Assembly: GCA_964019425.1 (NCBI GenBank)
Contig: OZ025801.1
Coordinates: 1,178,001-1,242,000 of the forward strand
From: Flectonema sp. DT1601
Lineage: Eukaryota > Euglenozoa > Diplonemea > Diplonemida > Diplonemidae
Direction of reading: 5' to 3'
DNA: 64,000 nucleotides
The notes under the pieces were generated by a model. The model had not been told where the DNA came from. It saw nothing but the letters and a program-made list of their open reading frames with translations, and did no database searches. The position numbers and the translations under genes are program-made. Below, piece after piece: positions 1 through 64,000 of the stretch; positions within the stretch are counted from its first letter, which is position 1; each line of letters opens with the position of its first letter.

Positions 1-56
1 GGGGAGGAAAGAGACACCAGAATAGAAGTAAACTAAACATCGGAATAGGACTCTTA

Positions 57-2138
57 ATGTTTTGGATTACTATCGCGTGGATGAATTGGCATCGCAGTTT
101 TGAAGTAATTGGGAAAGTTGAGAAACCGACTGACTTACAGAAAAGCAACAGCAGCAGCTCTGGAAAAAAGGCTGTGTGGATACAACCAGACGATACTACT
201 GATGATGATACTGATATTGGTTTTCTTAAAAATATGATGACAACAAACGGATTGACGTATAAGAAGCTAACTAGCGAAGATCAATGTTTTTATATCGCGA
301 GATACGCGTGTAAATCAACATTCTGGGGATCCATTCAAGGAGACACTACCATCAGAGTTGGTGAGGGAGAGAAATATAAACTCACGGTAGTCCCTTCACG
401 AAATGATTCATTCTACCTTTCAAAATGTAAATCAAATACATACCTCGTAATAGGTGAGGCAGGCATACCTCAATTCGTAGGAAACGGAAAGGGATCAGAG
501 CTTTCTATTTACGAGCAACCATTTGGTGTAGATGGCGGCTTAGTCATAGGCATGAGTGGTGACACTGTCAGAAGTATGGGAGTTGTCGCAAACATTTTCA
601 TCAGATACGTTGAGCACCACGATATTGCAACCAGACTTGATGCTGTTTGGAGTTTTATTAGTGTTAGTAAACCAGTTATGGAATATCCGAAATGGATTCA
701 TATTCTAAAAGGGTCTACACATAGAAAAGCGAATGTGACGACTAACGGACCTGGCTGTATAAGAAAGTTTCGAGGCTGCTGCTTCCTAAAACGGAAAGTA
801 CCAGCCATTAACATCCTTAACAAAGGCGACAGTGGAATCCCTAAAGGAATAGCTGCACTGGTAGTGAGTAGTTTAGTTACTCTCCCTCGTAGACTTTATC
901 TTTTAGAGAAGTCGCTCTTCAATAAGAAATCAATCGACGTTGTTATTACGACCGACTGTCACATTTCATTCTTACAAAGTCGTCTTGAAGGTAACGTTGC
1001 TGCCTGGCTCATCGGTCCTTCAGCACATTTCTTAAAGGATTTTATTGAAATCAACCTTCGAGTGACACTCAGCGTTCATTGGATGTTTAGAAATCTTCAC
1101 AAAGATTGGTATTTTATAGTTGACGATGATACGTTGGTCTTTGCTGATAACTTGAGATGGGTTTTGAGAGCTTTCCCAGACCCACAAGAACAATATTACT
1201 ACGTTGGTCATACAAGTGAATGGAATGAGAAGACAATGTACCATGGTGATATGCCTTTTGGAGGAGGTGGGATAGCAATCTCTGCGGCAATTAGAAATAA
1301 TTGGATTCAATTCTTCAGAAGAGAGAATCCATCAAGAGATTGGTTAGCATCTGGTCATTGGTCTCACAGTGGTGGTGATGGTGCTGTTTGTAGATTAACA
1401 TCGTGGGTGATGTCTAATCGAGGAGAGGATCGAATCTTTACTGAAGTTAGAGGATTTCATCAATTAGATATTCTTGGCAATCAGGGAATTGAAGATATTT
1501 TAAAAAAAGAATGTCCTCTTTGCCCATCCGAATTAGAGCAACCCGGGGCCTGGTTCGACGACGTTATTTCAGCTCAACCAGTAATCACTCTCCATCACAT
1601 GGGAGTGATCTCTAGAGGATCATTATTTCCAAACGTGTCTGGTGATGCGACTATCCCAAAACTGTTTTCTTCTTACAACTCCTTACCGAATCCTTTGTTG
1701 TTTCTACGTCGACATTGTTTTGAAATATCTGATTACACAACTTGTATTAATTTCGGCAGGTCTGTTCAGATCTACAAAGGAATCACTCCAGAGAAAGCAA
1801 TGTCTCCTTTAAAAAAAGAGTCAGCCGTCGGGAAGGACGCTCCTGAGAAGATGTTGAGAATGTCACTCGTTCAGGCGGTTGAATTATCACTTTTGGGAAC
1901 TACTTATTGGAACGAAAATTCAAACAAAAATCGACAAGAATACTCTGCGTCAGTTCTAACTCCTGATCAGACTTTCACAAAAGCGATTACGACTTTCTCA
2001 TCAAATGCCGTTGAGGTCTCGTTGCACTTCGCAGACAGTCCTGTAGCTACTGCGACGATAGATATTTCTCATTTGCTTTCTCCTTCAACAATCGCAATTA
2101 ATAATAAAGAATTTGATACCAAAAAGTACACACGCTAA
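57..2138 (+). CDS. Fringe/GT31-like glycosyltransferase, paralogue 1
   Basis: Predicted Golgi or ER glycosyltransferase of the Fringe/core-1 galactosyltransferase type (GT31-like), 693 residues. The metal-binding signature DWYFIVDDDTLVF starts near residue 350, with the DDD at 356-358. It is followed by a VGHTSEW block, a glycine-rich MPFGGGGIAIS block and HSGGDGAVCRL, matching the order DxD, (G/S)GGAG and acidic/His motif known from Fringe and C1GalT enzymes. A Cys-rich N-terminal half (TNGPGC...FRGCCF) is shared with the next two genes. No intron is evident. The N-terminus lacks a clear signal anchor, and the reading frame stays open upstream to the window edge, so the true start may lie in sequence not seen. 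Sugar donor and acceptor cannot be inferred. Family assignment is fairly sure; exact activity is not. Confidence 0.75.
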   Translation: MFWITIAWMNWHRSFEVIGKVEKPTDLQKSNSSSSGKKAVWIQPDDTTDDDTDIGFLKNMMTTNGLTYKKLTSEDQCFYIARYACKSTFWGSIQGDTTIRVGEGEKYKLTVVPSRNDSFYLSKCKSNTYLVIGEAGIPQFVGNGKGSELSIYEQPFGVDGGLVIGMSGDTVRSMGVVANIFIRYVEHHDIATRLDAVWSFISVSKPVMEYPKWIHILKGSTHRKANVTTNGPGCIRKFRGCCFLKRKVPAINILNKGDSGIPKGIAALVVSSLVTLPRRLYLLEKSLFNKKSIDVVITTDCHISFLQSRLEGNVAAWLIGPSAHFLKDFIEINLRVTLSVHWMFRNLHKDWYFIVDDDTLVFADNLRWVLRAFPDPQEQYYYVGHTSEWNEKTMYHGDMPFGGGGIAISAAIRNNWIQFFRRENPSRDWLASGHWSHSGGDGAVCRLTSWVMSNRGEDRIFTEVRGFHQLDILGNQGIEDILKKECPLCPSELEQPGAWFDDVISAQPVITLHHMGVISRGSLFPNVSGDATIPKLFSSYNSLPNPLLFLRRHCFEISDYTTCINFGRSVQIYKGITPEKAMSPLKKESAVGKDAPEKMLRMSLVQAVELSLLGTTYWNENSNKNRQEYSASVLTPDQTFTKAITTFSSNAVEVSLHFADSPVATATIDISHLLSPSTIAINNKEFDTKKYTR

Positions 2139-2952
2139 CAGCAACACATGTCACTTCCGTCTCATCAAGTGCTGGAGAAGTGACAAACCGAAAATGATCC
2201 ATCGTCACCTCGAGTGGTATTGCTCAAATTGATTTTATTTGAAATTTCATCCTCCTGTGAAGTGGCGTACCTTTCCACAAGGAGTCTGTTCTTCAGTGTG
2301 AATGTGAAAGCTAACTTTTTTTTTTTTTTTTTTTGCGTTTTTGCAGTCAATTTACGAAAAACTAATTTATTTGTTTTCATTAATGTTGTTAGTCAACACA
2401 ACCTAACTACACCATCAGATCTTACGTTGTTTGTCTTTTTCGGTTAGTCGAATTTTTTTTTTTGTGTTTTTTAGTAATCTTGTTAATCACCTAATACGGT
2501 ATTTTATTTCGTGCGGTTATATTATTACCAAAACGAGAAAAAAAAAAAAAAAAAAAACATAAAAAAATTTTTTTTTTGACTGATATACTTTTCTGGAAAC
2601 TCTCGACTGATCTTTGGAATTAATCTCTGTTCGAAATGTTTGTTTTCTGGTCAGATGTGGTCCCCAAAGAGTTCACTGATAAACCAAAAAGAGAGCAGCG
2701 TTTTCTAATTAATGTAATACGGAAGCATCATTATAACATATTTTATTACTATCTACCTTTGCTTCTTTTTTTTTTCTTCTTTTCTTCTTTGCATTCATGA
2801 AGCCAAGGGTCGGTTGGCTCTTTGAGTTCCAAAGCAATAAAATAAAATAATATTTTTGGTATTTAATTCTTCAATTGGATTGGCAACAGAGACGCTCTTT
2901 AAACTTTTAAGAAATCTTTACGTGTTTTATCAGAACTCTCAAATACAAAAAA
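2139..2952. other. AT-rich intergenic spacer
   Basis: No gene is supported here. The spacer holds several long T or A homopolymers (near 2315-2334, 2450-2462, 2540-2575 and 2767-2780). It probably contains the 3' end of the upstream gene and the promoter of the next one. Confidence 0.5.
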
Positions 2953-5073
2953 ATGAATGCGCGAATCGCGGTTGCAGTTCTCGGACTTCTCGCCTGCTTA
3001 TTTTACTTTTTAAACTACGGAGGATCGGCAGAACGGGTTCGGATAGTGACTGCGGAGCAAAGTGAAGCTGGCGGAGAAACAGTCGTAGCAGGAAAGGCAG
3101 AGGCTGACAAAGAAGAAGAATTTCGAAAGATTACTGTGAGTGACCGATCGTACAAGAATCTGATTGAATATAAATGTTTGAGAGTTCGATTAGACAACTG
3201 CCGCTCTTCAGAGTGGTCTTGTAGGCAGCCTTGCAGAAGAATAGAAGTCTTCAGCAACTTTGGTTCTGAATTAATTCGTGTCATCCCTGAAGAGGATGAA
3301 AATTCCATCTTTTATATTCAACGCTGCTCTGACCCGACAACGTTCTTTTGCGGTGATAAGAACGGAACCATTTACAGCTGTAATCACAATCCATCACGTC
3401 TAGCAGTCCACGTGATGATGAGCAAATCGAATTCGGTTGTCTTCGCAGTAGTTGATCGCAACGATAGGACGACTGTGAAACAGAATGTACTTCGAGTGTT
3501 TGAAAACAGTTTTCTAAAAGCAGGTCCAATGAACAACTTGTCTCGTCCACAAGCAGTATGGCAGTTTACTGAACACGATGACTTTTACAAATGGATCCAC
3601 AGACTAGCTCCAGTTCTGAAAGCACCTCCTGTTAATATTACGGTCGCCCCTACTTGTACTCAGGATCGTCACGGATGCTGCAATCCAAAGAAACTAAAAT
3701 TGGACATAAAGTTGGCTGACAAAGCAGAAGAAAAATTCTCAGTCGGAACACTCATTCTGTCCAGCAGAGCTACTCTGATGCCGAGAATGGAATCTTTAAT
3801 GAAATGGATGAGATCTAAAATTATTCGACCGATTCTGAACACCGACTGTTTCGTTGAAGAAGCTGTAGATCTCCTGGAAAATATAGTAATCGCCTGGATT
3901 GTCGGTCCCTCACTTCCTCCAATATTTGGTGATGATAAAAATGGAAAGGCTTATCGATTTAATGAACACGTTCTTCGAGCAACGATGGCTATCCATTGGA
4001 TGTATTCAGTTATGACTAAGGATTGGTATATTTGTGTTGATGATGACACTCTTATCTTTCCACTTAATCTAGCCAGGTTGCTTTCATCGCTACCCAAGCC
4101 AGCTGTCAAAGAGTACCTCGTCGGGCACGCTTCAGAGTTTGATATTAAAATTAAATTCCACGGCAACTATCCGTTCGGAGGTTCTGGTTTAGTTGTGTCG
4201 GGAGGACTCCGCAGGCTGTGGGTGAAGAAGTTCACTTCTGGCAATAAACAAGTTGAAACCTGGCTACCTTCTGGTCAGTGGAACCACCCTGGTGGTGACG
4301 GAGCGATATGTCGATTGATTGATTGGAGTATGAGATCATCACCTTCTGCTAATCACTCGTACTTTATTGACGTCAGAGGATTCCATCAGTACGACATTAT
4401 TGGAACTAAAAATATGAACAAACTTCTGAACAAAACATGTTCAACGACACCACCAACAGATGTCCAGGCAAAACTTTGGTTTGATGACTACATCAGTTCA
4501 CAACCCGTTTACACACTTCATCACATTATAAAGCTTGAGGATGGTGTTTTAATACCTGGCTTGACCAGCATGCAGGTGATCGACAGGCTGTACACAGCTT
4601 ATGATTCTCCTGCAGTCCCTCCCATCGTATTCCTCAGACGTGTGTGTGACACGGTTAAGATAAGAGGAACAGATTTCTATTTTTGTATTAACTTTGGATT
4701 GTCAATTCAATTTTTTACTCCAGCGATCGTCCTTCAGACGGGTGGTGACCTGAAATCTCTCACAAAGTTGTTGCACAAAACACCTGGAGAAGAAAGCCCT
4801 TTCAGCTACACCTGTTTAGAAGTTGTGAAGGGACCCCAGGCAGCGTTAGCTTCGACTATTTACATCTCTTCAGCTGATGATGATTACGAACGGTACGCCG
4901 ACCCAGTTCATGAAAAGCGTTCAGCGTCGGAGAAAATTCCGTTTGCAAACGCAGCTGAGGTCCACGTCAGGGGAGACGTTGCTGAAATCAAATTTTTATA
5001 CAAAGGTGGAGTCACTGACATTGCCACAAAGATTACTCACCTTCTAAACCCTGGAAGTATATCTCCACAATAG
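2953..5073 (+). CDS. Fringe/GT31-like glycosyltransferase, paralogue 2
   Basis: A 706-residue paralogue of the flanking two genes. The start is convincing: A-rich upstream context, then MNARIAVAVLGLLACLFYFL, a type II signal anchor that predicts a lumenal catalytic domain. The catalytic signature DWYICVDDDTLIF begins near residue 357 (DDD at 363-365). It is followed by YPFGGSGLVVSGG and NHPGGDGAICRL, then the shared FDDYISSQPVYTLHH and VFLRRVC blocks. It is the most divergent of the three: the VGHTSEW block reads VGHASEF, and the region after VFLRRVC is shorter. The Cys-rich stem (DNCRSSEWSCRQPC) suggests disulphide-bonded structure. The reaction is probably transfer of a hexose or HexNAc to a glycan or glycoprotein, but specificity cannot be read from sequence. 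Confidence 0.75.
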   Translation: MNARIAVAVLGLLACLFYFLNYGGSAERVRIVTAEQSEAGGETVVAGKAEADKEEEFRKITVSDRSYKNLIEYKCLRVRLDNCRSSEWSCRQPCRRIEVFSNFGSELIRVIPEEDENSIFYIQRCSDPTTFFCGDKNGTIYSCNHNPSRLAVHVMMSKSNSVVFAVVDRNDRTTVKQNVLRVFENSFLKAGPMNNLSRPQAVWQFTEHDDFYKWIHRLAPVLKAPPVNITVAPTCTQDRHGCCNPKKLKLDIKLADKAEEKFSVGTLILSSRATLMPRMESLMKWMRSKIIRPILNTDCFVEEAVDLLENIVIAWIVGPSLPPIFGDDKNGKAYRFNEHVLRATMAIHWMYSVMTKDWYICVDDDTLIFPLNLARLLSSLPKPAVKEYLVGHASEFDIKIKFHGNYPFGGSGLVVSGGLRRLWVKKFTSGNKQVETWLPSGQWNHPGGDGAICRLIDWSMRSSPSANHSYFIDVRGFHQYDIIGTKNMNKLLNKTCSTTPPTDVQAKLWFDDYISSQPVYTLHHIIKLEDGVLIPGLTSMQVIDRLYTAYDSPAVPPIVFLRRVCDTVKIRGTDFYFCINFGLSIQFFTPAIVLQTGGDLKSLTKLLHKTPGEESPFSYTCLEVVKGPQAALASTIYISSADDDYERYADPVHEKRSASEKIPFANAAEVHVRGDVAEIKFLYKGGVTDIATKITHLLNPGSISPQ

Positions 5074-5239
5074 GTAACACAAGTTTACCGTGAACCTATC
5101 ATCTGTTAAGTCAGAGCTTTTTGTTATGTTTTGTTTCCGAGCTGATAATTTAGTTCTTAATTTTCTTGATTCTCTGTTTTCGCTTGGAGCCTATCTATTT
5201 GATTCTTTTTGTGAATGAGAACAATTACCTTTGTAAAGA

Positions 5240-7603
5240 ATGGACCCGCAGGAATCTACGTTTCCCCATATTCTGCTGGGCATTCAAAATATTATGATCA
5301 CAAGGAGAATCATGTTTGGAGTTTCCAAACAGATCCTGACTCGTGTTTTCAGTTCCATTTGTGTGGTATCATTCCTTTCTATCTGTCTCCAGGGAAATCG
5401 AGTTGGTAATATGCCGAGAACGAGGCGTGCAGTGATGGCGATGGTGTTGCTAATCGTAGCGATAATGATGATGGAACCTTCAAAGAACGATCATCAGGTG
5501 GGCATTGGGCTGCATGAAGAAATATCGATTTCCAACAAGGAACTTGAAAACGAGGAAGAGAAAGCTCTTGAAGAAGTGTTTACTTTATGGAATTACGAGA
5601 CTACTCAACCTACTGAGGTAGCAGAAGAACAAGTTCCGACTGACAACAGAGAAATTTCACAAGAAGTTGATGTCAAGAGTGAGTTTGGAACTTCCTGTTT
5701 TCAAATTAGGAACTACGATTGCAGGAATTGCGATTGGGTTTGTGACAACTGTCCGAACAAAATTAGAAGCGGCGGGAAAATAGGTTTGAAGTTTCGATTT
5801 GAAGCTTCTGAAGATGATAATAAAAAGGTTCGGATTCAACACTGCAAAGACAAACACAAATACATTTCAGTAAATTGGGGAACGAGAAACCTAAGAATAT
5901 CTCCATCGGGAAGCATGTTTAAAATACTTCGATACAATGAACACCATCTAATTGAAACATCACTGATGAAGACTAACCCACCATATGCGATAGTACCAAT
6001 AGAAGATCCCTCAATGGCCGTCTGTGTCAAGGGTGGTATGTTTGTTGAAGTTCACAATGCTACAGCTTTAACAAATCTCGATGGTCTTTGGTCGTTTACA
6101 GACGCTGTTCAGGAGTTCCCTAAATTTGTTCATTCATTTAGAACCATAGCTGACCGAACAGCTGTCAAAAAATTCGAACCTGGCTGCATTTCACAACATA
6201 AAGGCTGCTGTTCCCCGAAACGATTCCACCCAAAACTCAATGAGCCTGTCACAACCTCTAAACCTGTTATCGCTGCCCTCCTCACTAGCAGTCGCAATAC
6301 TTTGAGGAAAAGAATGAAATTTATAAAGCGATGGTTGTTTGCTGGGGATTTCCAAGCAGTTGTGACAACGGACTGTTTCATGCCTTCGATGGTTCGAACG
6401 CTAGAAGAGTATGGAACCTTTGCATGGTTAGTTGGTCCTGTTGGTACTTCAATAAAAGGATTTAGTGAAGTATCTGCAAGAGTTCCACTATCGATACACT
6501 GGATGATGAGAAACATGGATCCTGATTGGTTTTTCGTTGTTGATGACGACACATTAGTTTTCACACATAATTTATTTTGGGGTCTCTCAGCTTTTCCAAG
6601 CCCCCGAAAAGTTCATTACTTAGTTGGTCACACTAGTGAGTGGTATCAGAAGACTGTTTACCATGGAGACATGCCTTATGGAGGTGGGGGTGTTGTAATT
6701 TCTTCGGCATTCAAATCCCTTTGGCTGAAGAAGTGGGGCGAAGTTGACAATCCGGCATCAAGCTGGATTCAGTCTGGAGAATGGAATCATTATGGAGGTG
6801 ATGGCGCTCTTTGTCGACTCCTAAGTTGGATCATGAGGGAGGAATATGGAGAGAAACGCATAGGATACTTTGCAGAAATCAGAGGCTTTCACCAGATGGA
6901 TCTTGTGACGTCGGATAAAATATTACAAACTGTTCGGAAGACTTGTCCTGTATGTCCGTCTGTTTTTAATCAAATCGGTCATTGGTTTGATGATGTCATT
7001 AGCAGTCAGCCGGTTATAACGCTTCACCATCTTGGTGCCGCACGACTTGGATCAATATTCCCTGGCGAACGTGGGGAACCTTCTATGGAAAACCTTCAAA
7101 ACTCGTACTTTCTACTTCACCCGTTTGTGTTTCTCAGACGTGTTTGCAGTGGTGTGCAGCATTCATTACTGAGACTCACACTTTGCGTAAATTTTGGTCG
7201 TTCGATCCAATTGTATGACTCGTCTGGTCTCTCCCCAGAAAAGGCAATGTCAGTACTTCAAAAGACTTCTATGAAGGGCAATAAAAAAGAGCAGGAGAAG
7301 GTTATTAATATGGCTCTCGGAAAGGCTGCACTCTCAGCACACATTGCAACAGTCTATGCAGTGCAAGAGGGAAGCAGCAAAGAGATGCAATTGTACCGTG
7401 CAAGCACCCTGCAACCAGCCCCAACACCCAGTAACTCCAACCCGTCGATTGTTGTGACCGCCACTGTAGGCTTCAAATTAGAAAGCCGTCCTGCCTTTGC
7501 ATGTGTGACTTTAAATTTTAATGACTCTTCCTCAGCTTTTCTTGAGATAGACATTTCTCATCTCCTGAAACCTGGTGTTCAATTGACCGAAGGAAAGGAG
7601 TAA
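5240..7603 (+). CDS. Fringe/GT31-like glycosyltransferase, paralogue 3
   Basis: Third tandem member, closest to paralogue 1. They share VDDDTLVF (DDD at residues 435-437 counted from the first Met), VGHTSEW, YHGDMP(F/Y)GGGG, GGDGA(V/L)CRL, FDDVIS(A/S)QPVITLHH, and a conserved tail with PEKAMS and the final DISHLL. The start is uncertain. The first Met gives 787 residues; Met at 5312 begins a hydrophobic leader (FSSICVVSFLSICL); Met at 5411 begins MPRTRRAVMAMVLLIVAIMM, a typical signal anchor. I favour 5411 or 5312 because they give a type II Golgi topology. The spacer to paralogue 2 is only about 170-340 bp, consistent with tandem duplication. Confidence 0.75.
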   Translation: MDPQESTFPHILLGIQNIMITRRIMFGVSKQILTRVFSSICVVSFLSICLQGNRVGNMPRTRRAVMAMVLLIVAIMMMEPSKNDHQVGIGLHEEISISNKELENEEEKALEEVFTLWNYETTQPTEVAEEQVPTDNREISQEVDVKSEFGTSCFQIRNYDCRNCDWVCDNCPNKIRSGGKIGLKFRFEASEDDNKKVRIQHCKDKHKYISVNWGTRNLRISPSGSMFKILRYNEHHLIETSLMKTNPPYAIVPIEDPSMAVCVKGGMFVEVHNATALTNLDGLWSFTDAVQEFPKFVHSFRTIADRTAVKKFEPGCISQHKGCCSPKRFHPKLNEPVTTSKPVIAALLTSSRNTLRKRMKFIKRWLFAGDFQAVVTTDCFMPSMVRTLEEYGTFAWLVGPVGTSIKGFSEVSARVPLSIHWMMRNMDPDWFFVVDDDTLVFTHNLFWGLSAFPSPRKVHYLVGHTSEWYQKTVYHGDMPYGGGGVVISSAFKSLWLKKWGEVDNPASSWIQSGEWNHYGGDGALCRLLSWIMREEYGEKRIGYFAEIRGFHQMDLVTSDKILQTVRKTCPVCPSVFNQIGHWFDDVISSQPVITLHHLGAARLGSIFPGERGEPSMENLQNSYFLLHPFVFLRRVCSGVQHSLLRLTLCVNFGRSIQLYDSSGLSPEKAMSVLQKTSMKGNKKEQEKVINMALGKAALSAHIATVYAVQEGSSKEMQLYRASTLQPAPTPSNSNPSIVVTATVGFKLESRPAFACVTLNFNDSSSAFLEIDISHLLKPGVQLTEGKE

Positions 7604-7857
7604 CGTACGCATATTATTGAACATTGAGTCTTAGGTCTTACAGTTCTCATGGTAGTTTCTGTGGTTGTGTGAGTTTAATGTCGACTAAATATTAAAAAAA
7701 GAGAGACGTTACGAAGTGTGAAAACTTAAAGTTGAGAATTATTTCGTAAAAGAATTTTGCTGCCTATTTTTTTCTTGCTAGCCAATAATTCATAATTCAC
7801 TTCGACACCAATCTTGAGGGTGTTGGAGAATAATAATCTCTGTCTGTCAGAAAAATA

Positions 7858-7928
7858 TGCGTAAACCGAGAATCGAACTCGGGCCGACCCCGTGGCGGGG
7901 GGCCATTCTACCACTAGACCATTTACGC
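7858..7928 (-). tRNA. tRNA-Gly (anticodon GCC)
   Basis: Read on the minus strand this is a 71-nt cloverleaf: acceptor GCGTAAA/TTTACGC with discriminator A, D-arm GTCT..GAAT, anticodon stem GCCCC/GGGGT, and T-arm CCGAG TTCGATT CTCGG. The anticodon loop is CCGCCAC, giving GCC (glycine). C rather than T precedes the anticodon. An A box (TGGTCTAGTGG) and B box (GTTCGATTC) are present. Confidence 0.9.
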
Positions 7929-8040
7929 TCCAAAAATAGAATCGGGTTTTCCTTAATTTCTCCTTCAGGACTTTTCCTTGGAAAAGTTCAAAAAAAAACT
8001 ACAACTACTGTATAAATATCACGGTGTATAAAAAAATCAG

Positions 8041-8935
8041 GCGGCGAAGACGAAGGGAGAACCACTAGAAGGGCAGGTGAAATCTGGGAGACCAACCATC
8101 TTAACCACTGATGAGGAAGCGGGTGCTCGATTTAATTGAGAATATCCGTGCCTATGGTGGCTGTGTGTTTGCTTCTCTTCTCTGGTTTCAAGCACAGGTG
8201 ATACGCCGGAACGCGTGGATTCCGGTACCCTACAAGTTCCTGGAACGGAAGGGTTGGATACCGTCTTGGAACCACTGTGAAAGTAGCGCCTGAAGCAGAA
8301 CTCCTATCAGCTCGGTCAAGGTTTCTAGAGCAATGACTCCAATCGGATCACCCTGGCCTCGCAGTATATGACCAGTTTAGGGGGCAGATAACTGAGGAAG
8401 TCCTTCGTCGATTTGAAGAAGCCAATATTATGGTTATACTGGTGCAAGGCGGATGGACTTCTCATCTCCGGCCGCTGGATCTAACTGTTGTGGCCAACTT
8501 CAAAGAAGCATCAAGCTTTCTTGGAGAGTGGATGGCAGAGCAGATGCGCAAGCGGGAGGAAAAGTTGAAAAAATCAAAGCAAAAAGCTGATAGAAACTTT
8601 AAAGCGCGCTCCGAAAGGGAAGGGTCCAAAAGGAGCTCCTGAATCCGAACCCATGTCAAAATGGATGAAGGAGCTCACAAAAACGAAGAACATTCGAGGG
8701 CCGCAAATTGGGTGGATAGTGACAGCCCTTGATAGCATTACGAAAAATACTATCATGGCTGGTTTTATAAAAGCAGGTATTGTCAATCCTGCAAATCCAC
8801 CCGAGCTCCTGAAGTCCGTAGTTGTGAACATGAGTTCATGTTTCTTAATACCGCACCTCATACCTCGGTGTATTACAACGATTGGAGAAGGGAACTCCTT
8901 AGTTGTAGTTGGCCTCGTCTAGACTGCATCACCAG
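8041..8935 (+). pseudogene. Decayed pogo/Tigger-type (DDE_1) DNA transposase
   Basis: Fragments of a pogo/jerky-type transposase appear in order across different frames. They are a helix-turn-helix-like GRPTILTTDEEAG near 8080-8130, a catalytic-core fragment QGGWTSHLRPLDLTVVANFK near 8445-8505 (family consensus GGxTSxLQPLDVxxNxPFK), and a C-terminal WIVTALDSITKNTIMAGF followed by IKAGI near 8713-8780 (family: W..eAW..i....i..sF.kCGI). The frame changes between 8430-8642 and 8653-8922 and there are internal stops, so the copy is dead. No inverted repeats were identified at its ends. Confidence 0.7.
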
Positions 8936-9329
8936 CACTACCAAAGCTGCACTCCTGGCTGCTTTTAGGAATTTTGACATCATTCATTAAGACTGGTGTG
9001 CAACCAGCTACCAACAACGTTATTTGTGGATATGTTGTCCTGATATGTATCTGGAAGCAACCTCAACATTCAAGACATAGTTATCAATCCCCCACCAGGT
9101 TGGTCAGCCTGCAGAACTTTAACCAGTTCAAAATGTCGATAATTTAGTACTAAAGTCAAAAAAAAATTTTTTTTTTCTGGAATCCGAATTTTGCTAAGTG
9201 TTTTCTGTGAATGATTGTACTAAAAAAACCTTGGATATAATAAAGATGGTGGATTTGGCAATTTTTTGGAGATTTGGATACTTTTTATACATCATGATAT
9301 TTATAATTACGGTATTTATTTATTTACTT
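8936..9329 (+). other. AT-rich spacer after transposase relic
   Basis: No coding signal. The 5' part may be the 3' non-coding end of the pogo-type element. The remainder is A/T-rich with short homopolymers. Confidence 0.4.
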
Positions 9330-9591
9330 ATTTTTTTTTTTGGGAACCTCCCTAGCTGTACTTTCAACTCCTGCTAAGTGAGTCGCCCTCTACCCTTTCT
9401 GTTGGTAGGTGAGTGAGCAAGGTGTGTACTTGGAAGGCGAGCAAGCTCTCAAAGTCCGGGGCCCGACCGTATGCCTTAGTGTCATTGACTTGGATTTTTG
9501 TAGATCCTACCCTGAAAGTTGCCTATGGCCGGACTCGAACCTGGGTCGACACACTACCCAGGGAGCTTCCATTAGACCACTTTCACCCCTT
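9330..9591 (-). mobile_element. tRNA-headed SINE
   Basis: On the minus strand it begins near 9591 with a tRNA-like head. The A box is AGTGGTCTAATGG and the B box GGTTCGAGTCC, with a T-arm-like CCCAGG...CCGG. A roughly 200-bp tRNA-unrelated body follows, ending in a poly(A) tail (T tract at 9330-9341 on the plus strand). This matches a Pol III-transcribed SINE mobilised by a LINE. It is flanked upstream by another long T tract (9593-9616). A target-site duplication could not be defined in the A/T-rich flanks. Confidence 0.7.
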
Positions 9592-10118
9592 ATTTTTTTT
9601 TTTTTTTTTTTTTTTTATTCCAACGGACTCAGGACAGTTGCGCTTGTTTTTACTTGTTTACTTTATCAAAAAATAAGAAGGGCAAGAATGCTCAATGAAT
9701 GAAGAAAAATAAAGTGGAAAGACACGGGGGTATGTGACTAAATAAATAAAATAAATAAAAAAATATTTTTTATTTATTATTCTTTTTTTTTTTTTTCGGA
9801 AAAAATCAATCGATTTTTTCACTTTACTTATTTACTATTCCGTCACATATTTTTTTGTCTCTTTTTTTTTGCTTTCTCTTTTTAACTGGGCAAATCGCTC
9901 TTCTTATTATCATTTTAGGAAATTAAACAAAGAAACGAGTGCCCCTATTGGGAATCCGTTGAATGATCTCCACGGATTGGCAGCTCCCAAATCGAATTCA
10001 TTTTTATTCGATGATTATTTTTTCTCGATCAATTTTAAAATATTATCGACTTCTATGGTCACGTGTTTCTTTTATTGATTGACGTTCTTTATACCAGGGT
10101 GATCCAAGAAATGGGAGA
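9592..10118. other. A/T-rich spacer with a dispersed repeat
   Basis: Contains poly(T) tracts and TAAA/TTTA-rich sequence. About 65 bp at 9690-9754 recur in inverted orientation at 62692-62755. Just before the next gene an acceptor-like TTTATACCAG (ends 10097) is in frame with its ATG, so an unseen upstream exon of that gene may lie here. Confidence 0.5.
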
Positions 10119-13100
10119 ATGTCGCAGCGAGCTCTGTGTCTGTTGGGTCAATGTGACGAACCCGACATGCCTTATTGTAAAATGACTGGCGAACCGCACG
10201 TCGCTGCAGCACATCCGATACTGCGGCCTATAGACGTTCCGGTTGACATTCAGGCCAGGACCAATGAACTTAGAGACGAGCTGAAGAAGAGAAAAGAAGA
10301 ACACGCGATTCTGGAGCAAAAAGCAGCCAACCAATCGAATTGGGCAGAGATGATACTTGCCAGGTTTCGTGAGAAACAAACAAGTGGTGGAAGTAATCAA
10401 TCAAAAAATGGGCCTCGAAAGACACCAACAACCCAGACAGCCAGGGGAAAGTATCGACAACCTACGATGGACATTTTGAACGAGAGGAAGGAGAGTATTC
10501 GGACTCCCTCTGGGGCTCCCCCACCGCCACCGTCATCGAGAAGTGTTTCGATTATGACTTCCTCAGCAGGTCCTTCTGCTAGTTTGGTGGGTGGTGGAAA
10601 TAGTTCGACTTCTCCAATTCAACAAATTCCGACTGACTTTGCGAAAAAGCAATCTGTTTTGGACCCAGCACCGCCACCAATATCGCGCGTTAACAACTTC
10701 TGGCAGTCGCTGAAAGATGCTGTCTCAGGCCCTACGTCTATTGCCACCTCGGGGCATCTCTGTACCGTAAGCTGCGAAGGCCATGAACCGCTGGTTATTA
10801 ACGAAGGGTTTTTTAAGTCGTTCATAGCAGTTTGGAAGTCCCTAAAGGGGGATTCAATACCAAATGTGACTGTAAAATTATTCGAGGAGCCTGGCAAACC
10901 CAAGACGGACAATCCAAATAATGGAACCAATGTGTCGATGTCTCTGGTGAAAGAAGTAGCACCCGTACAGCAATGGGATGTCGCGAGTTATAAACAGTCA
11001 GCTTCCAAGAAAACAGACGGACTTGAAGTGGGCAACAGTAACAAAGGTGATGTGGTGTTAGCAAGAGTTTCGAAGCTTGAAGAAGTGATGCAACAACAGC
11101 ATCTCCAAAGTAGTAGCCGTCGTCACAGCTCCTTCCCAACCAAACCATCACAATATTCAAAACTCGGTGCTGAACTCAAAGCAGGTACAGCTGACCGACT
11201 TTCAAAATTGGAGGAGAATATGACGAGCACCCACAACAAGTTGCAGCGGACGACAAGCGCGAGGGCGAATCAACAAATACAAAAGGATTCCAGAAGCAAA
11301 CATTCGATGTCAGCTCTCGAAAGGATAACTGCGTTGGAGGACTCGTTGCTTGGGGAAGGAGTCGAAAAGAACCATTTCGATGTCACCCCAATCGCCTTGT
11401 CTAAAAGTGATATAAATAACAACAACGATGAAGTTCTTGAGCGCCTGTCCAGGTTGGAAGCATCGATGGTTCCCAACATGCAATCAATGTCCCCCCAGAC
11501 AGCTGACATAGAAAGTGTTGTTCTTGAGAAACTCACAAATTTAGAAATGAGTGTTCAACACATGGCATCTGATAAGCGCGCTGGTAGCTCTTCTGGTCAG
11601 AATAGCAGCAGTGCTTCTGTCTTACACCGACGTCGATTTGGACAAGAATTAGTTAATCGGATTTCGAAAATCGAAAACAACATACAGGAGAAGAATCACC
11701 GTGACTCGTTTAGTTCTCCTCCCGAAGACATCGAGAATCGCATTAATGCCATCGAGCGCTCTATTCTGACAGAGCGAGGTCAGCGAAAAGAAAATATCCA
11801 CCCGATGGTTGCGGACATCTTCCAAACTGAAGCATCTGATCGGATCGATAAACTGGAGAAGATATTAATTCACGAGCAGCAAGCTCGTTTGTCTCTCGAA
11901 TCGGAAATGGCTCGCGTGAAACAGTCACAGCCACGACAAGCTAATCCGGCAGTAGAAGCATTGCGTGTGCAACTGGCAGAGGCGCAGTCTCGGGCACTGT
12001 TTGCAGAGAGAGAGCTGGCTGTATTACAAAAGACAGAAGAACAGATTAGACCCCTTCAAAACAGTACAGCGGGAGATGTCAGGAATGTACCGAATATACA
12101 AGTTGGTGTTCAGGATGTATTAAGTCAGCTATTTGGACTCGTTGAGCAAAACAAATCTCTCCCTCTGCCGACAACGTCTACTGGGACGGATCTGTTAAGA
12201 ACGAATGAAAAATTACAACTTAGTCAACGAGTCCCTCTTCAGTTTCAGAGAGTTTCACCACCTCGACAACAGCCCACTTCAGCCGATGCCATTTCCCCTC
12301 AGCAGGGTCTTTGCATCAGCGACAACGACTTTCCTCCACTTCAACAGGGACACGGATTCTCTCCCGAAAGAAAGCCTAGCCTACACGAAACTGTTCCCAA
12401 CAACAACGTTGCAGAATATAATGATCCTAACTATTACACTAACGAGCATCAGGTTAATTTCTTACACGGAGATGCTATACCGACCGGGGTAACGACATTC
12501 GCTGCGGAGTTTGAATTGCCGCAGTCGGGTACCCCACGAGCTGGTCAGACCTTATTAAATGAAGTGAACACTCCCCCATCACATGCGCACGGAGGTGCGT
12601 TTACAACTCCGCAGCAAGCAGTCGGCGGATATTTAAATAATACTCCTCCTGCGTATACGACTGGTGGCGGGTTACAACAAGTTGGTCTTCCCCAGCAGTT
12701 AGCTGCAAGTTCCCTTCCTACTAACCAGACTGCTCATTATCGCGGGTTCGCTACCCCACAAAAATTAAGTTCCTTGGCTGCTGGTGCAACTAACGGTGTC
12801 TTACCAGCAGCTGTTTCTGATGTCAGAAGTGGTCCGATAAATGACTTTATTCCAACTACTAGTGTATCTAATGGAGGTTACTATGTTAATTGTCACCCTG
12901 CGTCAGTCGAAACCAATCGGGTGTCCCCTAATCGGGCTCGTTACGTCGTTCCAGCCGAAAATTTGCAGCAAATCAACCCAGGGGCGATCCTCTCTGTGCC
13001 GCTTGAGGAGGTCATCACTTCAGATAGACCTCCGAGAGCACTCTCTCCCCCGCGGCCAGTCATTTCTCACTCTCTTGAGATGCCGCCGCCGTTAAGAAGT

Positions 13101-13952
13101 TTGAGCGAACAGCAACTTGCTCAGCAACTTCAACAGCCGCAACAAAATAATTCTGATTCGGAGGTATTTCATTTTATATTTGAGTCTCTTCTTGAGAATA
13201 TTAATAATGTTTCTTTTAAATAGTATTCAGGCACTTCTTTCTCTATGTGAGAAGGGCGTGCAAGCAGATGTTAATTTTAAAAACACAAACTAAAACAGAC
13301 CCAGCGACTGATTGGGAAGGTTCGTCTACTGGAGTCAAAAATGTTGGCACTAGCACAGCAAGGCGGTGGGCAGATGAGTCCCGATAGGGGAATAGGAAAT
13401 AACCAACAGCTTCCTTTTGTGTCGCACTACGACGTCGTCGAGAGCCAGCAACAACAGGAACACCTCCAACACCACCAGGAACAACTTCAGCAGCAACAAC
13501 ACCAACACCAAGAGCATCTTCAGCAGCAACAGCAGCATCACCTTTTGCAGCAGCATTTGCAACAGCAGATGCTCCTACAGCAACCACCGCCACCTCCCTC
13601 TTCTAACACGCATCGTACAAATGACCCGCTGTCGGTTCCATCTGATAACGAAAGTGACGGGAAATCAATTAACACGGTTGACCTCGAGCAGGATGTTCTT
13701 CAACAGGGAAACACTTCAGCACCTGATGTGTCGATAATTCATCCGATACACTCACAAGTTGCTGAAGATGATGTTGATGAGGATGAAGTGCAGACGGATG
13801 AAGCTGCAGGCAGGTTAGCGCAGCTCTCCGAACAAGTGGAGCAAATGATGGTGAGCTGCGGTGTTCAATCGACCGAAGGCGTCTCTCTGGGACTTGACGA
13901 AACAACTGCCAGAAGTCCTTCTTCTGGATCTTCAAGAAAGAAGTTTTGGTAA
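10119..13952 (+). CDS. Two-exon coiled-coil, Gln-rich scaffold-like protein
   Basis: Exon 1 is 10119-13163 and exon 2 is 13299-13952. The intron (13164-13298, 135 nt, GTATTT...CTAAAACAG) is phase 0 and joins the frames exactly, giving 1,232 residues. No known family recognised. The N-terminus has a Cys/His-containing stretch and a predicted coiled coil (ARTNELRDELKKRKEEHAI). Then come Pro/Ser-rich linkers, a possible folded block near residues 190-255, and a region (about residues 310-590) with eight spaced copies of a short (R/K)(I/L)xx(L/I)E helical motif such as RLSKLEEN, RITALEDS and RIDKLEKI. The C-terminal part is Pro/Gln-rich with a His/Gln run, and ends in an acidic helix. This looks like a cytoskeletal or centrosomal scaffold, but that is inference. 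The start may be extended by an upstream exon. Confidence 0.75.
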
Positions 13953-14573
13953 CTACTTTCTGATATGATTGCAGTCTGAATTCCACCTCTCGCAAATATA
14001 AGATCGACAGATTCATCGCGAGATGGTTGTCTGACTTTGGGCGACTAAATGCTCAATAATAGCCGTCGTCGGAACCCTACCGAAAAGTAATTGTTTTAGC
14101 AAAAAAAAAGAATCGTTTTTCATGTCAAATGAAGTATAAAATCGACCCTGCGGCTTGTTCGCGCCTTCTATTTTAACCTGTACACAGACCGTGTTGTAAG
14201 GGAAAAGAAGAAAAAAAAAAGCAATTAGTCCATTGACCAATATTAGAATTCAAAAATACAAGAAAAAAGAAAAGAATCAACCAAAAAAAAATAAATAAAG
14301 AGGAATAATCGAACAACCCAATTACCTTTTTATGAATAGATTTATATTCTTAGTAGATAAAGTGGTCATCACTCATCTGCACTTCCTTAGATACCCATGT
14401 TGACACTACCGTGAGCAGTATTAGTTTATCAAAGATTAAATAATTATTCTATACAGGGAATTGAACTAAACGAGCCGTGATTAAATATGATGCTGTTTGA
14501 GAAAGAGAAGCGAAATTAGTAATCAAAAGGGAGTATTCAGACCAGTACTTCCCCCTCCTTCAGTCCACAGAAC
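13953..14573. other. Intergenic spacer
   Basis: A/T-rich with poly(A) stretches around 14100-14300. No gene or RNA recognised. It presumably holds the 3' UTR of the scaffold-like gene and the promoter of the nuclease gene. Confidence 0.4.
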
Positions 14574-17156
14574 ATGCGGAGGAGCCGTCTCCTCCGATGT
14601 CTCAGAAGTGGACTCACGAGATTGAATGTAATGAAAGTAGATTCTACTAACTTCGAGACAGCGTTTGATCACATGAAGAAGTCTCTCAAGAAAGGATCAT
14701 TTGTTGGGATTGATTGCGAGTTCTCAGGAACTCCTGAAGTCACTGCTGTACCCAGACCAGATGTTATTTATAAAAATTATAAAACTTTCTGTGAGAACCA
14801 CGTCGTTACTCAAGTTGGAATAGCAATTCTTGACGAGGACGGGAACAACAGCGTCTACTCAGTTTGTGTGGGGCCAACTGCTAACTCTTTTATGGTTGGG
14901 TCCGTAGCCTTGAAATTTCTCGCTGACAACGACTTTGACCTAAACAAGTGGGTTACAAATGGTATTACAGAACAACAGTTTGAAGTCATCATCGCGGAGG
15001 TTATTTCTGCTCGTCTGACACTCGTTGGGTTTCAGTGTTTTATTGATTTAATGCTTTGCTTTAGACATTTTATTAAACCTTATTCACTACCGGATGACCC
15101 GCAATTATTTCTTTCTGATATTCATGTTGAGATTCCTTCGATTATCGACATCAAACATCTGGTTCGCCAGCAGGGAGGTTTCAGTCTGAAGGCAACTTAC
15201 AACGAGTCCTGTGCCAGTCTGCGGATAACAAATAAAATACACCAGTCCTGTTACAAGGCTCATGATGCTGGTGTCGATGCATACATGACTGCTGTTTGTT
15301 ATTTGCTGTTCATCAAATCGAAACCAAAAGAATTACGAACAGCAATGGAAAACCAATTATTTATTTATGGAGCTCCGTTTGCTTTCCCACTCGGCCAGAG
15401 TCTGAACTACGAAAGCATTCGCGAGGATTATAAAACATGTCGATTCATTAACTGTTCTGTCACTACGAACTCTCTAATGAGAAACTTCGATGACATTAAA
15501 GAAATCCACTGGCTGGTTAGAAATAGGTCAGCGCTCGTTAAATTCGGTTCTGTAAAATCCGCTGTTGACGCACAGAGTCACAAAAACAGCGATTATGAAG
15601 TCATTGCCTGTGATGTGGAAATTGAGCAGCAACCCTCTTCGGTAAACATGAAAGTATTATCTCAAAAGGTTAAGAGCATCGAATCAAAGAACAAAACACC
15701 ACCTACTCCCCCACGAAGTAGCGGACTGTCAAAACGTAGAAGATCAAATATTCCACCTCCACCAACATCAGAAATAGTCGTCCCCGCACCCGGCCTGCGG
15801 CAAATGTTGCAGCGGAGAAAAGATAGCCGCGAGCTCGCCTCCAAGAAGCAGATTGCCCCCAAGCGCTGGTTTCGATCAAATAAACGCTGTCGAGAGATAG
15901 TACTCTCGAAGTTCCGGAAGGTATTGGAACAAAAAGATTCACAAATTGATTTCTTGAGGAAGGGGATAGAGGAATATAAGCGCAAAGCAACAGCAGTATC
16001 CCCTCAGGAGCTATCGTCAAAACCTCCGCAAACACTCGGAGAGGAAGATATTCTACTCCCACCCGAATCAAAAACAGACCTCCCTGCACCGAGTCTACGA
16101 CAAATGCTACAGCAGAGAGAAGAGCACCTCCGTGAGCTCGTTTCTGAGAAGCAGGTTACCCCCACTGCTGAGGCAAAACGTAAGCGCCGGTTTCGATCAA
16201 AAAAAAGCAGCCGGAAGGTACTCTTGAAGTTCCAAAAAGTTCTAAAACAAAAGGATGGGCAGATCGAAATATTTAATAAAGGAATGGAAGGATACAAACG
16301 CGAGGCAACACTTCTACGAACTGTTGTTGAGGAACTTAGAAAGAAGAAACCCATCACTGTGCGACCTGATTCAGCAGGACCATTACATCCAAAAGAAAAG
16401 TTGAGAGAACACAAAGAAGTGAAGGAATCACACTCGGTGTTGAAGTCATCTGCGGCAGTAAAGGCAGAGTGGGCACCTTCGGAACTTGGGCTATCAACTT
16501 CGAAAGAAATCACACAGAGAAGACGTCGTCTTAGTGATCAGCGGTCTTCATCACCTCCGAAATGGTATGAAACTCAGCCTTCTGATGATGCTGCTGCTGA
16601 AAAGAAGAAGAGATGGCACGAACTGGGACCTCAGCTCAAGAAGCAAAATCCCCGACTTCACGTTGTCAACGGTACGTGGGTAATTTCTAATTTTAATGGA
16701 CCAGCCACAGTAATCCTTGACTGTATAGATATTCGAAGTATTGAAGTACGTGATTGTAGTAATATTCGAATCGTAATTCCAAATTTCCACTCGGCGCTGT
16801 TCCAAAACGCGAATAAAGTTACCATTCAAATCTTTCGATTCGTACCTGTGAAAGGTGAGGAGCAGAAGTCATTTCCAAATAATTTGATGACAACAGAAAT
16901 TAGTTCTGACGTCGGGTACACAAATAGACAATACTACATACCTCGTGATGACGATACCTTCGTTGCTCGTCCTCAGGAGAATAGTAAAAACTCTGAATCT
17001 TCGGCAGGCGGTACGTTCGTTCATCATTTCTCATGCAAAGGTGGTAGTAGGGAAGAGCGGCGGGGTTTCTTTTTTAGTTTGTTTCAAAAATCATCAGACC
17101 CGCATCGGTTCGTACCCTCCAATTGGAGTCTTGGAGATCAGCATCCTCTGAGCTAA
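14574..17156 (+). CDS. PARN/CAF1-type deadenylase with duplicated helical region and C-terminal beta-helix-like domain
   Basis: The N-terminal 240 residues match the DEDD poly(A)-specific ribonuclease PARN. FVGIDCEFSG carries the first catalytic Asp and Glu. LVGFQCFIDLMLCFRHF aligns with the PARN VGHNxLLDxM motif (its Asp retained), and AHDAGVDAYMTAVCYL matches the HxAGxDAxxTG...C motif. The usual exonuclease role is 3' trimming of mRNA or small-RNA tails. After this come two imperfect copies of a basic coiled segment (about residues 400-470 and 505-580; PAPGLRQMLQRR / PAPSLRQMLQQR). The C-terminal segment (about 690-790) has the repeated strand pattern of a C-CAP/cofactor-C-like beta helix (GTWVISNFNG..., IEVRDCSNIRIVI). 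Either Met1 (basic leader) or Met20 (MKVDSTNFETAF) could start it. The nuclease call is firm; the C-CAP call is tentative. Confidence 0.75.
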   Translation: MRRSRLLRCLRSGLTRLNVMKVDSTNFETAFDHMKKSLKKGSFVGIDCEFSGTPEVTAVPRPDVIYKNYKTFCENHVVTQVGIAILDEDGNNSVYSVCVGPTANSFMVGSVALKFLADNDFDLNKWVTNGITEQQFEVIIAEVISARLTLVGFQCFIDLMLCFRHFIKPYSLPDDPQLFLSDIHVEIPSIIDIKHLVRQQGGFSLKATYNESCASLRITNKIHQSCYKAHDAGVDAYMTAVCYLLFIKSKPKELRTAMENQLFIYGAPFAFPLGQSLNYESIREDYKTCRFINCSVTTNSLMRNFDDIKEIHWLVRNRSALVKFGSVKSAVDAQSHKNSDYEVIACDVEIEQQPSSVNMKVLSQKVKSIESKNKTPPTPPRSSGLSKRRRSNIPPPPTSEIVVPAPGLRQMLQRRKDSRELASKKQIAPKRWFRSNKRCREIVLSKFRKVLEQKDSQIDFLRKGIEEYKRKATAVSPQELSSKPPQTLGEEDILLPPESKTDLPAPSLRQMLQQREEHLRELVSEKQVTPTAEAKRKRRFRSKKSSRKVLLKFQKVLKQKDGQIEIFNKGMEGYKREATLLRTVVEELRKKKPITVRPDSAGPLHPKEKLREHKEVKESHSVLKSSAAVKAEWAPSELGLSTSKEITQRRRRLSDQRSSSPPKWYETQPSDDAAAEKKKRWHELGPQLKKQNPRLHVVNGTWVISNFNGPATVILDCIDIRSIEVRDCSNIRIVIPNFHSALFQNANKVTIQIFRFVPVKGEEQKSFPNNLMTTEISSDVGYTNRQYYIPRDDDTFVARPQENSKNSESSAGGTFVHHFSCKGGSREERRGFFFSLFQKSSDPHRFVPSNWSLGDQHPLS

Positions 17157-17518
17157 CTACTGTTGGAAAGGTTGGCTGACATTTGTTTCAATTATCGCTT
17201 TGTATTCCTCTCTACATAATTATACTACCAATACTACGAAGTAGTATTTATGAGCAACTGACTCGAATTCAATTGAAGTTGAATTCCGAGGTCGTCCAAG
17301 TTCCGATGCTCTTTATTGGTCACTCGACTCAAATTAATCCGCAATATGTGTAACTTATATTCACTTTCTCGGATGGTATAAGACTGTCAGCGGCAGACCA
17401 ACTACTGCAGACAACAAAGAGTATGAACAGAATAGAGTGAAAGGTTAAGTAACTGTATTCTATTAACAGGTTAGTTGGGTTTAGAGTGGGCTGCGGCCAC
17501 ACAAAACACAATTAGAAA
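17157..17518. other. Intergenic spacer with two small hairpins
   Basis: Two perfect short inverted repeats lie close together: AATACTAC/GTAGTATT (17230-17248, 3-nt loop) and GAATTCAA/TTGAATTC (17265-17286, 6-nt loop). No gene is seen. They could sit in the 3' UTR of the nuclease gene. Confidence 0.5.
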
Positions 17519-18892
17519 ATGATGAAGTTTACGGGTGCCACGAAGGCAAAGAGTTTGGGAGACGATGATATAAAGAATTTGATGCAGAAAGGAGCTGTCA
17601 AAGAGCCTGAGATACTTCCAGCAAGAGGTTGGATGGAGAAGCAAGCGTCTAAAGGAATTCACATGTGGCAGAAGAGATATTTCGAGTTACAAGTTGGATC
17701 GCTTCGGTATTGGGATACGAGTGATACTTTTCGATCTCATTTGGGATGTTTTAATATTCGAAATGCTACCATCGCGAGAGGAGGTGCCTGTCATTCTAAT
17801 AAAAACAACACGACCAATATTATCGTTATTGAAGGACCATTCATCGGAAGAGTTTTGAGATTGAGATTCCCAACAACACAAGAAGCTGACAGTTTCTACA
17901 CAGCCATCTCTCTCTCAATCGATCTTTCTTCGAAAAGAAAACCTGCAGAACGCACCAACTCAACGCAGCTAATTCCCTCTCCATCTCATAACACTCTCCC
18001 TACCTGTCCTAAACCGGTAAAAACAACTCAAAGTTTACATCAACCCTTAATGGCCTTTACTATTCTAATCGACTCCGATGATATCGACAAGCCGATGAAA
18101 CACTTTTCCGGACTTTCTTATATCAACGCGATGCTGTTCCCGCGTCTGCCCAACCGCGTCCTCGTACTGCGAGCAATAGTACGGCCACCAAAACCAACTT
18201 TGATGCAAACCATTAGACGGACTATTGGAAGTCAGGAGGAGGTGCCTTCTGAAGACGCACTATCGGAAATGCAGAATCGAATTGAAAAGCACTCCGGAAT
18301 CGCTAAGGCTAAACGAATATTCACATCCGAGTGCGTCTCCATTTTAATAGAGAGCGGTTCACCGGAAGGAGAAATCAACTCCTTGCCTCACAGACGGGAT
18401 GAGTTAGTTGTAATGAACATCAGAGAGAAACATAAAACTTTGAAAACCGCCCACGAGATTAATCGATTTTCAAATATCCTCATCACCCCCTCCGCATACC
18501 GCGGGGGTTCCGTAACTGACGGGGGGTCGACGTACTTGTTAGTTTTTGATGGAACAGCTGAAGGGAAACGGGCAGCTATTCTTCTTCGCAATATTGTTGA
18601 CACTCGCGACAAGGTTCTGATTACTCACCCAGTTGGACTCCGAGACCCGACAGTCGCTGCACAGATTGTGTCCTCAGGAGCGAAGAGAGTTCGATCGATT
18701 GACTTCCTCCCTCCGGATTCTGATGTTCCTCTTCATAAATATTTAAAATCCTTGATCGCTCAAAAAACTAGCAACGATCTCAAAGTAAATGTTCTCGTGT
18801 GTGGATCGGTAAACGGCAGTAGTTTTTATCGCGACCTCGTTGATTATTTGATACTAAAGGAACCCGCTGTTGGTATCATTTTAACTGCGTGA
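17519..18892 (+). CDS. PH-domain protein with Usp-like C-terminal region
   Basis: 457 residues, no intron evident. Residues about 35-140 form a pleckstrin homology domain: GWMEKQASKGIHMWQKRYFEL, LRYWD, a strand-rich middle, and a final helix ending EADSFYTAISLSI. PH domains bind phosphoinositides or protein partners, so a membrane-proximal role is likely. The middle is unrecognised. The last 110 residues (LLVFDGTAEGKRAAILLRNI...DKVLITHPVG...VNVLVCGSVNGSSFYRDLVDYL) look alpha/beta, faintly like a universal-stress-protein fold; that is only an impression. The start ATGATG lies directly after an A-rich stretch. Confidence 0.7.
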   Translation: MMKFTGATKAKSLGDDDIKNLMQKGAVKEPEILPARGWMEKQASKGIHMWQKRYFELQVGSLRYWDTSDTFRSHLGCFNIRNATIARGGACHSNKNNTTNIIVIEGPFIGRVLRLRFPTTQEADSFYTAISLSIDLSSKRKPAERTNSTQLIPSPSHNTLPTCPKPVKTTQSLHQPLMAFTILIDSDDIDKPMKHFSGLSYINAMLFPRLPNRVLVLRAIVRPPKPTLMQTIRRTIGSQEEVPSEDALSEMQNRIEKHSGIAKAKRIFTSECVSILIESGSPEGEINSLPHRRDELVVMNIREKHKTLKTAHEINRFSNILITPSAYRGGSVTDGGSTYLLVFDGTAEGKRAAILLRNIVDTRDKVLITHPVGLRDPTVAAQIVSSGAKRVRSIDFLPPDSDVPLHKYLKSLIAQKTSNDLKVNVLVCGSVNGSSFYRDLVDYLILKEPAVGIILTA

Positions 18893-20562
18893 GAAGCAGT
18901 TTTTTGGGGACTGACAGCAATATTCCATTTCGGTAGAATCGAATGGAACTTACTCATATCGACAGTGAGAGTAATCAAATAGTGAAAGCTGTGCTGTTCT
19001 ATTTGTTTCCTCTGTGGTCACTGTACTCTTGTTGTATATTTCTTATCTTTCCTTCTGTTAAAACCTCGTAATTATAGTACAGGAGAAGGACATTATTATA
19101 ATCATCACCTCCCTCTTTTCTATTTTATTTCTATTTTAGTTAATAATTCTCAACAAGTCTCGTTTTCGAATCGCACCCTTCGATAATCCGAATTGTGAAT
19201 CTGTTTTGTGTGCAGTGGCAGCATTGAAAGCTCCTTGCGTACATTTTAAGTTGCGAATTATAACTCCCTCCTCGTGTATTTTGTGTTAAGTCACTCCACC
19301 AGTACTTCGATAGCAACATGACAGCCTTCTGTTAGTTGAAGAGCATCTCCGGTTGTCATCAATGTGGATCTGACGGGTGGCGATGTCCGCAGACAGTTGG
19401 TAGTGTTTATGTTTGCTTCCCGTATTGGAATTCTTTATTTTATTTTATTTTTTGAAATATCGATTTAAAAAGAAGCATTTAGTTCACGACTTTATACTTT
19501 CTTCTACGCTAATTAATATAAAAATTTTTTTTTCTTTTTTTTGAAATTCGAATTTTTAGCAAACACATAAGAAGTCGATTTTCGAACTGTTTTTTTATTT
19601 TTATTTATTCGTTTCTGTTTTGGCTGATAATTTGTTACGTGCGGAAACTGTAAATTGTTTTCGACTCTTGACCTTCGAATTGCGTTGTTGACACGCAGAG
19701 CTGTTTGATGTGATCGTTTTCTCGTCCAGTCTGCTGACATAGAATTAATAGTGTGATCCAATTAGCTAACCAACCAGCCAACCAACCAACCAACCGTACC
19801 GTTAGTGGTTGGTACGTAGAAACCTTGCTGCCATCACTCACTTTGTACCATTTTCTCTGCTGTTTTGTTTTCGAACTCTTTTTTCTTTTATTTTGTCTCC
19901 CAAAAGTGTGGCATTCAGTTGTCAATATCTCTTTAAATAGGAATCTGAGAGTTGGAGGTAACCTTTTCACGTCATTAGTTATTGATTGAAAATGATGGCT
20001 CCTCAACTTTCTATTTAAGGGAATCACTTTTTTAACAGCAAGTGAGCGTACACAGTTTTAAGGATGTTTATATCCATATTGTGTTTAGTAGAGTTTTCCC
20101 CTTTTTCTCTTTTCCCCCGTTTGCTTTGCTGCCTTCGTAGTTGCATGAACGAGTTAGCAATGTCTCACGTCGTATACTTTTCCTTTTGTTCATTATATTT
20201 GTGGGTTACTAACTTCAAGCCGACGCGGAAAGTGCTACGGCTCTGTGAATTAACTCCACTCCAAGTAACATTGTAGAGACTCAACAGAAGAACTCTCTTT
20301 TGTTTAACACAAAAAGAGATACTTTCTTCAATCGGATGTTTGATACGATTCGATTAGTTGTGAAGAGTTCTTCTGTTTAATAATATGTTTGTGTCAGTTT
20401 TCGGACTAAAGTAAGTGACCTCGCTACTGGTCGCTACTCCACTCGTTCACATGAGTAACTTCTTCGTGTGGACTTCTGTAGACAAATGTCCGACTCTGTC
20501 GGAGTAAAGTTGGAAATCAAAAACTACTTCAACAGATGTTTGGATGATAAAGAAATGAGGAC
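18893..20562. other. Long intergenic region
   Basis: About 1.7 kb with no convincing coding sequence. It is A/T-rich and contains a short (CCAA)n-type run at 19766-19795 and an inverted repeat pair described separately. Short open frames here lack composition or motifs supporting a gene. Confidence 0.4.
20283..20377. repeat. Nested inverted repeats upstream of Asn-rich gene
   Basis: AACAGAAGAACTCT (20283-20296) is perfectly complementary to AGAGTTCTTCTGTT (20364-20377). Inside the loop a second hairpin forms from CTCTTTTGT and ACAAAAAGAG. The structure is about 95 nt and lies about 190 bp before the next ATG. Confidence 0.65.
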
Positions 20563-20845
20563 ATGGCGGGTTTAAATCATCTAGAACAGGGTCAGAAGAG
20601 AGCTGTTGGGAGGAAGGCTGAGAGGAAATGTTGGAAAAGTGCGGAAATGCAAACGAGTGGAATGACGTCAATTCCTCAATTAATGCAAATGGATAATCCA
20701 ATTTGGGGACTTGTTGAAGATGAGACTGCAGAACGTCCAACCAAAGCTGATCAGAGAAGTGGGAAGACGATTCGAATCCTTCCACGAAAGCTGCAGCCAA
20801 CTGTTGAAGGCCTCAGTTTGATTCCTATTAGAGCAGATAATAATC

Positions 20846-20883
<38 letters not shown>

Positions 20884-22080
20884 AATAATAATAATAACAA
20901 TAATAGTAATAATAATGTTCATGTTACTTCACAAAGGATAAGTAAACCTGCTGTTACACAACAGCCACAGCACCCACAACAACTAAACGGATCCAACAAC
21001 AACAATTGTGATACTTCTCCGACTGCATCACCTCGACAGTTTACAGTTGGAGAAGTGAGTCGAAGTCAGAATGGGACTTCTGGTAGTCGATTTCGCAAAG
21101 TGAGAGGCCTAAAGGCTGCCGGCTACAGTAGAACTCTACGAGCCCAAACACCCGACCAGTTGATGCGACCTGACGGAAGTAACACCGACATCAACACCAC
21201 CAACAGTAATAATGATATCGAAGGTTACAAAATAAATAATTATCGCGTTGGAAGTACTCAACAGAAATCACCCGACAAACAACTCAAATGGCTTTCGATA
21301 CTCACTTCCGAATCTAATTCTCCTCCAGAACGAGGGTCGGGAGCACCCCCTCTCCCTCCCCTCGTTAATTTGATTCCTCGAGAGCTATTTACTAAAAAGT
21401 TAGTGAAAACGATGTGCTCAGTTCGAACAGCCCCTACGAGGTTTACTTATCCAGCACCTGTTGCAAGTACGGAGCACACGTCCGCTAAAAGATCGACGTC
21501 ACGACAAAAGCTTTACATCACTCAGAAGGGAGCCATCGCAAGAAAAGCTGCTGTTCAGGCAGCTGCCTGTACGGCTGCTGCATTGCTAGCGGTTGGTATT
21601 TGTTGGCATTCACACATTAAAAGGAAGGCCAAGAAAGAAGTGATATCGCACTACATTGGATTCAACTGCCGTAAGAAGCCACCTGCGAAGAATCAAACGA
21701 ATTGGTATCTCGAGAAGTTGATGTTGAGCAGGCTACTGACAGCTGCTGATTTGGAGGGGTGTGATGCTGTAAAGCCTGGGTGTGGAATTCTATCTTTAAT
21801 GAAAGAGGCAGACAGCTCTGAAGTACCCGATTCGCTAAATAGCAACGTCGCTGTTCTCAGAGATGTTATTACAGAAGGTTTACCAATCCCTTCACACTGC
21901 ACTACTTATGATCATTCTGTAGGATCAGCAGCGGAATACACTTCTCGTCTTGCGTTACCTCCTCACTTCTTAGATCCGATGCCTTCTGACCCAACTCCAC
22001 CAACAGATCGATCATATCATGGATTGTTTACAAACAAAGAAATGCAACTTCTTAATAACATTCTCGTCAGGAGTAGGTAG
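20563..22080 (+). CDS. Asn-rich protein with one hydrophobic segment
   Basis: 505 residues; no family recognised. The N-terminal third includes a 30-residue run of Asn/Ser encoded by AAC/AAT repeats (20845-20915). It is followed by basic, Ser/Thr-rich sequence. A hydrophobic Ala-rich stretch around residues 327-347 (KAAVQAAACTAAALLAVGIC) could be a membrane span or amphipathic helix, flanked by basic clusters. The C-terminal 130 residues look folded (NWYLEKLMLSRLLTAADLE; LPPHFLDPMPSDP). The reverse-strand hydrophobic frame across the Asn run is an artefact. A real gene is likely from length and composition. Confidence 0.6.
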
Positions 22081-22229
22081 GCAGTTTACTATCTTTTCAA
22101 TTTATTTATTACAACTGACGAAACCTTTTCAGGTTCTCTGCTGCTGGATTTTGAATTAATTTTAATATTTGAGAAAAAGTAAGAAATTACGTTTTTTTCT
22201 CCAGCTATTTACACAACCAAGACTTTGGC

Positions 22230-22559
22230 ATGGCGTACAAGTCCTGTTTTTCAGGCAAGAATTTCGATTCGGTGGTAATGCAGGTATGCCATAGTTAACA
22301 TCACTAGCGATTGTTACGATCGGTAGATACAAATAACACAAAACTATCCAACCAGATGATGGATGCCGTTCATCACCCAGTTGGATGTCATGGAGGTACT
22401 GGTGTTGGTTCTATTGCAGCACACCCTGGGTTATCTCACGGGAAAATTGCTGACCTGTCACACGGCTTGACCGGAACAAAAGCCCCAGGAGGAGGCGGTC
22501 CAGACTTAGCATCCGGCAACACCACGGCTGGAGTTGCACACTCTCAGGCGATTATTTAG
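22230..22559 (+). CDS. Tiny two-exon Gly/His-rich protein, 85 residues
   Basis: Exon 1 is 22230-22283 (MAYKSCFSGKNFDSVVMQ) and exon 2 is 22356-22559. The intron is 72 nt (GTATGC...CCAACCAG), phase 0. Exon 2 encodes a Gly/His/Ala-rich tail (GCHGGTGVGSIAAHPG; LSHGLTGTKAPGGGGPDLAS). It shares size, exon pattern, Gly-rich tail and position with the next two genes, but not clear residue identity, so it may be a distant relative or only similar in style. No known family. It is supported by a clean splice join in frame rather than by homology. Confidence 0.55.
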
Positions 22560-22934
22560 TTTGAATACTTCCGATTGCCAGCTAATTAGTCGAAAATAAG
22601 AATTTTAAGAGCACAGCCAAGTTATTAATTCGAATCCGTGCCCCAGTACACAACAAGGACAAACTAAAAGAAAAACGAAAAAAGAAAAAAAGAAACAATC
22701 CGTAAGTATGATAAACGGAACACATAACAGCATCTGACTGAAGTATTCTGTGCGGTACGTTGTGTTGCTACGAGAAGATCTGAATCATATTATTCAGTAA
22801 TAGGTGACCTCAGCTGGTAATCTCGATGATGTACAACAACCCAGTCGCTTGCTGTGATTAACTATATTGCAAGTGGTATTTCAAAAAAAAAATATTATTC
22901 TCAGACTACACGACACACACAAACATTTAATAAA

Positions 22935-23272
22935 ATGCCTCAGTTCTCATGGAAAGAACCTGCAGGATTCCCAGCTGGACTCAAGACTTCCATGACTGGA
23001 GTGAATCTGCTTGGAGCAAACCAGGTATGAGATGGAACACTTCACCTGTCTCAGTGGCATTCCTTTTCTAATAAAGTAAAAATGAAAAAAAACAGGTTGA
23101 AATGGGATCTTGTCGCCCATATATTTACAAGTCAGCTGAGATGGGCGCAGCGAATGGAAGAGGACAGGGCTTCGCCGCTGGGTTCAAGGCGGGTCATGCC
23201 CAAGGTCTGAAAGATGCATCACCAGACATGAGCAGCAATCTGGCTGACGTGGGCGGTGATATGAAGTTCTAG
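22935..23272 (+). CDS. Tiny two-exon protein family member 1, 88 residues
   Basis: Exon 1 is 22935-23024 (30 codons, MPQFSWKEPAGFPAGLK...) and exon 2 is 23096-23272. The 71-nt intron (GTATGA...AAACAG) is phase 0 after codon 30. Exon 2 contains SCRPYIYKSAEMGAANGRG, QGFAAGFKAGHAQGLKDASP and a short tail. The downstream gene matches it exon for exon, with the intron at the identical codon. That conservation is strong evidence for protein coding. No signal peptide or membrane span; Gly/Ala-rich with conserved Cys and aromatic residues. Function unknown. Confidence 0.85.
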
Positions 23273-23504
23273 AAAACTTCCAGTCACATTCGCATTCATT
23301 TTTTCCGCCATGGAGTCCTTACACTTTTTTCGTATGCACATCACTGAATGCGAACTAATAAGAAAGAAACAAACAAGTAAATTATTTCAAAAATAACGAA
23401 TTGACGATATCGAAGACTACACCACTGCGATGACTCTTTTTCTCGACTCGCCGAAATTAGTTATTCTGCTCACCCCAAACAGCACTTACACAACAACAAA
23501 ACTA

Positions 23505-23835
23505 ATGCCGGCATTCTCATGGAACCAACCGAAGGGATTCCCTTCCGGACTACAGTCCAGCATGCAGGGTGTTCACTTACTGGGTAAGAGTGAGGTAAGT
23601 ATTTTGTTTTGTCTACTTTTTGATATGTATTTGAAAACATAACAAACAGGTTGAGGAAGGTTCCTGCAGACCGTACATCTACAAATCAGCTACCTTGGGA
23701 GTTACAAACGGAAAGGGAACCGGATTCGCAGCGGGTTACACTGCTGGGCACGCTCAGGGTCTCAAAGACGCGAGTCCGGAAGGAACCACAAACATGGCCA
23801 ATGTCGGTCATGGTGTTGGATTGGGAGGTCATTGA
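23505..23835 (+). CDS. Tiny two-exon protein family member 2, 91 residues
   Basis: Exon 1 is 23505-23594 (30 codons, MPAFSWNQPKGFPSGLQSS...) and exon 2 is 23650-23835. The 55-nt intron (GTAAGT...AAACAG) is phase 0 after codon 30, as in its upstream paralogue. Conserved between the two: FSW, GFP(A/S)GL, a V(N/H)LLG block before the splice, VExGSCRPYIYKSA, NGxGxGFAAG, AGHAQGLKDASP. The C-terminal tails differ. The variable positions are mostly third-codon or conservative, consistent with selection on the protein. Function unknown. Confidence 0.85.
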
Positions 23836-23989
23836 GATCTTAATATTTAGGAGAACGTTTTTTACGAAAAGCAAAAGAAATATCAGTTACACCCAACCCC
23901 ATCTGGTACACATGTAACCAAAGCTGTTGAGTTGGAAAACTGTTTGAGTTTTAAATAATTTTATCAGCCGATCAGTCGGAAACACAAAG

Positions 23990-25509
23990 ATGGCGGCACC
24001 ACCACCAAAGATGTCTTGGGCAGACATGGCGGCTAAAGTGAAGGATAAGCCACTCGATGAGCAACACGAAGCACAAATTGTTAAAGCACCGGACATGGGT
24101 GTCGAAAAATTACGTAAGATGAGAGAGACCGCGCCATCGACCCACATAACTCGTTGTGAGGGAAGTATCGGTCGCAAAACTCTAGTACTTGACACTGGTG
24201 CTCTGATTAAGGGAGGTGTTGATTTGTACGGAATGGCGGAGGAATTTTGCACAATCAAGGAAGTATTTCAGGAGGTCAGAGATCGCAAAACTCGTGACTT
24301 TGTGGAATCATTTCCGTATGAAGTTATTATCCGTGAGCCAACTAAGGAATCGATGAGTGCGGTAATCAGAATGTGTAAAAATACGGGTGACCTTGGAACC
24401 CTATCATCAGTAGATTTACGGGTTTTGGCTCTCGCGCATACCGTTGCAGCCGAAGCGGAAAGTATAACTGCTCCGCCAACAGTAGAGGCAAACGGTACTA
24501 AGAAGAAGCCAATAATCCACTGTGAGAAGCAGGGTTCCACGAAGACTGCGAATGTACCGACCCTACCTGGCTGGGGGTCGTGGGGTGGAAATGACGATGA
24601 TGAGGAGGAGGAACGGGAAGAAGAAGAAGCTGAGGAAGAGGAGGAGAAGAACCCGGAAGACGAGAAAGAGATGACAGAAGAAGAAGCCAAGGCTGCGAAG
24701 CCGCAAGTACTTCGCGCAACAGACGATGATGCCGAAGATGTTGAGGAAGCCAACGAAGAGCCAACTGAAGATGACGGTGGCTGGATTACACCCGCCAATA
24801 TAAAACAGTATAAGGGTGAGAACAGCGGACTTTTTGGAGCCGAGGGTGACATCCGCTCTGTCGGATGTATGACTACTGACTTCCCGATGCAGAACGTCCT
24901 CATGCACCTTGGAATCCTTGTTGTGTCTGTTGAAGGTTATCGTATTAAGCATCTCAAAAAGTGGGTTCTCAGGTGCCATGGATGCTACTGCATTGTTAAA
25001 GATACAACAAGACAGGTATTATGTTTTCTTTTACTTACTGTTTTTGCTTCAATTAGTTAGAATGACGTTAGATCTAACTTCCTGAAGAATGTTCTTATTT
25101 TACTTTAAAACGAAACAAAATTAAACTAAAACAGTTCTGTCCGGATTGCGGATCTGGAGATACTCTGAAGAGAGTCAGCTACAGTTTGAATGACGACGGC
25201 CAGGAACAGATTTGGATTAATCCAACCAGAAAGATTCAAGTCAGAGGAACTGTTTACAACTTACCGAAGCCAAGAGGAGGAAGAGCCGGTACTAATAAAA
25301 CATACATAATTAGAGAAGACCAACTTCAGAACTGCGGCCGTAAACGAAATGACGAACAAAAGAAGGCTGATAAACTGGCGGCTCTTCTTTCAGAGGATTG
25401 GATGTTTGGTCAGGATGTCGGCGAAGCACAGAGAGCACAACATAAAAAGCCTGTGAAGTCATCGTACAGCAGAAAGAATCCTAATCAAGGAAGACGAAGA
25501 AAGCTCTAG
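23990..25509 (+). CDS. NOB1: NOB1-type PIN-domain endonuclease for 18S rRNA maturation
   Basis: Exon 1 is 23990-25015 and exon 2 is 25135-25509. The 119-nt intron (GTATTA...CTAAAACAG) is phase 0, giving 466 residues. NOB1 cuts the 3' end of 18S rRNA in pre-40S subunits. The PIN domain starts at about residue 60 (LVLDTGALIKGG, with the catalytic-type Asp). It continues through EVFQEVRDRKTRDFVESFP and TGDLGTLSSVDLRVLALAH. An acidic linker follows, then a conserved ...DFPMQNVLMHLGI motif. Last is a zinc ribbon that the splice reconstitutes: RCHGCYCIVKDTTRQ|FCPDCGSGDTL (CxxC...CxxC). The Lys/Arg-rich C-terminus is typical. The splice restoring the ribbon makes this assignment firm. Confidence 0.95.
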
Positions 25510-25941
25510 AGAGCGATCTTTTCAGTTTGGGGAATGTTGAGGGCGGCCATGACCTGAAGGTCATCTCGTCTATGAAGTGACTGTTAGATATCTGAGTCCA
25601 GAAGAGCTTCAGGATGGAAATAATTATTTTGTGAGCTTCTCTCTGCGTCGTTTGATTCCTTTTAATTTTCCCGCCTCCCTGTCTCATTTCTTTCTTTTGT
25701 GTTTCCGTCTGCCATAGTTCTATCCCCTTTAAGTAGACCCCACCCTATCAGGTTTACGGTTCTCATCAATTGCCATCACAAGTAGCAATGGCTTGTTGAA
25801 CTTCCTTTACTGAAATCACTTCTTTGTATTTAAAAAACAGGTTAATGTTACAAAAGGGGAAAAGTGGTTTGGACTTTCTTAAATGTATTTCAATTCATAA
25901 TTAATTGTCTTTAGATCAGTAAGAAAAACTCTAACAGTAAA
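25510..25941. other. Intergenic spacer
   Basis: Pyrimidine-rich stretches and A/T-rich sequence; no gene recognised. Acceptor-like AAAAAACAG ends at about 25840, so an unseen 5' exon of the following gene cannot be excluded. Confidence 0.4.
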
Positions 25942-26859
25942 ATGTTAAAACGAAGTGGAATACTTCGAGTTGTTTACCAGGCTGTTGATGATAACAGTGT
26001 ACCTGACAAAGTTCCTAGACTACCTGCGAGTAAACATGTAAAAGGAAGGTTACTACAGTTGAGACAGAGTATTGGGATGTCTGAGGAGGAGATTAATCAT
26101 TTAGTTGCTGAGAATGGTCTTCCGCCACAAGTAGAGATTGAGGGATACAAGACGACCGACGTTGCATGGGAACCAAAACAAAGAACGTGGGCAGATATTG
26201 TAAAACATAAAGAAGAGACTGGTCAGTTGTATTCACCACGTACTATTCAGGAAGCATTTCCATATTTAGGTGGAATGAAATCGGGTGTACCTGACTTCAA
26301 GGATGAACATCGTGAAGAACAGATGTTGGCCCATCTCGATGCGAGAACTAACCATCCTATGTCTGTTTACTCATCAATTCAGGAACATCGAATATGGTAC
26401 GTCGTGTTTTCGATTTTGAGTTTCTTTATTGGATACTCTTCAGTGAAAGCATATTGTCAGCAACACATCTATGATTATGATGCGGGTGTTACATCTCGTG
26501 TTGACCACTACATCAGTCGTGAAGAAGCAGAGACACGAGTTGCATCAGGCGACGAGCCAATGGTTCCGGTATTCAAAAGTTTTAATCCAGTGAATCAACT
26601 TGGAACGATTTCCTGTCAGTGGATTCCTGTTTCCCAGTTGTCCCACAAGATGTGGAACGACAGAGAAGGTCCAAATAAACCAGTCAGACAAATGCTGGAA
26701 CCAGGTGTTTATAGGGGTAACATTTACAGTTGGTCTGACAACTACCATTTTCCAGGATCGTACGCTGGCATGGTTGACAAACCGGGTGAGCAGATGGAGT
26801 GTCAGAAAAGATTTAGGGAAAACCGAGCTAAGTACGAAAAAATGGCAGGAATTAGTTAA
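25942..26859 (+). CDS. Single-span membrane protein, unknown family
   Basis: 305 residues starting in an A-rich context. A hydrophobic segment at about residues 154-172 (WYVVFSILSFFIGYSSVKA) separates a soluble N-terminal half from a C-terminal half. The N-terminal half includes KTTDVAWEPKQRTWADIVKH. The C-terminal half is rich in aromatic residues (NIYSWSDNYHFPGSYAGMV). No classical signal peptide; the first residues (MLKRSGILRVVYQ) could be a mitochondrial targeting leader. The layout recalls accessory subunits of respiratory complexes, but I cannot match a family. Confidence 0.65.
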   Translation: MLKRSGILRVVYQAVDDNSVPDKVPRLPASKHVKGRLLQLRQSIGMSEEEINHLVAENGLPPQVEIEGYKTTDVAWEPKQRTWADIVKHKEETGQLYSPRTIQEAFPYLGGMKSGVPDFKDEHREEQMLAHLDARTNHPMSVYSSIQEHRIWYVVFSILSFFIGYSSVKAYCQQHIYDYDAGVTSRVDHYISREEAETRVASGDEPMVPVFKSFNPVNQLGTISCQWIPVSQLSHKMWNDREGPNKPVRQMLEPGVYRGNIYSWSDNYHFPGSYAGMVDKPGEQMECQKRFRENRAKYEKMAGIS

Positions 26860-27233
26860 ACAACACTGACGGGTGTTTGTAATTATTTCATTATTTCAGT
26901 CGCCTAACTGCCGGTAGTGACCCGTGGCAGGTATTATTTTATCAACAAAGGGTTTCTGGTTGTAGGCTTTACTTTCCTTCGGCGTCCGTTTGGTTGGGAG
27001 TGCTGTAATCATGTTGCGACCTTCATTTATTAATTATTAACGTTACGTAGCACAATAATATGAATTAGAAGCTGATGGGACGGTTATTTCCAATAATTAA
27101 ACCTAAATTGATATTCTAATATTGTGATGCGAGTTAGGTTAAAAAAATTACATTTCTGTTAAACTGATTACTTGCACTGCTTTTCATTGGCCTTTCTGTT
27201 TCTCAGCGATGCAACAAAGCAATTGATTACAGT
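26860..27233. other. Intergenic spacer
   Basis: A/T-rich, no gene seen. TTTCTCAG just before 27209 could be a splice acceptor for the next gene. Confidence 0.4.
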
Positions 27234-28259
27234 ATGACCACTCACACGTACACAACTTTTTGCAATGATGTAAAACAGTGCATCCAAATTTGGCAGAAAA
27301 AGCAAGCGACTGGACATGTTCAAGGAACGCCAATGGAGGTAATCGAAAAGGTGATGCGCAATCATGGAGGAGTTGCAGAGGGTGTCGCTCTGATGATTGC
27401 AGCGAAAATGTGCGAAGCAGAGGGAGGTGCAGTTGCAGCACTCGAGGCCGGGTGTTTGGGTCAGGCAGGAATTGTGTTTATGGAAGCGGAACTGGAGCGA
27501 CACCGACTTGGGATTATAACTATGGATCAGGACCTGCAGAGAGCCACTTCGTGTATTAAACGCTCTCTCGATATTCACCTCTCTCTGCAACACTATTCAG
27601 AAGCGCACTCGTTAGCGCTATTCGCTGCGGATTCACTGCACCTCCTACAGTGTGAAGACTCAGCTGCATCATTCTACATCATTGCTGCAAACAGTTTTTC
27701 GAATAAGATGCCAGTGCGGGGTGATGGCTCTCCTGTAGTTGATAACCAGCTTCGTGAGGCTTCCTTGATGAGGGCTTTCGAATGTCAAGTTGCTTCATGG
27801 AACAAGTCTGCTGCGCTGGAAACAGCAGCCAGTCTCTTAGAATTGTCGCAGTATCAGCACAGTTACAATGTTGATAATTCAGAGTGTGATGAACCAGAGC
27901 AAGAAGATACCGGTGCTGATAACTTCTTTTGTGACTCGTTTACTCCTCCGTCGGATGTGAATGGGATTGCTAAACTTCCAGACAGTCAAAGACAACGTAT
28001 CACCGATATTCTGATTTCTGTGGTTCTTATTCACGTGGCCTGTCATGATTTCGAACAAGCTGCTCTCTTGCTGCCTAGACTGAGGCTTGCAGGCCCGCTT
28101 TATCATTTCATTGTAACTGTTGTTTCCTCTCCAAGAGACCCTCCAAACGCATCGATTCTTTGTAATCCCCTTCACCTGATGCTGTACCAAAAAGTAGTTA
28201 CTTCTGTCACATATCCGTCTTCATATGCTAGGGACGATACTTTTTTGGTGGGGAAGTAA
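27234..28259 (+). CDS. Helical-repeat protein resembling HAP40/F8A
   Basis: 341 residues, nearly all helical and Ala-rich, with TPR/SNAP-like helix pairs. Examples are ATSCIKRSLDIHLSLQHYSE, AHSLALFAADSLHLLQCEDS, AASFYIIAANSF and REASLMRAFECQVASWNKSA. The order and spacing resemble the huntingtin-associated HAP40/F8A family (LHLEL..., LELA..L..LG...AA.HF.RAA...), a vesicle-associated adaptor. This is a by-eye resemblance only. The C-terminal part is unlike the human protein. The stop codon at 28257-28259 lies one base after a good donor (GGGAA|GTAATA), so the protein may instead be spliced onward (see findings). Confidence 0.55.
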   Translation: MTTHTYTTFCNDVKQCIQIWQKKQATGHVQGTPMEVIEKVMRNHGGVAEGVALMIAAKMCEAEGGAVAALEAGCLGQAGIVFMEAELERHRLGIITMDQDLQRATSCIKRSLDIHLSLQHYSEAHSLALFAADSLHLLQCEDSAASFYIIAANSFSNKMPVRGDGSPVVDNQLREASLMRAFECQVASWNKSAALETAASLLELSQYQHSYNVDNSECDEPEQEDTGADNFFCDSFTPPSDVNGIAKLPDSQRQRITDILISVVLIHVACHDFEQAALLLPRLRLAGPLYHFIVTVVSSPRDPPNASILCNPLHLMLYQKVVTSVTYPSSYARDDTFLVGK

Positions 28260-28368
28260 TATTCTTTTGATTTTTGCCGGCGTTGGAGACTGAATGACGT
28301 TGTTCAATATGATAAATTCAATTTAACTTTCGTTACTTACTTCTTTCAGAAACTATGAAGTAAATAAA

Positions 28369-29367
28369 ATGGATACACAGACACTCACTCTGACTCCAAC
28401 GGAAACAGGTACCAGAACGCTGGGAACTGAGACTCTCTCTCTGACTCTACGTACTGCAACGGAAACAGGTACCGAAACACTGAGAACTGAGACACTCTCT
28501 CTGACTTTACGTACTGCAACGGAAACAGGAACTAAAACACTAAGAACTGGAACAGCCACCTCAACGCTGGGAACTAGGAGCGCAACCAGCTCAATTGTTG
28601 CGGAAACTCCAAGCACAACTCTGACCGCTGCAACAAGAACTTCTACAGCAACTCTGCCAACTGAGACGGCAACATTGTATGTGACACCAACTCGGGTAGT
28701 TGTACCGACAGAGACCCCGATTGTTATTCAGCCTTCAGACGATGAATCTTTTTTAAACAGGTGGCTAATCGTTTTAATCCTTGGTGGATTAATTTTAATT
28801 ATTTGCATTCTTGTTTTGTGTGTTTGGAAGAAGTCTAGGAATCAGAAGAAGAAAACTAGAACTCCGCTTCCTGCACATGAACCAGAAGACATCCCCTTAG
28901 TTGTTGATGAGGGTTATGAAAGGTTTGGTTTTGAGGAGAAGGCACAGGATTCGCATATGGAGATGCCATACAAACCACCTGAGCTGGATAAACCTCCTGA
29001 CACCACTCTCACCCCTTCTGAAGTGAGTGGGAAGACAGAGAACATCAATAATACCAAACTTGCTACTGAAAAAAGTGCATCCTTCTTCCCCTCCACTGGA
29101 GCCCATCCCACAGTCATCTATGGCTCTCCCAGGGTGCTTTCAGACGATCCTGGTAAGGCCTCATCCAGTAAGGCACAATCGATACACCTGTCACGATATC
29201 TGAAAGGACTGTCTTCTGAGGGAACGCCAGAGCGACCCCTCACAGCCTGGGAACTTCCTCAGACGGAAGCAGCCACTTACTACTCTATGCCACCTTCTCC
29301 ATATGGAAGAGGAAGAGGAGCACTTGATCCCACATTCACACACCCCTCCAACAACTTGCACTATTAA
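28369..29367 (+). CDS. Thr-rich single-pass membrane protein (mucin-like)
   Basis: 332 residues from the first Met. The N-terminal 120 residues are Thr/Ser-rich (TETGTRTLGTETLSLTLR and similar units) and likely O-glycosylated. A transmembrane helix at about residues 129-150 (WLIVLILGGLILIICILVLC) is followed by a basic stop-transfer (WKKSRNQKKK) and an acidic, Pro-rich cytoplasmic tail. This is type I topology, yet no signal peptide is present from this Met. The frame is open upstream to a splice acceptor at 28349 (TTCTTTCAG), so a 5' exon is expected. Gene real; start wrong or incomplete. Confidence 0.7.
   Translation: MDTQTLTLTPTETGTRTLGTETLSLTLRTATETGTETLRTETLSLTLRTATETGTKTLRTGTATSTLGTRSATSSIVAETPSTTLTAATRTSTATLPTETATLYVTPTRVVVPTETPIVIQPSDDESFLNRWLIVLILGGLILIICILVLCVWKKSRNQKKKTRTPLPAHEPEDIPLVVDEGYERFGFEEKAQDSHMEMPYKPPELDKPPDTTLTPSEVSGKTENINNTKLATEKSASFFPSTGAHPTVIYGSPRVLSDDPGKASSSKAQSIHLSRYLKGLSSEGTPERPLTAWELPQTEAATYYSMPPSPYGRGRGALDPTFTHPSNNLHY
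28401..28560 (+). repeat. 60-bp coding tandem repeat
   Basis: Two full and one partial copies of a 60-bp unit (starts at 28401, 28461 and 28521, each with GGAAACAGG). They encode 20-residue Thr-rich units in the extracellular part of the membrane protein. Copies differ by a few substitutions. Confidence 0.85.
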
Positions 29368-31635
29368 CTTGAACTGTTAGTTTTTCTTGAATCCCCATTT
29401 GTCTGTCACATTTTGGCTTAGTTTCGGTTTACTTCGGTGGAAGGGCACCGAGGTTATTTCTTGTAGTTAGATTGCTCTTTGCAGTCTGAAGCTGCTGTCA
29501 TCTTTAACTCATGTTTTTTCTGCAGTAAAATGATCCACTTTCAGAGGGCACACAGACATCAATGTATCCTGTTTTTCCTTTTTTTTGGCTTCTAATTGTT
29601 TAAAGTGTCTCCCTTTGTTTATTTTATTTATTTTCACATAATAGGCACTTCAACAATCTGAATAAGGGAACATCAACAAAGATAATTTTTGTACCGATTC
29701 ACTCCAGGTGCAAGCGGCCCCAGCGAACGAAATAGCGTTTGTGGCCCACCTGCAAAACAGACAGCTAAGCTGTCACCCGCCAAGGCCACTTCGGCTTCAA
29801 ACACACCCTTTGTGATCATGCGACGGAGAGTAGGTTTCTTCCAAAAACAGATTTGAAATCGGCTAAAGAATGCCCTTGTTGACAAGAATAAACGAACAGT
29901 TCTAATTCACGCTTCAAAGCTGCTGACAACAAAGAGATTCAAAAACCTACTTCTCAAAGGTGGCCGTGATTGTGCGGAAGGAAGCAAACCTTATTCTGAA
30001 ACGTGGATGTTACATTACTGCTTTGAAGAAGATTGAAGATGATTTTAAAGCGCGAGCTGCATCAATTGAACCTGTGTACACAATCACCGTACTCCAGGCA
30101 TCGGCAAGACAACCTTCCGCTTCTGGATACTGTTGCAATGAGAAACCTTTCTGAGGAAATTTTCAACTGTTCTCTTCTCTGAAGGTGATGATCCGACTGG
30201 GAAGTTTGGTGTGCTTGAGATGCCGCAGAAATTACCCATTTCTGATAAGCAGCTTCGTGGAATGGAACTGCTTATTCTTACTGGTTCACCCACACGATTC
30301 CAGCGGCGGTGTGAAATAATGCTAAGTGTGGTTCTTCGTGTTTGCCTCTTTGGACAACGACCGAAATAGCAAAGCTCCCTATGGTATTTTTACACTGGAG
30401 GCAACAGAAGAATCCAAGAAAAAGGAAGAGCTAAAAGAGAAGTTCAGGCTGTTTGGCGGAGTTCTACGATTGCTGGTGCAACCATTGAAAGTGGCTAACA
30501 AATCAGTGTCTGAAGCTCCGCAATCCGTAACAATTGATTTCATTCAACGTATAGTAAGGGATGGCTGAATGACCGCCGAATGATCGCTGACCGCTGGATA
30601 TGTTTAAGAAAATGTCCGGTACACAGTGGACATAAGTCATCCGACCAGAAAAGAAAATGGATGTCTGTAGTCTTCATGATGTATAATACAAAGTGAATTG
30701 CATCATCAGATAGAGAGAAACAGTTAATGGCTGTGGCACATGCCAGCTCCACATCGTGAGTGAAGAAAGCGCTGGCCTATGGCAGTTTTAAATTACATAA
30801 TATCATCCTTTGTCTTTTCTGCTCTAGTTTGAGTTCTCATCCTCGATCATTTTCCCTCAATTTAGACGTTGTTGCCGACTTGGTTGCAGGTACTGATCAA
30901 ACAAGCTTGCATAATACTGGACTTATAAAAAACATAGTGAATAAAAGTCTCCAAATCCATTTACACCGAAAACACTTAGCAAAAATTCGCATTCTATGTA
31001 GTTGTAATTTTTTTCATCTTGAAGACAGTTTACGAGCGAAAGAGCGTAACGTTAACACCCTTACTTTGGCTTGGTGCAAACAAAAAATATGGCACACTAA
31101 CAATGTTGAAACCTTATCGTCACGATTGTGATGTGACGAAGGTTAACTGGGGTGAGATCAACATCCTGACCGATTGAAGACAGGTGTGTCTTCTCAAGTG
31201 CGACGAAACCCGTGACAAGGCCAGAGGGTAGTCTTAGTTCACCGTCAAGCCATCGAAGTGGATCCTTTGATGCACTGGACATTGGCTTGCAGGTTCTCCT
31301 TGCAACTTCTGCATACCTGACAAAGCGGTGGACCGACTAACGGTAATGATCACGATGGTGGCAGGGAAGACAGATCGACGAGCCAGGGTCAGGCCGTTTG
31401 AAAGGGACAGTGTCTAAATTTGGGTCTAAATTTGACTAGTTACAACACCTTGACTAGTTACAACGCCTTCTTGCATTACGTCACATGCGGCATTGGGATT
31501 TGTCGCCACCAAAGTCGGTTGCGCACAAACAAAAACAAAGTGTGAGAATTATTTTTTTCCCGCAATTTTTTTTTGACTTTTTTGATTGAGCTAGTGGTCC
31601 AGAATCAAAATGATTGTGGGATCGAATAAAAAGAG
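29368..31635. other. Gene-poor region with eroded open-frame fragments
   Basis: No intact gene recognised. Between 29960 and 30570 several short open frames on the plus strand follow each other in different frames (for example GKFGVLEMPQKLPISDKQL and LEATEESKKKEELKEKFRLF). This suggests a decayed protein gene or transposase of unknown family. A short direct duplication (TTGACTAGTTACAAC) occurs at about 31430-31465. Confidence 0.4.
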
Positions 31636-31708
31636 TGGTCACAATGGGGCTCGAACCCATGGCCAATGGCTTATTAGACCAACGCTCTACCGACTGAGCT
31701 ATGCGACC
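31636..31708 (-). tRNA. tRNA-Ile (anticodon AAT)
   Basis: A 73-nt cloverleaf on the minus strand: acceptor GGTCGCA/TGTGACC with discriminator A, D-arm GCTC AGTCGGTA GAGC, and T-arm ATGGG TTCGAGC CCCAT. The anticodon stem is TTGGT/GCCAT (outer pair mismatched) with loop CTAATAA, giving anticodon AAT for isoleucine. A and B boxes are intact. Confidence 0.9.
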
Positions 31709-31751
31709 CATAATCAGAAAAAACTTTTATTTATTAAAACTTTTTTCTTTT

Positions 31752-31924
31752 GGTTACACTCGTCTGTGCTTCCAGACTCTTTGTTTTTGTTCTTTTCACT
31801 TCTATGTTTTGTCTTTCTTTTATACTTTCTTTTGGTTTAAGTCTGACAAATTGGAAAACACGGGAAACATAGGTAGGCTCCGCCTGAGGACGTAAGAAGA
31901 GCGGCAACGGAAAAATAAATGGTC
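31752..31924 (-). mobile_element. MITE-like repeat, copy 1 (truncated)
   Basis: Starts with the terminal sequence GGTTACACTCGTCTGTGCT. It continues with about 150 bp that is the reverse complement of the element at 32168-32389, stopping at AATAAATGGTC. The other terminus is missing. It lies immediately downstream of tRNA-Ile. Confidence 0.75.
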
Positions 31925-32060
31925 GATCAGAAGAACCTTTTTAAAAGAACTTTATAAATGAATATTTGAAAAAATTTTTTTCTTCTTTTCTCTTCCAGAC
32001 GTACAATTGAATCAAATTACCAAACTCTTCATTCAAAGGATTCACTTCCATTAAAAAAAG

Positions 32061-32132
32061 TGCGCTCACCGGGAGTCGAACCCGGGCCGCTCGCTTGGAA
32101 GGCGAGAATACTAACCGTTATACCATGAGCGC
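32061..32132 (-). tRNA. tRNA-Gly (anticodon TCC)
   Basis: A 72-nt cloverleaf on the minus strand: acceptor GCGCTCA/TGAGCGC, discriminator A, D-arm GTAT AACGGTTA GTAT, anticodon stem CTCGC/GCGAG with loop CTTCCAA (TCC), and T-arm CCGGG TTCGACT CCCGG. All stems pair perfectly. It is sandwiched between two MITE-like copies in opposite orientation. Confidence 0.95.
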
Positions 32133-32167
32133 TCTGAAACGGACATTTTTTTCTTTTTTTTTTTTTT

Positions 32168-32389
32168 GGTTACACTCGTCTGTGCTTCCAGACTCTACTA
32201 ACTACCATTGAACTGACCATTTATTTTTTCCGTTGCCGCTCTTCTTACGTCCTCAGGCGGAGCCTACCTATGTTTCCCGTGTTTTCCAATTTGTCAGACT
32301 TAAGTCAAAAAGAAAGTATAAAAGAAAGACAAAACATAGAAGTGAAAAGAACAAAAACAAAGAGTTTGGTAGCACAGACGAGTGTAACC
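32168..32389 (+). mobile_element. MITE-like element, copy 2 with both terminal inverted repeats
   Basis: 222 bp bounded by GGTTACACTCGTCTGTGCT and its complement AGCACAGACGAGTGTAACC, a terminal inverted repeat of about 19 perfect bases and about 28 with mismatches. No coding capacity. Flanked by T tract on the left and A tract on the right, so a duplication is not definable. Non-autonomous DNA transposon by structure; superfamily not assigned. Confidence 0.75.
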
Positions 32390-32420
32390 AAAAAAAAAAA
32401 AAAAAAACTAACTAACTTTA

Positions 32421-32497
32421 GGGGGCGTCATAGTGCAGTGGATGGGGTGGTGCCCCCGCACCCAATCGGCCTCGGTTCGAACCCCGCTGTACGCACC
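32421..32497 (+). promoter_or_regulatory. tRNA-like head with Pol III A and B boxes
   Basis: GGGGGCGTCATAGTGCAGTGG contains an A-box-like TAGTGCAGTGG, and GGTTCGAACCC (32474-32484) is a consensus B box. Between them GGTGC/GCACC can pair as an anticodon-like stem. It lies at the 5' edge of the GC-rich retroelement train, just after an (AACT)n run. It is either a tRNA-derived SINE head fused to the element or an internal Pol III promoter. Confidence 0.6.
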
Positions 32498-32621
32498 GCG
32501 CCTCACAGCGCAATCAGTTTCCGTGTCGCATCCCCCATTGTCTCGAAAAAGTGAACGGCCACCCAGTAAGGGCAGCGCCTAAGCAATTATAGTAGTAACA
32601 AAAAGAAGGAGAAACACAGTA

Positions 32622-33755
32622 GTGAAACACTCAAAAAAAAGCGGACGTGTGACACCGGACTGCGAACATCGCACAGGGCCCGAACAGGCAGAGACACCAA
32701 CAGGGGCTGACTCGCAACCGGGACGGGACAAACCGCCGACGGAGTCGAACGCGGAGGAGACAGCGTCGGCCGGTGGGATCGAGCAACAAGAATCAGAGAG
32801 CACACAACAGGAAATCAAAGTGCACGAAGATTCGAAGCAAGAGACCGTGACCCGACTCGCTGACGGAGAGGCGATACCTGTGCTGCCTGACTATGAGCTC
32901 CTGCAGGCAGAATTTGAGAAGGGAACATCGACGGCGGAGGCACGTGCTGAGAGGGGGCGGCAGGAGGAGGAGGTTAATGTAGTAAAGAAGCCAGCCGAAG
33001 GAACCGAGCCACAAGAGTCAGAAAGCGCCCAACAGGAAAACAATCTGCTGGAAGACTCGAAGCTTGCAACCAAGACTGGGTGCGATGATGCAACACCGGT
33101 GCTGCTGGAGGAAGGGAGTTCCCCTCGAACCGTGTTGGATGAACAGACGGCGAAGGATCACGCAGGGGACGGCATGCGGCTGCAGCGAGCTGTGTCGTCG
33201 GAGACATCAGACTCCGAAATGACATGCATGGACACAGATGTGACGAATTCGGGCGATGATGACACCTCAACATGCTCGGCACCGTCGGAAGATCCACCTG
33301 AGCTGGGAAAGTGTCTGTGTGGAGACAGATGGCTCCCGAGGAACTTTAGGAGGAGACCCTTGGCTAGTAATGGGTGGTGCAACAGATGCCGCAGGAAGAG
33401 ACTGAAGGGTACGTTGATGGTAAACTGTAGCAAATGCGACTTCGACCAATGCTGTGATCTGGCCGCGCTGAAAGCCAAACTCGCCAAGGAGGCGAAAAAG
33501 ACGAAGACGAAGAGAAGGAGAGCCCATGACAAGGCGCGGAAGGGGCCGGCTGGAGCTGACCGGGACCTTCTGTATCTGAGTAGTACAGACGCGTCGTCGT
33601 CGGGTTCGAAGACATTAGGGAACTTTGCGAGAGAGCTGGTGAGACGGCAGAGTAATAGAGGTAGGCTGCGGAAGCAAGTGTTTGGAAACAAGAGGAGAGT
33701 AGGAACAGGGAGCCTAACACGGTCATGCTCAGGTAACGAAGAAGACGACGACTAG
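32622..33755 (+). CDS. GC-rich Cys-cluster protein, possible LINE ORF1
   Basis: A 377-codon open frame with Glu/Gln-rich N-terminal two-thirds (two related blocks ESESTQQEIKVHEDSK and ESESAQQENNLLEDSK). A Cys cluster follows: CLCGDRW...WCNRCRRKRL...CSKCDFDQCC, likely zinc-binding. The C-terminus is basic. The frame has no ATG after its upstream stop (TAA at 32580) until about codon 180, so initiation is at a non-ATG codon or by splicing, or the 5' end is lost. GC content and style match the 34335-42857 frame. It may be the nucleic-acid-binding ORF1 of the same LINE, or the body of a separate poly(A)-tailed unit (A tracts at 33789 and 33899). Confidence 0.55.
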   Translation: MKHSKKSGRVTPDCEHRTGPEQAETPTGADSQPGRDKPPTESNAEETASAGGIEQQESESTQQEIKVHEDSKQETVTRLADGEAIPVLPDYELLQAEFEKGTSTAEARAERGRQEEEVNVVKKPAEGTEPQESESAQQENNLLEDSKLATKTGCDDATPVLLEEGSSPRTVLDEQTAKDHAGDGMRLQRAVSSETSDSEMTCMDTDVTNSGDDDTSTCSAPSEDPPELGKCLCGDRWLPRNFRRRPLASNGWCNRCRRKRLKGTLMVNCSKCDFDQCCDLAALKAKLAKEAKKTKTKRRRAHDKARKGPAGADRDLLYLSSTDASSSGSKTLGNFARELVRRQSNRGRLRKQVFGNKRRVGTGSLTRSCSGNEEDDD

Positions 33756-33925
33756 GAAGAAGGAACATGTGAAAAAAAGTGAAAGGGAAAAAAAAAAAAA
33801 AAAAAAAAGGGTGAGCAAAAGAAAAGAACCAATGCGTGCCCAGGGAACACTGCGAACGAGCTTACTATACTACTCAGGGGTTAAAAAGAAATGGGGAAAA
33901 AAAAAAAAAAAAAAAAAAAAAAAAA

Positions 33926-34122
33926 GCAAAACAAAACGTGACCTTGTGAGCCATCATGAGTTATAATTTACTTATCTTTTCTTCGCCATGGCGACGGGTA
34001 ATCGTGGGACCTGTAAAACCAGCTTAAGACTGTTGATGTGGTTTATATTTTTAGCACGCATTCATACATCATAAGGATCGCTGGTTCCGAGGGTTTGCTC
34101 TCCCACTTACCTGCCTCTCTAT

Positions 34123-34127
<5 letters not shown>
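33926..34127 (+). repeat. 202-bp repeat, copy 1
   Basis: Begins GCAAAACAAAACGTGACC immediately after a poly(A) tract and ends in CTATCCCTC followed by poly(A). It is nearly identical to 43640-43841, differing at few positions (for example GAGCCATC versus GAGTCATC). Best read as the 5' UTR segment of the LINE family. Confidence 0.9.
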
Positions 34128-34165
<38 letters not shown>

Positions 34166-34276
34166 ACTCCACACACACGTACAGGGCTAACAAGGAGAAG
34201 AGCAGGTAAGTCGATTGTCTTTTTTCGGGTTCCATACACAAATCATCCACAGCGAAGAGAACGGAAAAGGAAGAGT

Positions 34277-34331
<55 letters not shown>

Positions 34332-34334
34332 AGA

Positions 34335-37300
34335 ATGGAGAAAACAATGTTACTGTGTGGGTACGTGCTGCTGTGGGCACTACTAAGTGGAACGAGGGCG
34401 CAACAGACGTCCGGAGTGGGTAAGCAGAGGTTAGCCCCAGTGCCAGGCGGATGGCACACCCCTCTTTTCACAACGCTGGACAAAGGCCCACTGTTTTCAT
34501 CGCGCATCAGCCGACGCGTAACACGCCCGATCCCCCCGCACCCATTTATAACCCCCAACAGCTCAAACAGCCCCAACAATACGGCAAGCGGACGCGCTTT
34601 CCAACATGGACGAGAGGGGGTGTGGGTCCCGCGGAGGGGAACGGAAACGGCCGGGAACCGGGTGAGGCGAGACCACCCAAAGCCACCTCCAGACAAGGGA
34701 GGAAGGGAGCTCCTGAAGAGGGCGTCCCCGAAAGTGGCGTCCAAGGCGGCAAGGCGGCTGGAAAGGAGGAGGAGGAAGCTGCTGAAGGAACGGCAGGAGA
34801 GGTGGGAGCGGTGGGCGGGAGAGTTGGAGAAGTTCCACGCCAGGCGAGAGAGGTTCCGCGCGGAGACAGAGAGGCCAAGGAAGAACAAGGCGGAGACACC
34901 GAAGAAGCGACGGGCAGGGCCCGAAAGGGACTGGACAAAGCCAGGAGGGCACAAGGCGGAGCCCAGACCATGGTATGCGAGGCCGTCAGACCTGGCAGGA
35001 GGAGGGCAAAGCAAGGAGAGGACGAAGTGCCCGGTGGTGGGGTGCAGCGTCTGGGTGAGGGGTGACCTAGAGTACCACTTCAAACAACACCTGAAGGGAG
35101 TGGTACCGGGGGAGGTAACGGCCCAGATGGCATCCGACAGACTCGGAAAGCAGATCTGCAAGGCCTGCGGGGAGCTGAGTACCGGATTGGTGCACCAGAC
35201 AGTGAGGTGTCGGGAGATGTTGGACCTCAAGGGACGGCTGGGGGTAGCGACGGGACCCACGCCGGAACTGGCAAGCCTGAAGTGCGAGGGAGCAAAAGTA
35301 TTCCGGGTGATTGGGGATGGGAATTGCCTGTTCAGGAGTGTGTGCCAACTCCTAGAGACGCCAGAGGGGTGGAAGGGCAGACATGGAGAGCTCCGCAGGA
35401 GAACGGCAGGATACCTGACCAAGAACAGGGAAAGGTTCGAGGTCTTCTTCCAGGACGCGGACGCATTCGGAGTATATGCGAGGGCGTTGGAAGAGGATGG
35501 ATGCTGGGGCGATGCATTGGCCCTACAGGTCATGGCAGAGGACCTACAGTGCCGCTTCGTCGTCGTGGTGAGGACGGAAACGCTGGTGGTGGAAGGGCCA
35601 TCGGACCCGAAGCGGACGCTGGTCTTGACCCTGCAAAACGGGTGCCACTACGACCCAGTGGAGGCATCCGAGGACTGCGTCGCGCGGCTGCTACAGAGCG
35701 CCCGGAGGTTGGAGTTAGTGTCGCCAGGCCCGCTGTCGCAAGCAGCAGGAGGCGAGCCGGCAGTGCTGCAGACAGCCTCCCGACAGGCCCAGCGGCACGA
35801 GTGCCCCCAAGCGGAGTGCCCGAAACACAAGGGAGGCTTCGAGGAGTGGGCGGAGCTCCTAAGACACGTGGACGAGCACGCATTCAGTGGCAACCCGCTG
35901 ACGCATGGACAGTTGGCGAGGCTAGGCCTCCGGGAATGTCCGGTGTGCTGTGGGATCATCGGGCAGGACCAGCCGATGCATCCGGGGTGCAGTGAGAAAC
36001 TGCAGAAGGTCCAACTGGGGGACGTGTACACGGCGTTCCGGAAGCGGGTGCTGGAGAGCCAGAGCTTCCCCTCTTTGGAGGAAATAGCCAGCAGGAGGAG
36101 GCCGATAGCGAAGAAGCTGCCGGTGTCCCTGTTGCATCATCTGGGGCGAGCACTCAAGCTGTCGCTCGACCTAGTCGTGGAGCGGAACGATGAGTGGGCA
36201 TGGAAGCTGCTCTTGATGCTCCCGACATGTACACTGCGGAGGATACGGAGGGGGGGTAGGAGGTTGTCGACCAGCGATCTGACAGGGGCGGTCGACGACC
36301 TGCAAGCATGGATTCGGGGGGAATTTGAGGGACTGTGGAAAGCGGCGGCCCCCCGCAAGGCGACGGGAAGGCCAGCAGTGAAAGAGGCGGGGCAAAAAGG
36401 AAGGAACGACAGGGCCACGTCGCTAGCGAGGGAGGGTTGCCTGTCACAGGCGATCTCGGCCCTAGACGCGCCGCCGCCAGCAGAACGAACCGAGAAGGTG
36501 CTGGAGCAGATGCGCACCCTACACCCGAGGGCGAGCGGACCCCCATCGGCCACGGCAGGGCAGGAGGTGCAGATAGCAGAGGTGGAGCTGCTAGCATGCC
36601 TACGCTCCTTCCACAGGGGGTCGAGTGGAGGGCCTTCGGGCCTCGCGCCGCAACACCTGAAGGACGTGGTGGAGCGGGGTGAGGTGCCGGGGCTGGTAGC
36701 CTCGATCACGGAGGTGGTGAGGATTCTGGCGAACGGGAGGGCGCCGCGGGAAGTAGCGCCGCTGCTGGCGGGGGCGAACCTGACGGCGCTGGAGAAAGAA
36801 GGGAAGCCGGGGGAGCACCGGCCAGTCGCGGTGGGGGAAACATGGAGGCGGCTGGTGGCGAAGATCCTGTGCGGGGCATATAGGTCCCAGGCGAGGAGCT
36901 CGTTGCTAGAAGTGAGACAGCTGGGAGTAGCGGTGTCGGGGGGAGTGGAGGCGGCGGTGCACACCCTGCATGAGTTCCGCGCGGAGCACGCGCTCTCGTC
37001 ACAGAAAGTGTTCGTGAAGATAGACTTCTCGAACGCCTTCAACTGCGTGAAGAGGGGGGCGTTCCTGGATTCGACGAGGGATACCCTGCTGGAGAGCTGG
37101 GTCAGCTGGTGTTACGGAGCGCCGACGTGGTTGCTGTTTGGGGACGAGAGGCTGAGCTCGGAGGAGGGCGCTCAGCAGGGGGACCCGTTGGGTCCCTTGC
37201 TGTTCTCGCTGGCAATCAAGCCGGCGCTGCAGAAGGTGTTGGAGGCGAAGCCGGAGTTGGCGTGCTTCTACCTGGACGATGGGCTGGTGGCGGGCACCCT

Positions 37301-40300
37301 GGAACAGGTAGACAAGGCCCTCCAAATCCTGCAGAAGGAGACGGCGGAGCTGGGGCTGACGCTGAGGCCGGACAAGTGCCAGACGCACGTGCTCGACTCA
37401 GCCCAGAACACCCTGCCCTTGGGGTGGGGGTTGGAAGGGATGAGACCCCCACTGTACAACGGGGACTTCCTGGGGGCACCGTTCGGGACGGAGGAACACT
37501 GCCAGGAGTTCGTCGACAGGAAGGTGGCGCAGCTGGAGAAGAAAGCGGAGCTGCTAGCAGACCTGCAGGACCGGCAGGTGGCCATGGTGCTCCTAAGGCA
37601 ATGCATGGGCTTCTGCAAGGTGACCCACCTGATGCGATGCTGCACGCATGGGAAAATGGACACCTCGATGCGGAAGGTGGACGAGCTGATGAGGTCCACG
37701 GCGAGCCGAGTGTTGGGCCTGACACTGGAGGGGCCAAAGTGGATGCAAGCACAACTGCCGACCCGGATGGGGGGATTGGGGCTGCGGTCATGTGCAGAGC
37801 ACAGGGGAGCAGCACTATTGGGATCCCTGGAATTAGTCCAAGGGGTGAGCAAGTCACTGTGGGAGGGGTTCAAGGGGGTGCTGATGCCAGCACTGAAGAA
37901 GGGGTTGAACCTCGCCCTCCCGGAGGAGCTAAGGATAGAAGAAGACGGGCCGGGGCCGAACCCCCAGAGGCTGTCCTCGGCGAAACTGGACCAGGTCAAG
38001 AGAGACTGCCTGCTGGCGGGGGCGAATGACCCGCGCGATAAAGGGAGGCTGCTCTCCCTGCGCATGGATAAGGCGAGCGCATGGCTGCAACAAGCAGATG
38101 AAGAGTGCGCGATGGACCCAGAGACGTTCAGGATCGCATGTGGGATGCGATTGGGCGCAGCGCTGTTCGCGGAAGGGGCAGTATGCAGGATATGCTCAGG
38201 CCCACAGGATAGGCAGGGATACCATGCCTCAATCTGTATCAAAAACGGCCACGTGCACCAGCGACACGAGAGGGTGAAGGAGGAGTTCATCTCCATCTTT
38301 AAGCAGGCGGGATTGCCGCTGCTGAGAGAACCCAGCCACCTACTGGGACCCAACAAGCAGAGACCGGGGGACTGGTACTGCCAAGAGGGGCTGAGGGAGG
38401 GGAGAGGCAGAGCCTTCGACATCACAGTGGTAAACCCGGGGAAAATTAAATTGTATAAAACCCCGGGGCAAGCCGCGAGAGAAGCAGAGTCCCTGAAAGG
38501 GAACAAGTACGCGGAGCAGTGCACGAAACACGGGATTAATTTCTCGACAATTGCGCTGGAAGCGTACGGAGGGATGGGACGGGAAGCAGTGGGGACCCTG
38601 AAGAAGTTGGTGCAGATCTGCGCAACGAACTCGACGGTGCCACACCGGGAGATCGCGGGGGAGATGGCGAGGAGGATCTCGACATCGGTGGTAGTGGCGA
38701 CGGCGGAAGCACTGAGAGCGAGGGAGGCGTCGGTGGCGATGGACTCAGTGAACCCATTGCCAAGGACGAAACCGCCGCCCGAGATGACGGAGAAGCCGAC
38801 ATCACAAGAGAGAGAACCAAGACCGAGAGCGGAAACGGAAGAGATCCAGCAGCCGGAAGTAATGCGACAGTCGGCAGGACCGCCCCCGACGATGAGGGGT
38901 TTGCCGAACATCGGGAACTCCTGCTACCTCAACGCGTCCGTACAGTGCCTGCTGAAGGGCACGGCACTGACACAAGTGCTGACGGGGAAGGAGGAAGTGG
39001 GGATGTCGGGCCTCCTGAGTGGAGTGGTCAAAGGGAGTGGAGAGTGCCTGGAGAAGCTGTCCGAGATGTTCGACCCGCTACAAGACAGGCGGCAGGGGGA
39101 GGTAGTAGGAACCCTGACGTCCATAGTAGACGCCCTGTTGGAGGAGAAGAAAGAGGTGTGCGAACCGTTGTTCTCGGCAGTACAGCTGAAACAGCTGGTC
39201 TGCACGGGATGTGCGGACGCCTCCGGATCGACGGATGAGTTGACGCTGATCCCACTGTGTGGCCGTACACCACAAGTGAGGCTTCAGCCGACGAAGGAGA
39301 GAGTCGAGCGGTCCTGCGAGAAGCTGTGCGGCAGCAATGAGGCCACGCTGGAAGAGAGTTTCGCCTCGCTCCCAAGCTCCTTGATCTTCCAGAGAGAAAA
39401 GCAGGACACGCAAGGGTCCTTGGGATGGGAAGAGCGCTTCCAGGTGCAGGTCGGGGAGAGGGTGATGACGTACCAGCAAACGGGAGCGATCGCACACCTC
39501 GGGAGTGACAACGCGGGGCATTACGTGTCATACACGTGGGACGGAGTAGGCTGGCAGAAGCAAGACGACAAGGCAATAAGCCAAGTGTCGACAGAGGAGA
39601 TCCACGGGACGAAACCAGTAGTAGTGGTCTACTCGAGGGTGGAGGGATCGACCCAAGAGGACGTCGGGGTGCCGGTGAGATGGATTCCGGTGGCGAACAA
39701 GGACCGGATGGAGGTACGCGAGGCACCGCCGTCGGAGGAGGACACCGCGGGGTACACGTCCAGGGAAGAGGCGGAGTGTGTCCTCCGGACGCGAGTAGTA
39801 GGGGGGCAGACGCAGCGCAAGCTGCTCTTACTGGTATCGAGCGTCTGGAACGCGGAGATGGAGAAGCTGGGGGCGGCAGCATGCCTGATACACATGGGAA
39901 CGCTCGACAGGAGGTTCACGTGGTCGGGCTGCCTACCGACATGGGACGAAGCGACTGCGGAGTACGTGGCAGCGCTGCTAGGGCTCAACGCGATCAGGGA
40001 GAGATCGCAACTGCTGGGGGGTGAGACACAGATCGAGGTGGTCACACCGCAGCAGGGGTGGGGAGCCGAGCAGCAGGAGGCGCTGAAGTTGGTAGCGCTC
40101 CCGTCGGTGATAGAACACCAGGTGACGGAAAGCTCACGAGGGGTGGAGAACCTGGCCCTCTGGGAAGCGGAATCGGCGGCATGGGACGAGCCGGTGGAAC
40201 TCTCGGAGGACGGGCTCGACTACTTGGTGATCGAGCTGGAGATGAATCTGGGGCTGTCCCAATTGAGGGGAAAGGCGGCGGAACCGGATGAATCCCAGTC

Positions 40301-42857
40301 GCTCCCAGGAGGGTCGACGGCATCAGGCGAAGACAGACCACGAGCCGAAGCGCCAGCCCAGGTGGAAGCGCAGACGACGGAAGCACAAGGAGCGGAAGCA
40401 GTAGGGCTGAGAGACGAGCCAGCACAGGAAGTGGGACAACCCGAGGAAAAAGAGCCCCCATCCCCCGACCCCCCGTCGAAGGAGGAGAAGCTGTATGCGG
40501 TGGCGGTGGGATGGAAACCGGGAGTGTATGCATCGTGGGAGGAGGCGAAGGCACAGACGGAAGGGTGCCCGAATGCGACACACCAGAGTTTCTCCTCCAG
40601 GAAGGAGGCGGACAGGTTCGTAGAGAGGTGGCAGCCGGAGACCAGGGAACCGACCCGGGCCACGGAGGGAGTCAGCCCACGTAAGTGGTACGCAGTGGCG
40701 AGGGGCAGGGCGGTAGGCCTGTTCCAATGCTGGAACGAGGCGAACTCGATGGTGTCAGGCTACGCGGCGGCGAGACACAAGAGTTTCGCAAGCAAGGGGG
40801 AGGCGGAGGGATACCTCCGAACCCACCTGCTGGGGGAGGTGGTTGGCGAAGTAGGGACGAGGTACACCTTGGTGTACGCATGCGAGGAAGACCCGGTAAC
40901 GGGCCGTCTGGGGGCGGCGGCGAGCTGGTTGGACACACACCGTTTCGAGGTGTTGGGCACATGGTCAGCTGGCCTGCCAGCGGGAAACACACACTGGGGG
41001 CGATACTTCGCAGCCCTGGTGGGGCTGGTAGCGGCCAAGGCGTGTGGAGGCCTCGTCCCAGCGGAGGCATCCCTGCTGCTGCGAGGAAGCACGACACACT
41101 GGTCGACGGACCAGAGAGAGGTGCTGGAGGAGGCGGAGTTGATGGGGAGGCGTACGACGCTGGTGGAGATGCCAGAGAGGATGAGAACACACGCGACGGA
41201 GGAGGCTGAAAAAGCGGCGAAGGAGGGCTCGACCTCAGTGACGGAAGCCGTGATGAAGGTTTTCACAGAGGGGGCAAAGAACTGCCTGGGACACGGGACA
41301 CAGACGGGTCCCTTCACGGTGCGGTGGGAGGGAAGACAACTGCGTCTGGAACCCCAGTACACAGAAGAGGGGACGGGATCGTCAGGCGGCCGAGAGTCGG
41401 TGGAAGGAGAAGACGCGAGGGTAGAGGGCCGAGACGAGCAGAGCCCGGTCCCAACCCCGAAGGGGGCCGTGCAAAGGGTAGAGGCGGGAGTCCTGGAGTT
41501 GAGCTCGGAAGGGTCGGAGGGAGATGACGATAGATCATCCTCCCCAGCGACAGGGCAGGACGAAGGGAACGGTTCCATGTCGGGAGGCTCCTTGGGGAGT
41601 CCAGGGACGTCGGACATGGAAGCGGAAGAACAGACGGACGAAAGGGACCAGTCAGTAGACCCGTCGGCAGCAGAGACCTCAGGCGAAAACCATCACCTGG
41701 CCGAGGACCTGCAAGCCGAGAAGGGGGACGAGCTGGACGAGACGTCCCACCACTCAGGAGAGCCACCGTCGTCAGACGGCATGGACGGAGTGGAGGGGTT
41801 GGAGGACCTGGAAGACTCACAGTCGGAGATGGAAGTCGACGGAGAAAATGTGACGGAAGGGTCAGTAGTCCAGTACGTCGAGGAGACGTCAGAGGACGTG
41901 GTCCAGGTGGCAGAGTCGGACACAGAGGAGGAGGGATCGTCAGACTCCCAAATGACCATGACGGTCGATGAACAGGAATGGGAAGAGGGAGCGGCGCCCG
42001 AGGGGAACGCAGGTCAGATGGCCTGGATGCTGGGACTACACCCAGAAGGGGGGAACGCGGAAACACGACGGGAGGGCCAATCGGAGCCCCTTTCAAAGCT
42101 GGTGAACTCAGGCGAAACAAAACCAATGGCCGAGAGATCCAGTTTGGGGGCGAAGATGGGACCACGCGCAGTGGGTAGTGACGGGAGCGGGGAAGACGCA
42201 GAGAGATCGCCGGGCACGGTGTCGACACCGAGCACGAGAGGGAGGACGAAGTACAGAAAGGGAATGGAGGAGGAGAGGGAGGAGTGTGTGTCGCCGAAGA
42301 CAAATACGGGAAGGGGACGCACGAGAGGCCGGAAGGCAAAGACGGGGGCAAAGGGGGCCGGAAAGGAGGACCCAAGTCCGCAGGTGTTGCAGGCGGAAAT
42401 GGGAGAGTCCACCCCGAGCTCAGGTGAACGGCAGGCGAGGAGGAGGTACAGGAAGGGAGAAGAGAGGGAGAGGATAGAGGTTCTCTCCCCAGACCCGAGC
42501 AGGAAAGCGAAGAGGAAGAGACGCAAGCAGAAGGAACCGGAGCCAGTGGAGGGCACCACGAGGGAACAGGCGCCGCGGAGTTACAACAGGAAACCCACAC
42601 TGCGTCGGGTAGGTAAGGGAGACACACCCGACACAATGGGGTACGCACACGGGCCCCCGGGCTCCCTGACCTCGTTCACGGACGCGGGCGTACGCCCGGA
42701 GCCGGCGGAACGAGACGGACAAGGTGTGGCAGGAGCAGAGTTGGTCACAAGGTCGTCGTCACAGAGTGAGAAAAGCACCCAAGGAGAGATGAGGGAGAGA
42801 GAAGGGGATCCAACGCGAAGGGTCCTGGACTTCTCGTCGAAAGGGGGAAGGCGCTAG
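34335..42857 (+). CDS. LINE polyprotein: Zn finger, OTU, RT, RLE, USP and RNase H1-type binding domains
   Basis: 2,840 residues from ATG 34335; the frame also reads upstream through a poly(A) tract, which I discount. It opens with a leader-like hydrophobic stretch (MLLCGYVLLWALLSG). Domains by nucleotide: C2H2-like finger 35028-35095. OTU cysteine protease, with VIGDGNCLFRSV at 35305-35340 and CHYDPV at 35642-35659. Two further Cys/His clusters 35800-35995. Reverse transcriptase 36580-37400, with KIDFSNAFNCV, QQGDPLGPLLF and FYLDDG at 37266-37283. CCHC knuckle 38184-38237. Restriction-like endonuclease, RPGD at 38361 and AFDITV at 38411. USP deubiquitinase 38898-39630, Cys box GLPNIGNSCYLNASVQC and His box NAGHYVSYTW. 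Two RNase H1-type hybrid-binding domains at 40489-40632 and 40681-40836 (KLYAVAVGWKPGVYASW; KWYAVARGRAVGLFQCW). RNase H-like segments lie before and after them but lack the usual first Asp. A long acidic then basic tail ends it. Confidence 0.85.
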   Translation: MEKTMLLCGYVLLWALLSGTRAQQTSGVGKQRLAPVPGGWHTPLFTTLDKGPLFSSRISRRVTRPIPPHPFITPNSSNSPNNTASGRAFQHGREGVWVPRRGTETAGNRVRRDHPKPPPDKGGRELLKRASPKVASKAARRLERRRRKLLKERQERWERWAGELEKFHARRERFRAETERPRKNKAETPKKRRAGPERDWTKPGGHKAEPRPWYARPSDLAGGGQSKERTKCPVVGCSVWVRGDLEYHFKQHLKGVVPGEVTAQMASDRLGKQICKACGELSTGLVHQTVRCREMLDLKGRLGVATGPTPELASLKCEGAKVFRVIGDGNCLFRSVCQLLETPEGWKGRHGELRRRTAGYLTKNRERFEVFFQDADAFGVYARALEEDGCWGDALALQVMAEDLQCRFVVVVRTETLVVEGPSDPKRTLVLTLQNGCHYDPVEASEDCVARLLQSARRLELVSPGPLSQAAGGEPAVLQTASRQAQRHECPQAECPKHKGGFEEWAELLRHVDEHAFSGNPLTHGQLARLGLRECPVCCGIIGQDQPMHPGCSEKLQKVQLGDVYTAFRKRVLESQSFPSLEEIASRRRPIAKKLPVSLLHHLGRALKLSLDLVVERNDEWAWKLLLMLPTCTLRRIRRGGRRLSTSDLTGAVDDLQAWIRGEFEGLWKAAAPRKATGRPAVKEAGQKGRNDRATSLAREGCLSQAISALDAPPPAERTEKVLEQMRTLHPRASGPPSATAGQEVQIAEVELLACLRSFHRGSSGGPSGLAPQHLKDVVERGEVPGLVASITEVVRILANGRAPREVAPLLAGANLTALEKEGKPGEHRPVAVGETWRRLVAKILCGAYRSQARSSLLEVRQLGVAVSGGVEAAVHTLHEFRAEHALSSQKVFVKIDFSNAFNCVKRGAFLDSTRDTLLESWVSWCYGAPTWLLFGDERLSSEEGAQQGDPLGPLLFSLAIKPALQKVLEAKPELACFYLDDGLVAGTLEQVDKALQILQKETAELGLTLRPDKCQTHVLDSAQNTLPLGWGLEGMRPPLYNGDFLGAPFGTEEHCQEFVDRKVAQLEKKAELLADLQDRQVAMVLLRQCMGFCKVTHLMRCCTHGKMDTSMRKVDELMRSTASRVLGLTLEGPKWMQAQLPTRMGGLGLRSCAEHRGAALLGSLELVQGVSKSLWEGFKGVLMPALKKGLNLALPEELRIEEDGPGPNPQRLSSAKLDQVKRDCLLAGANDPRDKGRLLSLRMDKASAWLQQADEECAMDPETFRIACGMRLGAALFAEGAVCRICSGPQDRQGYHASICIKNGHVHQRHERVKEEFISIFKQAGLPLLREPSHLLGPNKQRPGDWYCQEGLREGRGRAFDITVVNPGKIKLYKTPGQAAREAESLKGNKYAEQCTKHGINFSTIALEAYGGMGREAVGTLKKLVQICATNSTVPHREIAGEMARRISTSVVVATAEALRAREASVAMDSVNPLPRTKPPPEMTEKPTSQEREPRPRAETEEIQQPEVMRQSAGPPPTMRGLPNIGNSCYLNASVQCLLKGTALTQVLTGKEEVGMSGLLSGVVKGSGECLEKLSEMFDPLQDRRQGEVVGTLTSIVDALLEEKKEVCEPLFSAVQLKQLVCTGCADASGSTDELTLIPLCGRTPQVRLQPTKERVERSCEKLCGSNEATLEESFASLPSSLIFQREKQDTQGSLGWEERFQVQVGERVMTYQQTGAIAHLGSDNAGHYVSYTWDGVGWQKQDDKAISQVSTEEIHGTKPVVVVYSRVEGSTQEDVGVPVRWIPVANKDRMEVREAPPSEEDTAGYTSREEAECVLRTRVVGGQTQRKLLLLVSSVWNAEMEKLGAAACLIHMGTLDRRFTWSGCLPTWDEATAEYVAALLGLNAIRERSQLLGGETQIEVVTPQQGWGAEQQEALKLVALPSVIEHQVTESSRGVENLALWEAESAAWDEPVELSEDGLDYLVIELEMNLGLSQLRGKAAEPDESQSLPGGSTASGEDRPRAEAPAQVEAQTTEAQGAEAVGLRDEPAQEVGQPEEKEPPSPDPPSKEEKLYAVAVGWKPGVYASWEEAKAQTEGCPNATHQSFSSRKEADRFVERWQPETREPTRATEGVSPRKWYAVARGRAVGLFQCWNEANSMVSGYAAARHKSFASKGEAEGYLRTHLLGEVVGEVGTRYTLVYACEEDPVTGRLGAAASWLDTHRFEVLGTWSAGLPAGNTHWGRYFAALVGLVAAKACGGLVPAEASLLLRGSTTHWSTDQREVLEEAELMGRRTTLVEMPERMRTHATEEAEKAAKEGSTSVTEAVMKVFTEGAKNCLGHGTQTGPFTVRWEGRQLRLEPQYTEEGTGSSGGRESVEGEDARVEGRDEQSPVPTPKGAVQRVEAGVLELSSEGSEGDDDRSSSPATGQDEGNGSMSGGSLGSPGTSDMEAEEQTDERDQSVDPSAAETSGENHHLAEDLQAEKGDELDETSHHSGEPPSSDGMDGVEGLEDLEDSQSEMEVDGENVTEGSVVQYVEETSEDVVQVAESDTEEEGSSDSQMTMTVDEQEWEEGAAPEGNAGQMAWMLGLHPEGGNAETRREGQSEPLSKLVNSGETKPMAERSSLGAKMGPRAVGSDGSGEDAERSPGTVSTPSTRGRTKYRKGMEEEREECVSPKTNTGRGRTRGRKAKTGAKGAGKEDPSPQVLQAEMGESTPSSGERQARRRYRKGEERERIEVLSPDPSRKAKRKRRKQKEPEPVEGTTREQAPRSYNRKPTLRRVGKGDTPDTMGYAHGPPGSLTSFTDAGVRPEPAERDGQGVAGAELVTRSSSQSEKSTQGEMREREGDPTRRVLDFSSKGGRR

Positions 42858-43227
42858 GGACTCCACGAAGGAGGTCTCAAGAGTCGAGGAAAAGACAGAG
42901 CCAAGACCCCAGAGCCAACCCAAAACACATGGTAGAGGACGAGGGAGAACAAGAGCGGGAGCGAGGTTAGAAACGTGACCAAAGCCCCCGCGAAGCAGGA
43001 GACACAACCTGCAACCAGACCCCCCCAAAAGAAAAAAAACCCCGGTCAACGAGGCAAACTCGGACCAAAACATGCTTTTCACCCCCCCCAGGAAACACCG
43101 ACCAGTGGAGCCAAAGGCCGCACACATATTATAAAAATCAAAGGCCGCCCCCCAACCCAAGAAAAGGATGAAAAACTTTCAAGCGAAAAAACTTGACGTC
43201 CGTACGCCCCAGAGATCAAAGGACGGA
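42858..43227 (+). other. LINE 3' non-coding region, unique part
   Basis: Between the polyprotein stop and the duplicated 3' UTR block. Purine-rich and GC-rich at first, becoming A-rich. CGTCCGTACG...GACGGACGAC near 43195-43230 can form a short hairpin. No coding sequence supported. Confidence 0.5.
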
Positions 43228-43587
43228 CGACTCACACCCCCTTCTTTCGCCCCATTTTATTTACTGGTACAGCGACAAATGTAAAGCTGGGTAGACGACG
43301 AATTATCTTTTGTGCACAGAGACAAGGGATCCATGAGAACAAAGGATCAAGAGAAGAAGGGCACATTCCCCATCCCAAACCCAGAAACATGAGAACTCAT
43401 TAAATTGAAGGGTCATGTCTTTTCAAGTCGAAAAATGCTTAAATGCTGAAGAAGACTGTCGTCCCCAGCTCGCGGGTTTTCCCTGTCGCTGTATGTCGAG
43501 ACAACGATCAGAGTCAGTAGAAAGATTGTACAAATTTGTTGTATAATGAGAAAGGACAAAGAGAGTAGTTTCCATTTTATCTTCCCG
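43228..43587 (+). repeat. LINE 3' UTR, copy 1
   Basis: 360 bp starting CGACTCACACCCCCTTC and ending TTTATCTTCCCG before about 51 A residues. It is nearly identical to 43850-44210. It is the 3' UTR recognised by the LINE reverse transcriptase, judged from its position before the tail. Confidence 0.9.
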
Positions 43588-43638
<51 letters not shown>

Positions 43639-43640
<2 letters not shown>

Positions 43641-44223
43641 CAAAACAAAACGTGACCTTGTGAGTCATCATGAGTTATAATTTACTTATCTTTTCTTCGC
43701 CATGGCGACGGGTAATCGTGGGACCTGTAAAACCAGCTTAAGACTGTTGATGTGGTTTATATTTTTAGCACGCATTCATACATCATAAGGATCGCTGGTT
43801 CCGAGGGTTTGCTCTCCCACTTACCTGCCTCTCTATCCCTCAATAAAAACGACTCACACCCCCTTCTTTCGCCCCATTTTATTTACTGGTACAGCGACAA
43901 ATGTAAAGCTGGGTAGACGACGAATTATTTTTTGTGCACAGAGACAAGGGATCCATGAGAACAAAGGATCAAGAGAAGAAGTGCACATTCCCCCTTCCCA
44001 AACCCAGAAACATGAGAACTCATTAAATTGAAGGGTCATGTCTTTTCAAGTCGAAAAATGCTTAAATGCTGAAGAAGACTGTCGTCCCCAGCTCGCGGGT
44101 TTTCCCTGTCGCTGTATGTCGAGACAACGATCAGAGTCAGTAGAAAGATTGTACTAATTAACAGTATAATGAAAAAGGACAAAGAGAGTAGTTTCCATTT
44201 TATCTTCCCGAAAAAAAAAAAAA

Positions 44224-44264
<41 letters not shown>
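43639..44264 (+). mobile_element. Half-LINE / SINE-like non-autonomous derivative
   Basis: Consists of the 202-bp 5' segment (43640-43841), a short AATAAAAA joint, the 361-bp LINE 3' UTR (43850-44210) and a poly(A) tail (44211-44264, one T interruption). It has no coding sequence. It sits directly in the poly(A) tail of the complete LINE, same orientation. This is an internally deleted LINE presumably mobilised by the full element, analogous to half-LINEs known in other eukaryotes. Confidence 0.8.
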
Positions 44265-44266
<2 letters not shown>

Positions 44267-44280
44267 AACTAACTAACTAA
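44265..44280 (+). repeat. (AACT)n run at right edge of retroelement train
   Basis: CTAACTAACTAACTAACT follows the final poly(A). A shorter (AACT)n run (32408-32418) precedes the left edge at 32420. The pair may be the target-site duplication of the whole train, or element tails. Confidence 0.55.
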
Positions 44281-44431
44281 CTCTTTGTTTTTGTTCTTTT
44301 CACTTCTTTGTTTTGTCTTTCTTTAATACTTTCTTTTTGACTTAAGTCTGACAAATTGGAAAACACGGGAAACATAGGTAGGCTCCGCCTGAGGACGTAA
44401 GAAGAGCGGCAACGGGAAAAAATAAATGGTC
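44279..44431 (-). mobile_element. MITE-like repeat, copy 3 (lacks terminal repeats)
   Basis: About 150 bp nearly identical to the interior of copies 1 and 2 (CTCTTTGTTTTTGTTCTTTTCAC... to AATAAATGGTC). The left terminus GGTTACACTCG is absent: it joins directly to the (AACT)n run. This suggests the retroelement train split or replaced the end of a pre-existing MITE copy. Confidence 0.75.
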
Positions 44432-44716
44432 ACGCGTCCTTGAAATTGGACACACGAAGCTAATTCGGTTACCATTCCTACCATCGATAAGGAAAAACAA
44501 AGAATCGAGCATATAACTAGAGCGGTGGTCAAAGACCACTTGAACAGCCCGAAGGCCTGCCCTCAAGAGAAATTTATAAGGAGAATAGGAGAAAAAGGAG
44601 ACAGGAGTGTTGGAAGAGACACTGCGACAACACCGAAGGTGATGTGCAGTTACCCAACCAGGAGATGATTGATAATGATGAAAATACTAAATATTGATAA
44701 AACACTTAAATGGCGA
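44432..44716. other. Unassigned spacer
   Basis: No gene is recognised; mixed composition, partly purine-rich (44570-44620). Confidence 0.35.
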
Positions 44717-44995
44717 CTACGTGTCACCTACACAATTCCAAAGTCTCAGGTTGGATGCTTGTTCCATCCACCTGATCAACATCGCTACTGAAGGAAGCCA
44801 GCTGGTGGCAAAGATTGAGCCAAGACTGGCAGGAATGCCGTTGATGAGGATTAGATCACTTGATCGGTCCCATTTGCCTGTCAATGTAGAAAAGCCAAGG
44901 ATTTCATATCTGGCTGCATCGAGTTTCTGTGATGGACAGCCTACGAGTAGGTGGAGTTGGTTGGATGGAGCGCTATGGCAGAATGGACATTTGAA
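44717..44995 (-). pseudogene. LINE C-terminal zinc-knuckle fragment
   Basis: On the minus strand a short open frame contains KCPFCHSAPSNQLHLLVGC followed by PSQKLDAARYEIL. This is the CxxC...HxxxxC knuckle typical of the C-terminal region after reverse transcriptase in LINEs. Only about 95 codons remain, so it is a truncated relic, unrelated in detail to the large LINE. The frame runs into the 8-bp satellite. Confidence 0.5.
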
Positions 44996-45035
44996 CCCGC
45001 AAACCCGCAAACCCGCAAACCCGCAAACCCGCAAA
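44996..45035 (+). repeat. (CCCGCAAA)5 satellite
   Basis: Five perfect tandem copies of the octamer CCCGCAAA. The same octamer forms a longer array at 45575-45774 and a short one at 51780-51803. Confidence 0.95.
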
Positions 45036-45574
45036 CCTCACCTTTACAGGGAACAGCTCAAATGGCATAGCGATATCACAGCCTTGATTTAGCGCTTGGC
45101 GCCGACTTCTTGTAAAGAGATTTTACTTTATTTCGCCGTTATTCTCTGGTGAATATTGTTCTTTCTACTTTCAGGTTTGGCTGGCTTTGCTTTAAAGAAA
45201 ACAACTTTTTTGTGTGACGGCGCCCCCGTCCCGTGGCCATGCATGCCTTTCGCAGCCTGGTCCGGACGATTTCGCCTCTGTGGCGCCCTGCTACCCCCGT
45301 CGCAAATGAATATACTTCGTACGTGGACAATACTTCAATTATCGATTACTATAATTCACAACCATCATCTCCCATCACAGCTGCGATATACTTTATGGAT
45401 GAGACACGACGGCATGTCAGAATTCGATATAGCTGATCAATTTCAATTATCCTTAATTGGATTCCGTCATTCTCCTTTAGTATTAATTGCTTGCTTACTC
45501 CCTCTCTGTTTTCTATTTCATTATTACTTTTACATTTCTATAGCAGATATCGCATAGAAAATGCAGAGCGGTTC
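45036..45574. other. Segment between two octamer arrays
   Basis: About 540 bp, no gene recognised. Its right end (GAAAATGCAGAGCGGTTCC) closely resembles the right end of the tyrosine-recombinase element at 51781 (GAGAATGCCGAGCGGTTCC). It may therefore be the remnant of another member of that family, also abutting the satellite. Confidence 0.5.
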
Positions 45575-45774
45575 CCCGCAAACCCGCAAACCCGCAAACC
45601 CGCAAACCCGCAAACCCGCAAACCCGCAAACCCGCAAACCCGCAAACCCGCAAACCCGCAAACCCGCAAACCCGCAAACCCGCAAACCCGCAAACCCGCA
45701 AACCCGCAAACCCGCAAACCCGCAAACCCGCAAACCCGCAAACCCGCAAACCCGCAAACCCGCAAACCCGCAAA
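45575..45774 (+). repeat. (CCCGCAAA)25 satellite
   Basis: Exactly 200 bp, 25 copies of CCCGCAAA with no visible interruption. It abuts the left end of the tyrosine-recombinase element. Because 8 is not a multiple of 3, every frame is open and gives false Asn-Pro-Gln-Thr-Arg-Lys repeats. Confidence 0.97.
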
Positions 45775-45997
45775 CCAACACTCAGACTGGGAACTGCACA
45801 AAAGGCAAGTGAAGTACGATATACTCTTATAATATTTTCCTTTTCATTGATCAACATTAAATGTTGTTTAAGTATCATTTTTGTTCTCTTGTTATTATTT
45901 CAGATTTATCATTTTACTGTTCTCTTATCATTATTTCATTGTACTCATTTATTCAGGCTAGGAAGGGTCTTAACGCAAAGCGTTTTTAAGAATTAAT

Positions 45998-48136
<2,139 letters not shown>

Positions 48137-49051
48137 ATCCTGGCCGTAAACGAACCCGTAGAGGGCGTCGCGGGAGGAGGGGCGGCAAGTGGACCGCGGC
48201 CTCTCCTGGTCGGCGCGGTGCCAGCTGGAGTGCAGCGTGGGTCAACGAGTGTCGCCGCACCGGGACCTTGCGCGAGTACGCGAGAGGGATTCCGAAAACG
48301 AAGATGCGCTGCGCAGGTGGAAGTTCCGTCGGTTTTCGGGAAGGTGGTCCTCGAACACATCCGGAGGGACGATCGACACCGTGGAGACACGATGGAAGTA
48401 AGGGTGGACCACGACACAGCGTTGGAACGCCTGGGGGTGGTCGTCGCGTCGATGTGGGCGGACGAAACCTCATCGAAGCGCAGAAACCTCTGGGGTCGGT
48501 TGGAACAATGGGCGTTGGCTCAGCGTCTGCCAATGTCTGCCGAAACAGCTGCGTTGTTCGTGCTGGCCACAGACGTGAGACCGCAGGGACAGCTGCAATA
48601 CGCAAAGGCGCTGTCCGGGATCTACCGACACCTTGGTCTGGAAAACCAACCGCTCCTCAGCCTGGCAAGCGCGCTGAGGGCAAAAGGGGAACGTTCACCG
48701 CTCTCCCCGGTCCACTCGCAGCTCGCGCGATCCCGTTCCTCAGCAACTCCGCAGCGTGCCTCCCAGCGAAAGATGAAGTAGACGACGAGCGACTCAACTT
48801 CCCCACCTCCGGGTAAAAGGTCAAGTTCCACACCTGATCGAACCTATCCCTCGCAACATCAGTCATCCTACTTCTGAGTCCGTCAACATCCATCGTCTCA
48901 ACGCCACTCACATGCAAAGGCGACGAACGTTCCTCCGCCGTCGACGGCAGTCTTGTCCGCTTGCCCCTCCTGATGATGCTGTGCGTCGTGCACGGAGACA
49001 GCCGCGCCACCGCTTCCATCGCCTCACCTTCGTCGTCAACGTCCTCCGCAA

Positions 49052-49753
49052 CTACAGCAGGATGGTGACCTTCCACGTTTGCAGCGCTCGGGCGGTGTCC
49101 ACGAAATCCGACGAATACCTGATCGTTGTTGCAGAGATGTTGGTTCCGTCTTCGGCGTGCTTCAACAGTCGTGATACCAGGTACCCTTCTGTGAGCCTTC
49201 CCTCGGCCATCGCTCGCATCAAAGCCGCGGCGGCGCCTCGTTTTATCGAGTGGCCCGTAAAACCCCGCATTCCCGGAGTCCCCCGCCACAACTCTGCCAA
49301 CCGCTCGGTGGTGACGTCCGTCAGCCGATCGAAAGGAGCCAGCTCCCGAAACAAGCTTGCGATCTCCCCGACCAGATCCCCCCGCAAGACCGCCCAACGG
49401 GACGGCACGAACGGGTTTGCTCTCCGGTGTTTTGGCGACGTCCCCCAGTCCACGATCACTTCCGCGTCCTCCACCAGAACGAAATGCGCCGACGTCAGCA
49501 CGTGCACTTCTCCCCACCGGGAAGCCGACTTCCAACACACCAGCGCCGCGAGCCTCAAACGTCCCGTTAGACTTCTCGCCCAACCCAACAGCTGCTCCTT
49601 TGACATGGGAACTGCTTGTGAACGCGGAACGGCCGCCCATTCACCGTGGTGGAGGAGAAGCCGGAGGGACTGCGGCAGCGGTTCATCCTTTGGACGAGGG
49701 ATGCGAATGGTTGGGCCGAAGAAGCTTACGAAGCTCACGTCCCGCTGTTCCAC
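49052..49753 (-). CDS. Tyrosine recombinase part of the YR retroelement (fossil)
   Basis: Read from the minus strand, it shows tyrosine-recombinase family signatures: an Arg in a WKSASRWGEV context, GHSIKRGAA (HxxR box), RLLKHA and a later IRY. A reversed recombinase orientation is known in some DIRS-group elements. Part of the fossil element; it may be incomplete. Confidence 0.6.
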   Translation of the reverse strand: MEQRDVSFVSFFGPTIRIPRPKDEPLPQSLRLLLHHGEWAAVPRSQAVPMSKEQLLGWARSLTGRLRLAALVCWKSASRWGEVHVLTSAHFVLVEDAEVIVDWGTSPKHRRANPFVPSRWAVLRGDLVGEIASLFRELAPFDRLTDVTTERLAELWRGTPGMRGFTGHSIKRGAAAALMRAMAEGRLTEGYLVSRLLKHAEDGTNISATTIRYSSDFVDTARALQTWKVTILL

Positions 49754-50953
49754 ATCTCAAAATATTTGGATCGGGTTCTGACCGAGGTTGGCTCGACACG
49801 GGATTTCAAGACAGGTTTTTATGCTATTGAAATCCCGGAGGAAGCGAGAGATCTCTTCCGATTCAAGACGACGGAGGGTGAGTGGTTCGAGCTGTGCCGT
49901 TTGCCGATGGGGCATGTCTGCGCGCCGGAGCTGATGCACTCTTTGGCAGCGGCGGCTGCGGGGGATCCAGCTTACGTGCGACGTCAGTGGGCTGCCAGGG
50001 ATGTTGGCGTTGACGTGTTCATCGACAACATTCGGTACACGGGGACGGAAGGCGCGGTGTTGGCGGCGACGGTGAATCTCGATGCTGCGGCGGCGGACTT
50101 CCGTCTTACATGGAAGCCGTCTGACTCGAATACGGCGGTGAGCAAGTACACATTTTTGGGTGTGGACTTTGACCACGAGGCGTCGTCGGTCATGCCGTCA
50201 GCGAAGATCCGGCGGAAGTTGGCGGCGGTGGACTTGTCGTCTGTGACGGCGAGTCAGTTGGAGTCGATGGCTGGGAGGCTGATGCATGCGTCGGCGATCG
50301 CTGCGGCGTCTCCGGGGAAATACTGGTATGCCTTGAAGTTCTTGCGGAGGTTGTCGAACGGTTTGAACCGCGGGGTGAGGCAGGTGCATGATGTAGTGTC
50401 GGTCCCTGTTTCGGTCGCGATGGAGTTGCGCAGTTGGTCGGCTGCCGCTGTGACGAGGAGGGTGGTTGCGCGGGAGCCAGATCAAGATGAGTTCACGACG
50501 TTCGTGGATGCGTCGTTGAGAGGTTGGGGTGGAGTGGTTGTGAACGACAGGACGGCCGAGGTTACTGTCTTGGGGGATGCGTGGGGTCCTTCGGAACAGT
50601 CGCTCCACATCAATGTTCTCGAGGGGATGGCGTTCAGGAACACGGTCTCGGGGATGCCGGTTTGCTGTGATGGCAAGCGAATGTCCATCTGGATCGACAA
50701 CACGTCAGTCATTGGCGTAGCACGGAAGAAGATGTCAGTCCGATCGCAACGGCTGAACGATGCGGTCGTGCGGGCCATCGACGTGCTGGCAGACAGAAAA
50801 GTTAGTTTCTGTATTGCCTATGTGAAGTCAGCGCTGAACCCAGCAGACTTGCCATCGAGGGTGGATCCAGGAGTTATAGGCTCATCGGAGCACCAGCGGG
50901 AAGTTGAACTTGCGGTGAGGGCCTTTCTGACTCGCGATGTGGTGGTGGTGTGA
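49646..50953 (+). CDS. Reverse transcriptase/RNase H part of the YR retroelement (fossil)
   Basis: Reverse transcriptase signatures (ELCRLPMGHVCAPELMH; a strand-turn-strand VDVFIDNIRY region; TFLGVDFD) are followed by an RNase H domain (FTTFVDASLRGWGGVVV). The order RT then RH matches DIRS-group and VIPER-like elements. Fossil; probably partial at its start. Confidence 0.65.
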   Translation: MVEEKPEGLRQRFILWTRDANGWAEEAYEAHVPLFHISKYLDRVLTEVGSTRDFKTGFYAIEIPEEARDLFRFKTTEGEWFELCRLPMGHVCAPELMHSLAAAAAGDPAYVRRQWAARDVGVDVFIDNIRYTGTEGAVLAATVNLDAAAADFRLTWKPSDSNTAVSKYTFLGVDFDHEASSVMPSAKIRRKLAAVDLSSVTASQLESMAGRLMHASAIAAASPGKYWYALKFLRRLSNGLNRGVRQVHDVVSVPVSVAMELRSWSAAAVTRRVVAREPDQDEFTTFVDASLRGWGGVVVNDRTAEVTVLGDAWGPSEQSLHINVLEGMAFRNTVSGMPVCCDGKRMSIWIDNTSVIGVARKKMSVRSQRLNDAVVRAIDVLADRKVSFCIAYVKSALNPADLPSRVDPGVIGSSEHQREVELAVRAFLTRDVVVV

Positions 50954-51779
50954 CGGTGCCAACCTTTCCCCCGGCCGATTTTAGGCCGTGGTCGAACATG
51001 CAATTGTACAAGCATGCGGTGCCGTTTTCCCATTACCCCTTCGTGAATGAGTTGCTTCGTGTTAACTTGGTTCTCCTTTGTCTTTCTCATCATCATTTTA
51101 TTCAGCTGAGAAAATGGGAAAGCTAAGACGACATGAGGCTTATGATGCTAGTATCTTGTTATGTGGTTAATTCGTGTGATTGTTTTTATCAGACTCTCCT
51201 TTATGACTTTTCCTTTTCAACAGTACTTCACTGAGAATGCCGAGCGGTTCCCAACACTCAGACTGGGAACTGCACAAAAGGCAAGTGAAGTACGATATAC
51301 TCTTATAATATTTTCCTTTTCATTGATCAACATTAAATGTTGTTTAAGTATCATTTTTGTTCTCTTGTTATTATTTCAGATTTATCATTTTACTGTTCTC
51401 TTATCATTATTTCATTGTACTCATTTATTCAGGCTAGGAAGGGTCTTAACGCAAAGCGTTTTCCCACCCGCCCTACCCCTGTGACGGTGCCAACCTTTCC
51501 CCCGGCCGATTTTAGGCCGTGGTCGAACATGCAATTGTACAAGCATGCGGTGCCGTTTTCCCATTACCCCTTCGTGAATGAGTTGCTTCGTGTTAACTTG
51601 GTTCTCCTTTGTCTTTCTCATCATCATTTTATTCAGCTGAGAAAATGGGAAAGCTAAGACGACATGAGGCTTATGATGCTAGTATCTTGTTATGTGGTTA
51701 ATTCGTGTGATTGTTTTTATCAGACTCTCCTTTATGACTTTTCCTTTTCAACAGTACTTCACTGAGAATGCCGAGCGGT

Positions 51780-51803
51780 TCCCCGCAAACCCGCAAACCC
51801 GCA
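51780..51803 (+). repeat. Short CCCGCAAA run at right end of YR element
   Basis: Two full octamers plus a partial copy directly follow the element end, so the element is bounded by the same satellite on both sides. Confidence 0.85.
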
Positions 51804-52268
51804 CTAGAGATACCCCTTCCAGGCTCGCGTTGCTCGCACACAATTTTTTTTTTTTAAATCTTTCTGAACAAACCTTATTTTTACAACCAAGTCACGTCTG
51901 TTTTTATTCCCTGTGTCTAGCTAGGTACCCGTCCAGGATACAAAATTGGACTTAACTTTACGCTCGCTTCGCTCGCGTTAAGTTAAGTCCAATTTTGTAT
52001 CCTCATCGCAATCTTTTTATTATTCATTTATTACTTTTCTGTCCCAACGGGACGACAAATGAAAAATGTCCTCCCTTAGCTGAAAATGCACACTGCACCC
52101 TGTTTTATCAAGTCATATCACAGAATGGACGAAGATAAGGTTATTCTTTATTTATTGTTTTTGTTTTTCTGAAAGATAGTTATATTAATATGCTAGCACG
52201 AAAACGACGGCTAGGTTTATGATGATTGGATATGTGGCTTAGGTTATCTGTTTGTTTCATTTGGAAAT
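51804..52268. other. Spacer containing a palindrome
   Basis: A/T-rich, no gene; contains the 69-bp palindrome listed separately. Confidence 0.5.
51935..52003. repeat. 69-bp near-perfect palindrome
   Basis: AGGATACAAAATTGGACTTA and what follows pair with the complementary right arm ending TTTTGTATCCT: about 28 of 29 bases per arm, with an 11-base loop-like centre (TCGCTTCGCTC). It would form a long cruciform or RNA hairpin. No coding sequence. Confidence 0.9.
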
Positions 52269-52425
52269 ATTTTATAAACCATTCACAACAGGTTTATCGA
52301 ACTTGTATCTGCAATGTGCGACCCTGGGATGGAAATATAGGAATTTAGTTATATTAATAAGGTTATCGTTCATTACATTATTTTCAATAAAATAGATATG
52401 TGAGAAGAACTACGGGATGGGGAAT
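52269..52425 (+). repeat. Helitron-flanking direct repeat, left copy
   Basis: From ATTTTATAAACCATTCACAA to CTACGGGATGGGGAAT. It matches 62751-62976 on the same strand, which carries about 70 extra bases in the middle. Confidence 0.85.
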
Positions 52426-52494
52426 AACAGTGGTGAAAAAAGCATCAGCCGATTGCGGGTTTATAGTGCTTCTGTATGTATGTGGGGTGGGTGA

Positions 52495-53090
52495 CTATTC
52501 TACTTCGGCCTCTTGATGCCTTGGGTTCTTCCAGTGGTTGATCTTTGTTTCGCCTGCTGAGGCTTTCACCGCCAGCGCTTCCTTCTGTCGAAAATGGCAG
52601 CTTCTCGAGCGGCCACCCTGCAGGCTATCGAGACATCCCGAGCCGCAGCCTTTACCTCCTGCTGACGTTTCTCAACATCAGTTGCCGTTTCCCCTTCGTC
52701 GAAGAGCAGCCGCCACCTTCCGAGCAGACTCTGCCATTTGTTCCTTCTGCTGACGTTCCCTCAATAGGATCTCCACCTCCAATGGTTCCTTCCTTCGGGC
52801 TGGTGTGTGTGTGTGTGTGTTGTCGTACTCCCTCAGCTCACGTTCCTTTGCCATGACTGCCGAAGCTTGGAGCTTCAACGCTTCTCTTCGACGAAGGGTT
52901 GCTTCTCGAGCAGCCTTTCGAGCTGCTATCTGGAGTTCCTTCTGCTTTAGTAAGTTCACCTCCAAGGCTTCTTTCCTTTGAAGGGCACATTCTCGAGCCT
53001 CTATCTCCTTCAATCGCTTCTGCTCTGGCTCCTTCGCCATGACTGCGTGCCACCGCCGGCGTCTTGCTTCCAAGGTGTCCTTAACCATGA
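52495..53090 (-). pseudogene. Partial duplicate of the Helitron protein C-terminus
   Basis: The minus strand encodes a variant of the basic Ala/Arg/Glu-rich coiled C-terminus of the Helitron protein (DTLEARRRRWHAVMAKE; KQKELQIAARKAAREATLRR). It corresponds to 53420-54060. It is degenerate, carries an expanded (CA/GT) insert (HTHTHT) and frame changes, and has no helicase or Rep part. It is a tandem remnant of a second copy or a local duplication. Confidence 0.75.
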
Positions 53091-53244
53091 TGTTGTTACT
53101 GCTGTGGAATTATATTTTAGATTTGAGTTTAATAATGTTATTCAAAACAGGTTAATACATAAACCCAAAAAATGTGCCGCGTGATCGCGTATTGAACCCT
53201 CAGTCACAGGAATGCAAGAGCGATTAGTCGACGACCATATTATT

Positions 53245-53292
<48 letters not shown>

Positions 53293-53421
53293 TTGTGTGT
53301 TGCTATCCTAGGATGAAAATAAGGGTTTATTGTGCATTAACTTAATTTCCGTCCTGCTCAGTGTTCCAAAACGAAAATGTGAACTTCTGTATGTGCTAGT
53401 TTTGCGGGTGACTGTTGTTGT
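53090..53421. other. Spacer with (TTTA)n microsatellite
   Basis: Non-coding gap between the duplicated tail and the Helitron ORF; about 11 TTTA units at 53250-53293. Confidence 0.7.
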
Positions 53422-56400
53422 CTACTTCGGCCTCTTGATGCGCTGGGATTTTGCGGGGGGTGCTTTCCGCTTCATTGCAGCTGGCTTCTGGGACGAAGTT
53501 CCAGGCTTTTCTTTCGCCTGCTTTCGGGAGGTTCTCACCGCCAGGGCTTCTTTTCGTCGAATGGCAGCTTCTCGAGCGGCCACCCTGCGGGCTATGGAAG
53601 CATCCCGAGCCGCAGCCTTTACCACCTGCTGACGTTTCTCAACATCAGTTGCCGCTTCCCTTCGTCGAAGAGCAGCCGCCACCTTCTGAGCAGACTCTGC
53701 CTTTTGTTCCTTCTGCTGACGTTCCCTCAACAGGATCTCCACCTCCAATGCTTCCTTCCTTCGGGCTGGCGTGTCGAACTCCTTCAGCTCACGTTCCTTC
53801 GCCATGACCGGCGGCGAAGCTTCCAACTTCAATGTTTCTCTTCGACGAAGGGTTGCTTCTCGAGCAGCCTTTCGGGCCGCTATCTCGAGTTCCTTCTGCT
53901 TGAGTAACTTCACCTCCAAGGCTTCTTTCCTTCGAAGGGCAGATTCTCGAGCCTCCACCTCCAGAGCCAGTGACCTCATTCGCTTCTGCTCTCGCTCCTT
54001 CGCCGTGACTGCATGCCACCGCTGGCGTCTTGCTTCCAAGGGGTCGTTAGCCGTCAGGCGGTATGTATCACGCAACCTGATGAGTGCTTCCTCTGGACTG
54101 CGGGACCGCAGGTTGACGTAATGCAGACCTAGTGCATGGATGATTTCCCCCAGCTGATTCCAAATGAAGATAGTTCCGTTGGTGTGGTGGGTTAGAAGAA
54201 ATGAGAAATGGTCGTGAACCTCATTTTGGTCTTCCGTAAAGAAACACGACTCCGGGAAGAACCCTCCAACTCGTAGCCCGTCTTGCTGTAGTACGACGAT
54301 TTTTATATGTAGCAGCACCGCGGCTGCGTCGATTGCCTCGTTCGTCAGCCAAGACCCGTCGGTTCGATATTGCTCGACCCAGGATGAGTCACTACCTGCG
54401 CGGACCATCTCTTCGCAGATCTGGTGTCGGAGGTCTCCATGGGAAGGGATATCCGCATTCGCATACCAGTGGACATCACGGAGCGCATTCTGTATGGCAT
54501 ATAGAAGGCAGTTACCGTCCGATCCTGTTCGCCGCATCTCGAGCCCAAAGAGATGCCACATGACGTAGGCGTATTCTTGTGATGGGTGAGTGAATGTTGG
54601 ATCCAAACGGGTTGCTGAACCGAGGTAAGCCTGAGGATCGAAGGCAGGAAGTTCCATCCTCTTCCGTTTTCGAGCAACTTCTGAAGGCGCACGCGTCGAA
54701 GAAGAAGATGGATCCTTTTTTTGTGCCGCGATCTTGTGCCACACGGTGGACAGCGATTCGAGAGATGTTTTTACTCCGAAGAAAGGTTTCAAATTGATGT
54801 AGTGGGTGTGCAGGCCCCCTGCCGTTTCGCAACTCCACAGGAAGATGACCCTGGAACTCTGCAACAACAGCCATCTGAGTTCTTCATGCACGGTTCTCTG
54901 TGAAGCCCCCTCCTCCTCCTTCTTCTCTGGGAAGGTAACGATCTGACTGAGGCCGTCTTGTTTCAGCAGCACAATGTCTAACTGCAGGATTCTGGAAGCC
55001 GCGTCGACTGCTCGATCCGTGAGCCATGCTGATCTCCAACTGCTGTGTTCGGAATCCGATGATGATGATGATGATGATGATGATGGGCAACCGTCGTCAC
55101 TTCTCTGCTGCTGCTCATCTAAGAGTTGTATCTGCTGACCGATATACTTGCGGAAGCTTTCCGGATCCGAAGTGATGGAAGCAGTATCCACAAACCACGC
55201 GGAATCACCGAGCGCAGTGCAGATGGCGGAATGCAGACAATCACAGTCAGCCTTGGTGTTTCCGAGGGCCAAGCCGAAGAGGCTTTGCAGCACATGGTCG
55301 TAGACATGCATCGGATACGACCGCTCGCTGTCGAGGCGCACTCCAGGAGCGAGGTATATCTCAGGGCTGAGCCACTTCGGCAGGCTAAGCCCCGCTGTCT
55401 GGTCGGGTTCGAAGGTGTCGGGTATTCTGGTCCACTCTTCAACTTGCTGTGAAACGCCGACGAACTGCTGCTCTTTGATGTTTTGTTGCTCTTCCACGAC
55501 AGCGTCCGGGTCTTGCGGTGCGTCCGTCCACTCGTGGTACTCTTCGACCCCAGCTGGCCTTGCAACGTTGCCCCTCGCTGCCTTCGAAGCTTCTTCAGCG
55601 ACTCTGCGGATCTCCGCTCGGGATCGCGGACTGAGGGGATGGCCGCGGATTGCCTGCTCGACGCTGCTAATGACGTTCAGCTGGACGGGATTCCTGAACG
55701 ACTCCCTCTTAGCCGGCTGCGTTGCGACGCGAATATCAGCAGCGTGTCGGACGCGCGTAAATGCCACGTAGGCTTGTCCGTGTGCGAAGAACTCCGATTT
55801 CGTCAAGTCAAGCCCAAGACGATCAACGGTTTGCCCCTGGAGCTTATTCACTGTGAGGGCAAACGCATTACGCACGGGAAACTGAACACGCTCCATCTCG
55901 AAGGGGACTTTTCCTGGTTCCGGTGTCAGCTTGATCCTAGGGATCAGCACGAACTCCCTTGTCCTGCGGTCCTGGCAATAGAGTACTTTCCGGTGACAGC
56001 GGATGACCACCAGCCTCGACCCGTTGCAGATGCGTGCACCGCTTCCGGAGTAAATGTTCCGAGTGCAGATGATCGGAGAGTTCACCTTGAGCAGCAGCTT
56101 TTGGGGAGGCAGCCCTGCGGTGACTTGCGACATGTAGTCCTCGGTGGCCAAGTCAGGCGAGGCAGTCTCGGTGCAGCGATTGGCGGCGATGAATTCGAAC
56201 ACCCTGCCTGGGAAGGTATTGAGGCAAGCAGCGTTTAGCTCGTCGACGTCGCTGTTGAGTAGGGAGGCAATTGCAACGTTCTCGTCGATGATGCCTTCGT
56301 CCAGCTGGGGATACACGAAATTGATGAGGTCTTGCCGTACGTAGATGCGTTCTCCGGAGTTGCCAATCCTGCCGTACAATCGTGTCCAGCCGTTGATGTC

Positions 56401-58416
56401 ACAATTAACACCCTTCCCGAGGCCCTGAGTCCACTTCAAGTAACCCTCATCCTGAATCCGCATGCTCTTTGTCAACTCCACCGCCTGAAACCCGTCACCA
56501 CCCCAGAGATACGATGTATGAAGCGAAGCATTTAAAGCAGGCATGTCGCCATCTGCCCTCACAATCGGAAGTGTCTGCTGTAAGTCGGCGATGATAATCA
56601 TGGGGCACCCTCCGAACCGCTTGTTCCACTTGTGTGAACGGATGCGACGCATGGTCCTGTCGAGCAACTCAAAATGGCGGCGGTCCGTCATTCCTGCTTC
56701 GTCCCATAAGATGCAACTGCACTCCTGCAGCGCCCTCCACTGCTTGCCGTATTCTGTGATGTTGAGCACCTGCAGTTGTTGGTTGTCGTTCAGGACGATG
56801 GGGAGTCGGAAGCGCGAGTGAGCGGTTGTTCCAAGCTCGAGCAAGGTAGCGGCAATTCCCGTCGAAGCAACCGCAATCACACTCCGTGGTACACAGATTC
56901 CCTGTTCTCCGCGGGTACTCCTCGCCCAATTCAGGAAGCAGTTGGCAAGAAATGTTTTACCGGTTCCAGCTGGGGCCTGCACAAAGATGGTGTCACCTGC
57001 GCCGCCTCCCTCTGCCTTGCGAACCGCGTTCTGCAGCATCTCCAACGCCGCAGATTGGTCGCGGTTGCTGCTTCGGATGAGTACCGCACTCTTTTCGTAG
57101 GCAGAGTAGTATTCCTCGGCCTTCCTCCTAGCAAGCATGACCCCCATTGGGATGGACACTCCTCCGGTCGGCAGCGGCAGCGGAAGCTCTTCGTCGAGAT
57201 TAACCATCGGCAACCCATCCTCGTTGCTGAGTAGCTGGTGGATGTCGAGAATGCACTCGCGCTCGCGCTCGGGTGGGATGAATCCAACACCGTGAACCTC
57301 CTCTTGCAGCTGCCGCTCCTGCGCGCTGAGACGCTCGTCGTAGCACATCTTGCCTCTGAATCGCTCCCAAGCGCCCTTGATGCAGTTGAGCATCCCGCAG
57401 CTGATCAGAACGGCGAAAAGGTACCGAACATACATCGAGGAGTAGCACTTCGCTGCTTCGAGCGCCGACTCCGCCTCCTTGTCGTCGAGAAAGAGCCCAA
57501 GTGCTGTCGCAGCAGCCAGCATCGTGTCGTGAACCACGCCGTCGACCGTCATGGCATCATCGAAGCTCTTCAGGCCTGGGCGCGCGTTGAGGATCAGCCG
57601 CAGGCAATACGCTTCGGTGTCACGGGGTGATACCCAAAAAATCCTGCCTATTTGAACGTCGGTCCAGCGCCTACCTGTTGTGTCCTTGCGCCGGAAGCGA
57701 GATTCTTCGCGCGAATACTCATATCCTTGGCGCAGCTTCCACTCACCCTTGACGTAGCTAAAATAGGTGGGGAAGTCGCGGTACAACAGGGTGCGACAAC
57801 CGTCGGATTGGTTCTTGTCGTTGAAATTGAACCAAGCCAGCAGTGTGGTGCTTTTGGACGCGACCTTCTCGGCCAACTCATCCACGGTGTCGTCGCTGTT
57901 GAAGAAGATGGTCTCCTTCCCCTTGACGTGGATGTCAAGCCGTTTGACAGCTGGGACGTTGGAGTGTTGAGGCATGCTCAGAAGGCGGCCCGCAGCCTCG
58001 CAAGAACCCATGACCCTTGCATTCTGGTACTGGGTCACTTCGTCTTGCACTTCCCTCGCACCTTCCTGCTTCAAGACAAAGCTCAGTCCAGGCTCTGCCT
58101 TCGTAATGTACTTGAATAAGTACCCGACGCAGTCGCCCATGCCGTTGGTTAACTCGACGTTGATGTGAGTTTGGTACCTCATCATCAAGCCGGCGTTGTA
58201 GGGAACCACCCATTCGTTCCCCTGTCCTCTGTGAGTGGTGACGCCTGTCCGACGTCGGCGAATGGTCGAGAACCCGGACACACCTATGTGCGATATGTCC
58301 GTGAATGGTTTCGGGAAGTTGTTCTTGCAGTAGAGTTTCCCATCCTTCCCTTGCTTGTGGCACGGGCAGATCACGCCCTGGCGAGGAGCAGTCGTTGTGC
58401 ACCATCTTCGAAGCAA
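53422..58416 (-). CDS. Helitron helicase half: Y2 of Rep, PIF1 helicase, two OTU-like domains
   Basis: About 1,660 codons. It begins inside Rep: CPCHKQGKDGKLYCKNNFPK, then GYLFKYITK (58098-58130), which carries the two catalytic tyrosines. Helicase motifs: Walker A APAGTGKTF (56950-56980), Walker B LWDEAG (56693-56721), then TVNKLQGQT and YVAFTRVR. OTU-like domain 1 has NTKADCDCLHSAI (55217-55258), where the usual DGxC is altered to DCDC. OTU domain 2 has SDGNCLLYAI (54498-54530) with a late HYVNL His. The tail is a long basic coiled coil. The upstream frameshift removes the natural start. Confidence 0.85.
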   Translation of the reverse strand: MLRRWCTTTAPRQGVICPCHKQGKDGKLYCKNNFPKPFTDISHIGVSGFSTIRRRRTGVTTHRGQGNEWVVPYNAGLMMRYQTHINVELTNGMGDCVGYLFKYITKAEPGLSFVLKQEGAREVQDEVTQYQNARVMGSCEAAGRLLSMPQHSNVPAVKRLDIHVKGKETIFFNSDDTVDELAEKVASKSTTLLAWFNFNDKNQSDGCRTLLYRDFPTYFSYVKGEWKLRQGYEYSREESRFRRKDTTGRRWTDVQIGRIFWVSPRDTEAYCLRLILNARPGLKSFDDAMTVDGVVHDTMLAAATALGLFLDDKEAESALEAAKCYSSMYVRYLFAVLISCGMLNCIKGAWERFRGKMCYDERLSAQERQLQEEVHGVGFIPPERERECILDIHQLLSNEDGLPMVNLDEELPLPLPTGGVSIPMGVMLARRKAEEYYSAYEKSAVLIRSSNRDQSAALEMLQNAVRKAEGGGAGDTIFVQAPAGTGKTFLANCFLNWARSTRGEQGICVPRSVIAVASTGIAATLLELGTTAHSRFRLPIVLNDNQQLQVLNITEYGKQWRALQECSCILWDEAGMTDRRHFELLDRTMRRIRSHKWNKRFGGCPMIIIADLQQTLPIVRADGDMPALNASLHTSYLWGGDGFQAVELTKSMRIQDEGYLKWTQGLGKGVNCDINGWTRLYGRIGNSGERIYVRQDLINFVYPQLDEGIIDENVAIASLLNSDVDELNAACLNTFPGRVFEFIAANRCTETASPDLATEDYMSQVTAGLPPQKLLLKVNSPIICTRNIYSGSGARICNGSRLVVIRCHRKVLYCQDRRTREFVLIPRIKLTPEPGKVPFEMERVQFPVRNAFALTVNKLQGQTVDRLGLDLTKSEFFAHGQAYVAFTRVRHAADIRVATQPAKRESFRNPVQLNVISSVEQAIRGHPLSPRSRAEIRRVAEEASKAARGNVARPAGVEEYHEWTDAPQDPDAVVEEQQNIKEQQFVGVSQQVEEWTRIPDTFEPDQTAGLSLPKWLSPEIYLAPGVRLDSERSYPMHVYDHVLQSLFGLALGNTKADCDCLHSAICTALGDSAWFVDTASITSDPESFRKYIGQQIQLLDEQQQRSDDGCPSSSSSSSSSDSEHSSWRSAWLTDRAVDAASRILQLDIVLLKQDGLSQIVTFPEKKEEEGASQRTVHEELRWLLLQSSRVIFLWSCETAGGLHTHYINLKPFFGVKTSLESLSTVWHKIAAQKKDPSSSSTRAPSEVARKRKRMELPAFDPQAYLGSATRLDPTFTHPSQEYAYVMWHLFGLEMRRTGSDGNCLLYAIQNALRDVHWYANADIPSHGDLRHQICEEMVRAGSDSSWVEQYRTDGSWLTNEAIDAAAVLLHIKIVVLQQDGLRVGGFFPESCFFTEDQNEVHDHFSFLLTHHTNGTIFIWNQLGEIIHALGLHYVNLRSRSPEEALIRLRDTYRLTANDPLEARRQRWHAVTAKEREQKRMRSLALEVEARESALRRKEALEVKLLKQKELEIAARKAAREATLRRRETLKLEASPPVMAKERELKEFDTPARRKEALEVEILLRERQQKEQKAESAQKVAAALRRREAATDVEKRQQVVKAAARDASIARRVAAREAAIRRKEALAVRTSRKQAKEKPGTSSQKPAAMKRKAPPAKSQRIKRPK

Positions 58417-61400
58417 TGAGGCTGTAGAGGGCTGGCTGCCTTACCGGGTCGGGTAGTTCGGCATGGACCACCGAGTCGATGTCCTCAGCTGCTGCTGGTG
58501 GATGCTTGTTCCAGGCGAGGAGGTGCATGTGCGGAAGTCCCCGCTGCTGATACTCGTAAACCCAGACAATGGCGTTGTTCTTGCCGAGAACCCCGCTTCG
58601 GATGTCTTCGCGCAGAGCACGTGCCTTGCCGTCCCAGACACGCATGATGAGCTCCGGTCGGTCGTTGGGTCTCTGGTTCAAAGCCTCCCCGCCTTCTCGC
58701 AAGATCTGCTGGATCTCCGGCCACTGGGTGTTGCATGTCATGGTGACGAAGAAGGTTGGTTTGCCGTATTTCGCCATGATCGCAAGCGCGTCTTCCCGCA
58801 GCTCTCTCTTCCCGCGGGGTCCGCCTTTGAACGAAACCGGAAGAATGATGCGTCGGTTTTCGATTGCGGTGGCTGCCTCATTCTGCTGCACCGCCTGCCT
58901 GACGTCGCTGGCCGCCGCCTTCCTGCTGTGCCGAGCTCCAAAGGGTGATCGATACCAGTTGAGACGCAGATGCTCTGCACGTGCCGCCATGTCCAGTATG
59001 TACACCTGGGTCAACTTGCCAAGGCGCAGGAGCATGTTCTTTCCAGTCCTGAGAGGCCGTTCAAACATGTGAAATCCACCGTACTCCGTGGCACTCACGA
59101 AGGAGCGCCTGCTGTTATCAGTGTTTTCGGCAGCATAATCGCCATTGTAATCTACCTCACGGCCAGCGTCGCTGTTGTTGTTTCGGGGACGAAATCTCCT
59201 GTACTTGCCTAAACCCCAACCGCAGTGGAAGACACGCACTGCATCTTCCTGACCACCACCGCTGGCCTTCCACTCCCAAGACGGGGTGGGAAAGATCACG
59301 GGGTAACTCAGAATCTCGTACAACGGATCTTTCTCATCAATGAACAGCTTCCGACTTCGTGGGGCGGGTACCGATGCCGAATCTCCAAAAAACAACGTGA
59401 TCTTCCGATTGTCCCTCTTGATGGAGTCGTGGTCCAGGTCGAGGACGATCCTGATCTCGTCGAAGAACTCCTTCGAGGTGTGATCTTCTGCACGGGACGG
59501 CTGGTGGCGCTCAAGGTTTATGCTGATGGCTATATCTGTCGTTCTACGGTCCCCGTCCTGTTCCTTCGCCAGCGCTTTCTCAGCAGCATCGAGGCACTCT
59601 AGGAAGGGGTGCTGCCTGTTGCTGCTCCCTTTTCTGATGATGACTGCAAGGCGTTTTGCGAAGCCGTGCTCCGTCCCTAACTTGCGGATTTGCGAGTTTG
59701 CGTTGTCAAGGTCGCCAGCAATGTACCAGCTTTGTCTCGGGTTGGTTTTGTCAATCACGGGATCGGTGATGTGATGTGTCCTGCCCTGAATGGAAACTGA
59801 CTGGGGACCTGTTGGCTTGGATAGGCAGCTGCGACGCATCAGCGGAACAGCGAATGACAACCTGCTGTTGACAATGTGCGAGACGCTGCGAAACTTTGAT
59901 GTCTTCAACATGTCCTCGACTTCGGGGTGGATGGAGATAAGGTCAAGCTTCGAGGCAGTCCCTGCCGCGCAACACCGTGATGAAGGCTCATAGCAATAGC
60001 GCTCAGCCCCGCACCATTCGCACAAAGTGGGGTCAAGCTGCAGTGGGTTGTACCGAAAATGTGGCAGTTCCGAAATTGGTGTGGGGGATTCGTTCACTTC
60101 ATCAAGCGTGATGCAACATGACCCATGCAACTTCCTTCTCCTTCGTCGGAATCTCCCAGGTCTCTTCCATCCTTCCTGGTCTCCCACTGCCAAGGCTGCC
60201 GTTCGTTCAACATCTATCTCCTTGTCCTGAATCTCCGATCGAACACAGCGCTCAAGGAGTCGCACCCTCTCAGGAATTAGCATCCCACAGATCTCAGCTG
60301 CTTCGCGCATTCTGAACACTTCCCTTGCACTGACAGCCATGTCGGCCTTTATCTGGGTGTTGAATCTTTCTTCCAACAGGCGACGTCCGATGGCAATCCA
60401 CCAGCCAGTCAATGCACTGAACTTGGCAGCGATTCCTTGTTGCTGCCATGCACGTATTCCCTCCAGCGGGCGCACTGCTGTGGTGGTGGTGGTGGTGGTG
60501 GCTGGCGATGAAGTGTTCCTCCTTCTTGTCATCGAAGTGATGGCGACAACACCTGCAAGCAAGATGATTGTTGAAGCGGATGCTGTAGCTGAAAGACGGA
60601 TGTGAGACTTGTACCGAACACCGTTGTTGCCATCGAATCGAAAGGGGTTCATGTAGCAGGCAAGTATGTGTTTACTAAGACCTCTTGGATCGAAGCTCCT
60701 TTCACAGTAACCACACTTCCTTTTACAGGCCTTTTCATGTTCTTCCAGGGCTACTAATGTTCTGAGTGGCGATCCACAGTTCTTGCAGTGATTCTGCTGA
60801 CCGAACTGGTTGCGAAGTGCAAGGGAAGCAACACATGGAGCATGCCTGCCTGCGACGGTGTCAGCCACCGCATGTTGCATCTGCTTCAAGATAGCTTCAA
60901 TTTGCGAAAGGTGTGCACCTGATTTGAGGACGGTATCCACAATCACAGTAAGCCTGCCGATAAGCGCAGCACAGACATTCTTATCATTGTTGTTGTTGTT
61001 CATTCCTCCGGGCAGTTGTTGCAGTAAGTGCCACCATTTTCTTGCCTGCTGGAGTCGGTACAGGCATCCAACATGCTGGTGTGCCTGGAGATGCAGGAGC
61101 TTATTGTGGTATGTTGGGAGCTGTGCTGATTCCTTTGTCGCATGCAACGCCAGAATAGCAGCTGCAAGAACTGCACATGGATACCCCATACTTGTGTCGT
61201 TCTTGGTGGTGGAGGTATAGTATAAAGGTTTCCATTCTGCTGTTCGTGCGTCAGCCTGGAAGGGATTCCCTGGACAGAATGCAATATGTTTAAAAAGTCG
61301 ATTTCTCCCAAAGTACAAACCACAGAAACCACAGGTTCCACTGCACTCAGAAGCGTGCTTCTTTACATATTCAGCAGGGTTGTTGTTGTTGTTGTTGTTG

Positions 61401-61792
61401 TTGTTGATTCTTCCTGGGTCCGTGAGCTGCAGCCCACAGTTTGTGCACTTGCCTTGCACAATGGAATCTTGGTACAATAGTCCATCATCGCTGCTGTCAT
61501 CACTTCCAACCTCGAAGTCCGTCAATATTTCTTCTTGGAAGTCAAACACTGTTGCAACTGCAGTGGTAGTTGGTGTTACCCTACTGCCTCGTGCAAACTT
61601 GCTGGGTGGTTTTGGCAAGCTCCTACCAAAGTCGAAGTCCATCAATCTTGCCAGTGCAGGGGTCTGTTGTACACTTTGGACCCTGCTGCCTCGTGTAAAC
61701 ATGCTGGGTGGCTTTGGTGCACCCCTTGGCAAGTCCATCAACATTACTACTGGCTTGTTAGCTGGTTTGTCAGGCATTTTACTTATTATCAT
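57935..61792 (-). CDS. Helitron Rep half: zinc fingers and HUH nickase
   Basis: Start at ATG 61792 or 61777 (MPDKPANKP). N-terminal Cys/His fingers occur twice: CTNCGLQLTDPGR...CGFCGLYFGRNRLFKHIAFC and CKNCGSPLRTL...CGYCERSFDPRGLSKHILAC. Rep motif 1 is FVTMTCNTQWPEI (58718-58756), and the HUH motif is GLPHMHLLAW (about 58515-58545). Near 58380 the Rep sequence (MVHNDCSSP) leaves this frame and continues in the next one. The last 150 codons here (to 57935) are therefore out-of-frame translation. Poly-Asn and poly-Thr runs are present. Confidence 0.85.
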   Translation of the reverse strand: MIISKMPDKPANKPVVMLMDLPRGAPKPPSMFTRGSRVQSVQQTPALARLMDFDFGRSLPKPPSKFARGSRVTPTTTAVATVFDFQEEILTDFEVGSDDSSDDGLLYQDSIVQGKCTNCGLQLTDPGRINNNNNNNNNPAEYVKKHASECSGTCGFCGLYFGRNRLFKHIAFCPGNPFQADARTAEWKPLYYTSTTKNDTSMGYPCAVLAAAILALHATKESAQLPTYHNKLLHLQAHQHVGCLYRLQQARKWWHLLQQLPGGMNNNNNDKNVCAALIGRLTVIVDTVLKSGAHLSQIEAILKQMQHAVADTVAGRHAPCVASLALRNQFGQQNHCKNCGSPLRTLVALEEHEKACKRKCGYCERSFDPRGLSKHILACYMNPFRFDGNNGVRYKSHIRLSATASASTIILLAGVVAITSMTRRRNTSSPATTTTTTTAVRPLEGIRAWQQQGIAAKFSALTGWWIAIGRRLLEERFNTQIKADMAVSAREVFRMREAAEICGMLIPERVRLLERCVRSEIQDKEIDVERTAALAVGDQEGWKRPGRFRRRRRKLHGSCCITLDEVNESPTPISELPHFRYNPLQLDPTLCEWCGAERYCYEPSSRCCAAGTASKLDLISIHPEVEDMLKTSKFRSVSHIVNSRLSFAVPLMRRSCLSKPTGPQSVSIQGRTHHITDPVIDKTNPRQSWYIAGDLDNANSQIRKLGTEHGFAKRLAVIIRKGSSNRQHPFLECLDAAEKALAKEQDGDRRTTDIAISINLERHQPSRAEDHTSKEFFDEIRIVLDLDHDSIKRDNRKITLFFGDSASVPAPRSRKLFIDEKDPLYEILSYPVIFPTPSWEWKASGGGQEDAVRVFHCGWGLGKYRRFRPRNNNSDAGREVDYNGDYAAENTDNSRRSFVSATEYGGFHMFERPLRTGKNMLLRLGKLTQVYILDMAARAEHLRLNWYRSPFGARHSRKAAASDVRQAVQQNEAATAIENRRIILPVSFKGGPRGKRELREDALAIMAKYGKPTFFVTMTCNTQWPEIQQILREGGEALNQRPNDRPELIMRVWDGKARALREDIRSGVLGKNNAIVWVYEYQQRGLPHMHLLAWNKHPPAAAEDIDSVVHAELPDPVRQPALYSLIASKMVHNDCSSPGRDLPVPQAREGWETLLQEQLPETIHGHIAHRCVRVLDHSPTSDRRHHSQRTGERMGGSLQRRLDDEVPNSHQRRVNQRHGRLRRVLIQVHYEGRAWTELCLEAGRCEGSARRSDPVPECKGHGFLRGCGPPSEHASTLQRPSCQTA

Positions 61793-61807
61793 CAACTTAA
61801 TGTACAA

Positions 61808-62592
61808 TGTAATAATAAAGTGTGCTACTGACTGATGTTCTGTCCTGTGCCAAAAAAAAAAAAAAAAATGAAATTGAAAAAATGGAATTCAAAGATTTTT
61901 CTTTTACTTTTATTGGTTAGATGTGACAAAGTGGAAATAACTGCAACAAAACTTAACTATAACAAAAAGACAGCTTGGCACCTAAAATTTTCTCCACTCA
62001 GGAATTTATGAAGAGGTCAAGAGATAACTATAAAAAATGTGTTCCCATCTTTTTTAGGAGATCTGTAGCAAAAACCTATAGCAAAAAAAATTGAAAAAAT
62101 AAAATTTTTCAGAAAATATTATAAAGGAAAAATTTTTTCTGAAGAATTTTTTTTTTACCAAATTGGCAACCATACACCTAAATTTCAAAACCATACCAAA
62201 AAAAAATTTTCATCACATTTTATACTTTAAGAAAATGGTTACCCATCTTTTCTAGACCTGCTTGGGCACAAAAATCCAGCATTTTTCCTTAGGCAAAAAT
62301 TTTTCTTTGTGTTCAAAAAAAAAAAAAAATGAAATTGCTGCTGTAACAAAGGCAAATAACTGCAAAAGTGAAAGAATTAGAGTGAAAAAAAGATCTGTAG
62401 CAAAAAAATTGAAAAAATAAATTTTTCAGAAAATATTATAAAGGAAAATTTTTTTCTGAAGAATTTTTTTTTTACCAATTGGCAACCATACACCCACAAT
62501 TTCAAAACCATACCACTTACTAACAAAATTTGTACTCTTTTCCTTGCTGTTTTCTTCTTACTAATTTTCCTGGTTGAAAAACACAAAAAATA
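61808..62592. other. A/T-rich repeats upstream of Helitron gene
   Basis: Non-coding. A block with TTTTTCAGAAAATATTATAAAGG...GGCAACCATACACC occurs at about 62098-62182 and again at about 62411-62493. The block GGCAACCATACACCTAAATT to TTTTCTAGACCTGC at 62164-62262 recurs at 63902-64000. Confidence 0.7.
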
Positions 62593-62674
62593 TGCCGTAA
62601 CAGGGAATTGAACCCGTGCCACGGCTACCGAATAGACTTAAGGTCGGTGACCATATCCATTCGGCTATGCAGGC
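62593..62674 (-). tRNA. tRNA-Leu-like sequence (TAA), possibly degenerate
   Basis: On the minus strand: a TAGCCGAATGG A-box region typical of tRNA-Leu, a CTTAAG anticodon region compatible with TAA, a long variable region, T-arm ACGGG TTCAATT CCCTG (inner pairs good), and a T6 terminator downstream. The 5' acceptor GCCTGCA pairs poorly with 3' TTACGGC (three mismatches), and the anticodon stem needs an unusually large loop. A pseudogene or SINE head is possible. Confidence 0.45.
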
Positions 62675-62691
62675 CCTGGGATTTTCCATTT

Positions 62692-62755
62692 TTTATTTAT
62701 TTAGTCACATCCCCCCCTGTCTTTCCACTTTATTTTTCTTCATTCTGAGCATTTT
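62692..62755 (-). repeat. Dispersed 65-bp repeat, inverted relative to 9690-9754
   Basis: Reverse complement reads GAATGAAGAAAAATAAAGTGG and continues with AAAGACAGGGGG...TGTGACTAAATAAATAAA, matching 9690-9754 with few differences. Both copies lie beside a tRNA-like sequence. Confidence 0.75.
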
Positions 62756-62976
62756 ATAAACCATTCACAACAGGTTTATCGAACTTGTATCTGCAATGTG
62801 TGCGACCCTGGGATGGAAATATAGGAATTTGGTTATATTAATAAGGGGATGACCATCTTCATCCATTTTGTATTGTTAAACTAATTAAGACAAAATTAAG
62901 AATTGAACTGAGGTTATCGTTCATTACATTATTTTCAATAAAATAGAAATGTGAGAAGAACTACGGGATGGGGAAT
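62751..62976 (+). repeat. Helitron-flanking direct repeat, right copy
   Basis: Same-strand match to 52269-52425. It contains about 70 additional bases (around 62848-62918) that are missing from the left copy, so it is probably the more complete version. Confidence 0.85.
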
Positions 62977-62984
62977 TTGGCGGA

Positions 62985-63690
62985 ACGCAAGCCCCCCCCC
63001 CCCTCTGCCGTATTACATTATACCCTGGTTTTGGTTTCCCAGGGCTCACGATTAATTCAAAATTGAATAACTCGATTCCGTACTGCACTGAATGACAACA
63101 CGGAAAAAGAGATGTGTATGCAGCTAAGTTAGAAACATTTATTATAATGTAAAGTATTTACGTCAATCGCAGAGTGTATACCTGCACTAACATTACCTTT
63201 AGTCACTGTATCTCAGAACTAATGTTAAATTATCGTCTATGATACAAAACATTTGTATTTTACGTACAAACTCGAACAGTTAACCCCCCCCCAACCCCCC
63301 CAAGGGGGGGGAGCCACTAATAAAAGCCAACCTCTCCCGTACAAAGCCTGCCTGTCCCGTACAAAGTCCAACCTGAAAAACAAATTTGCTACTAATGGAT
63401 GATTAAGCTGGGAAGAGTGCAAGCCCCCCCCCCAACCCCCCCCAAGGGGGGGGAGCCACTAATAAAAGCCAACCTCCCCCGTACAAAGTCTGCCTGTCCC
63501 GTACAAAGTCTAACTTGCGTTCCGCAAGCCCCCCCTCCAACCCCCCCCAAGGGGAGCCACTAATAAAAGCCAACCTCTCCCGTACAAAGCCTGCCTGTCC
63601 CGTACAAAGTCGTCAACTTGAAAAACAAATTTGCTACTAATGGATGATTAAGCTGGGAAGAGTGCAAGCCCCCCCCCAAGTTTACTATTT
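62985..63690. repeat. C-tract/G-tract tandem repeats
   Basis: Three to four irregular units beginning GCAAGCCCCCCCC, continuing AACCCCCCCCAAGGGGGGGG (self-complementary), then AGCCACTAATAAAAGCCAAC and two or three copies of CCGTACAAAG. Some units add AAACAAATTTGCTACTAATGG. Unit starts are near 63283, 63421, 63528 and 63665; a lone start is near 62987. No coding sequence. Confidence 0.85.
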
Positions 63691-64000
63691 GTGTAGGAAA
63701 GACCCCTTTACCCAAAAAAAAATGAAATCAAAGATTGCTTTTTCAGAATAGTGAGATGTAACAGAGTGGCAAATAACTGCAAAAGTGAAAGAATTTATTT
63801 ATTAAAACCCAAATTGTCTAAACTGTAACAAAAAGACAGCTTGGCACCTAAAATTTATTAAAAAGGAAAAAATTATTTCAAAAAAAAAAAATTTTGCTAA
63901 ATTGGCAACCATACACCTAAATTTCAAAACCATACCAAAAAAAATTTTTCATCACATTTTATACTTTAAGAAAATGGTTACCCATCTTTTCTAGACCTGC
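63691..64000. other. A/T-rich repeat at right edge
   Basis: Non-coding. 63902-64000 repeats 62164-62262 almost exactly, and ACAGCTTGGCACCTAAAATTT (63836-63856) repeats 61971-61991, so the Helitron-side repeat block is duplicated here. Confidence 0.75.

What the first reader, a model, noticed from the sequence alone, without database searches (positions are those of the whole stretch)
34335..42857. LINE polyprotein carrying two unrelated deubiquitinase folds (OTU and USP) plus RNase H1-type hybrid-binding domains
One uninterrupted frame holds, in order, zinc finger, OTU (DGNC...H), reverse transcriptase (YLDD), CCHC, restriction-like endonuclease, USP (Cys box GLPNIGNSCYLN, His box GHYVSYTW) and two YAVxxGxxxGV(Y/F) hybrid-binding domains. 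OTU proteases are known in a few LINEs (from memory, Dualen/RandI). I do not know of a USP domain or an OTU+USP pair in one. The element could remove ubiquitin from its own protein or from host restriction factors. The hybrid-binding domains may hold the RNA:DNA product.
Basis: partly seen in the sequence, partly recalled or inferred. Interest (0 to 1): 0.95.

Follow-up and report, generated by a model that had tools for sequence, protein, structure and literature searches.

The report
Retrotransposon with two deubiquitinases built in
A jumping gene in a single-celled flagellate encodes, in one long protein, the enzymes that copy and paste it plus two unrelated enzyme folds of the kind that remove ubiquitin tags, which suggests that it carries its own answer to the cell's tagging system.

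Summary
One stop-free frame (ATG 34335 to stop 42857, 2,840 aa) has significant Pfam matches to OTU, reverse transcriptase, USP and two RNase H1-type hybrid-binding domains; zinc fingers, CCHC and endonuclease are motif-level. It is no misassembly: the host genome has 22 full-length USP matches at 97-100% identity, and 27 open frames in four families (RT down to 42% identity) hold OTU, RT, USP and hybrid-binding matches together. A fifth family has USP without a detected OTU. The USP catalytic residues are kept in a representative of each family; USP is under purifying selection (omega 0.32), weaker than RT (0.05). The host is a diplonemid-like euglenozoan; full-length copies begin with its spliced leader. 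A related USP-bearing element occurs in Diplonema papillatum, annotated only as SLACS. My searches of a held paper library listed no LINE with a USP. Best reading: a recently active LINE lineage with two cis-acting deubiquitinases that shield its RNP from ubiquitin-dependent removal; activity and substrates are inferred. A domain that occurs twice beside the hybrid-binding domains remains unidentified.

The parts
34128..43640 (+). 5'-truncated copy of the LINE (family A), from an internal 5' UTR A-tract to its poly(A) tail
   Evidence: A copies match the window from this point; the 12 fetched copies that could be compared share about 1 kb of 5' sequence that the window copy lacks; A-runs
34335..42857 (+). 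single ORF, 2,840 aa
   Evidence: 13 of 13 copies fetched over the whole ORF are open from the same ATG for 2,837-2,841 aa
35028..35090 (+). N-terminal C2H2-type zinc finger (CPVVGC...HFKQH), motif only
35295..35660 (+). OTU domain; D328, C331, H438
   Evidence: Pfam OTU E 1.9e-12; OTUD3 E 7.5e-11; residues kept in family B2
35802..35990 (+). second zinc-finger block before the RT, motif only
   Evidence: conserved Cys/His columns with B2
36795..37391 (+). reverse transcriptase, YLDD at 37269
   Evidence: Pfam RVT_1 E 7.4e-17
38184..38238 (+). CCHC motif (C1284, C1287, H1297, C1301)
   Evidence: motif, also in B1, B2, P0011, P0012 and P0018
38361..38654 (+). restriction-like endonuclease (RPGDW...FDITV), motif level
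   Evidence: similar motif in the relatives printed
38895..39632 (+). USP domain; N1525, C1530, H1729, D1744, two Cys pairs
   Evidence: Pfam UCH E 2e-11; PDB; five-family alignment
39750..40091 (+). first copy of an unidentified domain
   Evidence: 29% identical to the second copy, E 1.2e-4
40488..40814 (+). two RNase H1-type hybrid-binding domains (about 40488-40619 and 40683-40814)
   Evidence: Pfam Cauli_VI, 2 stretches, E 2.5e-27; PDB RNase H1
40857..41204 (+). second copy of the unidentified domain; RNase H-like only by eye, no catalytic acids recognised
   Evidence: alignment A6; no RNase H match in Pfam or PDB
42858..43640 (+). 3' UTR and poly(A) tail
   Evidence: the 3' end recurs at 40 places (40 of 109 candidates were scored)
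32583..34124 (+). 3' end (C-terminal ORF 32583-33755, UTR, poly(A)) of a related LINE, family D, directly upstream
   Evidence: same ORF end and UTR in L050; the UTR piece lies 2,429 and 2,431 nt after a family D USP at C11 and C25; assignment to D is inferred from this
43641..44264 (+). 5'-truncated family D 3' end (43641-43843), then 5'-truncated family A 3' end

Best explanation
Shown: a multi-copy, recently copied, RT-bearing non-LTR retrotransposon of a diplonemid-like euglenozoan whose single ORF includes an OTU and a USP with their catalytic residues in place and under purifying selection. Inferred: both work as deubiquitinases in cis. The trans-spliced element mRNA is translated; the protein binds its own RNA; OTU and USP, with different chain or substrate preferences, strip ubiquitin from the nascent RNP and from proteins at the target, so that the RNP escapes proteasomal removal and reaches chromatin; the endonuclease nicks the target, often beside another LINE's poly(A) tail, and the RT copies the RNA from its poly(A) end; the hybrid-binding domains hold the RNA:DNA product. 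The identity of the element is near certain (about 0.95); the confidence below is for the cis-deubiquitinase mechanism.
For: Domain matches. 22 USP matches over the whole query at 97-100%, on 16 contigs. OTU, RT, USP and hybrid-binding matches in one and the same open frame 27 times: 16 family A (one with the last match cut), 2 B1, 3 B2, 6 C. Cys, His and Asp/Asn of the USP kept in one representative of each of families A, B1, B2, C, D; Cys, GHYVSYT and a QDD in 22 of 22 A copies. omega B1 vs B2: RT 0.05, RLE 0.05, OTU half plus zinc finger 0.07, hybrid-binding 0.20, USP 0.32 [0.21-0.44]. USP in the Diplonema element P0011: Pfam E 2.7e-7, hhalign to the five-family USP profile probability 97.2, E 3.9e-11, same RT-RLE group, support 97/98. 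Spliced leader at the start of two A copies.
Against: No biochemistry or expression data. USP omega is like that of the C-terminal tail (0.34 [0.24-0.46]), and among A copies distinct USP variants were 9 synonymous and 9 non-synonymous, so its constraint is weak. The QQDA-type box of families C and D is altered in A and B. Family C's OTU match covers query residues 3-103 of 165 only, so its His was not seen, and no OTU was detected in family D: the pair is not shown in every family. None of the 120 proteins listed has a precomputed OTU domain.
Confidence: 0.5

Rival explanations
1. OTU and USP act mainly as maturation proteases that cut the 2,840-aa polyprotein into working parts.
For: One long fusion with weakly conserved spacers between conserved modules (spacer omega 0.47); cysteine proteases recur in other RLE LINEs (Ulp1 in NeSL and one Utopia, passages of PMC4640811).
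Against: USP and OTU enzymes normally cut after a folded ubiquitin (recalled); the Pfam scan of the ORF shows no ubiquitin-like module.
Confidence: 0.18
2. The deubiquitinases act on ubiquitinated histones or repair factors at the insertion site rather than on the element's own RNP.
For: The protein should act on chromatin; a role of OTU/Ulp1 domains of transposons in activating repair factors was proposed for Ginger elements (PMC2836005, passages).
Against: No substrate information; nothing seen in the sequence points to histones.
Confidence: 0.2
3. The domains are captured host sequences kept as ubiquitin-binding or spacer modules without catalysis.
For: USP constraint is modest (omega 0.32) and its QQDA-type box is altered in families A and B.
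Against: Catalytic Cys, His and Asp/Asn are kept in a representative of each of five families and Cys, GHYVSYT and QDD in 22 of 22 A copies.
Confidence: 0.08
4. Misassembly or chance fusion of a host USP gene to one LINE copy.
For: None found for this element. A barnacle protein with RT plus a USP2-like domain (P0115) may be a fusion of that kind.
Against: 27 open frames in four families hold the set; a homologous USP lies in a Diplonema element.
Confidence: 0.01

Closest known systems
SLACS-annotated LINE of Diplonema papillatum (P0011, 2,324 aa)
   Same: Same RT-RLE group (97/98, midpoint-rooted tree); RT, CCHC, RLE, long spacer, then a USP
   Different: No OTU or hybrid-binding match; its gene model starts just upstream of the RT, so an OTU further up cannot be excluded; the deposited name says only 'Retrotransposable element SLACS 132 kDa protein'
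NeSL and Utopia non-LTR retrotransposons
   Same: RLE-type LINEs; [quoted passage not shown]
   Different: Ulp1 is another protease family; OTU and ubiquitin do not occur in that text
Ginger1 transposons, Helitrons and a Trichomonas transposase with OTU, Ulp1 or C19 domains
   Same: Mobile-element proteins with ubiquitin-family proteases, one of them C19, the USP class (PMC2836005, passages)
   Different: DNA transposons; that paper states either OTU or Ulp1, not both, in a given Ginger1 transposase
RNase H1 (hybrid-binding domain)
   Same: Both hybrid-binding domains match its N-terminal domain
   Different: The neighbouring domain gives no RNase H match and shows no recognisable catalytic acids

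Membership tests
RLE-type non-LTR retrotransposon | RT of the LINE type | tested here: met
   Pfam RVT_1 E 7.4e-17; best solved match is an R2 protein
RLE-type non-LTR retrotransposon | CCHC and restriction-like endonuclease C-terminal to the RT | tested here: inconclusive
   RPGD...D(I/V)T-type motif after the CCHC in the relatives printed; no profile for this domain matched or was run apart
RLE-type non-LTR retrotransposon | Poly(A) 3' end and 5'-truncated copies | tested here: met
CRE/SLACS clade | RT phylogeny inside CRE | tested here: inconclusive
   Groups with Diplonema proteins annotated SLACS; no curated CRE reference sequence was available
CRE/SLACS clade | Insertion into spliced-leader RNA genes (known for SLACS, recalled) | tested here: inconclusive
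   5' flanks read in the window, L046, L048, L050 and L052 are another LINE's tail, not an SL gene; flanks of the other copies were not read
USP (peptidase C19) | Cys box, His box, third catalytic Asp/Asn, Cys pairs of the zinc ribbon | tested here: met
   the second Cys pair of family A has altered spacing
USP (peptidase C19) | Cleavage of ubiquitin conjugates | not testable with these tools
   needs an assay
OTU protease | DGNC box and catalytic His | tested here: met
   families A and B2; B1 and C seen only in part (L054)
RNase H1 | N-terminal hybrid-binding domain | tested here: met
RNase H1 | Catalytic RNase H domain | tested here: not met
   no RNase H match; catalytic acids not recognised

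The most novel reading that the evidence does not exclude
Diplonemid-type euglenozoans host an old lineage of LINEs that carry a two-enzyme deubiquitinase kit (OTU before the RT, USP after the endonuclease) as a standing counter-defence against ubiquitin-based restriction of retrotransposons, with a faster-changing USP tuned to a moving host target.
Probability: 0.35. Interest if true: 0.9.

Novelty: new variant of a known kind. Interest (0 to 1): 0.74.

Why it matters
Single ubiquitin-family proteases are known in some mobile elements, but why they are there is open. A LINE lineage that keeps two unrelated deubiquitinase folds in one protein, in several diverged families and with a homologous USP in a second species, makes the question testable: do retrotransposons need to reverse ubiquitination in order to move? 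It would also point to a ubiquitin-based restriction of retrotransposons in euglenozoans. The spliced leader at the start of full-length copies shows that trans-spliced mRNA can serve as the template.

Tried and rejected
Rejected: misassembly or single-copy fusion. Rejected: the 203-bp repeat on both sides as a SINE or as a specific target; it behaves as the 3' end of family D. Rejected for L050 and L052: insertion into an SL gene as the source of the leader there; the leader is followed by TTTTTTCCC..., not by the GT that I recall for SL introns, and the same sequence follows at both. Led nowhere: viral contigs (one stretch, no relative); comparison with the partial Diplonema protein P0004 (E 0.010 and hhalign probability 8.9), superseded by the longer P0011; OTU-like motifs by eye in P0018, not supported by Pfam or PDB; RNase H identity of the repeated domain. 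Left as a lead: P0115 (barnacle RT plus USP2-like domain), perhaps a gene-model fusion.

Limits of my numbers. omega is from a Nei-Gojobori script with 200 codon bootstraps; its 'OTU' row holds only the part of the OTU present in L054 (about its last 94 codons) plus the zinc-finger block, not the DGNC box. The tree used 42 rows that I picked plus A, B1, B2; 5 with odd spans were dropped, 37 kept; it is midpoint-rooted, has no letters of families C and D, and flags P0011, P0012 and P0016 for unusual composition. P0004 and P0011 are identical there.

Full report
Observation. The frame 34191-42857 has no stop; the ATG at 34335 gives 2,840 aa. Pfam finds, in order, OTU (327-413, E 1.9e-12), RVT_1 (821-1019, 7.4e-17), UCH/USP (1521-1766, profile 1-254 of 254, 2e-11) and two Cauli_VI hybrid-binding domains (2.5e-27), all above the curated cut-offs. 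PDB searches with window segments agree: OTUD3 (7.5e-11), USP15 (7.1e-07), R2 for the RT (3.5e-06). Profiles from three families give USP15 1.9e-13 and the RNase H1 N-terminal domain 1.1e-09. Zinc fingers, CCHC and endonuclease were seen as motifs shared with relatives. Catalytic candidates: OTU D328, C331, H438; USP N1525, C1530, H1729, D1744.

It is a repeated element. The host genome (89.5 Mb, 92 contigs) gives 84 USP matches; 22 of them cover the whole query at 97-100% identity, on 16 contigs, in open frames of 1,427-2,971 aa. Of 13 copies fetched over the whole ORF, 13 are open from the same ATG for 2,837-2,841 aa. Twelve of these could be compared upstream and all twelve share about 1 kb of 5' sequence that the window copy lacks; the thirteenth (L035) lacked the anchor word and was not compared. 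The window copy is 5'-truncated at an A-tract at 34128.

The architecture is conserved. Searching the genome with the OTU, RT, USP and hybrid-binding segment puts all four in one and the same open frame 27 times: 16 in family A (one with the last match cut short), 2 in B1, 3 in B2, 6 in C. Family names are mine, by identity to the window: RT 66-67% in B1/B2 and 42% in C; USP 31, 30, 27 and 25% in B1, B2, C and D; OTU 48, 46-45 and 38% in B1, B2 and C. The OTU match in C covers query residues 3-103 of 165, so its His region was not seen. Family D (C25, frame of 4,514 aa) has RT, USP and hybrid-binding matches but no OTU match at E 1e-3. Copies of one family are not independent of each other; the families are the stronger evidence.

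USP across families. Pfam E-values: 2.9e-13 (B1), 2.9e-09 (B2), 1.8e-16 (C), 2.6e-19 (D). In the five-family alignment, one representative each, the Cys box, His box and QDD (QND in D) are kept; C and D keep a QQDA box which A and B have altered. All 22 full A matches keep the Cys, GHYVSYT and a QDD; one has N to D two residues after SCY.

Selection. Between B1 and B2, omega is RT 0.05, RLE 0.05, OTU part plus zinc finger 0.07 (the DGNC box is outside L054), repeated domain 0.11, C-terminal zinc finger 0.18, hybrid-binding 0.20, USP 0.32 [0.21-0.44], tail 0.34 [0.24-0.46], spacer 0.47. So the USP is constrained but evolves much faster than the core and about like the tail. Among the 13 A copies distinct variants in the USP were 9 synonymous and 9 non-synonymous, against 31 and 8 in residues 501-1270 and 7 and 4 in the OTU.

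Host. A recalled euglenozoan spliced-leader core occurs 721 times exactly (0 for the reversed control), with tandem runs spaced 610 and 623 bp among the places listed. At L050 and L052 a family A copy starts with AACCAACGATTCTAAAGCTACAGTTTCTGTACTTTATTG right after another LINE's poly(A); its first two A cannot be told from the tail. It differs by two bases from 'Euglenozoa 14' in PMC3795323 (passages), which I recall as the Diplonema leader. At two more copies (C6, C1) the core lies at the same distance, 1.80-1.83 kb, from the shared 5' anchor, by coordinates only. The host is therefore a diplonemid-like euglenozoan of unknown species, and trans-spliced mRNA was the template of these copies.

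Neighbourhood. The window holds a head-to-tail array on one strand: 3' end of family D (32583-34124), the A copy, a truncated D end (43641-43843) and a truncated A end (to 44264). Of ten D ends fetched with flanks (the best 10 of 42 matches; two are in this window), six are followed directly by an A copy and four by other sequence. Insertion beside poly(A) tails seems favoured; how is not shown.

Relatives. With the OTU-RLE part, seven proteins passed among 8,000 scored candidates of limited length in a 5.8-billion set: one 100% identical (P0002, presumably the same species, its model starting after the OTU), three of Diplonema papillatum, one from Nymphon named SLACS, two unnamed. None of the other six has an OTU, USP or hybrid-binding match in Pfam. 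The USP to hybrid-binding part found only P0002. Starting from the Diplonema protein P0004, 144 proteins passed and 120 were listed; three of the 120 have a precomputed USP domain (P0002, P0011, P0115) and none an OTU. P0011, 'Retrotransposable element SLACS 132 kDa protein' of Diplonema papillatum, has RT and USP (Pfam 2.7e-7), and the USP matches the LINE USP profile (hhalign probability 97.2, E 3.9e-11). In a 37-row RT-RLE tree A, B1 and B2 group with P0011, P0004, P0012, P0016 and P0018 at 97/98. The label test in that tree did not give a single origin of the USP (4 labelled rows, 2 changes), but P0004 and P0012, counted there as without USP, end in or hold its first half. So the USP may be old in this lineage; whether Diplonema also has the OTU is unknown, because the P0011 model starts just upstream of the RT.

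The domain beside the hybrid-binding domains occurs twice in family A (29% identical, E 1.2e-4). By eye it recalls RNase H, but no search supports this and no catalytic acids are recognised.

Literature. Nine searches of the held library were run; five were aimed at proteases in LINEs. They listed 5 of 5, 15 of 524, 12 of 85, 12 of 13 and 12 of 436 papers. I saw listings, and passages of four papers. No LINE with a USP appeared in what I saw. Nearest: Ulp1 in NeSL and a Utopia element (PMC4640811, passages); OTU or Ulp1 in Ginger1, OTU in Helitrons, a C19 domain with a Trichomonas transposase (PMC2836005, passages). The main text of the Diplonema genome paper does not hold ubiquitin, USP or deubiquit (PMC10161547). 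Subscription papers and repeat libraries were not searched, so an earlier description cannot be excluded.

Mechanism. Shown: catalytic residues in place, constraint, co-occurrence, recent copying. Inferred: enzyme activity, cis action on the RNP, counter-defence. Two folds suggest two substrates or chain types. The polyprotein-processing and chromatin readings remain open.

Noticed in passing
53422-61888 (- strand): Helitron in two overlapping frames: Helitron_like_N (E 4.8e-42), PIF1 helicase (1.3e-43) and an OTU domain (2.7e-07).
   Followed up: partly
45974-50953 (+): Two ORFs without a Pfam match at E 0.001; the first is glutamine-rich, the second looks by eye like the RT of a tyrosine-recombinase retroelement.
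   Followed up: no
45575-45776 and 44994-45037: Tandem arrays of an 8-mer (CCCGCAAA, 25.2 copies, and the same unit in another phase, 5.5 copies), 100% matches.
   Followed up: no
34335-34395, and the L055 N-terminus: The LINE ORF of family A starts with its most hydrophobic 15-residue stretch (mean 1.96), and family B2 likewise (2.05): signal-peptide-like, odd for a retrotransposon.
   Followed up: partly
34128 and 43641: 5'-truncated copies begin at internal A-tracts behind another element's poly(A): microhomology at the 5' junction, or recombination between A-tracts.
   Followed up: partly
P0018 (public protein, 2,570 aa): Member of the same RT-RLE group with OTU-like motifs by eye on both sides of RT-RLE (NDCGY...HFEAV and AGDCAFEAL...GHYEPL); not supported by Pfam (both) or PDB (second only).
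   Followed up: partly
P0115 (Amphibalanus amphitrite, 1,157 aa): LINE-type RT and endonuclease motif followed by a USP2-like domain (E 1.8e-65); gene-model fusion or an independent capture.
   Followed up: partly
G000 C20 1248667-1286046, C16 1432462-1446807: Tandem spliced-leader runs of 610 and 623 bp; several spacings in C20 are larger by 1,085 bp, as if something had inserted.
   Followed up: no
1-29367: Eleven ORFs over 300 aa, all on the + strand, as in polycistronic euglenozoan genomes; two with DUF604 matches, one CAF1, one NOB1-like PIN.
   Followed up: no
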